DNA of 36,778 nt from Rhodoferax sp. (GTDB lineage: Bacteria; Pseudomonadota; Gammaproteobacteria; Burkholderiales; Burkholderiaceae_C), in assembly GCA_018063505.1 (NCBI GenBank), contig JAGPBF010000015.1:1-36778 (forward strand), in the 5' to 3' direction. Positions 1 to 36,778 of this stretch are shown piece by piece. Position 1 is the stretch's first letter, and each line of letters begins with the position of its first letter. The notes under the pieces were generated by a model, which was not told the origin of the DNA, made no database searches, and worked only from the letters and a program-made list of their open reading frames with translations. Position numbers and translations under genes: made by a program.

Positions 1-642
1 CGGATCTCGCTGGCGGTCGGCCTGACCGCGATGCTGATCGCGATCTTCGTCGGCGTCGTCATTGGTGCGATCTCGGGCATGTCGCGCGGACCGGTGGATA
101 CGGCCCTGATGTGGCTGACCGACCTGTTCCTGGCACTGCCGCAATTGCCACTGCTGCTGCTGGTCATGTACCTGTTCCGCGACAGCCTCAAGGCGGTGTT
201 CGGCGCCGAGGGTGGCGTCTTCGTGCTGATCGTGGTGGTGATCGGCGCGTTTCGCTGGATGCCGGTTGCGCGCCTGGTGCGGGCCCAGTTCTTCTCGCTG
301 CGCGAGAAGGAATATGTCGAAGCGGCGCGGGCACTGGGCGCATCGGTACCACGACAGGTGGTGCGCCATATCATGCCCAATGCGCTGGGGCCGGTCATCG
401 TCGCGGCCACCGTCGACGTTGCGGCCGCGATCATCGCCGAGTCGACACTGTCGTTCCTGGGTTTCGGTTTCCCGCCCGACATTCCGTCCTGGGGGCGCAT
501 CCTGTTTGACAGCAAGGACCACCTGGACATTGCGCCGCACTGGGCGCTGTTCCCGGGGCTGGCGATCTTCCTGGCGGTTCTGACCATCAGCTTCATTGGC
601 GACGGCTTGCGCGATGCGCTCGACCCGCGCAAGGTCTTATGA
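1..642 (+). CDS. Peptide-type ABC transporter permease (DppC/OppC-like), 5' truncated
   Basis: This is the C-terminal part of an inner-membrane permease of the dipeptide/oligopeptide/nickel ABC family. The reading frame is open from base 1, so the gene begins outside the window; the ATG at 31 is internal. Several hydrophobic segments are visible. The cytoplasmic coupling loop carries the EAA-type motif EAARALGAS followed by HIMPNALGPV, and the usual C-terminal end LGFGFPPDIPSWG...DGLRDALDPR is present. The stop overlaps the start of the next ATPase gene as ATGA, so it is translationally coupled to the two ATPases and belongs to the same transporter. The family is clear. The substrate (dipeptide, oligopeptide or another peptide-like compound) cannot be read from this fragment because the binding protein and first permease lie outside the window. 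Confidence 0.93.
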   Translation, partial: RISLAVGLTAMLIAIFVGVVIGAISGMSRGPVDTALMWLTDLFLALPQLPLLLLVMYLFRDSLKAVFGAEGGVFVLIVVVIGAFRWMPVARLVRAQFFSLREKEYVEAARALGASVPRQVVRHIMPNALGPVIVAATVDVAAAIIAESTLSFLGFGFPPDIPSWGRILFDSKDHLDIAPHWALFPGLAIFLAVLTISFIGDGLRDALDPRKVL

Positions 643-1625
643 CACAGCACCTGCTGGACATCCGCGGGCTCAAGACCCATTTCAAGACCGACGACGGCTG
701 GCTGCATGCGGTCGACGGAGTCGACATGACCATCGATGCCGGCGAGACACTCGGCGTGGTCGGTGAATCGGGCTGCGGCAAATCGGTCACGGCCATGACC
801 GTGCTCAAGCTGGTGCCGATGCCGCCGGGGCGCATCGTCGCCGGCCAGGTCCTGTGGCAGGGCCGGGATCTGGTGCCGCTGACCAATACCGAGATGCGGC
901 GTATACGCGCCAAGGAAATCGCCATCATCTTCCAGGAGCCGATGACATCGCTCAACCCGGTGTACAGCATTGGCGAGCAGATCGCCGAATCGGTGCGTGA
1001 GCACGAAGGGCTGAGCCGCAAGGATGCGATGGACCGTGCCGTCGACATGCTCAAACTGGTGCGTATACCGACGCCCGAGCGTCGCATCCGCGACTATCCG
1101 CACCAGTTCTCCGGCGGCATGCGCCAGCGCGTGATGATTGCCATTGCGCTGGCCTGCCGTCCCAAGCTGCTGATTGCCGACGAACCCACGACCGCGCTGG
1201 ACGTGACGATCCAGGCCCAGATCCTGGACCTGCTGGGCGAACTCAAATCCGAATTCGGCATGGCCGTGATGCTGATCACCCATGCCATGGGCGTGGTGGC
1301 CGAAAGCACACAGCGAGTCATCGTGATGTATGCCGGCCAGGTGGTCGAGGAAGCCTCGGTCGAAAACCTGTTCGCCCGGCCGCGCCATCCCTATACCCAG
1401 GGGCTGATCCGGTCGATTCCCCGTATCGACACCGCAGCGACACACAAGGTCCGGCTCGAAGCGATTGCCGGCACCGTGCCCAAGCTGATTGCGCCAGCCG
1501 ACGGTTGCCGCTTTGCCGCGCGCTGCAAGTTTGCCCGCGCCGAATGCTCCATCGCCAATCCGCCGCTGCGCGAGGTCGCTCCTGGCCACAAGGTGGCCTG
1601 CATCCTGGAAGAGGCTGCAGCATGA
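639..1625 (+). CDS. Peptide-type ABC transporter ATP-binding protein (DppD/OppD-like)
   Basis: A 328-residue cytoplasmic ATPase that powers the peptide-type importer together with the next gene. Walker A GESGCGKS lies at residues 42-49, the signature FSGGMRQR near 160, and Walker [13 protein letters not shown] follows. The C-terminus has the oligopeptide-ABC extension with spaced cysteines ([14 protein letters not shown]), typical of DppD/OppD. The start ATG overlaps the permease stop by four bases, and the stop overlaps the next gene in the same way. The length is normal for the family. Assignment to DppD rather than OppD or GsiA-like paralogues is by general resemblance only. Confidence 0.93.
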
Positions 1626-2650
1626 GCGTTGCAAGTTCAGCCGCGCATGTTCCGGAACACGGCAGCGCGCCGGCGCCCACGGTGCCCCTGCTCAGGGTCG
1701 AGAACCTGGTCAAGCAATTTCCGATCAAGGGCGGCCTGTTCGGGCGCGTGGTCGACAAGGTGCACGCGGTCGACGGCGTCAGTTTCGATATTGCCGCAGG
1801 CGAAACGCTGGGCCTGGTCGGCGAATCGGGATGCGGCAAAAGCACCACCGGACGCTGCATCCTGCGCCTGATTGAACCGACCAGCGGACGCGTGACGTTC
1901 GAAGGCAAAAGCGTCACCGATGCCAGCAAGGACGAACTGCGCGCGCTCGCGCGTGACATGCAGATCATCTTCCAGGATCCGTATGCCTCGCTCAATCCGC
2001 GCATGACGGTGGGCGCCATCATCGGCGAGGCCCTGACGATCCACAAACTCACCCGCAACGCACGCGAATACGAAGACCGCATCGTGTCCCTGCTCGAGAC
2101 CGTGGGCCTGGCCGCCGACCACATGCGCCGGTATCCGCACGAGTTTTCCGGTGGCCAACGCCAGCGTATCGGTATTGCGCGGGCACTGGCCGTCGACCCC
2201 AAGCTGATCGTCTGCGACGAGGCGGTGTCGGCACTCGACGTATCGATCCAGGCCCAGGTCATCAACCTGCTCGAAGATCTGCAGCAGCAACTGGGCCTGA
2301 CCTACATCTTCATTGCCCACGACCTGTCGGTGGTCGAACACACCAGCAACCGGGTCGCGGTGATGTACCTCGGGCGCATCGTCGAAATCGCACCGGCGCG
2401 TTCGCTTTACACCAATCCCCTGCACCCATACACCGAGGCCCTGCTGTCGGCCGTTCCGATTCCGGACCCGACCATCAGGCGCAAGCGCATCATGTTGCAA
2501 GGCGATGTGCCCAGCCCGATCCGTCCGCCCGGTGGCTGCCACTTCCACACCCGTTGCCCGATTGCACAACACCCTTTGTGCAGCACCGAAAAGCCACCTC
2601 TGAAGCAAAGCGCCGACGGCCACTGGGCCGCATGCCACCTGCGCGGCTGA
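1622..2650 (+). CDS. Peptide-type ABC transporter ATP-binding protein (DppF/OppF-like)
   Basis: The second ATPase of the transporter, 342 residues. The chosen ATG at 1622 overlaps the preceding stop as ATGA; the longer open frame starting at 1505 is internal to the upstream gene and is not used. The [12 protein letters not shown] segment before the Walker A motif (GESGCGKST) is typical of OppF/DppF. The signature [15 protein letters not shown] and Walker [15 protein letters not shown] follow. The C-terminus carries the [12 protein letters not shown] cysteine cluster of the oligopeptide ABC extension. It forms a heterodimer with the product of the preceding gene in related systems. It is the last gene of the operon and converges with dctM. 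Confidence 0.93.
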
Positions 2651-2800
2651 GCAAGCCCCTGCTGGATCACCGGCTTGCGGGGCGCAGCCCCACCTCGCAG
2701 TGGTGCCAGCGCGCGCCGTCTGCGGGAGCAATCGCACGATGCAGAGGTTCGGGTTGACCCGACAGGAGCCGGAGCCGCCGGACCAGCTGCGCAGACCCTG
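2651..2800. other. Convergent intergenic region with small GC hairpins
   Basis: This 150-base gap separates two converging operons. I see no gene in it. It contains several short inverted repeats: GCAAGCC (2651-2657) with GGCTTGC (2672-2678), a tight GGGGC/GCCCC hairpin (2679-2691), and TCGGG/CCCGA (2749-2762). None is followed by a clear T-run on either strand, so they may stop transcription weakly or only mark mRNA ends. Confidence 0.4.
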
Positions 2801-4087
2801 TCAAGGCGCCCCGAACATCGCGTTGGGCAGCGCCAGGCTGATCGCCGGTACGTAGGTCACTATCACCAGGAACACCAGCAACACCGTCAACCACGGCAAG
2901 GCCGCCTTGGTGACCTGTACCAGGTTCATGCCGGTCACCCCGCTGGTGACGAACAGGTTCAGACCAACCGGCGGTGTCACCATGCCGATCTCCATGTTCA
3001 CGACCATGATGATGCCCAGGTGGATCGGGTCGATGCCCAGTTTCATCGCGATCGGGAACAGGATCGGCGCCAGTATCAGGATGATGCCGGTCGGCTCCAT
3101 GAAGTTGCCGGCGATCAGCAGAATGATGTTGACCACCAGCAGGAACATCCACGGCGACATGCCCACCGCCATGATCTGCTCGGCGATCGCCTGCGGAATG
3201 CGTTCGGTCGTGAGCACATGGGCAAACAACAAGGCGTTGGCCACGATGAACATGATCATCACCGTGGTCTTGGCCGACTCGAGGAACACCTCGGGAAGCT
3301 GCTTGAACGTCAGGTCGCGATAGACGAACACCGCCACGGCCAGCGCATAGACCGCGGACACGGCGGCCGCTTCGGTGGGAGTGAACACGCCGCCGTAGAT
3401 GCCGCCCATGATGATGACCAGCAGCGCCAGTCCCCACATGGAGTCGCGCAGCGCACGCAGCACTTCCTTGCCACTGGCCTTGGGAGGTGGCGTGATCTGC
3501 AGCTTGCCGGCACGCCACCAGACCGCAATCATCAGCATCAGGCCCAGCATGATGCCGGGCACGACGCCGGCCATGAACATGCGGCCGACCGACACCTCGG
3601 TGACAGCCGCATACACCACCATGACGATCGACGGCGGAATCAGGATGCCCAGCGTGCCGGCATTGCAGATCACGCCGGCGGCGAATTCCTTGGTGTAGCC
3701 GTTCCTGACCATGCCGGTGATGACGATCGAGCCAATCGCCACCACGGTGGCCGGGCTCGACCCCGACACAGCGGCAAACAGCATGCAGGCCAGGATCGAC
3801 GCAATCGCCAGACCGCCACGCAGATGTCCGACAGCAGCAATCGCGAAACGCACCATGCGCTTGGCCACGCCGCCAGTGGACATCAGGTTGCCGGCCAGCA
3901 CGAAGAACGGGATCGCCATCAGCGTGTAGTGTTCGCTGGTCTCGAACAGCTTGATCGACATCGATGCGATCGAATCCTGCGAGAAAAACGCGATGGTCAG
4001 CAAACTGGCCAGGCCCAGGCTGATCGCCACCGGAATGCCGATGGCCATGAACAGGAACAGGCAGACGAACAGGACAGCGGTATTCAT
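2801..4087 (-). CDS. dctM: TRAP transporter large membrane subunit DctM
   Basis: A 428-residue, almost entirely hydrophobic protein with about a dozen membrane segments, the usual length of the large TRAP permease. Family hallmarks include the start NTAVLFVCLFLFMAIGIPVAISL, the segment GGLAIASILACMLFAAVSGSSPATVVAIGSI, and the C-terminal TPPVGLNLFVTSGV. It forms the sodium-coupled C4-dicarboxylate-type channel with DctQ and is fed by the periplasmic DctP. Its ATG overlaps the dctQ stop as ATGA (4084-4087), so the two are co-translated. The substrate is inferred from DctP similarity only. Confidence 0.95.
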   Translation of the reverse strand: MNTAVLFVCLFLFMAIGIPVAISLGLASLLTIAFFSQDSIASMSIKLFETSEHYTLMAIPFFVLAGNLMSTGGVAKRMVRFAIAAVGHLRGGLAIASILACMLFAAVSGSSPATVVAIGSIVITGMVRNGYTKEFAAGVICNAGTLGILIPPSIVMVVYAAVTEVSVGRMFMAGVVPGIMLGLMLMIAVWWRAGKLQITPPPKASGKEVLRALRDSMWGLALLVIIMGGIYGGVFTPTEAAAVSAVYALAVAVFVYRDLTFKQLPEVFLESAKTTVMIMFIVANALLFAHVLTTERIPQAIAEQIMAVGMSPWMFLLVVNIILLIAGNFMEPTGIILILAPILFPIAMKLGIDPIHLGIIMVVNMEIGMVTPPVGLNLFVTSGVTGMNLVQVTKAALPWLTVLLVFLVIVTYVPAISLALPNAMFGAP

Positions 4088-4611
4088 TGTTCGGTCTCCT
4101 GCTGCTGGAGCTTCATGGCATCGGCGGCCTCGTCGGCCAGATGCAGACTGTCCGTCTTGCCGGTGGCCAGGTTATAGAGAATCTGGAAGAAGCGAAGGCC
4201 TACCAGCGCATACCCGATCGGCATGATGAGCAATACTTTCCAGCGCTCGACTGGCAGGTCGTCGAGCTCGACGCCTACTTCGTGCATCTTGCTGACGTAG
4301 ATCGTCGAGCCATAAAGAACGAAACCGACGTACACCAGACACAACGCCACTGCCAGCATCGACACCAGGCGTCGGTTGGGTGCAGACAGCAGATTGACCA
4401 GCGCATCGACACCGATATGCGATCCGACGCGTACACCGTACGAAATCCCGACAAAGATCATGACCGCGAAAAACACGCCGGTCATCTCCAGGCTCCATGA
4501 GAACCCGGTGTTGAACACATACCGCCGGACCACCTGGATGAATGCGAGCGCCGTCATGGCGAACAGCATCAGCGAAATGATCCACTCTTCAACGTGGTCC
4601 AGTATCTTCAT
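4084..4611 (-). CDS. dctQ: TRAP transporter small membrane subunit DctQ
   Basis: A 175-residue protein with four membrane segments, matching DctQ size and layout (MKILDHVEEWIISLMLFAMTALAFIQVVRRYVF at the N-terminus; RVGSHIGVDALVNLL in the middle). The open frame extends 20 codons further upstream, but the ATG at 4611 is preferred: AAGGA lies just before it and the extension runs into the terminator hairpin. It partners DctM. The dctP-dctQ gap contains an intrinsic terminator, so dctQM should be made in lower amount than the binding protein. Confidence 0.92.
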   Translation of the reverse strand: MKILDHVEEWIISLMLFAMTALAFIQVVRRYVFNTGFSWSLEMTGVFFAVMIFVGISYGVRVGSHIGVDALVNLLSAPNRRLVSMLAVALCLVYVGFVLYGSTIYVSKMHEVGVELDDLPVERWKVLLIMPIGYALVGLRFFQILYNLATGKTDSLHLADEAADAMKLQQQETEQ

Positions 4612-4625
4612 GATGTCCTTCCCAA

Positions 4626-4679
4626 GAAAAACCCCGGACAGGCCGGGGTGGATGATCGGCTGACGCCGCAACAGGCGTC
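4626..4679 (-). terminator. Intrinsic terminator/attenuator between dctP and dctQ
   Basis: Read on the minus strand after the dctP stop, a GACGCC/GGCGTC hairpin (4662-4679) is followed by a strong ACCCCGG-CCTGT-CCGGGGT hairpin (4631-4649) and then an immediate T-run, continuing TTTTTCTT. This is a textbook rho-independent terminator lying inside an operon. Partial read-through would explain the usual excess of TRAP binding protein over membrane subunits. Confidence 0.8.
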
Positions 4680-4688
4680 GCTGCCGAC

Positions 4689-5738
<1,050 letters not shown>

Positions 5739-5827
5739 CTACTGTGGCGTTCAACAGTAGGGTTAACCCTGGATTGGTCCGCGCATGGCCATGAGATTCT
5801 TCTCAAGGCACCTGCATGAACATGTTC
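5739..5827. promoter_or_regulatory. Palindrome cluster between dctP and sdhB
   Basis: The 174-base divergent gap holds three dyads: CTACTGT-N8-ACAGTAG (5739-5760), directly abutting the perfect palindrome GGGTTAACCC (5760-5769), and further right the perfect palindrome GAACATGTTC (5818-5827), just upstream of the sdhB ribosome-binding site. Their placement fits operators for divergent transcription, but I cannot assign a regulator. Confidence 0.4.
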
Positions 5828-5843
5828 TGCAATGGAGCCGCAT

Positions 5844-6542
5844 ATGCATCGCTTTCAGATCTACCGCTACGACCCGGATGCGGGTACTGCGCCGCGAATG
5901 CAGACCTACGAACTCGAGATCGACCCTGCCGATCGCATGCTGCTCGACGTGCTCAACAGGCTCAAGGCCATTGATCCGAGCCTGAGCTTTCGCCGTTCCT
6001 GCCGCGAAGGCATCTGCGGCTCCGATGCGATGAACATCAATGGCAGGAATGGCCTGGCCTGCCTGACGAACATGCGTTCGCTGCCAGAGACCGTGGTCCT
6101 CAAGCCGCTGCCAGGGCTGCCGGTGATCCGCGACCTGTTCGTCGACATGACGGGTTTCTTCAAGCAGTACCACTCGATCAAACCCTGGCTGGTCAACGAC
6201 GATGTTCCGCCGCACAAGGAGCGGCTGCAGTCTCCGCAGGCGCGCGACGAACTCAATGGCCTGTACGAGTGCATCCTGTGCGCCTGCTGCTCGAGCGCGT
6301 GCCCGAGCTTCTGGTGGAATCCCGACAAATACGTGGGTCCGGCCGGGTTGTTGCAGGCCTACCGGTTTCTCGTCGACGACAGGGACCAGGCCAGTGGCGA
6401 GCGACTCGACAACCTGCAGGACCCGTACCGGCTGTTTCGCTGCCGCACGATTCTCAACTGCACCGACGTCTGCCCCAAAGGCCTGAATCCTGCGCTGGCG
6501 ATCGGCAAGATCAAGGAAATGATGGTGCGGCGCACGGTCTGA
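5844..6542 (+). CDS. sdhB: Succinate dehydrogenase/fumarate reductase iron-sulfur subunit
   Basis: A 232-residue iron-sulfur subunit that passes electrons from the flavoprotein to quinone. The ligand set is complete: Cys53, Cys58, Asp61 and Cys73 for [2Fe-2S] (SCREGICGSD); Cys143, 146, 149 and 210 for [4Fe-4S]; Cys153, 200 and 206 for [3Fe-4S] (CILCACCSSACPSFWWNPDK, FRCRTILNCTDVCPKG). Numbering is offset by six from E. coli SdhB. The ATG at 5844 has GGAG six bases upstream; the ATG at 5832 overlaps that site and is less likely. No sdhA, sdhC or sdhD flanks it in this window. It is divergent from dctP, so succinate uptake and oxidation may be linked. It may be a second copy or a relocated subunit. 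Confidence 0.95.
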   Translation: MHRFQIYRYDPDAGTAPRMQTYELEIDPADRMLLDVLNRLKAIDPSLSFRRSCREGICGSDAMNINGRNGLACLTNMRSLPETVVLKPLPGLPVIRDLFVDMTGFFKQYHSIKPWLVNDDVPPHKERLQSPQARDELNGLYECILCACCSSACPSFWWNPDKYVGPAGLLQAYRFLVDDRDQASGERLDNLQDPYRLFRCRTILNCTDVCPKGLNPALAIGKIKEMMVRRTV

Positions 6543-6554
6543 CCGCGCGCAGAG

Positions 6555-7148
6555 CTATGTCGCCTTCGGCACGCCGGGCGTCTCGAAGGCGTTGCGGCGG
6601 GTTCGCATTGCCAGGCCGATGCGGTCCAGCTCTTCATCGCTCAGCAGCCGCTGGGCCATCGGCAACAGTTCGGACTCTTCTCGTGCGATGTGTTGCTCGT
6701 ACAGGCTGACGAAGCCTGTCACCTCGTCGCCAGCAACACTAGCGCCATGGCCACCTGACACCTGCTCCAGTTGGCGGCGCAAGTGGCTCCAGCGAAGCTC
6801 GAGTTCCCGATGTTCGAGCGTCAGCGATGCCGTCAACGCACGCAGACAAACCGCGTCGGAACCAGCCATCGACTCGATCAAGGCCGGAAAGAGATCGACC
6901 TCCTCGTCAGCATGGTGGTGGCGCGCAGAGGTGTCGAAATAACGCATCACGGCCACTGCGGCCTGCTGCGCCTGCAGATCGGCACCGTGACTGCGCAGAT
7001 GCACAACAAGCCGGTTCAAGGTCTCGCACTGGCTTTGCACCCGGCCATGGCATGCCGCCAGCATTTCCAGTGGCACTTCGAAGCCGACCGCCGGTGCATG
7101 GTGCCCCGGCAGGCCAAGGTGATGGTTCTTTGTCATCGGGTCAGGCAT
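6555..7148 (-). CDS. Hemerythrin-domain protein
   Basis: A 197-residue soluble protein with a four-helix HHE/hemerythrin fold. Candidate di-iron ligands are His34 (ACHGR), His77-79 with Glu82/83 (HHHADEEVDLFPAL), His113 (LEHRELE) and His153 with Glu157/158 (YEQHIAREESELLP). The ATG at 7148 has GGAG at the right distance; the open frame runs 41 codons further up, through the intergenic region and past the operator, so the longer start is rejected. Related proteins bind oxygen or NO or repair iron-sulfur clusters, but it lacks the N-terminal ScdA-type domain of YtfE. It is transcribed divergently from the oxidase operon with an NsrR-type operator between them, which favours a role in nitrosative stress. 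Function is inferred from context. Confidence 0.85.
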   Translation of the reverse strand: MPDPMTKNHHLGLPGHHAPAVGFEVPLEMLAACHGRVQSQCETLNRLVVHLRSHGADLQAQQAAVAVMRYFDTSARHHHADEEVDLFPALIESMAGSDAVCLRALTASLTLEHRELELRWSHLRRQLEQVSGGHGASVAGDEVTGFVSLYEQHIAREESELLPMAQRLLSDEELDRIGLAMRTRRNAFETPGVPKAT

Positions 7149-7251
7149 GGAATTCTCCGCTTTGGCACACGTGGGATGTTGTAGCGATGGTGGCGCCGGG
7201 CCATCACCTGCGTTGGCATCAGGGACATTACCCGTCCTCGAACTTGTCGTT

Positions 7252-7274
7252 AAGATGCACAGAAAATGCATTTT
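7252..7274. promoter_or_regulatory. NsrR-type operator (predicted NO-responsive)
   Basis: The dyad AAGATGCA-N7-TGCATTTT has the arm sequence and the seven-base spacing of the published NsrR consensus (AAGATGYA-N7-TRCATCTT): 8 of 8 in the left arm and 7 of 8 in the right. The spacer matches less well. It lies 78 bases before the oxidase start and 103 before the hemerythrin start. A possible promoter for the oxidase operon (TTAAGA at 7250, TATAAG at 7274) is overlapped by the operator, which would allow repression. The nsrR gene itself is not in the window. Confidence 0.7.
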
Positions 7275-7352
7275 ATAAGAAATATCGAGGTCGCTGTGAT
7301 TCGCTTGGCCCTGGACTGTCGATCGTCGTGCCGAACCGGCATCTGAAACACC

Positions 7353-8999
7353 ATGAACACCGTCGCCATCCTGTTGTCTGCATTCGTGCTGTCTTTCGTC
7401 GCGCTGCTGGTCTTCATCTGGTCACAGCGAACGGGTCTGTTTGATCGCAGCAGCAAAGGTGCCGAAGTCATCTTCGCGCCGGACGAGATCGGCCGCATCG
7501 AGGAACCCGCAGCAACTTCCGCAGGGCGCAGGGCGCTGCAGCGCACGGTCGATGCCGCGCAAGGTGGCGCCACCGGCCACAACGTCAACGACGAACTGCG
7601 CGAGCGGGCACGCGCCGACGCCTCCACCGCGCCGGTCGTGTTTTTCTTCTTCTGCTGCGCCATCGTCTGGTTGCTGGTGGCCTCGGCCGCCGGGTTGACG
7701 GCGTCGATCAAGCTGCACGAACCCGACTGGCTGGTGCAGCAGGCCTGGCTGACCTTCGGGCGCATCCGCACCATCCACCTCAACGCGGTGGCCTACGGCT
7801 GGGCGCCGATGGCCGGTCTGGGCGTGGCGCTGTTCATCATTCCGCGCCTGCTCAAGACACCGCTGATCGGCGCACGATACGCATTCTTTGGCGGCGTGTT
7901 GTGGAACGCAGCACTGATCGCCGGGCTGGGCAGCATCGGCGCGGGCATCAGCGACGGACTCGAATGGCTGGAGATTCCCTGGCAAATCGGCACGCTGTTT
8001 GCGCTCGGTGGCGCCCTGATCGCACTGCCGCTGGTCTTCACGCTGGTCAACCGCCGCGTCGAACACCTGTACGTCTCGGTCTGGTATATGGCCTGCGCGT
8101 TGTTCTGGATACCCGTGCTGTTCATCGTCGCCAAGATGCCGGGCGTGCACAGCGGCATCGAACAGGCGACGATGAACTGGTGGTTCGGCCACAATGTTCT
8201 GGGCCTGTTCTACACACCGCTGGCGCTGGCCTCGGTCTACTACTTTCTGCCCAAGATCATCGGTCGGCCGATCCAGTCGTACAACCTGTCATTGCTCGGC
8301 TTCTGGGGGCTGGCATTTTTCTATGGCCAGGTCGGTGGCCACCACCTGATCGGCGGGCCTGTGCCGCAATGGATGATCACCTTGTCGATCGTGCAGAGCA
8401 TGATGATGATCATTCCGGTGGCCGCTTTCACGGTCAATCAGTACCAGACCTTGCAAGGCCACCTGGGCGCGCTGCGCGATTCACCAACGCTGCGTTTCAT
8501 TGGCGTGGGCGGCCTGATGTACACGGCCAGTTCCTTCCAGGGTTCGATCGAAGCGCTGCGCAGCGTCAACGTCGTCACCCACTTCACGCACTACACGGTG
8601 GCCCATGCACACCTGGGGCTCTACGGATTCGTCACCTTCGTCTTCTTCGGCGCCATGTACTTCACCACGCCGCGCATCACCGCTCGGGAGTGGCCGTATC
8701 CGTCGATGATCAGTGCGCACTTCTGGCTGGTCAGCACAGGATTTGCGATCTACTTCGTCAGCCTGACCATCGGCGGCTGGCTGCAAGGCCAGGCCATGCT
8801 CGAGGCGGCCAGGCCATTCATGGATTCGGTGGCCGTCACCTTGCCTTACCTCAAGGGCCGCAGCATCGGTGGCGCGCTGATGGTGCTGGGCCACCTGGTG
8901 TTCGCCCTGCACTTCGTGCTGCTGGTGACCAACTTCGGGCCGCAACGCGACAAGCCTGCATTGTTCCGGCACTTGTTCGGCCGGGAGGTGGTGTCATGA
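7353..8999 (+). CDS. ccoN: CcoS-like/CcoN fusion: cbb3-type haem-copper oxidase subunit I variant
   Basis: A 548-residue catalytic subunit, about 70 residues longer than usual CcoN. Residues 1-45 look like the assembly protein CcoS: one membrane helix, then WSQRTGLFD and GAEVIFAPDE. A polar linker leads to the CcoN core from about 95. Ligands are visible: His142 and His420 for low-spin haem b, His418 for haem b3, and His280, His330 and His331 for CuB. Tyr324, six residues before the His pair, matches the cross-linked Tyr of C-family oxidases. The spacing between CuB and haem-b3 ligands (50 and 87 residues) equals that in Pseudomonas stutzeri CcoN. The conserved Glu of the FEGP motif is Gln here (SSFQGSI, Gln396). 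The stop overlaps ccoO as ATGA. Tyr324 argues for oxygen reduction; NO reduction is an alternative given the operator upstream. Confidence 0.88.
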   Translation: MNTVAILLSAFVLSFVALLVFIWSQRTGLFDRSSKGAEVIFAPDEIGRIEEPAATSAGRRALQRTVDAAQGGATGHNVNDELRERARADASTAPVVFFFFCCAIVWLLVASAAGLTASIKLHEPDWLVQQAWLTFGRIRTIHLNAVAYGWAPMAGLGVALFIIPRLLKTPLIGARYAFFGGVLWNAALIAGLGSIGAGISDGLEWLEIPWQIGTLFALGGALIALPLVFTLVNRRVEHLYVSVWYMACALFWIPVLFIVAKMPGVHSGIEQATMNWWFGHNVLGLFYTPLALASVYYFLPKIIGRPIQSYNLSLLGFWGLAFFYGQVGGHHLIGGPVPQWMITLSIVQSMMMIIPVAAFTVNQYQTLQGHLGALRDSPTLRFIGVGGLMYTASSFQGSIEALRSVNVVTHFTHYTVAHAHLGLYGFVTFVFFGAMYFTTPRITAREWPYPSMISAHFWLVSTGFAIYFVSLTIGGWLQGQAMLEAARPFMDSVAVTLPYLKGRSIGGALMVLGHLVFALHFVLLVTNFGPQRDKPALFRHLFGREVVS

Positions 9000-9607
9000 A
9001 AAGCGAGATCAAGCTGGTCTCCGGCGCAATGGTCATGCTGGCCCTGTCGACCAGCGTGCTGGTGACCATACCGTACCTGCAGGTGCGCGACATCGAGCCC
9101 TCGCCCGGACTCAAACCCTACACCAGCGCGGAGCTGCGTGGGCGCGAGGTCTACATCGCCAATGGTTGCGTCTATTGCCACTCGCAGCAACCGCGGCCAA
9201 AGGAAATGGCCCCTGATTTCGAGCGCGGCTGGGGCCGTGCCACAGTGGCCGGGGATTATGCGTACGACAATCCGCACCTGCTGGGCACCAGCCGCACCGG
9301 GCCCGATCTGATGAACATAGGCGCACGCCAGCCCAGTGAAGACTGGCAGCTGGGCCACCTGTACGCGCCGCGCGCCTATGTGCCCGGCAGCATCATGCCG
9401 GCGTTCCCGTTTCTGTTCGAACGCAAAACCAAAGCCGACAAGGAGGACCATGTCGTCAAGCTTCCGTCCAACGCCGCGCCAGCGGGGCAGGTGGTGGTGG
9501 CGCGGCCGCAGGCGCTCGATCTGGCCAGATACTTGTTGTCGCTGAACCGCAGTTATCCGATCGTGGCAGCGCCGCCCGCGCCGGCCGCTTCAGGAGCCAA
9601 ACCATGA
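8996..9607 (+). CDS. ccoO: cbb3-type oxidase monohaem cytochrome c subunit
   Basis: A 203-residue membrane-anchored cytochrome c. One N-terminal helix (residues 7-26) is followed by the haem site CVYCHSQQPRP (Cys58-His62), then AGDYAYDNPHLLGTSRTGPDL and the axial Met134 in GSIMPAFPF, all CcoO family marks. It passes electrons from the soluble or CcoP-like cytochrome to subunit I. The start ATG overlaps the ccoN stop and the stop overlaps the next cytochrome gene, both as ATGA. The Pro/Ala-rich C-terminal tail is not conserved. Confidence 0.93.
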   Translation: MKSEIKLVSGAMVMLALSTSVLVTIPYLQVRDIEPSPGLKPYTSAELRGREVYIANGCVYCHSQQPRPKEMAPDFERGWGRATVAGDYAYDNPHLLGTSRTGPDLMNIGARQPSEDWQLGHLYAPRAYVPGSIMPAFPFLFERKTKADKEDHVVKLPSNAAPAGQVVVARPQALDLARYLLSLNRSYPIVAAPPAPAASGAKP

Positions 9608-10200
9608 GCGAGCCTGAAATCCGCAGCCAGCAGCAACGCGAGAACCCCGAACCCGAGGAAGGCAAAAACCCGATGCCGTGGTTCGTCGTTGCGCTCACCG
9701 CTGTGTTGTTCGTCTTCGGCATGGTCTACATTGCCCGCACCACGCTGAACCAGCCCTCGACCTGGGGCGACGGCCGCACCGTGGCCGACCTGCAAGGCCC
9801 GGCACCCGCGGCCGTGGGCGCCACGGTGGATGGCGCTGCCGTCTTCAGCACCCGTTGTGCAGCCTGCCATCAGACCACGGGCTTGGGCCTTGCGGGCGTG
9901 TTCCCGCCGCTGGCCGGTTCGGAATGGGCAATCGGCAAGGAACACACCTTGGCGGCGATCGTGCTGCACGGCATCAACGGCAAGCTCACCGTCAAGGGCA
10001 ATACCTACACTGGTGCGATGCCGGCCTTCAAGGACCAGTTGCCGGACGCCGAGATTGCTGCCGTATTGACGCACATTCGCAGCACCTGGGGCAACCAGGC
10101 CGACGCGGTCACGGCCGACACCATCGGCCAGGTGCGCCAGGACACCGCAGCCCAGGGCGGGCCGTACGATGGCGATGCCGGCCTGGCCGCGCTGAAGTAG
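9604..10200 (+). CDS. Membrane-anchored monohaem cytochrome c (CcoP position)
   Basis: A 198-residue protein with an acidic N-terminal stretch (residues 1-23), one membrane helix (about 25-45) and a single class I cytochrome c domain: CAACH at residues 85-89 and axial Met139 in TGAMPAF. Between them the FPPLAGSEW segment resembles domains of cytochrome c oxidase accessory cytochromes. It sits where dihaem ccoP is found in ordinary cbb3 operons, but has only one haem motif and no second domain. It is therefore probably the electron entry subunit of this reduced oxidase. Its ATG overlaps the ccoO stop as ATGA. Confidence 0.88.
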   Translation: MSEPEIRSQQQRENPEPEEGKNPMPWFVVALTAVLFVFGMVYIARTTLNQPSTWGDGRTVADLQGPAPAAVGATVDGAAVFSTRCAACHQTTGLGLAGVFPPLAGSEWAIGKEHTLAAIVLHGINGKLTVKGNTYTGAMPAFKDQLPDAEIAAVLTHIRSTWGNQADAVTADTIGQVRQDTAAQGGPYDGDAGLAALK

Positions 10201-10213
10201 CCGCGCCAGCGAC

Positions 10214-10882
10214 ATGCGCACAGCACGACAATCCGATACGCTTTCGCGCTGGTGCAGCGCGCTGCTGTGCCTGGCAATGGGGACGACGTTCGCCTGGGCC
10301 GCATGGCGCCAAACCAGCGGCTTCGAAGTCTGGACCTTCGAAGGCCGCCGCCAGCTGCAGGCAGCCTCCGGCCAATTGCAGGCACCTGTGGTGCCTCTGC
10401 ACCTTGACGACGGCAGCGTGGCACTGGCACCCTGGCATACGCCCGGCGCGACGCCGGCAGCCTACCTGGTCGATTTCATATATACGCGCTGCCCGAGCGT
10501 GTGCCGGGTACTGGGCAACGAATACCAGCAGATGCAGCGCCAGTTGGTCGAGCGTTCGCGCCAAGACCCAGCCGGCCAGCGCATTGCGCTCTTGTCGGTG
10601 TCCTTCGATACCGAGCACGACCAGGTACAACAATTGCAGGAAGCCGCCATGCGACTGGGGGCACTGCCTGCACATTGGCGCTTCGCCGTGCCGGCCAGCA
10701 AGACCGACGCGCAATCATTGCTGCGCGCGCTCGGCGTAGTAGCCATTGCCGACGGCGCAGGTGGTTTCGTGCACAACGGTGACATCCATTTGCTGGACCG
10801 CGATGGTCGACTGCGTGCGATGTTCGGTTTTGACGACTGGCCGCGTGCCATGGCTGCTGCCAAAGCGCTTGCTGAACCATGA
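10214..10882 (+). CDS. SCO1/SenC family copper chaperone
   Basis: A 222-residue thioredoxin-fold protein with one N-terminal membrane anchor (about residues 13-31). The copper site is CPSVC (93-97) plus a distal histidine, probably His187 in GGFVHNGD. SCO proteins deliver copper to haem-copper oxidase sites or reduce their cysteines in the periplasm. Its place directly after the oxidase genes, with a 13-base gap, points to CuB assembly of this enzyme. Its stop overlaps the next gene as ATGA. Confidence 0.9.
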   Translation: MRTARQSDTLSRWCSALLCLAMGTTFAWAAWRQTSGFEVWTFEGRRQLQAASGQLQAPVVPLHLDDGSVALAPWHTPGATPAAYLVDFIYTRCPSVCRVLGNEYQQMQRQLVERSRQDPAGQRIALLSVSFDTEHDQVQQLQEAAMRLGALPAHWRFAVPASKTDAQSLLRALGVVAIADGAGGFVHNGDIHLLDRDGRLRAMFGFDDWPRAMAAAKALAEP

Positions 10883-11580
10883 GGCGGCGCGGCCATTGTT
10901 TGCCAGAAACAGGCTGGGCACTGCTGGCCGCGTTGCCATTGCTGCTGCTGTGGCCCGCGCTGCGCCAGACAGTGGAGAGCCGCATGTCGCTGCACATGCT
11001 GCTGGAGTTTCCACTGCTGTTCGCCGCCGGCTGGGCGCTGCAGCGCCTGGGGCCGCACGCGGCCTGGGTGCAATGGCTCGACTGGCGCGGCTGGACCGGC
11101 GCCACCTTGACCAGCCTGGTGGCTGCCAGCTGGATGTTGCCCTCGCTGCTCGATCTCTCCTTGATGTCACCGTCTTTGGCCACGGCGAAATACGTCAGCT
11201 GGTGGCTGGCGGGATGGCTGCTGGCTGACAGCTGGCGCCGGCTGGACCCCGAAGTGCTGCTGTTCCTGGTCGGCAACATCGCCTGGATGACGGCCACCGC
11301 CGGCATGTTGTACCTGGACACGCCCCAGCAGCTGTGCGTGAACTACCTGCAAGACGACCAGCGCCATGCCGGCATCGGCTTGGTGTTGCTGGCAATCGGC
11401 CTGGGAGCGACGGCGATTCGCCGCGCCATGCAGCAGGCACCACGGCGCAGGCGCCACTGGCCCTCGGCGGCCGCAAGGCAGGCGGCCACAGTCGGGCTGA
11501 CGCGAACGCCGGCGCCGGACCCGAAATCAAGCGTCGCAATGCACAATGGACCAATACTGCCTACAGAGACCGCGCCATGA
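10879..11580 (+). CDS. Integral membrane protein, possible oxidase assembly factor (CtaG/DUF1404-like)
   Basis: A 233-residue protein with about five or six membrane segments and a basic, Ala/Arg-rich C-terminal tail from about residue 185. The segment MSLHMLLEFPLLFAAGW, with a His-Met pair in a membrane helix, recalls copper-handling membrane proteins of the CtaG/DUF1404 type, but the match is only by eye. It overlaps both neighbours by ATGA, lying between the SCO gene and the metallophosphoesterase. A role in copper insertion or oxidase assembly is inferred from context. The tail could be read differently if the true stop differs, but the overlap supports the frame. Confidence 0.7.
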   Translation: MRRRGHCLPETGWALLAALPLLLLWPALRQTVESRMSLHMLLEFPLLFAAGWALQRLGPHAAWVQWLDWRGWTGATLTSLVAASWMLPSLLDLSLMSPSLATAKYVSWWLAGWLLADSWRRLDPEVLLFLVGNIAWMTATAGMLYLDTPQQLCVNYLQDDQRHAGIGLVLLAIGLGATAIRRAMQQAPRRRRHWPSAAARQAATVGLTRTPAPDPKSSVAMHNGPILPTETAP

Positions 11581-12344
11581 AAATTGCCCTGATGTCCGAT
11601 CTGCACCTCTCTGTCCAGCCGATGGTCGCGCCGCACATCGATGCGGATGTGCTGGTACTCGCCGGCGACCTGCACCGCCCGGCCGGCGCCATCGCATGGG
11701 CGCGGCAGTTCGGTGCCACACCCACATTGTTCGTCGCCGGCAACCACGAGTTCTACGGCGCAGACCTGATCGGCACCATGCACGCATTGCGCACTCAGGC
11801 CGAAGGCAGTTCGGTACGTGTACTCGAGCAAGATGTCTGGTACCACCAGGGTGTGCGATTCCTGGGCTGTACGTTGTGGTCGGACTACCGTTTGTTCGAC
11901 TCCGCAGAACAGCGCGAGCAAGGGCTGCAACAGGCCGCCGCGATGGTGCGGGACTTCTCGCGCATCCGGGTGGCGGCGGACTTCGACGACCTGTTCACGC
12001 CCGCCGTGGCACAGCTGCTGTTCGACCGTTCGGTGGCCTGGCTGGAGCGCCAGCTCGCCGTGCCTCACCAAGGACCCACAGTGGTCATCACCCACTTTGC
12101 ACCGTCGCGCGGCAGCATCGCCACCCGGTTTGTCGGCTCGCCGCTGAACGCCTGCTTTGTCTCGGACCTGCAGGCACAGATCGAACGCTGGCAGCCCGCC
12201 TTGTGGCTGCATGGCCATGTGCACGACAGTTGCGACTACCAGATCGGCCGCACGCGGGTCGTCGCCAATCCGCGCGGTTATGCGCCCAAGGGCGTAGTCG
12301 AAAACCCGCGCTTCGATCCATCGCTGGTGATCGAGCTGGCCTGA
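11577..12344 (+). CDS. Calcineurin-like metallophosphoesterase
   Basis: A 255-residue cytoplasmic phosphoesterase. All five metal-binding blocks are present: SDLHLS near the N-terminus, LAGDLH, GNHEFYG, ITHFAPS and GHVHDS. No signal peptide is seen. The open frame begins at 11334, but the ATG at 11577 starts exactly at the first metal block and overlaps the preceding stop as ATGA. The substrate is unknown. It is co-transcribed with the oxidase genes, although no link of this family with oxidase function is evident. Confidence 0.88.
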   Translation: MKIALMSDLHLSVQPMVAPHIDADVLVLAGDLHRPAGAIAWARQFGATPTLFVAGNHEFYGADLIGTMHALRTQAEGSSVRVLEQDVWYHQGVRFLGCTLWSDYRLFDSAEQREQGLQQAAAMVRDFSRIRVAADFDDLFTPAVAQLLFDRSVAWLERQLAVPHQGPTVVITHFAPSRGSIATRFVGSPLNACFVSDLQAQIERWQPALWLHGHVHDSCDYQIGRTRVVANPRGYAPKGVVENPRFDPSLVIELA

Positions 12345-12372
12345 CCCCTGCGCCAACACCTGGGAGATGCTT

Positions 12373-12807
12373 ATGCATACGCCGACATCCCGGAACGGGA
12401 CATTGGGCGACGCCATCGTCGCGCATATGGCCGAAGCCCTGATCTATGCCGACCGCGACGGCCGGATCGAACGCTGGAACGCTGCCGCCGCGCAGGTGTT
12501 CGGCTTCAGTGCCAGCGAGGCGATCGGGCAAAGCCTGGACTTGATGATCCCCGAGCCGTTGCGGGCCGCGCACTGGCGCGGCTTTGATGCAGCGATGAAG
12601 GGCGGCACACTGCGACTGAACGGTCGCCCGACATTGACGCGTGGCCTGCACAAGTCGGGGCGCAAGCTGTACATCGAGATGAGCTTCGCGCTGGTGCGCG
12701 ACGATGCCAACCAGGTACTGGGTTCGGTGGCCGTGGCGCGTGATGTGACCGAGCGCACCTTGCGCGAAAAGGCACTGCGCGCTGCCGGCCCGACCGCAGG
12801 ACCATGA
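12373..12807 (+). CDS. Stand-alone PAS-domain protein
   Basis: A 144-residue protein made of one PAS domain with its PAC-type C-terminal part (ADRDGRIERWNAAAAQVFGFS ... GSVAVARDVTERTLREKAL). It has no output domain. GGGAG at 12362-12366 lies at the right distance from the ATG at 12373; the ATG at 12367 directly abuts that site and is rejected. It follows the metallophosphoesterase by 28 bases in the same direction and may close the oxidase operon. PAS domains bind haem, flavin or small ligands, so a redox- or NO-sensing partner role is possible but speculative. Confidence 0.82.
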   Translation: MHTPTSRNGTLGDAIVAHMAEALIYADRDGRIERWNAAAAQVFGFSASEAIGQSLDLMIPEPLRAAHWRGFDAAMKGGTLRLNGRPTLTRGLHKSGRKLYIEMSFALVRDDANQVLGSVAVARDVTERTLREKALRAAGPTAGP

Positions 12808-12859
12808 ACGGATCAACCCGTTGAGGGGAAGCACGGCCATGGCAGCGGGCGGACCGGGC

Positions 12860-14014
12860 TTATTGCAGGCGAACCGTCAAGTCCGAAAAACCACTGGCCG
12901 GAAAACTCGCGCGCATCGGCGGCCGGCCCGGGTCCAGTGCGATGTCATCCGTACGCGCCAATAGTGACTGCATCAGCAGTTGCAGTTCAAGCCTGGCCAG
13001 CGGCGCTCCCGGACAGACATGCACACCGGCACCGTACAGCAGGTTGTTCGCGCTGTTGCGTTGCGGGTCGAAGGCATCGGGGTCACCAAAAACGGCCTCA
13101 TCGCGGTTGGCGCTGGCCCAGATCAGCGTCAGACGCTGGCCCGCGTCGAGTTGGCGTCCCCCGACTTCGACCGGGCAGGTGGTGATGCGCCGGTTGGCGA
13201 TCAGCGGCGGATGCAGGCGCAGGATCTCGTCAATGGCAGCGGGCAGGTCGCCAGGCTGGCGACGCAATTCACCCTGCAACGCGCGATGGGTGGCGAGGTA
13301 GTGCACGAGAATGCCTACGCTCGCGGCAATTGTGCCAAGCTCCCCGACCGTCCAGTTGCGCACGATGCTCACGATCTCCTCGTCGCTCAGGGCACGGCCA
13401 TGGATGCGCTCGTGCAGCAGTTGCGTGGTCACATCGTCGGGGGCCTGCGCGCCGGCGTCGCGTCGCACGGTCAGTTGCTGCTTGATGTGTCCATCGAACT
13501 CGACCGCAATCTGCGCCATCGCCGACCGGTCACCGGCCCGCGTGGCAAGGTGGTTCTTGCCTATCCATTGGCGCAGCGGTTCATGCAGGCTGTCGGGCCA
13601 GCCCATGAATGCACATTGCACCTGCAGCGCAAACGGCTGCGCAAAACCGACCATCAGCTCGACGCATTCAGTGCGCGGAAGATCGGACACCAGTGCATTG
13701 GAGATCGCCTGGCACACAGGCTCGAATGCCGCCATCGGTCCAGCGGCGAAGTAGCGCTCGACAATACGTCGGTAGACCGTGTGTTCTGGCGGATCCATCG
13801 CATTGGGGATGGAGAGATGGTTCGAGGCGCCATTGCTGAACGTAGCGTGGTCGTGCAGCACCCGCACCACATCGGCATGGCAGAACAGCGACAACCACAA
13901 GTAGTCACTGTGAGCGACCGGGCATCGATGGCGCATCGCATCGTAGGCGGCAATCTGGTCATGGAGTACTTGCGGGTCCCTGGGGTTCCAATCGGGTGGG
14001 GGCGCTGGGTTCAT
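12860..14014 (-). CDS. Cytochrome P450 with atypical I-helix
   Basis: A 384-residue soluble bacterial P450. The haem-thiolate loop is YGAGVHVCPGAPLARLE with Cys334, and the ExxR motif is EILR (263-266). In the I-helix the usual acid-alcohol pair (AGxD/ET) is replaced by VGELGT at residues 223-228: the conserved Gly stays but the acid and Thr positions hold Leu and Gly. The ATG at 14014 has GGAG seven bases upstream; a TTG one codon earlier is rejected. It lies downstream of the second dctP gene on the same strand with a 107-base gap. No ferredoxin or reductase gene is near. Substrate unknown. Confidence 0.9.
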   Translation of the reverse strand: MNPAPPPDWNPRDPQVLHDQIAAYDAMRHRCPVAHSDYLWLSLFCHADVVRVLHDHATFSNGASNHLSIPNAMDPPEHTVYRRIVERYFAAGPMAAFEPVCQAISNALVSDLPRTECVELMVGFAQPFALQVQCAFMGWPDSLHEPLRQWIGKNHLATRAGDRSAMAQIAVEFDGHIKQQLTVRRDAGAQAPDDVTTQLLHERIHGRALSDEEIVSIVRNWTVGELGTIAASVGILVHYLATHRALQGELRRQPGDLPAAIDEILRLHPPLIANRRITTCPVEVGGRQLDAGQRLTLIWASANRDEAVFGDPDAFDPQRNSANNLLYGAGVHVCPGAPLARLELQLLMQSLLARTDDIALDPGRPPMRASFPASGFSDLTVRLQ

Positions 14015-14121
14015 CAAAATTCTCCAAGGCTCGGTGGCCGATGGTTGACGTCGGGATGATCATCGCACCAACTGCCCGATAACAACAGCATCTGCGCCTC
14101 GCCGCCAATTCGATGCCAGAG

Positions 14122-15138
14122 TCAGCGCCCCAGTGCCTGCTGCACCTCGCCAATCCAATGCGCGCCAATACGCGCCGACAACTGGTCATACACCGGTTGC
14201 ACGGTGGTACGCAACGCGGTGCGTTGCTGTACCGTGAGCACATGGATGCGCGTGGTCCCGGCCGCGCGCAGTGCCTGCAGCGCGCGCTCGTTCTCCACGT
14301 CGGCAATCGCGTTGCCATAAGCCAGCGCCTCCTGCATCGCCTGTGTCACGACGGCACGATCCCTGGGCAGCAGGCTGGTCCAGAATCGCTGATTGGCAAC
14401 CACCGCATAGCCAAGATACGCATGGTTGGTCAGGCTCAGGTCGGTTTGAACTTCGTTCATGCCCTGGGTCCAGAAATTCGACACCGGGTTCTCGGTGCCG
14501 TCGACGACACCGGCTTGCAGCGCACGCCGCGTCTCGCTGAAAGCCAGCACCACCGGTCGTGCACCCAGGGCCCTGAACTGCGCGGCAATCACGCGCGAGG
14601 CTTGCACCCGCATGCGCAGACCCTTGAAATCGCCAGGTGCGAGCAGCGGCCGATTGGCACTCATCTGCTTGAAGCCGTTGTCAAAGAAACCCAGACCGAC
14701 CAGGCCGTGGCGCGAGAGCGATTCCAGCAGGCGCCGGCCGACCTCGCCCTGGGCCACCCGTCGCACATCGGGCAGACGTTCAAACAGGAACGGAAGATCG
14801 AACAGCTCGAACTCGGGGAATCCGATCGGTCCGAATTTGGACAAGGACGGCGCCAGCATTTCCACCGCTCCCAGGCGCAGCGCTTCCATCTCGTCCAGGT
14901 CTCCGTAGAGGCGCGCCGCCGGATACACCATTACCCGGATCCGCCCACCGGAGCGTTGCTCGACCAGGCTCTTGAACCGCTCGACCGCCAGACCCTTGGG
15001 CGTATCGCGTGCCACCACATGCGAGAACCGGATCAGCACATCGGCGTGTGCCGCCCATGCGCAGGACAACAGCCACAGGCACAGCAGCACAGCGGCCCAT
15101 CCCGAACCGCCTGACCGATGCCAAAAACCACGCCTCAT
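14122..15138 (-). CDS. Orphan TRAP-type substrate-binding protein (DctP family)
   Basis: A 338-residue periplasmic binding protein with a signal peptide (basic MRRGFWHRSG, then a hydrophobic stretch ending AWAAHA). It has the DctP marks IRFSHVVARDTPKG, the substrate-binding Arg in LRMRVQAS and [11 protein letters not shown]. The start ATG at 15138 has AGGA upstream; the open frame continues to 15660 over the sensor kinase gene and is not credible. No dctQ or dctM is adjacent. It is head-to-head with the DctS-like kinase, the predicted starts being only 40 bases apart. It may share the dctQM channel at 2801-4611 or serve as an extracytoplasmic sensor partner for the kinase. Confidence 0.9.
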   Translation of the reverse strand: MRRGFWHRSGGSGWAAVLLCLWLLSCAWAAHADVLIRFSHVVARDTPKGLAVERFKSLVEQRSGGRIRVMVYPAARLYGDLDEMEALRLGAVEMLAPSLSKFGPIGFPEFELFDLPFLFERLPDVRRVAQGEVGRRLLESLSRHGLVGLGFFDNGFKQMSANRPLLAPGDFKGLRMRVQASRVIAAQFRALGARPVVLAFSETRRALQAGVVDGTENPVSNFWTQGMNEVQTDLSLTNHAYLGYAVVANQRFWTSLLPRDRAVVTQAMQEALAYGNAIADVENERALQALRAAGTTRIHVLTVQQRTALRTTVQPVYDQLSARIGAHWIGEVQQALGR

Positions 15139-15178
15139 GCCCGGTATCCTAGAGACCATTGCCGCATACTGCACTACC

Positions 15179-17221
15179 ATGAAACCCGCATCCGGCAACC
15201 CGACTTTCAACTTTGCCGCGCTGACCAGCGCCGACGCATCGTTGCCAGGTCGCAATCTTCGGGGGCAATTGTGGCTGCTCGGATTCCTGGCCCTGCTGGT
15301 GGCTTCGGTCGTGGCCCTGGTGTTGTACCTGCAGAACTTCGAAACCGGGGAAGAAGCGCGCCAGAACATGGCTGACGCGCAGTGGCTGGAGCAAGGCATT
15401 GCGTTCCACTTCAGTCGACTGGAGGACGACCTGCGCTCGCAGGCCCGGCAACTGCGCGACGCCGACAACCGCGGCGCGGCGCAGCAGCAGTTCAACGGCG
15501 GCCTGTTGTGGACCGAACCCGACGTGATACTGGCCCGTGGCTGGCGCGATGCGCAGGACCCGACCCAAGGGGCCAACGGACTCGAACGCCTGCAGCGCGA
15601 CGCTTCCAGCCATGCGGACAATGCCGCTGCACTCGGTGCGATGCGCGATATCGCCCGCAACCTGCGCCGCGCCAGTTATGCCGGGCCCATGCGCAATGGC
15701 GACGGAACCGTTGGCGACGTGATCTGGCTGGCGGTGCCGGCGTTCGAGCGCGGCAAATTTGTCGGCAACTACCTGGCCGCCATATCGCTGTCAACCGCCA
15801 TCGAGCGCCTGGTGCCAAACTGGTTTCGCCAGGCCCACCGATTGCAGCTGCTCGACAACCAGCAGGACCGGCGCGACACGCCCTCCGAGGCGGCCAACTA
15901 CCACTCGCAACTGAACCTGCCCGGCACCGACCTGTCGATACGGATCACGCCGCTCGACGCGCGCCCGGCCAGCGTACCGCGCGCCTTCTTCGGCGTGGCC
16001 TTGCTGTTCCTGCTCGGCATGCTGGTCAGCCTGGCGGCCTTGCGGCGCGACTTCGTCAAGCGCCAGCAGGTCGAATCGCAGCTGCAATCGCAGGTGGCAC
16101 TGCGCCGTGCCATGGAGAACTCGTTGACCGTCGGCTTGCGCGCCTGGGATCTGCAGGGCCGCATTCTTTACGTCAACCAGGCGTTCTGCCGGATCGTCGG
16201 GTATGCCGCCAGCGAACTGGTTGGGCGCTCACCTCCGCTGCCCTACTGGTCCAAGGGACTGGCAGAGAATCCGCAACCGGTGACCGAGCGGCTGATTGCC
16301 CGCACGGCCGAACTCGCAGGTGTCGAGCTGCAGTTCCAGCACCATGACGGCCATCTGGTCGATGTGCTGGTGCACGAGGCACCGTTGACCGGGCCCCAGG
16401 GCCAGCAACTGGGCTGGATGAGTTCGGTGCTCGACATCAGTGAGCGCAAGCAGGCCGACCGCGTGGCCAAGCGCCAGCAGCAGCGGCTCGAAGCCTCGGG
16501 GCGTCTGGTGGCCATCGGCGAAGTCGCCTCGACACTGGCGCACGAACTCAACCAGCCGCTCGGCGCACTGAGCGGCTTCGCCACCGGGCTGCGCAACCGC
16601 TTGCGCGCCGGCCAGATCACGCTGGAGGAAGCGGCGGTCGTGACCGAGCGCATGGAAAAGCTGGCCGAGAAATCGGGCCGCATCATCCAGCGCGTCAATG
16701 CCTTCGCACGGCGCCGCGAGTTGTCGCGCCAACAGGTCGACCTGCTGGCGCTGGTGCGGCAAATCCTGCGCCAGCGCCCGCCCGCAACCGAGGTGAAGCT
16801 CGAACTGGCGCTGTCACTGACACCGGTCTGGATCGAAGCCGATGCCTTGTTGCTCGAACACGCCTTGCAGAACCTGTTCGACAACGCGGCGCATTGGGCT
16901 GCGCGCGGCACGGGGCCTGCACGCATGCGCATCGCGATGTCGACGACGCCGTTCATGGCCGGTATCGCGGTCGCCGACAGTGGCCCGGGCGTGCCGCCTG
17001 AGCAGGCCGACCAGGTCTTCACCGCGTTCTACAGCGCCAAGGACGACGGCAGCGGCATGGGCATGGGCCTGGCCATCTGCCGCTCGGTCGTCGAAGCCCA
17101 CCACGGCCGCATCGAGGTCGCGCGAGACGACACACTCGGCGGCGCCCGGTTCACGATGTGGCTGGCGCTGTCGAGCCCCGCAGCCATGCAGGCACAAACC
17201 CTGACGGAGCAGGCACCATGA
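15179..17221 (+). CDS. DctS-like sensor histidine kinase
   Basis: A 680-residue membrane sensor. Membrane helices at about 32-52 and 268-288 enclose a periplasmic domain of about 215 residues. A PAS domain follows (about 308-425), then the dimerization/phosphoacceptor block with His455 in AHELNQPLGAL, and an ATPase domain with NLFDNAAHW, DSGPGVP and GMGMGLAICRSVVEAHHG. The layout and HELNQP box match the DctB/DctS group that senses C4-dicarboxylates. The ATG at 15179 is preferred; the ATG at 15137 would overlap the opposing binding-protein start. The stop overlaps the response regulator as ATGA. Confidence 0.9.
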   Translation: MKPASGNPTFNFAALTSADASLPGRNLRGQLWLLGFLALLVASVVALVLYLQNFETGEEARQNMADAQWLEQGIAFHFSRLEDDLRSQARQLRDADNRGAAQQQFNGGLLWTEPDVILARGWRDAQDPTQGANGLERLQRDASSHADNAAALGAMRDIARNLRRASYAGPMRNGDGTVGDVIWLAVPAFERGKFVGNYLAAISLSTAIERLVPNWFRQAHRLQLLDNQQDRRDTPSEAANYHSQLNLPGTDLSIRITPLDARPASVPRAFFGVALLFLLGMLVSLAALRRDFVKRQQVESQLQSQVALRRAMENSLTVGLRAWDLQGRILYVNQAFCRIVGYAASELVGRSPPLPYWSKGLAENPQPVTERLIARTAELAGVELQFQHHDGHLVDVLVHEAPLTGPQGQQLGWMSSVLDISERKQADRVAKRQQQRLEASGRLVAIGEVASTLAHELNQPLGALSGFATGLRNRLRAGQITLEEAAVVTERMEKLAEKSGRIIQRVNAFARRRELSRQQVDLLALVRQILRQRPPATEVKLELALSLTPVWIEADALLLEHALQNLFDNAAHWAARGTGPARMRIAMSTTPFMAGIAVADSGPGVPPEQADQVFTAFYSAKDDGSGMGMGLAICRSVVEAHHGRIEVARDDTLGGARFTMWLALSSPAAMQAQTLTEQAP

Positions 17222-17835
17222 CAGCGCAGATTCATGTCGTCGACGACGATCCCGATTTTCGCGATGCCTTGTCGTGGCTTTTCGACTCGCGCGGGCATCA
17301 GGTGGCGACCTGGCCGGGTGGCGATGTTTTTCTGGCCATGGCCCAGGCAATGCCACCGCAATGGGGCCTTGCGGTGGTGTTGCTCGATATCCGGATGGCC
17401 CCGCTGTCGGGGCTGGCCACGTTCGAGCAACTCAAGGAACTGGCCTGTCCCTGGCCGGTTCTGTTCCTGACCGGCCATGGCGATGTCAGCATGGCCGTGA
17501 CTGCCGTGAAGAACGGCGCCTGGGATTTTCTGGAGAAGCCGTTCCAGAACAATGTGCTGGTCGACAAGGTCGAGCAGGCGCTGGTGGCCGCGCAGTCGCT
17601 GGTCGATGAAACGGCCGATCACCAGCGTCTGCGTCAGGCATTGGCAAGCCTGAGTCCACGTGAGCTCGAAGTGCTCGACGAACTCATCCTCGGCCATTAC
17701 AACAAGACCATTGCGGACCATCTGGGCATTACCCCGCGCACTGTCGAATTTCACCGCGCCAACATCTTCGAGAAAATGGCGGTCGACTCGGCGATCGAAC
17801 TTGCGCACAAACTCGGACACCACGGCTTGCGCTGA
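17218..17835 (+). CDS. DctR-like response regulator (FixJ/LuxR type)
   Basis: A 205-residue regulator. The receiver domain has the acidic pair Asp10/Asp11, phospho-acceptor Asp57 (LLDIRM), Thr85 (FLTGHGDV) and Lys107 (LEKPF). A LuxR-type helix-turn-helix follows (LSPRELEVLDELILGHYNKTIADHLGITPRTVEFHRANIFEKM, about 147-190). It has no sigma-54 interaction domain, so it is of the DctR type rather than DctD. It is co-translated with the kinase. Likely targets are the TRAP genes in this window, by analogy with dctSR systems. Confidence 0.92.
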   Translation: MTAQIHVVDDDPDFRDALSWLFDSRGHQVATWPGGDVFLAMAQAMPPQWGLAVVLLDIRMAPLSGLATFEQLKELACPWPVLFLTGHGDVSMAVTAVKNGAWDFLEKPFQNNVLVDKVEQALVAAQSLVDETADHQRLRQALASLSPRELEVLDELILGHYNKTIADHLGITPRTVEFHRANIFEKMAVDSAIELAHKLGHHGLR

Positions 17836-17852
17836 ACAGCGCGTCGCACAAT

Positions 17853-17879
17853 TGACATCTGATTGACACACGCCTGACA
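17853..17879. repeat. Three TGACA direct repeats at 11-base spacing (reversed Pho-box-like)
   Basis: TGACA occurs at 17853, 17864 and 17875, exactly 11 bases apart. On the minus strand this reads TGTCA-N6-TGTCA-N6-TGTCA, the spacing and core of PhoB boxes. The orientation is opposite to the usual one for the downstream acyltransferase gene, which starts 24 bases later. TTGACA at 17852 and 17863 could alternatively be -35 elements, but no good -10 follows. Confidence 0.45.
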
Positions 17880-17902
17880 CCTGCTGGCCAGACACTGGCG
17901 GC

Positions 17903-18751
17903 ATGAATGAACAGCACCAACTCGATTCCATGGCGCCGGCGGCGACCGATATGTCGACGCACCAGGGCAAACCGCAGGTGCGCCCTGGCGCAAGCTCCGC
18001 GGCGACGCAAACCGATGCGATACAGGTAGTCTGGGCACGCGACCAGGACGAGGTGCGCCAGGCCCAACGCTTGCGCTTTCAAGTGTTCTCGGACGAAATG
18101 GGCGCCCGACTGCAGACCCGCGTTGCGGGCCACGACATCGACATCTTCGACGACTTCTGCGAACACCTGCTGGTACGCGATCGCCTGACGCACCAGGTGC
18201 TGGGCACCTATCGTGTGCTGACGCCTGCGCAGGCAAGACGGATCGGCAGCACCTACAGCGATACCGAGTTCGACCTGACACGCTTGCGCGGCTTGCGCGG
18301 CAACATGGTCGAGATCGGGCGCAGTTGCGTTCACCCCGATCACCGTCAGGGGCGGGTCATCATGGCCCTGTGGGGAGCATTGGCCGCCTTCATGGTCGAC
18401 AACCGCCTGGACACGATGATCGGATGTGCCAGCATTCCGATGCAGCACAACGGCGCAAACGGCTTCGTCAGTGGTGGCCATGCGGCGGCCAGCATCTGGA
18501 GGCAGCTGCGCCAGCGCCACCTGGCATCGATCGCGTTCCAGGTCCGGCCCCGGCTGCCACTGCCGGTCGACGACCTGAACGCTGACCTGGACGTGGCAGC
18601 GCCGGCCTTGATCCGGGCCTATCTGCGGCTGGGCGCCAAGATCCTGGGTCCACCGGCCTGGGACCCGGATTTCAATACTGCCGATCTGCCGATGATGCTG
18701 CGCATCGCAGACCTGCCCGCGCGTTATCGCAATCACTTCCTGGGGGCATGA
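17903..18751 (+). CDS. OlsB-like GNAT N-acyltransferase
   Basis: A 282-residue protein of the Acetyltransf_5 family, which includes ornithine-lipid synthase subunit OlsB. Characteristic blocks are LRFQVFSDEMGA, DIFDDFCEHLLVRD, LGTYRVLTP, YSDTEFDL and MVEIGRSCVHPDHRQG. OlsB moves a 3-hydroxyacyl group from acyl carrier protein to ornithine, the first step in making phosphorus-free ornithine lipids. The first 40 residues are poorly conserved; the ATG at 17951 is a possible shorter start. The stop overlaps the next phosphoesterase gene. The neighbours (a PlcP-like enzyme, ppk1) favour a role in membrane lipid replacement during phosphate shortage. No OlsA-type second acyltransferase lies in the window. 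Confidence 0.82.
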   Translation: MNEQHQLDSMAPAATDMSTHQGKPQVRPGASSAATQTDAIQVVWARDQDEVRQAQRLRFQVFSDEMGARLQTRVAGHDIDIFDDFCEHLLVRDRLTHQVLGTYRVLTPAQARRIGSTYSDTEFDLTRLRGLRGNMVEIGRSCVHPDHRQGRVIMALWGALAAFMVDNRLDTMIGCASIPMQHNGANGFVSGGHAAASIWRQLRQRHLASIAFQVRPRLPLPVDDLNADLDVAAPALIRAYLRLGAKILGPPAWDPDFNTADLPMMLRIADLPARYRNHFLGA

Positions 18752-19605
18752 TGCGGATGGCTTTCGACGCTATCGGGGCCTGGCGCGACAGCGCCGCCGA
18801 CGTCCCCGACGATGCGCCGGGGCCACGCCGGGCACTTTACCGCGCCATCTTCATTTCCGACCTGCACCTGGGCACCCCTGGCTGCCAGGCCGAGCCATTG
18901 CTCGAGTTCCTCAAGGCGTATCCGAGCCAATACCTGTACCTGGTCGGCGACATCGTCGACGGCTGGCAGTTGCGACGCAAATGGTTCTGGCCGCAGTCGC
19001 ACAATGACGTGGTGCAAAAAATCATGCGCAAGGCGCGCAAGGGTTGCCGCGTGGTGTTCATTCCCGGCAACCACGATGAATTTGCCCGCCAGTTCGACGG
19101 GCACCATTTCGGCGGCATCGAAGTGGCGCTCGAAGCCGTCCATGTGACGGCAAAGGGCCAGCGGCTGTGGGTCATTCATGGCGATGCATTCGACGGCGTG
19201 GTGCAATGCGCGCGCTGGCTGGCCATCGTCGGCGACAACCTGTATGGACTCACGCTGCGCCTGAATCGGCATCTGAACCACATGCGCGGTCGGCTGGGCC
19301 TGCCCTACTGGTCACTGTCGGCGTACCTCAAGCACAAGGTCAAGAAGGCACTCAACTACGTGATGGATTTCGAGCAGGCCGTTGCGGCGCAGGCCCGCCA
19401 CCGGGGCCATGACGGCGTGGTTTGCGGCCACATCCACCGCGCCGCGATGCGCCACATTGACGGGACCCTGTATTGCAACGATGGCGACTGGGTAGAAAGC
19501 CGCACCGCGCTGATCGAACATTGCGATGGTCGACTCGAACTGCTGCACTGGGACCAGCGGCAGCAGCCCATGCAGCAAGTGCGGGCCACCCCTGTCGCCG
19601 CTTGA
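18748..19605 (+). CDS. LpxH/PlcP-type metallophosphoesterase
   Basis: A 285-residue calcineurin-like enzyme. Metal blocks are SDLHLG (38-40), VGDIVDGW, GNHDE (107-111), IHGDAFD and GHIHRAAM. Such proteins are usually named UDP-2,3-diacylglucosamine diphosphatase, but the same subfamily includes PlcP, the phospholipase C that degrades phospholipids in phosphate-starved Sinorhizobium meliloti. Coupling to an OlsB-like gene (starts and stop overlap at 18748-18751) and position before ppk1 favour the PlcP role. The ATGATG start leaves a one-codon ambiguity. LpxH activity is the alternative. Confidence 0.85.
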   Translation: MMRMAFDAIGAWRDSAADVPDDAPGPRRALYRAIFISDLHLGTPGCQAEPLLEFLKAYPSQYLYLVGDIVDGWQLRRKWFWPQSHNDVVQKIMRKARKGCRVVFIPGNHDEFARQFDGHHFGGIEVALEAVHVTAKGQRLWVIHGDAFDGVVQCARWLAIVGDNLYGLTLRLNRHLNHMRGRLGLPYWSLSAYLKHKVKKALNYVMDFEQAVAAQARHRGHDGVVCGHIHRAAMRHIDGTLYCNDGDWVESRTALIEHCDGRLELLHWDQRQQPMQQVRATPVAA

Positions 19606-19708
19606 TCCGCGCACCGTCGCACATACCCGAACCCCGCAATTGGCGGGTCGCTCAGCCGGCCGCTCGCGGCTGTACGGCAGCATGGGTCGGTCATGCAGGA
19701 ACGGCTTA

Positions 19709-19724
19709 TGTCACGGCAATGTCA
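19709..19724 (+). promoter_or_regulatory. Pho box upstream of ppk1
   Basis: TGTCA at 19709-19713 and TGTCA at 19720-19724 are exactly 11 bases apart and on the coding strand, the core pattern of a PhoB site. An AT-rich CAAATAATT, a possible -10 region, begins ten bases after the box. The ppk1 ATG is 41 bases downstream of the box. The rest of the 160-base gap holds short GC dyads (19633-19647, 19653-19672) but no gene. Confidence 0.65.
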
Positions 19725-19765
19725 TCATTGCACCAAATAATTGAAAGATTTCCAGGCGAATTTCC

Positions 19766-21865
19766 ATGACAACCAAGGCCCGTGCCACGCCGGCTGTCCG
19801 TCCGATGGCGTTCCTCGACCGCGATCACAGCATCCTGGCGTTCAATGAGCGCGTGCTCGACTGGGCCCACCGCCCGGATGTGCCGCTGCTCGAGCGGCTG
19901 CGTTATCTGTGTATCGTCTCGTCCAACCTCGACGAGTTTTTCGAGGTGCGCATGGCCGACCATCTGCAGGCCTGGCAAAGCGACATACGCAAGGGCGTCT
20001 ATACGGCGCAGTCCTTCGAGGCGCTGGCGCTGGCCGCGCACACCCTGGTCGATCGGCAATACGCGCTGTACAACGATGCTTTCATGCCAGCCTTCGGCCG
20101 CGAAGGGATCGAAATCATCGGCTTCAGCGACCGCACGCCCGCGCAGACGCGCTGGGTCCACCAGCACTTCGAACGCGAAGTGCGACCCTTGTTGATACCG
20201 GTAGGCCTTGATCCGTCACATCCGTTTCCGCAGGTCGCCAACAAGACCCTGAACTTCATCGTGCGCCTGGGAGGCAAGGACGCGTTCGGGCGCGAGAACG
20301 ACATCGCCATCGTCAAAATTCCACGGGTGCTGCCTCGGCTGATCCGCATGCCCGACAAAGTGTCCGGCGGCAAGGCGGCTTTCGTGTCGCTGTCCAGCGT
20401 CATCCGGGCCCATCTGCCCAGCTTGTTCCCAGGCCGCGATGTGGGCCAGTTTTCGCAGTTTCGCGTGACCCGGCATTCGGACCTGGCGGTGGACGAAGAC
20501 GATGTGCGCAACCTGCGCACGGCAATGCGGCTGGGCCTTCAGCAGCGCCACTTCGGCCAGGCCGTGCGGCTCGAAGTGGCGGCCGGATGTTCCGACTACC
20601 TGGCCGATTTCCTGCTGAGCCAGTTCAATCTGCCATCGCAGGCCTTGTATCGGGTACACGGTCCGGTCAATCTGGTGCGCCTGCAGCAACTGATCAACCT
20701 GGTCGACGCACCACGCCTGTTGTTCGTACCCTATGCCGCAACCGATACCGCGCAGGCGCTGGGCAACCAGTCGGTGTTCGAACGGCTGAAGCTGGGCGAC
20801 ATTCTGTTGCACCACCCCTACGAGAGCTTCAGCCTGGTGCTGGAATTCCTGCGCGAGGCGGTCGACGACCCGCAGGTGCTGGCGATCAAGCAAACCATCT
20901 ACCGCACCGGCCCCGATCCACTGCTGATGAATCTGTTGTGCGAAGCGGTTCGCCGTGGCAAGGAAGTTACGGCCGTGGTGGAGCTCAAGGCCCGCTTCGA
21001 TGAAGAAGCGAACATCAACTGGGCCGAACGCCTGGAGTCGGTCGGCGCGCAGGTGGTCTATGGCGTAGTCGGACTCAAGACCCACGCCAAGATGCTGCTG
21101 ATCACCCGGCGCGAAGGTCACAAGCTGGTGCGCTACGCGCATCTGTCGACCGGCAACTACAACGTGCGCACGGCCGGCCTGTACACCGACATCGGTCATC
21201 TGAGTGCCGACCCGCTGCTGACCTCGGACATCGAGCAAGTGTTCCTGCACCTGGCCAGCCAGAGCCGGCTGCCGCGGCTGCACCATGTGTGGGTGGCACC
21301 GTTTCACCTGCAGCGCCGATTCATCGCCTGCATCGAACAGGTGGGCGAAGCGGCCGCACGCGGCCAGGACGCACGCATCGTGCTCAAGATGAATGCATTG
21401 ACCGACGAGACGCTGATGACGGCCCTGATGCGCGCCGGACAACAAGGCGCACGCATCGACCTGATTGTGCGCGGGGCCTGCATGTTGCCGCCGGAGGTGC
21501 CCGGCCAGACCGACAACATCCGGGTTCGCTCCATCATCGGCCGCTTTCTGGAGCATTCCCGGGTGTTTTATTTCCGGATGGGCGACACGGAGCAGCTGTT
21601 CCTGTCCAGCGCGGACTGGATGAACCGCAACATGTTGCGCCGCATCGAAATCGCCTGGCCCATCACAGACCCGACACTGCGCCAGCGCATCATCGATGAA
21701 TGCCTGGTTGCCAGCCTGCACGATCGGCGCGACGCGTGGCTGTTGTCGGCCGACGGTCACTACCAGCGCGTGCACACGCACGCGAAAGACGACGGCCCCG
21801 GCATGCAGGATGCACTGATGGCACGGTATGCAGCGCGTTCACGCAAGGAGATTGGATGGACCTGA
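19766..21865 (+). CDS. ppk1: Polyphosphate kinase 1
   Basis: A 699-residue PPK1, the usual length. It polymerizes the gamma-phosphate of ATP into polyphosphate. The N-terminal block is FLDRDHSILAFNERVLDWA...SNLDEFFEVRM; the two conserved histidines are His440 (KTHAKMLLI) and His459 (YAHLSTGNYN), equal to E. coli His435 and His454. The start follows the sequence AGGCGA and lies downstream of a Pho box. Its end overlaps sixA by ten bases. No exopolyphosphatase gene is present here. Confidence 0.97.
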   Translation: MTTKARATPAVRPMAFLDRDHSILAFNERVLDWAHRPDVPLLERLRYLCIVSSNLDEFFEVRMADHLQAWQSDIRKGVYTAQSFEALALAAHTLVDRQYALYNDAFMPAFGREGIEIIGFSDRTPAQTRWVHQHFEREVRPLLIPVGLDPSHPFPQVANKTLNFIVRLGGKDAFGRENDIAIVKIPRVLPRLIRMPDKVSGGKAAFVSLSSVIRAHLPSLFPGRDVGQFSQFRVTRHSDLAVDEDDVRNLRTAMRLGLQQRHFGQAVRLEVAAGCSDYLADFLLSQFNLPSQALYRVHGPVNLVRLQQLINLVDAPRLLFVPYAATDTAQALGNQSVFERLKLGDILLHHPYESFSLVLEFLREAVDDPQVLAIKQTIYRTGPDPLLMNLLCEAVRRGKEVTAVVELKARFDEEANINWAERLESVGAQVVYGVVGLKTHAKMLLITRREGHKLVRYAHLSTGNYNVRTAGLYTDIGHLSADPLLTSDIEQVFLHLASQSRLPRLHHVWVAPFHLQRRFIACIEQVGEAAARGQDARIVLKMNALTDETLMTALMRAGQQGARIDLIVRGACMLPPEVPGQTDNIRVRSIIGRFLEHSRVFYFRMGDTEQLFLSSADWMNRNMLRRIEIAWPITDPTLRQRIIDECLVASLHDRRDAWLLSADGHYQRVHTHAKDDGPGMQDALMARYAARSRKEIGWT

Positions 21866-22317
21866 TTTTGTGGCGTCACGCCGACGCCGAAGATGGTGAC
21901 GAGAGCATCGAGGACATGAACCGGGTGCTGACGCCACGCGGCGTCAAGCAGGCCGCGCGCGTGGCCGGCTGGCTGGATCGCCAATTGCCCGAAGGTACGC
22001 GCGTTCTGAGCAGCCCGGCCCGGCGCTGCGAACAGACTGCAATGGCGCTGGGACGCAAGTACAAGGTCCGGCCTGAACTGGGCCCCGAAGCAAGCAGCGA
22101 CCAACTGCTCGAAGCGGCCCAATGGCCCCACTCCAAGCACGCCGTGCTGATCGTCGGTCACCAGCCCATGCTGGGCGAGACCATCGCCCGGCTACTGCCG
22201 TTCGAGCATCCGGCCTGTCCGGTCCGCAAGGGCATGGTCTGGTGGCTGCGCACGCGCGAGCGTGACGGCCACCAGCAGACCGTGGTGGCCGCGGTCCAGT
22301 CGCCGGAGATGCTTTAG
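21856..22317 (+). CDS. sixA: Phosphohistidine phosphatase SixA
   Basis: A 153-residue histidine-phosphatase-superfamily protein. The catalytic RHADAE motif (His8) is followed by RVLSSPARRCEQTA and the second histidine in IVGHQPMLG. The ATG at 21856 has AAGGAG five bases upstream and overlaps the ppk1 3' end; the longer frame from 21700 is internal to ppk1. SixA removes phosphate from phosphohistidine, for example in phosphotransfer proteins. Pairing with ppk is common in betaproteobacteria. Confidence 0.93.
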   Translation: MDLILWRHADAEDGDESIEDMNRVLTPRGVKQAARVAGWLDRQLPEGTRVLSSPARRCEQTAMALGRKYKVRPELGPEASSDQLLEAAQWPHSKHAVLIVGHQPMLGETIARLLPFEHPACPVRKGMVWWLRTRERDGHQQTVVAAVQSPEML

Positions 22318-22350
22318 TACGGCAGATTGCATTGCCTGCGCCAGCAGGAT

Positions 22351-22914
22351 TCAGGCCTTGGCCGGACGGCCGGTCTTGATCGCGGGCACGGCGGCCAGCG
22401 CAGCCAGGTAGTCGGCACTGTCCATCGCGGCCAGTGCCTTGATGCCGGCGCGCAACAGTTCGCTTTTCTTGATCGGTGCACCCAGCTTGCCGGCACGTTG
22501 CTTGAGTTGCTCCAGCACCAGGAATTCGGGTTTCGGTATCGTGAAGCTGTCGCGCACCAGTTTGGCTTTCCTGACCTTGGCCACTTTGGCCACTTTGGCT
22601 ACTTTTGCCGGTTTGGCCAGTTTGGCCACCTCTGCGACCTTTGAGGTCTTTGCGGACTTGGCCACCTTCGCAGCCTTGACGGTTTTGGGCGTCGACACGG
22701 TTTTGGGGGCCACCGGTTTGGTTGTGGCGCCGGATGACCGGTTCGCCCTTTTCACGCTCGCAGCGGCGCTCGATTTCGCCGGTCCGGCCACTGGTGCGGA
22801 CGCCGGAGCCGGCGCCGACACCGAGACGCTCGCGGGCACGGCAGCAGCTACCGACACTTCAGGCACAGATTTGCCGAGCGACTTCGCGGCAGGCCTGCGG
22901 GTTGCAGAAACCAT
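22351..22914 (-). CDS. Lys/Ala-rich histone-like protein with ribbon-helix-helix-like C-terminus
   Basis: A 187-residue protein. Residues 1-75 are Ala/Pro/Ser/Val-rich and disordered. Residues 79-116 hold repeated AKV/AKVAK units, basic like the tails of histone H1-like and AlgP-type proteins. From about 122 the segment SFTIPKPEFLVLEQLKQRA...KKSELLRAGIKAL resembles a ribbon-helix-helix DNA-binding fold. The ATG at 22914 has AAGGAG eight bases upstream, and a TATATA element lies about 30 bases upstream on the minus strand. The open frame runs far past it, antisense to the next gene, and is rejected. A nucleoid-associated role is inferred. The repeat is also visible as 9-base units in the DNA (about 22566-22680), so copy number may vary between strains. 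Confidence 0.82.
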   Translation of the reverse strand: MVSATRRPAAKSLGKSVPEVSVAAAVPASVSVSAPAPASAPVAGPAKSSAAASVKRANRSSGATTKPVAPKTVSTPKTVKAAKVAKSAKTSKVAEVAKLAKPAKVAKVAKVAKVRKAKLVRDSFTIPKPEFLVLEQLKQRAGKLGAPIKKSELLRAGIKALAAMDSADYLAALAAVPAIKTGRPAKA

Positions 22915-22993
22915 GGATTCAACTCCTTCAATTAACGATTTATATAGTTTATTCGGTTTCCGGCGGTTTTCATGACAGACAGCAAATCGCGTG

Positions 22994-23010
22994 GTCACCA
23001 CACAGGTGAC
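22994..23010. promoter_or_regulatory. NtrC-like enhancer dyad
   Basis: GTCACC-N5-GGTGAC is a perfect inverted repeat whose core CACC-N5-GGTG matches the NtrC consensus GCACC-N5-GGTGC. It lies 78 bases upstream of the sigma-54 promoter at 23089, a normal enhancer distance. A second perfect dyad, CCGGCAA-N6-TTGCCGG (23015-23034), lies just downstream and is unassigned. Confidence 0.62.
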
Positions 23011-23088
23011 GGCGCCGGCAAGCCTGGTTGCCGGACGCTGCCTTGCAGTGATAATGGCTTTTCCCGCAACGAGGTTCGGCGCCCTGCC

Positions 23089-23104
23089 TGGCACCGTTCT
23101 TGCA
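23089..23104 (+). promoter_or_regulatory. Sigma-54 promoter of the NMT1-type ABC operon
   Basis: TGGCAC-CGTTC-TTGCA matches the sigma-54 consensus, with GG and GC separated by ten bases. The operon's first ATG is 57 bases downstream. Confidence 0.75.
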
Positions 23105-23160
23105 AGTAGTGTCGACCAGATCCGTCGATTTTCCTGAAACACTCTTCGCCCCTGACCACC

Positions 23161-24192
23161 ATGCTCAAGACCCTCGTTTCCCGCCTGGCGCCGGCCCTGC
23201 TTCTGGCCGCCAACTGCAGCTTTGCGCAGGCTCAGACTACGCCGATCAAGTTCATCCTGGACTGGCGCTTTGAAGGCCCCGCGGCATTGTTCCTGACGCC
23301 GCTGGCCAAGGGATACTTCAAGGACGCCAAGCTCGATGTCAGTGTCGACGCCGGCAACGGATCGGGTGGCGCCGTGACACGGGTTGCGGCTGGAACCTAC
23401 GACATGGGTTTTGCCGACCTGGCGGCGCTGATGGAGTTCCATGCCAACAATCCGGACGCCAGCAACAAGCCTGTGGCCGTGATGATGGTCTACAACAACA
23501 CGCCGGCCTCGGTAATGGCGCTGAAGAAGTCGGGCATCCAGAAGCCGGCCGACCTCAACGGCAAGAAGCTGGGCGCACCGGTGTTTGACGCCGGACGACG
23601 CGCTTTCCCGATCTTCCAGAAGGCCAACGGCATCACCAGCGTGACCTGGACCGCGATGGACCCGCCACTGCGCGAAACCATGCTGGCCCGCGGCGATGTC
23701 GACGCCATCACCGGCTTCACCTTCACTTCGCTGCTCAACCTCGAGGCCCGGGGCGTCAAGGCATCCGACGTGGTGGTCCTCCCCTACCCCGACTTTGGCG
23801 TCAAGCTGTATGGCAATGCCATCATCGTCTCGCCCAGGCTGCTCAAGGAGAATCCTGCTGCAGTCAAGGCCTTTCTGCTCGCCTTCACCAAAGGCGCACG
23901 CGACGTGATCGCCAAGCCCGATGACGCGATCGCGTTCGTCAAGCAACGCGACGGCATCATCAATGTGGCGCTGGAGCAGCGCCGCCTGCGCCTGGCCATC
24001 GACACCGTCATCAACAGCCCCGACGCACGGTCCGAAGGTTTCGGCCAGATCGTGGCGCCGCGCCTGTCGCTGATGGCCAGCCAGGTGTCGGACGCCTTCA
24101 ATACCAAGACCCGGGTCGACGCCAATGCGATCTGGGACGGCTCCTTGCTTCCCACGCGCGCCGAACTGAACATCCTGCCGGCCAGCAAGTAA
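23161..24192 (+). CDS. ABC transporter substrate-binding protein (NMT1/THI5 family)
   Basis: A 343-residue periplasmic binding protein with a signal peptide (cleavage about residue 24, FAQAQ). The family segments are IKFILDWRFEGPAALFL, LAKGYFKDAKLDV, GNGSGG and YDMGFADLAALMEF. NMT1/THI5-type proteins bind pyrimidine precursors, and related ones bind nitrate, taurine or other small nitrogen or sulfur compounds. The sigma-54 promoter and NtrC-like site upstream favour a nitrogen-containing substrate. The start codon begins the signal peptide. The ATPase gene follows after two bases. Confidence 0.9.
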   Translation: MLKTLVSRLAPALLLAANCSFAQAQTTPIKFILDWRFEGPAALFLTPLAKGYFKDAKLDVSVDAGNGSGGAVTRVAAGTYDMGFADLAALMEFHANNPDASNKPVAVMMVYNNTPASVMALKKSGIQKPADLNGKKLGAPVFDAGRRAFPIFQKANGITSVTWTAMDPPLRETMLARGDVDAITGFTFTSLLNLEARGVKASDVVVLPYPDFGVKLYGNAIIVSPRLLKENPAAVKAFLLAFTKGARDVIAKPDDAIAFVKQRDGIINVALEQRRLRLAIDTVINSPDARSEGFGQIVAPRLSLMASQVSDAFNTKTRVDANAIWDGSLLPTRAELNILPASK

Positions 24193-24194
24193 GC

Positions 24195-25049
24195 ATGGCA
24201 GAGCGTGCGGCAGCACCGGCGCAGCAAGCTGCGTTCGTCGACTTTCAGGACGTCTGGCTGGCTTACAACCAGGAACTGCTGGACAAGCAGCAGTTCGCGG
24301 TCGAGGCGATCAACCTGCAGGTGCGCACCGGCGAATTCATCGCCATCGTCGGACCCTCAGGTTGCGGCAAGTCGACCTTCATGAAACTCACCACCGGCCT
24401 GCGCATGCCCTCGCGTGGCCGCATTCTGATCGACGGACAGCCGGTCACCGGCCCGCTGAAGATATCCGGCATGGCCTTCCAGGCGCCCTCGCTGCTGCCC
24501 TGGCGCACCACGCTGGACAACGTGTTGCTGCCACTGGAGATCGTCGAGCCTTACCGCAGCAATTTCAAACGTGAGCGCGCGCAATACGCCGAGCGGGCCC
24601 GCAGGCTGCTCGACCGCGTCGGCCTGCAGGGATATGCCGACAAGTACCCCTGGCAACTCTCGGGCGGCATGCAGCAGCGCGTGAGCATCTGCCGCGCGCT
24701 GATCCACGAACCCCGGATGTTGCTGCTCGACGAACCCTTTGGTGCGCTCGATGCCTTCACCCGCGAAGAACTCTGGGCCATCCTGCGCGAGTTGTGGCTG
24801 GAGCAGCAGTTCAACGTGGTGCTGGTCACGCACGACCTGCGCGAATCCGTGTTCCTGGCCGACACTGTGTATGTGATGCGCAAGAGCCCGGGCCGCTTCG
24901 TGGTGCGCAAGGAGATCGACCTGCCCCGCGAGCGCGACCTGGAGGTCACCTACACCAGCGCGTTCAGCGACATCGTGCATGAACTGCGCAGCCATATCGG
25001 CGCTTTCCGCAAACCCGGCAACGCACAGACCCACAAGGACTCGCCATGA
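24195..25049 (+). CDS. ABC transporter ATP-binding protein (nitrate/taurine/NMT1 group)
   Basis: A 284-residue ATPase: Walker A GPSGCGKS (53-60), Q-loop MAFQAPSLLPWRT, signature LSGGMQQRVSICRAL, Walker B MLLLDEPFGALD and switch His in VTHDLRE. The LLPWRT Q-loop is typical of the TauB/SsuB/NrtD/ThiZ group. It drives the permease encoded next; the stop overlaps that start as ATGA. Confidence 0.93.
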   Translation: MAERAAAPAQQAAFVDFQDVWLAYNQELLDKQQFAVEAINLQVRTGEFIAIVGPSGCGKSTFMKLTTGLRMPSRGRILIDGQPVTGPLKISGMAFQAPSLLPWRTTLDNVLLPLEIVEPYRSNFKRERAQYAERARRLLDRVGLQGYADKYPWQLSGGMQQRVSICRALIHEPRMLLLDEPFGALDAFTREELWAILRELWLEQQFNVVLVTHDLRESVFLADTVYVMRKSPGRFVVRKEIDLPRERDLEVTYTSAFSDIVHELRSHIGAFRKPGNAQTHKDSP

Positions 25050-25813
25050 ACGCGCGTACCGTCGAACGCTGGGCACCGCTGGTGCTGCTGGTGGCACTGG
25101 TGGCATTGTGGGAAGTCGCCTGCACGGTGCTCGACGTGCCCGAATACATCTTTCCCAGTCCGGTGCAGATCTTCCATGCGCTCAACGAGTTCACCGGCCC
25201 GATTGCGCTGGCCGCCTGGCAGACCTTCTGGGTCACCATGGTCGGCTTCGGTTTGTCCATCGTGGTCGGCGTATTGCTGGGGTTTCTGGTCGGTTCGACC
25301 AGGCTCGCCTATGCCGCCGTATTCCCGTTGATGGTGGCCTTCAATGCCGTGCCCAAGGCTGCGATCGTGCCGATCCTGGTGGTGTGGTTCGGCATCGGTA
25401 TCGGGCCGGGCATCCTGACCGCATTCCTGATTTCGTTTTTTCCGATCATGGTCAACATGGCCACCGGGTTGGCCACGCTGGAGCCCGAGCTCGAGGATGT
25501 GTTGCGGGTGCTGGGTGCCAAACGGCGCGATGTGCTGCTCAAGGTGGGGCTGCCCCGTTCGTTGCCGTACGTCTTTGCCTCGCTCAAGGTGGCGATCACG
25601 CTGGCATTTGTGGGCACCGTACTGGCCGAGATGACCGCAGGCGATTCAGGTATCGGTTATCTGATGCAGAGCGCCGGTTCACAGCAGCGCATGGCGCTGG
25701 CATTTGCCGGCCTGGTGGTGATCGGCGCCATGGCCATGGCGATGTACGAGTTGTTCAGCTACATCGAGAAACATACGACCGGCTGGGCGCACCGGGGATC
25801 GCAGAACACCTGA
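25046..25813 (+). CDS. ABC transporter permease (nitrate/taurine/NMT1 group)
   Basis: A 255-residue permease with about six membrane helices (first at about 9-29). The cytoplasmic coupling motif is the EAA-like segment EDVLRVLGAKRRDVLLKVGLPRSLPYV. IFPSPVQIF near the N-terminus and the C-terminal GDSGIGYLM segment are typical for the TauC/SsuC/ThiX group. It completes the three-gene importer. It converges with the metallopeptidase gene. Confidence 0.93.
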   Translation: MNARTVERWAPLVLLVALVALWEVACTVLDVPEYIFPSPVQIFHALNEFTGPIALAAWQTFWVTMVGFGLSIVVGVLLGFLVGSTRLAYAAVFPLMVAFNAVPKAAIVPILVVWFGIGIGPGILTAFLISFFPIMVNMATGLATLEPELEDVLRVLGAKRRDVLLKVGLPRSLPYVFASLKVAITLAFVGTVLAEMTAGDSGIGYLMQSAGSQQRMALAFAGLVVIGAMAMAMYELFSYIEKHTTGWAHRGSQNT

Positions 25814-25872
25814 CCGGCAGTGCGCACGGCAGCGCGCGCAAGCACGACTGCTGCCGCATCTGGACGCGTTCA

Positions 25873-25888
25873 GCGCCATCACTGGCGC
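25873..25888. terminator. Possible bidirectional stem-loop between convergent genes
   Basis: GCGCCA-TCAC-TGGCGC forms a six-base-pair stem with a four-base loop in the gap between the ABC permease and the metallopeptidase. No T-run follows on either strand, so termination activity is uncertain. Confidence 0.35.
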
Positions 25889-25917
25889 ACTGCACCTGGA
25901 CGTTCACTTTGCGCTTG

Positions 25918-27105
25918 TCATTGCAACTGCGCCTGCTGCTGCGCAGGCGCATCAGCATCCGTCCGATGCCGCTCACCATGGACCACCAGGTGGATGAATT
26001 GCAATTTGGCAACCACCTGGTTTGCCAGCACGAACGGATACAGGTCGGGTTGTCCCATTGCGCGCGCCATGCCGTTCATCAGAATCGTCAGCTTGGCCCA
26101 GTGGTTGACGAATGCCAGGTACTTGTCGGCACCAGGATCATCCGCAAGGTACAACACGTCGTGCGTGAACGGCGTGAACTCCAGCCGCGTCTGGTCCAGC
26201 GAAAGTCCGTAGCTGCTGGCGGTGTCGACCATGTCGCTCATGTGCATGTAATGGGCCCAGCATTCCGCCCAGTCTTCCCACGGATGTGCGGTGGCATAAG
26301 CGCTCACATGGCCAAGTTCCCAGTTTGCCGGGGGCCCGTTGTCGTAGTAGCGCTTCAGGCTGACCGAGTAATCCTGCGTCTCGTCACCGAACAGGGCGCG
26401 AAAGCGCTCCAGCCAAGGCGTATCCAGTACCAGCCGTTCCCAGTAGTAATGCCCCACCTCATGGCGCAGGTGACCCACCAGCGTGCGGTAGGGCTCGTTC
26501 ATGTTGGTCCGCGCGAACTCGCGATGGACATCGTCGGCCTCGATGATGTTGAGCGTGATCAGCCCATGGTCATGACCGGTCATCACCGGCGGGCCACCGT
26601 CGGGCGCGCGCAGGAAATCGAATGCCAGACCGTGCTCGGTATCTTCGGTATCGCGCGAGGCCACGGGCAGCCCCATGACCAGCAAGGCCGATACCAGGCG
26701 GCGCTTGGCGTGTTCGACACGCGCCCACAGCATGCCGTTTTCCGGATGTTGCGCATCCGTCAAGTCAGGGATCGTGCGCGTGAGCCGGCAGGCGCGGCAA
26801 AGTCCGGCCTGTGGGTCGACCTCCTCCACCGGCACCAACCAGTTGCAGGCCGCCGGTGTATGCAGATTGGCACAACACTTGTAGCGTGGAGCATCGGTCT
26901 GCCATTGCACCCAGACATCGGGCTCGTCGGCAGGCGCCAGCGACAACATCCGTGCCTGCACCGGCTCATAGGCCAGTGGCGTGCCACAGGCCAGGCAGGT
27001 GCTGTTGCGAAAAAACACCGGGTTACCACACTGGCAGTTGAACGCACGAACGCGCTGGCCAGGAGAATACGTGTTGTCGACGATGGGATCGGGAGTTGGA
27101 TTCAA
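25918..27105 (-). CDS. Zinc-ribbon putative metallopeptidase
   Basis: A 395-residue protein. The N-terminus has zinc-ribbon cysteines (CQCG at 24-27, CLACG at 37-41), then Cys77/78/87 and CRAC at 103-106. The C-terminal part carries HEVGHYYW (His215-His219), a zincin HExxH motif, and EDWAECWAHYMHM, where the Glu pair may give the third ligand. This fits the pairing of zinc-ribbon and Peptidase_Mx-like domains in betaproteobacterial proteins. No ATG precedes the ribbon. A TTG at 27105 with GAGGAAG upstream is the best start; the frame to 27312 overlaps ureD. Substrate unknown. It is divergent from ureD. Confidence 0.8.
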   Translation of the reverse strand: MNPTPDPIVDNTYSPGQRVRAFNCQCGNPVFFRNSTCLACGTPLAYEPVQARMLSLAPADEPDVWVQWQTDAPRYKCCANLHTPAACNWLVPVEEVDPQAGLCRACRLTRTIPDLTDAQHPENGMLWARVEHAKRRLVSALLVMGLPVASRDTEDTEHGLAFDFLRAPDGGPPVMTGHDHGLITLNIIEADDVHREFARTNMNEPYRTLVGHLRHEVGHYYWERLVLDTPWLERFRALFGDETQDYSVSLKRYYDNGPPANWELGHVSAYATAHPWEDWAECWAHYMHMSDMVDTASSYGLSLDQTRLEFTPFTHDVLYLADDPGADKYLAFVNHWAKLTILMNGMARAMGQPDLYPFVLANQVVAKLQFIHLVVHGERHRTDADAPAQQQAQLQ

Positions 27106-27300
27106 GCTTTGCTTCCTCGGTGCCGGGACGCCGGTTGCGGGACGGCAAAGGCGCAGGTTCCTCACGTCGGAGTTTCGCACGAAGCGCGGATCGCGGAGCG
27201 GGCTGGGGCCAAAGGCAATCAGCAGCAGAGGGCACAGATCGGCGTGTGCGCGATGCAAATGGCGCACGCGATCACCAGGCGCGGCCACTAAACTGTGAAC

Positions 27301-28131
27301 ATGTCCTGGCACGCCTCACTCGATCTTGCCTACGCCGTCGAAGCGGGCCGAACGGTTGCCCGGCACCGGCACACGGGCCCGCTGCGGATCCTGCAGAGTC
27401 TGTATCCGGAAGGCGATACGGTCTGCCACAACGTGCTGGTACATCCACCTGGTGGGCTGGTCGGTGGCGACTCGCTGGAGATCGTCATATCGGCGCAGAA
27501 CGGCGCCCATGGCCTGGTGACGACACCGGGTGCAACCCGCTTCTACCGCTCCGAGGGCGCGCCGGCGCTGCAGCACACCCGCATCCGGCTGGCGCCCGGA
27601 GCGCGGCTGGAGTGGCTGCCACTGGAGGCGATCTGCTACAGCGGCTGCCTGGCAAAGAACCGGCTCGACATGGATCTGGCGCCTGGCGCTGAACTGCTGG
27701 GCTGGGACCTGACCGCGCTGGGCCTGCCAGCGGCCAGCCAGCCATTCGCCGCCGGCAGCCTGCTGCAACACATCGAGCTCACTGGCCATTGGCGTGAATA
27801 CGGTCGCATAGCCGCCGCTGACACGCGCCTGATGGATGGTCCGCTGGGGCTTGCCGGCCAGCGCTGCATCGCGTCCATCTTTGTTTGCACCGGCCATGTG
27901 CTGGAGCGCCCCCGGGTGCAGGAACTGCTCGACAGCGCACGTGCCGTCATCGAGCTCCATGCGCCAGATGCGCTGGCCGGCGCCACCAGTCCGAACGACC
28001 ATGTGGTGCTGGTGCGCATGCTCTCGCCGATGGTCGAGCCGGCCATGGGGCTGTTGCGCCAGATTCGCGACGAATGGCGGCGCGTGATGTGGCAAACCAA
28101 GGCGCAGGAACCGCGCATCTGGTCGACCTGA
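27301..28131 (+). CDS. ureD: Urease accessory protein UreD
   Basis: A 276-residue UreD (UreH) protein. Family blocks are LRILQSLYPEGD, CHNVLVHPPGGLVGGDSL, VTTPGATRFYRS and LEWLPLEAICYSG. UreD binds apo-urease and, with UreF and UreG, helps insert nickel. The ATG at 27301 is used; a GTG two codons earlier is possible. It is on the plus strand but separated from ureABC by the minus-strand urt operon, so it needs its own promoter. A weak sigma-54-like CGGGAC-N5-TTGC lies at 27124-27138. Confidence 0.95.
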   Translation: MSWHASLDLAYAVEAGRTVARHRHTGPLRILQSLYPEGDTVCHNVLVHPPGGLVGGDSLEIVISAQNGAHGLVTTPGATRFYRSEGAPALQHTRIRLAPGARLEWLPLEAICYSGCLAKNRLDMDLAPGAELLGWDLTALGLPAASQPFAAGSLLQHIELTGHWREYGRIAAADTRLMDGPLGLAGQRCIASIFVCTGHVLERPRVQELLDSARAVIELHAPDALAGATSPNDHVVLVRMLSPMVEPAMGLLRQIRDEWRRVMWQTKAQEPRIWST

Positions 28132-28150
28132 ACCGCACGGGTCGCCAGGG

Positions 28151-28192
28151 CCGGCGGCCGACAGGCCGAACACTGGCCAGCGCCGCCGCCGG
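28151..28192. other. Long GC stem-loop between ureD and urtE
   Basis: CCGGCGGC (28151-28158) pairs with GCCGCCGG (28185-28192), with a smaller GGCC/GGCC stem inside. It lies in the 62-base convergent gap and ends just before the urtE stop. It may act as a bidirectional terminator, but no T-run is present. Confidence 0.4.
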
Positions 28193-28193
28193 A

Positions 28194-28952
28194 TCAGATA
28201 GCCACCAACTCGCGCACCCCTTTGGCCTGCATCTGCGAGCCCGGACCCCGCGCAATCACCTCGCCACGCTGCATCACCAGGTAGTCGTCGGCGAGTTCCT
28301 GCGCGAAGTCGTAGTACTGCTCCACCAGCAGGATCGCCATGCTGCCGCGGTCGGCCAGCATGCGGATGACCCGGCCGATATCCTTGATGATGCTGGGCTG
28401 GATGCCCTCGGTGGGTTCGTCCAGGATCAGCAGTTTGGGGCGTGCCGCCAATGCACGGGCGATTGCCAGCTGCTGCTGCTGCCCACCCGACAGGTCACCC
28501 CCGCGACGGCCGAGCATCTGCCTGAGTACCGGGAACAGTTCGTACAGTTCGGGATCGATCGGCGTGCTGGCGCTTTTGTAGGCCAGGCCCATGCGCAGGT
28601 TCTCCTGCACAGTCAGGCGCGCGAATATCTCGCGCCCTTGGGGCACGAAGCCGATGCCGGCGCGGGCGCGCGCAAACGGTGTTGCGCGCGCGATATCGTG
28701 GCCGTCGAACCGGATGGCGCCACTGCGGATCGGCACCAGCCCCATCAACGACTTGAGCAAGGTGGTCTTGCCCACGCCGTTGCGCCCCAGCAGCACGGTG
28801 ACCTTGCCCAGCCGGGCCTGCAGGTCGACGCCGCGCAGGATGTGCGAGCCGCCGTAGTATTGGTTGACGCCTTGCACCGACAACACCGGCGACTGGCCGC
28901 CGGCGGCCGGTGGATGCGCTGCGGGAGGCGCCACGGTCAGATCATCGGCCAA
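28194..28952 (-). CDS. urtE: Urea ABC transporter ATP-binding protein UrtE
   Basis: A 252-residue branched-chain-type ATPase. NQYYGGSHILRGVDL is the typical UrtE/LivF opening; Walker A is GRNGVGKT, signature LSGGQQQQLAIARAL, Walker B LLILDEPTEGIQPS. The frame begins with TTG at 28952, with GAGG upstream, overlapping urtD by 11 bases; a GTG at 28934 is an alternative. It pairs with UrtD to power urea import. Confidence 0.94.
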   Translation of the reverse strand: MADDLTVAPPAAHPPAAGGQSPVLSVQGVNQYYGGSHILRGVDLQARLGKVTVLLGRNGVGKTTLLKSLMGLVPIRSGAIRFDGHDIARATPFARARAGIGFVPQGREIFARLTVQENLRMGLAYKSASTPIDPELYELFPVLRQMLGRRGGDLSGGQQQQLAIARALAARPKLLILDEPTEGIQPSIIKDIGRVIRMLADRGSMAILLVEQYYDFAQELADDYLVMQRGEVIARGPGSQMQAKGVRELVAI

Positions 28953-29817
28953 GGTACACCTCGATCACGCGCCCGTCGGCCTGCACCTGGTCCAGTGTCC
29001 CCTGGGCCAGTACCGAACCATCACACAACACGGTGACGATCTCGGAAATCGTGCGGATGAAACTCATGTCGTGCTCCACCACCATCAATGAATGTTTGCC
29101 CTTGAGCGAGAGAAACAGTTCGGCAGTGCGCTCGGTCTCTTCGTCAGTCATGCCGGCCACCGGTTCGTCGAGCAGCAGCAGCAGCGGCTCCTGTACCAGC
29201 AACATGCCGATCTCCAGCCACTGCTTCTGGCCGTGGCTCAGGTTGCCGGCCATGCGGGTCACCGCATCCGCCAGATGGATGGTGTGCAGCAGCTCGGCCA
29301 GCTGGTCGCCCTGGGCAGAGTCGAGCCGGAACAGCATCGACGGCCGCACCCGCTTGTCCGTCTTGAGCGCCAGCTCCAGGTTTTCGAACACGGTGAGCTG
29401 CTCGAACACCGTCGGCTTCTGGAATTTGCGCCCGATGCCCATCTGTGCGATCTGCGGCTCGTTGTAGCGCAACAGGTCGATCGTGCTGCCAAAGAACACT
29501 GTGCCTTCGTCGGGACGGGTCTTGCCGGTGATGATGTCCATCATCGTTGTCTTGCCGGCCCCGTTGGGCCCGATGATGCAACGCAACTCGCCCGGTGCGA
29601 TATCGAGCGACAACTTGTTGATGGCCTTGAAACCGTCAAAGCTCACGCTGACATCTTCCAGATACAGAATGCGGCCGTGGGTGATGTCGACCTCGCCCGG
29701 CGTCGCGATGCGCGAGAAGCCAGCCTGGCGGCCGCCGGACTCGGTCTTGCCGCTGACCACGGCGCTGGCCAGTTGCGCGCGGCGCCGGGCGCCTTCTTCC
29801 AGCAGGTCCGGCGTCAT
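28942..29817 (-). CDS. urtD: Urea ABC transporter ATP-binding protein UrtD
   Basis: A 291-residue ATPase. Walker A is GPNGAGKTT, the signature is LSHGQKQWLEIGM (the LSHGQ variant typical of UrtD), and Walker B is LLLLLDEPVAGM. An extra N-terminal segment of about 45 residues precedes the core, as in betaproteobacterial UrtD. It partners UrtE. A 40-base gap separates it from urtC. Confidence 0.95.
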   Translation of the reverse strand: MTPDLLEEGARRRAQLASAVVSGKTESGGRQAGFSRIATPGEVDITHGRILYLEDVSVSFDGFKAINKLSLDIAPGELRCIIGPNGAGKTTMMDIITGKTRPDEGTVFFGSTIDLLRYNEPQIAQMGIGRKFQKPTVFEQLTVFENLELALKTDKRVRPSMLFRLDSAQGDQLAELLHTIHLADAVTRMAGNLSHGQKQWLEIGMLLVQEPLLLLLDEPVAGMTDEETERTAELFLSLKGKHSLMVVEHDMSFIRTISEIVTVLCDGSVLAQGTLDQVQADGRVIEVYLGR

Positions 29818-29857
29818 CGTGTTGCCTCGGCGCAGTTGATGTTGATCTTCATGTGCG

Positions 29858-30979
29858 TCATTTGCCGCCCCGCTTCCAGCTGCGCGAGAGCCCGACGATG
29901 CCGCCCGGCAGGAACAAGGTGACTGCGATGAACAAGGCGCCCAGGAAATACAGCCAGAACTCGGGATACGCCACCGTCAACCAGCTCTTGGCCCCGCTGA
30001 CGACGAAGGCGCCGATGATCGGGCCGATCAGTGTGGCCCGGCCGCCGACTGCAGCCCAGATCGCGATCTCGATCGAGTTGGCCGGACTCATCTCGCTCGG
30101 GTTGATGATGCCTACCTGCGGCACATACAAGGCGCCGGCAATGCCGCACATCATGGCCGAGATGGTCCAGATCGCCAGCTTGTAGCCCAGTGGCGAATAA
30201 CCGCAGAACATCACCCGCGACTCGGAATCGCGAATCGCCTGCAGCACCCGGCCGAACTTGGCCCGTACCAGCCAGCGTCCGAGCAAAAAGAAGGCCAGCA
30301 AGGTGCAACCGGTCAGCACGAACAGGAACATGCGCATCTGCGGCGTGGCAATGGCGATGCCCAGGATGCGCTTGAAATCGGTGAAGCCGTTGTTGCCGCC
30401 GAATCCGGTTTCGTTGCGAAAGAACAGCAGCATCGCAGCAAACGTCATCGCCTGCGTGATGATCGAGAAATACACGCCCTTGATGCGCGAGCGGAACGCG
30501 AAATAGCCGAACACGAAAGCCACCAGGCCCGGCACCAGCACCACCAACAGCACCGTGGCGGTGAAGTTGTCGCTCAGCGCCCACTGCCAGGGCAGCTCCT
30601 TCCAGTCCAGAAACACCATGAAGTCCGGCAAGTCGCTCTTGTAGTTTCCGTCGCGCCCGATCTGGCGCATCAGGTACATGCCCATGACATAACCGCCGAG
30701 CGCGAAGAACAAACCATGGCCCAGACTCAGGATGCCGGTATAGCCCCAGATCAGGTCCATCGCCAGCGCCAGGATGGCGTAACACATGATCTTGCCCAGC
30801 AAGGCCACGGCATAGTCGCTCAGGTGCAGCGCGCTGTCCGCTGGCACGAGCAGGTTGAGTGCCGGCGCCAGCACGCAGACCAGCAGCGCCGCGACAACAA
30901 AGGTCGACCAGCCCATGCGGGTCAGCAGCGGACTGCGCTGGGGCAATTGAACCAGGGGCGTGGAGACGTCGGCCATCAT
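29858..30979 (-). CDS. urtC: Urea ABC transporter permease UrtC
   Basis: A 373-residue branched-chain-type permease with about nine or ten membrane segments. DLIWGYTGILSLGHGLFFALGGYVMGMYLMR and FGGNNGFTDFK are typical of UrtC. The ATGATG at 30979-30974 overlaps the urtB stop; the longer open frame upstream is internal to urtB. It forms the channel with UrtB. Confidence 0.95.
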   Translation of the reverse strand: MMADVSTPLVQLPQRSPLLTRMGWSTFVVAALLVCVLAPALNLLVPADSALHLSDYAVALLGKIMCYAILALAMDLIWGYTGILSLGHGLFFALGGYVMGMYLMRQIGRDGNYKSDLPDFMVFLDWKELPWQWALSDNFTATVLLVVLVPGLVAFVFGYFAFRSRIKGVYFSIITQAMTFAAMLLFFRNETGFGGNNGFTDFKRILGIAIATPQMRMFLFVLTGCTLLAFFLLGRWLVRAKFGRVLQAIRDSESRVMFCGYSPLGYKLAIWTISAMMCGIAGALYVPQVGIINPSEMSPANSIEIAIWAAVGGRATLIGPIIGAFVVSGAKSWLTVAYPEFWLYFLGALFIAVTLFLPGGIVGLSRSWKRGGK

Positions 30980-32556
30980 GCTTCTGCGCTCCGGCCCTTC
31001 ATTGCGAAGATGCCTTGTGGCCGCTTCTGGATGAAGATGATGATCAGCAGCAACACCGCGATCTTGGCCAGAACGGCACCCGTCCACCCTTCAAGAAACT
31101 TGTTCAAAAGGCCCAGACCCAGCGCCGCATACACGGTGCCGGCCAGTTGACCGACGCCACCGACCACCACCACCAGGAAGGCGTCGACGATGTAGCTCTG
31201 GCCCAGGTCCGGGCCGACGTTGCCGATCTGGCTGAGCGCACAGCCGGCCAGCCCGGCGATACCCGAACCCAGCGCAAATGCATAGGTGTCGACGCGTGCA
31301 GTGTTCACGCCCATGCACGAGGCGATCGGGCGGTTCTGCGTGACACCGCGTACGAACAGGCCCAGCCGGGTGCGTGCGATCAGCCAGGCCACGGCGGCCA
31401 GCACGGCAAACGCAAAGGCGACGATCACCAGCCGGTTCAACGGCAGGCTCAGATTGCCCAGCACCTGCACGCCGCCACTCATCCAGCTCGGGTTCTCGAC
31501 CGTCACGTTCTGCGCGCCAAACAGCGTGCGCGCCAGCTGCATCAGCATCAGGCTGATGCCCCAGGTGGCCAGCAAGGTCTCCAGCGGCCGGCCATAGAGA
31601 AAGCGGATCACGCTGCGCTCAAGCGCAGCGCCCACCACCGCCGCGGCCAGAAAGGCCATCGGCACTGCAGCGACCAGGTACCAATCGAAGGCACCGGGCA
31701 GGAATTTCTGAAACAGCGTCTGCACGACATAGGTGGCATAAGCCCCCACCATCATCAGCTCGCCATGGGCCATGTTGATGACGCCCATCAGCCCGTAGGT
31801 GATCGCCAGTCCCAGCGCCACCAGCAGCAGGATGGAGCCCAGGCTTATGCCGCTGAACATCGCGCCCAGCCGGTTGCCCCAGGCCAGGCGGTCCTCCACC
31901 TGCGCCAGGCTGGTCTGCAGCGCCGCCTTGACCTGCGGGTTGTCCTCGACACGCAGTCGATCGAGCAAAACGGTCTTGCTGTCGCGGTTCTTGCCCTGCG
32001 CCAGCAACCGGGCGGCATCGAGTCGCTTGACGGCATCGGTGCTGCCCAGCATGATGGCACCGCGCACCTGTTCGAGTTGATCACGCAGCCCGCCATCCTT
32101 CTCGGAGGCCAGGGCTTTCTCGATCAACGGTAATTTCGACTCGTCGGTTTCACCCTGCAGCGTGCGCACGGCTGCGGCGCGCACCGTGAGGTCTTTGGCA
32201 AACAACCTGATCGACGCCAGCGCGGTATCGAGCTCGCCACGCAGGCGATTGTTGACCATGGTGTCTTCGGCAACTTCGGGCAGCGGGACGTCCTGTCCGC
32301 TGACCGCATCGACAGCCTTGTCATCGCGCACGATAAATACCTTGTCGCCCGCGACCTTGACGACTTCATCGGACAACGCCTGCAGCAGCGCCACGGTCTT
32401 GTCGTCGGCATCGGCCAGCGCGCGGTTGATGGCCTCGATACGCGTATCGGTTTCGCCGACGGAAACGGCCAGCGCATCTTGCGCCGTCAGCGCTTGCGCT
32501 GCGCCAGCGCTGCACAGCATGGCGGCCAAGAGAACCTGTGACAGACGCCCGAGCAT
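30976..32556 (-). CDS. urtB: Urea ABC transporter permease UrtB
   Basis: A 526-residue protein: signal-like helix, a periplasmic helical-repeat domain of about 230 residues, then the branched-chain-type permease (from about 235: LGSILLLVALGLAITYGLMGVINMAHGELMMVGAY). The extended N-terminus is usual in UrtB. The ATG at 32556 begins a signal-like segment (MLGRLSQVLLAAMLCSAGAAQA); the longer frame to 32688 is rejected. A weak ribosome-binding site precedes it. It is 162 bases after urtA, with a strong stem-loop in the gap. Confidence 0.95.
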   Translation of the reverse strand: MLGRLSQVLLAAMLCSAGAAQALTAQDALAVSVGETDTRIEAINRALADADDKTVALLQALSDEVVKVAGDKVFIVRDDKAVDAVSGQDVPLPEVAEDTMVNNRLRGELDTALASIRLFAKDLTVRAAAVRTLQGETDESKLPLIEKALASEKDGGLRDQLEQVRGAIMLGSTDAVKRLDAARLLAQGKNRDSKTVLLDRLRVEDNPQVKAALQTSLAQVEDRLAWGNRLGAMFSGISLGSILLLVALGLAITYGLMGVINMAHGELMMVGAYATYVVQTLFQKFLPGAFDWYLVAAVPMAFLAAAVVGAALERSVIRFLYGRPLETLLATWGISLMLMQLARTLFGAQNVTVENPSWMSGGVQVLGNLSLPLNRLVIVAFAFAVLAAVAWLIARTRLGLFVRGVTQNRPIASCMGVNTARVDTYAFALGSGIAGLAGCALSQIGNVGPDLGQSYIVDAFLVVVVGGVGQLAGTVYAALGLGLLNKFLEGWTGAVLAKIAVLLLIIIFIQKRPQGIFAMKGRSAEA

Positions 32557-32589
32557 GTGGGTACTTTCTATGCGGTCAACCGGGGGGCA

Positions 32590-32616
32590 AGCGCTGCAAC
32601 ACAATCGTGCAGCGCT
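32590..32616. promoter_or_regulatory. Perfect 9-bp inverted repeat between urtA and urtB
   Basis: AGCGCTGCA-N9-TGCAGCGCT would form a stable mRNA hairpin 34 bases before urtB. A smaller CCCAC/GTGGG hairpin lies at 32658-32670. Neither is followed by a T-run. Such structures often stabilize the upstream binding-protein transcript or limit read-through. Confidence 0.45.
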
Positions 32617-32718
32617 GCGTGCACAGGCTGTGAAGACACATGCCGGCAGCACCAGCGCCCACACGGTGGGTAAACGCAGGTGCCGCACGGCATGGGTACA
32701 ACCCGCGCGGCTGCGGCC

Positions 32719-34002
32719 TTACTTCTTGGCTATTTCCATCTTCGTGGGCTCGTCCGGCTTCTTGTCGTTGCCTTCGATGTACGGGCTCCATGGCTTGGCC
32801 TTGACCGGACCGGGTGTCTTCCAGACCACGTTGAACTGGCCGTCGGCCTTGATCTCGCCGATGAACACTGACTTGTGCAGGTGGTGGTTCTTCTCGTCCA
32901 TCTTGGACGTGATGCCCGAGGGTGCCGTGAAGGTCTGACCAGACATCGCGGCAATCACCTTGTCGGTATCGGTGGACTTGGCCTTCTCGACCGCCTGCTT
33001 CCACATGTTGATGCCAATATAGGTGGCTTCCATCGGATCGTTGGTCAGCGGCTTGTCCATGTGGCCCGGAATTTTCTTGGCCTTGGCATACTCGGACCAC
33101 TTCTTGATGAAAGCGGTGTTGGTCGGGTTCTTGATCGACATGAAGTAGTTCCACGCAGCCAGGTGGCCTACCAGCGGCTTGGTGTCGACGCCGCGCAGCT
33201 CTTCCTCACCGACCGAGAAAGCCACCACAGGCACGTCCTTGGCCTTGAGGCCGGCGTTGCCCAGTTCCTTGTAAAACGGTACGTTGGAGTCGCCATTGAT
33301 GGTCGACACCACGGCGGTCTTGCCACCGGCGGAGAACTTCTTGACGTCGGCAACGATGGTCTGATAGTCGCTGTGGCCGAACGGGGTGTACTTCTCGTCG
33401 ATGTCAGTGTCTTTCACGCCCTTGCTCTTGAGGTAGGCGCGCAGGATCTTGTTGGTGGTGCGGGGGTACACATAGTCGGTACCGAGCAGCACCCAGCGCT
33501 TGGCAGCACCGCCGTCCTTGCTCATCAGGTAGTCCACCGCGGGAATTGCCTGCTGGTTCGGCGCGGCGCCGGTGTAGAACACGTTCTTGGACAGCTCTTC
33601 ACCCTCGTATTGCACCGGGTAGAACAGCAGGCCGTTCATTTCCTCGACCACCGGCAACACCGACTTGCGCGACACCGAGGTCCAGCAACCGAAGATCACG
33701 GAGACCTTGTCCTGACCGAGCAGCTGCTTGGTCTTTTCGGCGAACAGCGGCCAGTTGGATGCCGGGTCGACCACCACGGGCTCGAGCTTCTTGCCGAGCA
33801 CGCCACCCTTGGCGTTGATCTCGTCGATGGCCATCAGCACGGTGTCCTTGAGCACCGTCTCCGAGATGGCCATCGTGCCCGAGAGGCTGTGCAGGATGCC
33901 GACCTTGATGGTGTCGCCTGACTGGGCGTAGGCGGCGCCGGAGAATCCAAAGCCCAGGGCGAGGGACGCGGTGATGAGTTTGAGCGGAATCCGACGATTC
34001 AT
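32719..34002 (-). CDS. urtA: Urea ABC transporter substrate-binding protein UrtA
   Basis: A 427-residue periplasmic urea/short-amide binding protein with a signal peptide (MNRRIPLKLITASLALGFGF..., cleavage after AYAQ). UrtA marks are ILHSLSGTMAISE, FGCWTSVSRKSVLPVVEE, YEGEELSKNVFYTGAAPNQQ and FGHSDYQ. The ATG at 34002 has GGAG six bases upstream; the frame continues beyond it, but without support. It is the first gene of urtABCDE and has a sigma-54 promoter 52 bases upstream. Confidence 0.97.
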   Translation of the reverse strand: MNRRIPLKLITASLALGFGFSGAAYAQSGDTIKVGILHSLSGTMAISETVLKDTVLMAIDEINAKGGVLGKKLEPVVVDPASNWPLFAEKTKQLLGQDKVSVIFGCWTSVSRKSVLPVVEEMNGLLFYPVQYEGEELSKNVFYTGAAPNQQAIPAVDYLMSKDGGAAKRWVLLGTDYVYPRTTNKILRAYLKSKGVKDTDIDEKYTPFGHSDYQTIVADVKKFSAGGKTAVVSTINGDSNVPFYKELGNAGLKAKDVPVVAFSVGEEELRGVDTKPLVGHLAAWNYFMSIKNPTNTAFIKKWSEYAKAKKIPGHMDKPLTNDPMEATYIGINMWKQAVEKAKSTDTDKVIAAMSGQTFTAPSGITSKMDEKNHHLHKSVFIGEIKADGQFNVVWKTPGPVKAKPWSPYIEGNDKKPDEPTKMEIAKK

Positions 34003-34053
34003 GTGTTTCTCCAGTGAAAGAGCAAGGCCCGGGATTGGGTTGCACCGCACAAC

Positions 34054-34068
34054 GCAAATGGCGTGCCA
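34054..34068 (-). promoter_or_regulatory. Sigma-54 promoter of urtA
   Basis: On the minus strand TGGCAC-GCCAT-TTGC, preceded by C, matches the sigma-54 consensus fully. The urtA ATG is 52 bases downstream. Confidence 0.82.
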
Positions 34069-34160
34069 GTTGCAGCAGCATGCGTGCGCACCATGACACG
34101 GCCCGCCCTGAAGCGCGCAGATCGGGCACTGCAACACACTGCACCCGCATGCGCAGATGC

Positions 34161-34197
34161 GCACCGACACGGCTCACGGCCCGCACCGCGTTGGTGT
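34161..34197. promoter_or_regulatory. Two NtrC-like sites shared by urtA and ureA
   Basis: GCACC-GCGTT-GGTGT (34183-34197) differs from GCACC-N5-GGTGC by one base; GCACC-GACAC-GGCTC (34161-34175) is weaker. Their starts are 22 bases apart, two helical turns. They lie about 93-129 bases from the urtA promoter and 63-99 from the ureA promoter. Confidence 0.62.
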
Positions 34198-34259
34198 CAT
34201 GCCGGCGCACAAAAACGTCCAACGCGCACCGCGCCTGCGCGCATCCGCACGGTTTCGGG

Positions 34260-34274
34260 TGGCACATGAATTGC
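34260..34274 (+). promoter_or_regulatory. Sigma-54 promoter of ureA
   Basis: TGGCAC-ATGAA-TTGC on the plus strand is a full match to the sigma-54 consensus. The ureA ATG is 45 bases downstream. Confidence 0.8.
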
Positions 34275-34318
34275 GTAACAATGTTCCTGGCCCCACCGCC
34301 ACGCCACGAGAGCTGACC

Positions 34319-34621
34319 ATGGAACTGACCCCGCGCGAAAAAGACAAACTGCTGCTGTTCACGGCAGGCCTGCTGGCCGAGCGGCGCAAGGCCCGTGGCC
34401 TCAAGCTCAACTATCCGGAGGCGGTCGCGCTGATCAGTACTGCCGTGATGGAAGGTGCCCGCGACGGCAAGACCGTGGCCCAGTTGATGAACGAAGGCCG
34501 CGCCGTGCTGACACGCGACGATGTCATGGACGGTATCGCCGAGATGATCCCGGACATCCAGGTTGAAGCCACCTTTCCAGATGGAACCAAGCTGGTTACC
34601 GTGCACCAGCCCATCGTCTAG
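34319..34621 (+). CDS. ureA: Urease gamma subunit
   Basis: A 100-residue protein, the full length of Ure[24 protein letters not shown] at the start and [21 protein letters not shown] and [22 protein letters not shown] are all typical. It is the first gene of the urease structural cluster, preceded by a sigma-54 promoter. The longer frame from 34157 covers the promoter region and is not used. Confidence 0.97.
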
Positions 34622-34632
34622 GAGACAACCCC

Positions 34633-34815
34633 ATGAACAAGGTTATGACCCGCCGGCTTTTGGCGACCTCCCTCGCACTGGCGAGCAGTTTTGCGCAAGC
34701 CCATGATGGGCACAGCCTGAGCGGCAGCCATTGGCACGCGACGGATTCCCTGGGATTCATAAGCCTGGCCATTGCAGCGGCCGTGGCCCTATGGCTTTCC
34801 CGCGGCGGCAAATGA
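34633..34815 (+). CDS. Small His-rich membrane/periplasmic protein between ureA and ureB
   Basis: A 60-residue product with a signal peptide (residues 1-23, ending FAQA), a short His-rich segment ([16 protein letters not shown], five histidines) and a C-terminal membrane helix (about 41-55) ending in SRGGK. GGAG lies eight bases before the ATG, and the stop overlaps ureB as ATGA, so it is very likely translated. The AHDGH motif after the signal recalls the N-terminus of UreJ/HupE nickel permeases, but it is far too short to be one. A periplasmic nickel-binding role is possible from its place; function unknown. Confidence 0.75.
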
Positions 34816-35144
34816 TGACGCCGGGTGAATTGCTGCCGCTGGACGGCGAGCACGCGCTCAACACCGGCCGGCGCACCCACACGCTGGTCGTGCGCAACAC
34901 CGGCGACCGGCCGATACAGGTCGGCTCGCACTACCACTTCGCCGAAACCAACGCCGCGCTGGAATTCGACCGCGTGGCCGCGCGCGGCATGCGGCTGAAC
35001 ATTGCCTCGGGCACTGCCGTGCGCTTCGAGCCAGGCCAGCAACGCACGGTGGAGCTGGTCGACTATGCCGGCGCGCGCGCGGTGGTTGGCTTTCGCGCCG
35101 AGATCAACGGACCGTTGGATGCGGCTCAGGCAGGGGGGACATGA
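34812..35144 (+). CDS. ureB: Urease beta subunit
   Basis: A 110-residue Ure[46 protein letters not shown] and [25 protein letters not shown] are diagnostic. The ATG at 34812 overlaps the small upstream ORF; the ATG one codon later is equally possible. Its stop overlaps ureC as ATGA. Confidence 0.97.
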
Positions 35145-36778
35145 TGGCTCGCATTTCACGACGCGCTTATGCCGAGATGTTCGGCCCCACCGTTGGAGAC
35201 CGGCTGCGCCTGGCCGACACCGAACTGCTGATCGAGGTCGAGGACGACTACACCTTGCGCGCCGGCAGTCATGGTGAGGAAGTGAAATTCGGCGGCGGCA
35301 AGACCATCCGCGACGGCATGGCGCAAAGCCAGCGCGCCCGTGCACAAGGAGCGGTCGACACGGTGATGACCAACGCCCTGATCGTCGACCACTGGGGCAT
35401 CGTCAAGGCCGACATCGGGCTGAAAGACGGGCGCGTCCATGCGATCGGCAAGGCCGGCAATCCGGACACGCAGAACGGTGTCGACATCGTCATCGGGCCC
35501 GGCACCGAGATCATCAGCTGCGAAGGCCACATCGTCACCGCCGGTGGCATCGACTCGCACATCCACTTCATCTGCCCGCAGCAGATCGAGGAGGCGCTGG
35601 CCAGCGGCATCACCACCATGCTCGGCGGTGGCACCGGCCCTGCCACCGGCACGCTGGCGACCACCTGCACGCCGGGCGCCTGGCATATCGAACGCATGCT
35701 GCAGTCGGCCGACGCTTTCACGATGAACCTGGGCTTCCTGGGCAAGGGCAATGCCAGCCTGCCGCAGGCTTTGCGCGAACAGGTCAAGGCCGGCGCCATC
35801 GGACTCAAGCTGCACGAGGACTGGGGCACGACGCCGGCGGCGATCAGCAACTGCCTGGACGTGGCCGAGGAAACAGACGTGCAGGTCGCGATCCATTCCG
35901 ACACGCTGAACGAGTCGGGCTTCGTCGAGAACACCATCGCGGCCACCAAGGGCCGCACCTTGTGTGCCTTCCATACCGAAGGCGCCGGCGGCGGGCATGC
36001 GCCCGACATCCTGCGGGTGGTGGGTCACGACAACTTCCTGCCGTCGAGCACGAACCCCACCATGCCGTACACCGTCAACACGCTGGACGAACATGTCGAC
36101 ATGCTGATGGTCTGCCACCACCTGGACGCGTCGATCGCCGAAGACCTGGCCTTCGCAGAGAGCCGCATCCGCAAGGAGACCATCGCCGCCGAAGACGTGC
36201 TACACGACCTGGGCGCGATCAGCATGATGAGCAGCGACAGCCAGGCCATGGGCCGGGTCGGCGAAGTGATTCTGCGTACCTGGCAGACCGCCCACAAGAT
36301 GCGGGTGCAACGCGGCAAGCTGCCCGGCGACCCGGCCGGCAACGACAACCAGCGCGTCAAGCGCTACATTGCCAAATACACCATCAACCCGGCGCTGGCC
36401 CACGGTATTGCACACGAGGTGGGCTCGATCGCAGTTGGCAAATGGGCCGACCTGGTGGTCTGGAAACCGGCCTTCTTCGGTGTCAAGCCGGCGCTGATCG
36501 TCAAGGGCGGCTCGATTGCGATGGCCGCCATGGGTGACCCGAACGCCAGCATCCCGACGCCGCAACCGGTGCACTACCGGCCGATGTTCGGCGCCTTCGG
36601 CGGTGCCATCGCGAAATCATCGCTGACGTTCGTGTCGCAGGCCGGCCTGGCCGACGGTATCGGCCAGCGCTACGGACTGGCCAAGACGCTCAGCGCCGTG
36701 CGCGGCACCCGCACGGTGCGCAAGAGCCACATGGTGCACAACAACTACACACCGGTGATGGAAGTCGATGCCCAGACC
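35141..36778 (+). CDS. ureC: Urease alpha subunit, 3' truncated by the window
   Basis: The catalytic subunit; 546 codons are present and about 25 are missing at the right edge. Nickel and catalytic residues are all visible: His140 and His142 ([10 protein letters not shown]), carbamylated Lys223 (GLKLHEDW), His252 ([10 protein letters not shown]), His278 ([13 protein letters not shown]), flap Cys325 and His326 (MVCHHLD), and Asp366 (SSDSQAMG). Numbering is six higher than in Klebsiella urease. The ATGATG start overlaps ureB. ureE, ureF and ureG presumably follow outside the window. Confidence 0.97.

Follow-up and report, generated by a model that had tools for sequence, protein, structure and literature searches.

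A predicted NO-responsive C-family oxidase cassette in a Rhodoferax genome and its relatives

A five-gene cassette encoding a variant C-family oxidase subunit I (CcoN*), CcoO, a monohaem cytochrome c, a SCO protein and a membrane protein (MEM) lies beside an NsrR-type operator in Rhodoferax sp. (assembly GCA_018063505.1, contig JAGPBF010000015.1, of which the whole analysed stretch of 36,778 nucleotides is referred to as the window), and is complete in 78 of 80 relatives from GTDB. Since the operon has an NO-type switch beside it and nsrR nearby in many relatives, it may aid respiration under NO. We propose, with about even confidence, that the locus is a NO-stress respiratory cassette, the most likely task of its NsrR-repressed C-family oxidase being O2 reduction at times when the ordinary oxidases are inhibited by NO, and NO removal being a side activity. 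In the absence of NO, NsrR, a Rrf2-family repressor with cluster cysteines, would bind the operator and repress the oxidase operon together with the hemerythrin gene; NO would damage the NsrR cluster and thereby release both divergent promoters. The derepressed operon would yield a variant C-family (cbb3-like) terminal oxidase, in which electrons from cytochrome c are predicted to reach haem b, and then haem b3-CuB, by way of the monohaem CcoO and the second monohaem cytochrome c, with SCO and MEM probably helping in CuB insertion.

Gene content of the locus

The features of the locus, with the evidence for each assignment, are as follows.

6555..7136, minus strand: hemerythrin-domain (HHE) gene, 193 aa (PF01814, E 8.5e-16)
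7252..7274, no strand assigned: NsrR-type operator AAGATGCA-N7-TGCATTTT, between the divergent genes (exact match and published consensus)
7353..8999, plus strand: ccoN*, C-family oxidase subunit I, 548 aa (PF00115, alignment to 3mk7_A, residues and tree)
8996..9607, plus strand: ccoO, monohaem cytochrome c subunit (PF02433, E 1.1e-37; one CxxCH)
9604..10200, plus strand: monohaem cytochrome c with an N-terminal hydrophobic stretch, in place of the dihaem CcoP (PF13442)
10214..10882, plus strand: SCO1/SenC protein (PF02630; CxxxC motif), resembling the SCO of sNOR-type clusters
10879..11580, plus strand: MEM, predicted helical membrane protein, weakly DUF1404/Caa3_CtaG-like (family models, AlphaFold2, likeness to sNOR-type clusters)
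11577..12344, plus strand: metallophosphoesterase, overlapping MEM by 4 bases, peripheral and unconserved (PF00149)
12373..12807, plus strand: PAS-domain protein, peripheral and unconserved (PF08448)

Every gene named in the first-pass annotation is present (hemerythrin, ccoN variant, ccoO, cytochrome c, SCO, membrane protein, phosphoesterase and PAS protein). It had joined the last seven into one operon, and the search for the same gene order in other genomes, which it suggested, retained ccoN-ccoO-cytochrome c-SCO-MEM as the conserved part; the phosphoesterase and the PAS protein have matches in 4 and 7 of the 80 loci, respectively, and were ruled out as members of the conserved unit. Relatives of the window hemerythrin are present in six of the 80 loci, and at four loci (L065, L067, L069 and L074) hemerythrin relatives are located behind nsrR on the same strand. 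The operator is intergenic, because the hemerythrin start that agrees with the relatives is near 7136.

CcoO contains one CxxCH motif in 80/80 relatives, as a monohaem CcoO partner would. The third subunit likewise has a single CxxCH in 80/80, in place of the two haem sites of the dihaem CcoP of canonical ccoNOQP, and scored 52.4 bits with the TIGR00782 ccoP model against a cut-off of 179.95. No ccoP gene was seen in the window operon, and no ccoQ among window open reading frames of at least 80 aa. MEM had no Pfam match at 0.001. Among 47 members of its family searched at 0.1, 22 matched DUF1404 and four Caa3_CtaG, the window MEM itself being below cut-off. An AlphaFold2 model of MEM (mean pLDDT 88) found no PDB match in a fold search (best E 0.62).

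The operator and its regulator

The first-pass annotation had placed an NsrR-type operator at 7252-7274, and the site is real, being the sole match without mismatches to its pattern in the assembly. The motif agrees with the NsrR consensus gATGyAT-N5-ATrCATc given in the accessible text of PMC1274295, so that the window locus has a consensus-matching operator upstream, as do members of NsrR regulons. Across the 4.56-Mb assembly, the symmetric pattern AANATGCA-N7-TGCATNTT is matched exactly at three positions, namely at the oxidase operon, next to DUF2249 and nirDL-like genes, and ahead of nnrS; with up to two mismatches, it occurs at 14 places, compared to two for a reversed control.

The contig carrying the nnrS-site operator breaks off inside nsrR, of which it includes only the first 11 codons. 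The remainder of this gene, or any full nsrR, was sought in the own assembly and was not found. Three other Rrf2 proteins of this genome were rejected as NsrR, C17 being IscR by model, and C215 and C229 being devoid of the three-cysteine pattern as judged by eye. An nsrR assembled for 11 codons only, with no full copy found, would be expected if the regulator had been lost, the window operator were a relic and the genes were constitutive. We regard this as very improbable, since the nsrR start, next to a perfect operator, is cut by a contig end, and the assembly consists of 370 contigs and is 90.7% complete, which points to an assembly gap. A genome without nsrR, which the first-pass annotation held to be incompatible with its prediction, is thus not what was encountered here.

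An nsrR gene (at least 40% identity) was found within about 8 kb of the cassette in 30 of the 80 GTDB relatives, and at 22 of these linked loci it is divergent and about 3 kb or less upstream of ccoN. One or more of nnrS, DUF2249 and ferredoxin genes separate nsrR from ccoN at 17 of the 30 linked loci (nnrS at 12). Linkage of nnrS to the cassette was detected at 16/80 loci, and the nsrR/nnrS linkage recurs across several genera. A box with at most four mismatches is present in the 350 bp upstream of 20 of the 30 linked nsrR genes, compared to 3.8% of 3,000 random segments drawn from the same loci; for the other 10, the best box has at least five mismatches. For Quisquiliibacterium, the nearest named relative (93%), the best operator-like box has three mismatches and is located before nsrR. 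No nsrR is present in the examined stretch of the other 50 loci, and a box with three mismatches or fewer, within 350 bp upstream of ccoN, was detected in only four of these, all from Cupriavidus; therefore, NsrR control of the cassette looks lineage-dependent. The earlier proposal of NsrR control accordingly draws support from the linked loci, the boxes before nsrR and the nsrR start in the own genome. A lack of operator conservation in relatives, which the first-pass annotation would have taken as a refutation, is seen in part, operator-like boxes being frequent in front of linked nsrR genes but rare upstream of ccoN where nsrR is unlinked.

Among the aligned NsrR proteins of relatives, C91, C99 and C105 are kept in 27/27. 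The regulator at locus L065 scored nearly the same with the NsrR model (124.9 bits) and the RirA model (124.8 bits), both below their cut-offs. Within the order, an NsrR profile partly built from cassette-linked NsrR had matches in 10 of 14 genomes with the cassette versus 114 of 285 without it (Fisher p 0.026; up to 12 best candidates per genome scored; own genome excluded, its nsrR being cut off). Since only the best candidates per genome were scored in these searches, absences are less certain than presences.

The 50 unlinked loci would also be expected of a microaerobic oxidase similar to other cbb3 isoforms, with NO control being incidental or limited to some lineages. The same reading would suit the three of 14 order genomes (G250, G107 and G063) in which no C-family match other than the variant is listed at 1e-30 (up to four best candidates per genome scored). 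It is made improbable by the repeated linkage of the cassette to nsrR and nnrS in several genera, by the three exact operators of the own assembly, and by the scarcity of FNR-type boxes, which were detected (at most one mismatch, up to 600 bp upstream of ccoN) in 5/80 loci only. FNR/DNR control was set aside for the last of these reasons.

The catalytic subunit and its substrate

CcoN* forms a separate group among the C-family oxidases, with a support of 94/95, slightly below the mark starred by the program, in a tree that is rooted only for drawing and that has the qNOR row and L033 on long branches. H142, H280, H330, H331, H418, H420 and Y324 are present in 81/81 CcoN* sequences, which thus have the haem/CuB histidines and helix-VII tyrosine of C-family oxygen reductases, Y324 being aligned to Y251 of 3mk7_A. 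Glu323, numbered like Tyr251 from the 3mk7_A alignment, is replaced by Gln in 72/81 sequences; this may indicate an altered chemistry and is a point against the O2-reductase reading. The N-terminal stretch is weakly CcoS-like, with the ccoS model below its cut-off, and the ccoN model gave 258.4 bits, thus not reaching its cut-off of 583.15.

Because CcoN* keeps the active-site tyrosine, its sequence favours O2 as the substrate of the cassette enzyme. According to the accessible text of PMC3475470, oxidases carry a cross-link tyrosine that NO reductases (NORs) replace with Glu, Gln, Asp or Asn, and all 81 CcoN* sequences have Tyr at this position. In addition, the stretch that reads HLWVEG in the own qNOR reads HNVLGL or similar in the CcoN* variants. 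Both observations weigh against the possibility that the cassette is primarily a NO reductase, i.e., a C-family enzyme turned to NO with the tyrosine kept and with an accessory maturation of sNOR type. This alternative, which we hold to be possible but rather unlikely, draws on the linkage of the cassette to nsrR, on the reported NO reduction by purified canonical cbb3 (PMC8780969) and on the distribution of MEM. A search for MEM in 300 genomes of the order (up to 10 best candidates per genome scored) gave 22 places, spread over 20 genomes and comprising 15 cassettes, six sNOR-type clusters and one unassigned fragment. A cassette-like pair of SCO and membrane genes occurs in all six NorY-type clusters examined, and also in L062/L169, where the cassette and a sNOR-type cluster are arranged in direct tandem. 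Since sNOR is a proposed NO reductase, the sharing of MEM would fit NO reduction equally well; however, the role of sNOR is itself disputed, a high-affinity oxidase having been proposed (PMC6967387).

The earlier remark that the gene content loosely recalls the NO-reductase clusters of ammonia oxidizers holds for the accessory genes and not for the catalytic subunit. In norSY-senC-orf1, the SCO and the last membrane gene are similar to those of the cassette, which keeps their order downstream of the oxidase genes; in one genome the two kinds of cluster are neighbours. In contrast, the sNOR-type subunit I shows FGHVFIN-like motifs, in which Asn takes the position of the oxidase Tyr, and it is accompanied by a COX2-like partner. 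Neither feature is present in the cassette, CcoN* retaining Tyr and no COX2 match being found among the operon proteins.

Other NO and oxygen enzymes were surveyed in the cassette genomes. By motif, the own genome encodes a qNOR, a canonical CcoN and two more NOR-like subunits that lack the tyrosine; the assignment of its subunits as eNOR, caa3 or qNOR is presumptive and motif-based. Of 20 cassette genomes in which NirK, the only nitrite-reductase marker used, scored over the cut-off, 19 also have a c/qNOR-type match (matches at 26-31% identity included); such a match is absent in 20 of 65 cassette genomes. The latter genomes would suit a NO-reducing cassette, whereas the NirK-positive ones mostly have such an enzyme already. 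The idea that the cassette stands in for a missing NOR is unsupported by these counts, which cover cassette genomes only.

The preferred NO-stress oxidase reading also competes with a broader one, to which we assign a similarly low probability as to the NO reductase. The cassette may belong to an unnamed, widespread C-family group dedicated to NO, as a tyrosine-bearing NO reductase or as an oxidase using O2 and NO together. This reading takes in NsrR in many lineages, the CcoS-like stretch, Gln at Glu323 and the MEM shared with sNOR-type clusters.

Relation to known systems and significance

The cassette resembles canonical cbb3 (ccoNOQP) in the subunit I family, the haem/CuB histidines, the helix-VII tyrosine and the monohaem CcoO, and differs from it in the separate tree group, the low score of subunit I with the ccoN model, the weakly CcoS-like N-terminus, the predominant Gln for Glu323, and a monohaem cytochrome for the dihaem CcoP. 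Pseudomonas aeruginosa CcoN4, a cyanide-induced cbb3 subunit with a linked regulator and a palindrome, provides a precedent for the induction of a cbb3 isoform by a respiratory poison, according to the accessible text of PMC10790758. There, the signal and regulator are cyanide and MpaR, versus NO and NsrR as proposed for the cassette, and CcoN4 is an orphan beside ccoQ4, whereas the variant subunit of the cassette comes with a dedicated ccoO, cytochrome, SCO and MEM. The operator consensus, as well as nnrS and nsrR as neighbours, are common to the cassette and to NsrR regulons of beta- and gammaproteobacteria; the members named in the accessible text of PMC1274295 are hmp, hcp, dnrN, nnrS, norB and nirK, with no terminal oxidase among them. 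No description of the five-gene cassette was found in the literature searched, whose scope did not extend to preprints, supplements and most subscription papers.

Terminal oxidases are poisoned by NO, and what is at stake is how denitrifiers and soil bacteria respire O2 while making or meeting NO. A five-gene oxidase cassette beside a NO-sensor gene in genera with cultured members, including Quisquiliibacterium, Zeimonas, Rhizobacter, Denitromonas and Duganella, makes this question testable. The accessory gene common to the cassette and sNOR-type clusters provides a handle on the choice between NO and O2 as the substrate of sNOR. If the cassette enzyme reduces NO, it would represent a further source of N2O, which may be counted as an ordinary oxidase in marker-gene surveys.

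Gene content of the operon and the variant oxidase

The first-pass annotation had described a hemerythrin gene, an intergenic palindrome and seven plus-strand genes, all of which were borne out by coordinates and Pfam matches. The features on the upstream side are:

6555-7136, minus strand: hemerythrin gene (HHE), Pfam match
7252-7274, intergenic: palindrome (NsrR-type operator)

From ccoN*, encoding a variant C-family subunit I, through the phosphoesterase gene, neighbours lie 13 bases apart or overlap by 4 bases, and these genes are therefore likely to form one transcript. The first five (ccoN*-ccoO-cytC-SCO-MEM, where cytC is a monohaem cytochrome c and MEM a predicted helical membrane protein) are termed the cassette. 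The window also encodes a TRAP transporter (DctM, DctP; 2801-5714), a polyphosphate kinase (19766-21865) and a periplasmic binding protein (PF13433; 32719-34170). It is contig C116 of an assembly of 4.56 Mb in 370 contigs, 90.7% complete.

Alignment with 3mk7_A placed Y324 of ccoN* at Y251, and put H280, H330 and H331 in the place of the CuB ligands. These residues, together with H142, H418 and H420, are invariant in 81 sequences (the window and 80 relatives), and position 396, which corresponds to E323 of 3mk7_A, carries Gln in 72 of them and Glu in 9. In a tree of 47 chosen rows, a branch with 94/95 support, recovered in 96% of bootstrap trees, sets 26 variants apart; 12 canonical CcoN lie on another (100/100). 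That the enzyme is a distinct C-family oxidase variant is well supported. CcoO and the third subunit each contain one CxxCH motif in every one of the 80 best among at least 557 relatives, and the predicted complex would therefore carry two c haems, whereas canonical cbb3 has three. The first ~45 residues of ccoN* weakly matched the ccoS model, with hits at 0.05 for 9 of the 15 members (best E 1.2e-4) and 16.4 bits for the window protein against a cut-off of 28.35. Since a more distant relative, L060, has a separate small gene, CcoS-like by eye, directly upstream of ccoN, this N-terminus is suggested to have arisen by fusion.

Seven PF00115 subunits I were found in the genome, presumably CtaD, a caa3-like I-III fusion, canonical CcoN, the variant, two eNOR-like proteins and a qNOR, as judged by motif. 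The canonical CcoN has an STFEG motif and is truncated by a contig end; the two eNOR-like subunits lack the tyrosine. These two are close paralogues with FGHSSQQIN, at C264:475-1770 and C36:328-1620, and the qNOR is on C87.

Distribution of the cassette and its link to sNOR-type clusters

An order-wide search of 300 genomes recovered full-length ccoN* relatives in 14 others (55-93% identity), all with the cassette gene order, followed by two intermediates at 48-49% and other C-family proteins at 39% or less. No SCO or MEM match was obtained at either intermediate; L060 and L061 form a sister group with ccoN-ccoO-cytC. Of at least 557 relatives in a GTDB scan, the best 80 belong to betaproteobacterial genera plus Steroidobacter and Peristeroidobacter; ccoO and cytC are present in 80, and SCO and MEM in 78, the remaining loci being L077, which ends at a contig end, and L094, which shows neither gene. 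At two Steroidobacter-type loci (L085, L087) SCO and MEM are on the opposite strand. A phylum-wide sample gave profile matches in 5 of 398 genomes at 1e-130, a count that takes in the source genome and one intermediate; all five belong to its order.

At one locus (L062, the L169 region; 12252-15553) an sNOR-type cluster follows the cassette in direct tandem. It starts with genes for a COX2-like and a COX1-like protein, the latter with FGHVFIN, and continues with SCO and another MEM, so that each unit has its own SCO and MEM. The COX1-like protein matched in 6 of 300 genomes at 1e-100, with SCO and MEM downstream in all six. In the parts of the sources cited, Asn replaces Tyr in sNOR-type enzymes, which show linkage to SenC/SCO1 and to a membrane protein of 6 helices (PMC3475470), and the order in ammonia oxidizers is norSY-senC-orf1 (PMC4940428). 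The FGHVFIN clusters are putatively assigned to the sNOR type by motif and gene order.

At 1e-6 the MEM profile had matches in 20 of the 300 genomes. The cassette is present in 15 of them, two of which also have an sNOR-type copy; four have only an sNOR-type cluster, and one has a contig-end fragment. At that threshold no match lay beside a canonical oxidase among the 300 genomes, an exclusivity assessed for MEM. The fragment (G021:C314:120-338, L189) has neither cassette nor sNOR beside it in the 1.8 kb covered. MEM gave weak DUF1404 and Caa3_CtaG matches, and its confidently predicted model (mean pLDDT 88) had no match in a fold search against PDB; we infer a role in assembly.

Predicted NsrR sites and the nsrR neighbourhood

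Only the window site matches the operator pattern proposed in the first-pass annotation exactly in this assembly. A symmetric pattern, AANATGCA-N7-TGCATNTT, has three: the window site, C264:13106, 5' of a DUF2249 gene with two NirDL-like siroheme decarboxylases and a cytochrome c nearby, and C325:4958, 5' of nnrS, DUF2249 and ferredoxin genes. With two mismatches or fewer it occurs at 14 places and the reversed control at 2. The consensus in the cited part of PMC1274295 is gATGyAT-N5-ATrCATc.

Contig C325 runs only 87 bases past its operator, the final 35 encoding MRLSEYTDYSL, the start of NsrR (MRLAEYTDYTL in relatives); the remainder of nsrR was not found in the assembly. The three Rrf2 proteins found by PF02082 were rejected as NsrR, one being IscR and two lacking the cysteine pattern. 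One of the latter two, without cluster cysteines, lies at a contig end (C229:25-396). At the nsrR start on C325 the exact site is accompanied by a weaker one, the pair spanning 4958-5021. The two starts are separated by 41 bp, or about four turns of the helix, and pairs with the same spacing occur upstream of fdxA or ccoN at L063 and L069; such pairs are possible dual operators.

Among the best 80 of at least 557 loci, nsrR is present at 30, nnrS at 16, fdxA at 12 and hemerythrin at 6, and nsrR is divergent from ccoN, at most ~3 kb upstream, at 22. At 17 of the 30 nsrR-linked loci, the stretch between nsrR and ccoN contains nnrS, DUF2249 or fdxA, or more than one of them. The fullest layout, as at L074, is HHE-nsrR, operator, nnrS-DUF2249-fdxA-ccoN*; at L065 and L067 a DUF2249 gene follows HHE. 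In the source genome these parts are split over three contigs with an exact operator on each, and may derive from one ancestral cluster whose pieces each kept or regained an NsrR site.

Scanning 350 bp upstream of the 30 linked nsrR genes gave boxes with at most four mismatches at 20 (against 3.8% of 3,000 random segments) and at most three at 11 (against 1.5%); at 10 the best box has five or more. At loci without linked nsrR, a box with at most three mismatches precedes ccoN in 4 of 50, all Cupriavidus (against 0.64% of 2,500 random segments). A profile built partly from cassette-linked NsrR matched in 10 of the 14 genomes with the cassette, the source genome left out, and in 114 of the 285 without it (Fisher p 0.026). 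Three cysteines are kept in 27 of 27 aligned NsrR proteins. For the L065 regulator, NCBIfam NsrR and RirA models score equally, both below cut-offs, and we read it as NsrR because of its operator and neighbours. NsrR control of the window operon is likely.

Oxygen or nitric oxide as substrate

Action of the enzyme on NO would fit the NsrR association and the membrane gene common to the cassette and sNOR-type clusters, although the role of sNOR is itself disputed. The tyrosine rule, as given in the cited part of PMC3475470, and the other NO reductases already present favour O2, and the best single reading is a predicted NO-tolerant O2 reductase.

Across 65 genomes with the cassette, 15 from the order and 50 from among the 80 loci, c/qNOR-type matches were found in 45 and NirK above cut-off in 20. 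Because 19 of these 20 NirK carriers also have a c/qNOR-type match, we rejected the cassette as a stand-in for a missing NO reductase there. Neither was found in 19 of the 65, and these genomes could rely on the cassette. In the cited part of PMC6967387, sNOR is proposed as a high-affinity oxidase for conditions in which O2 is low and NO elevated, and we propose this niche for the cassette too.
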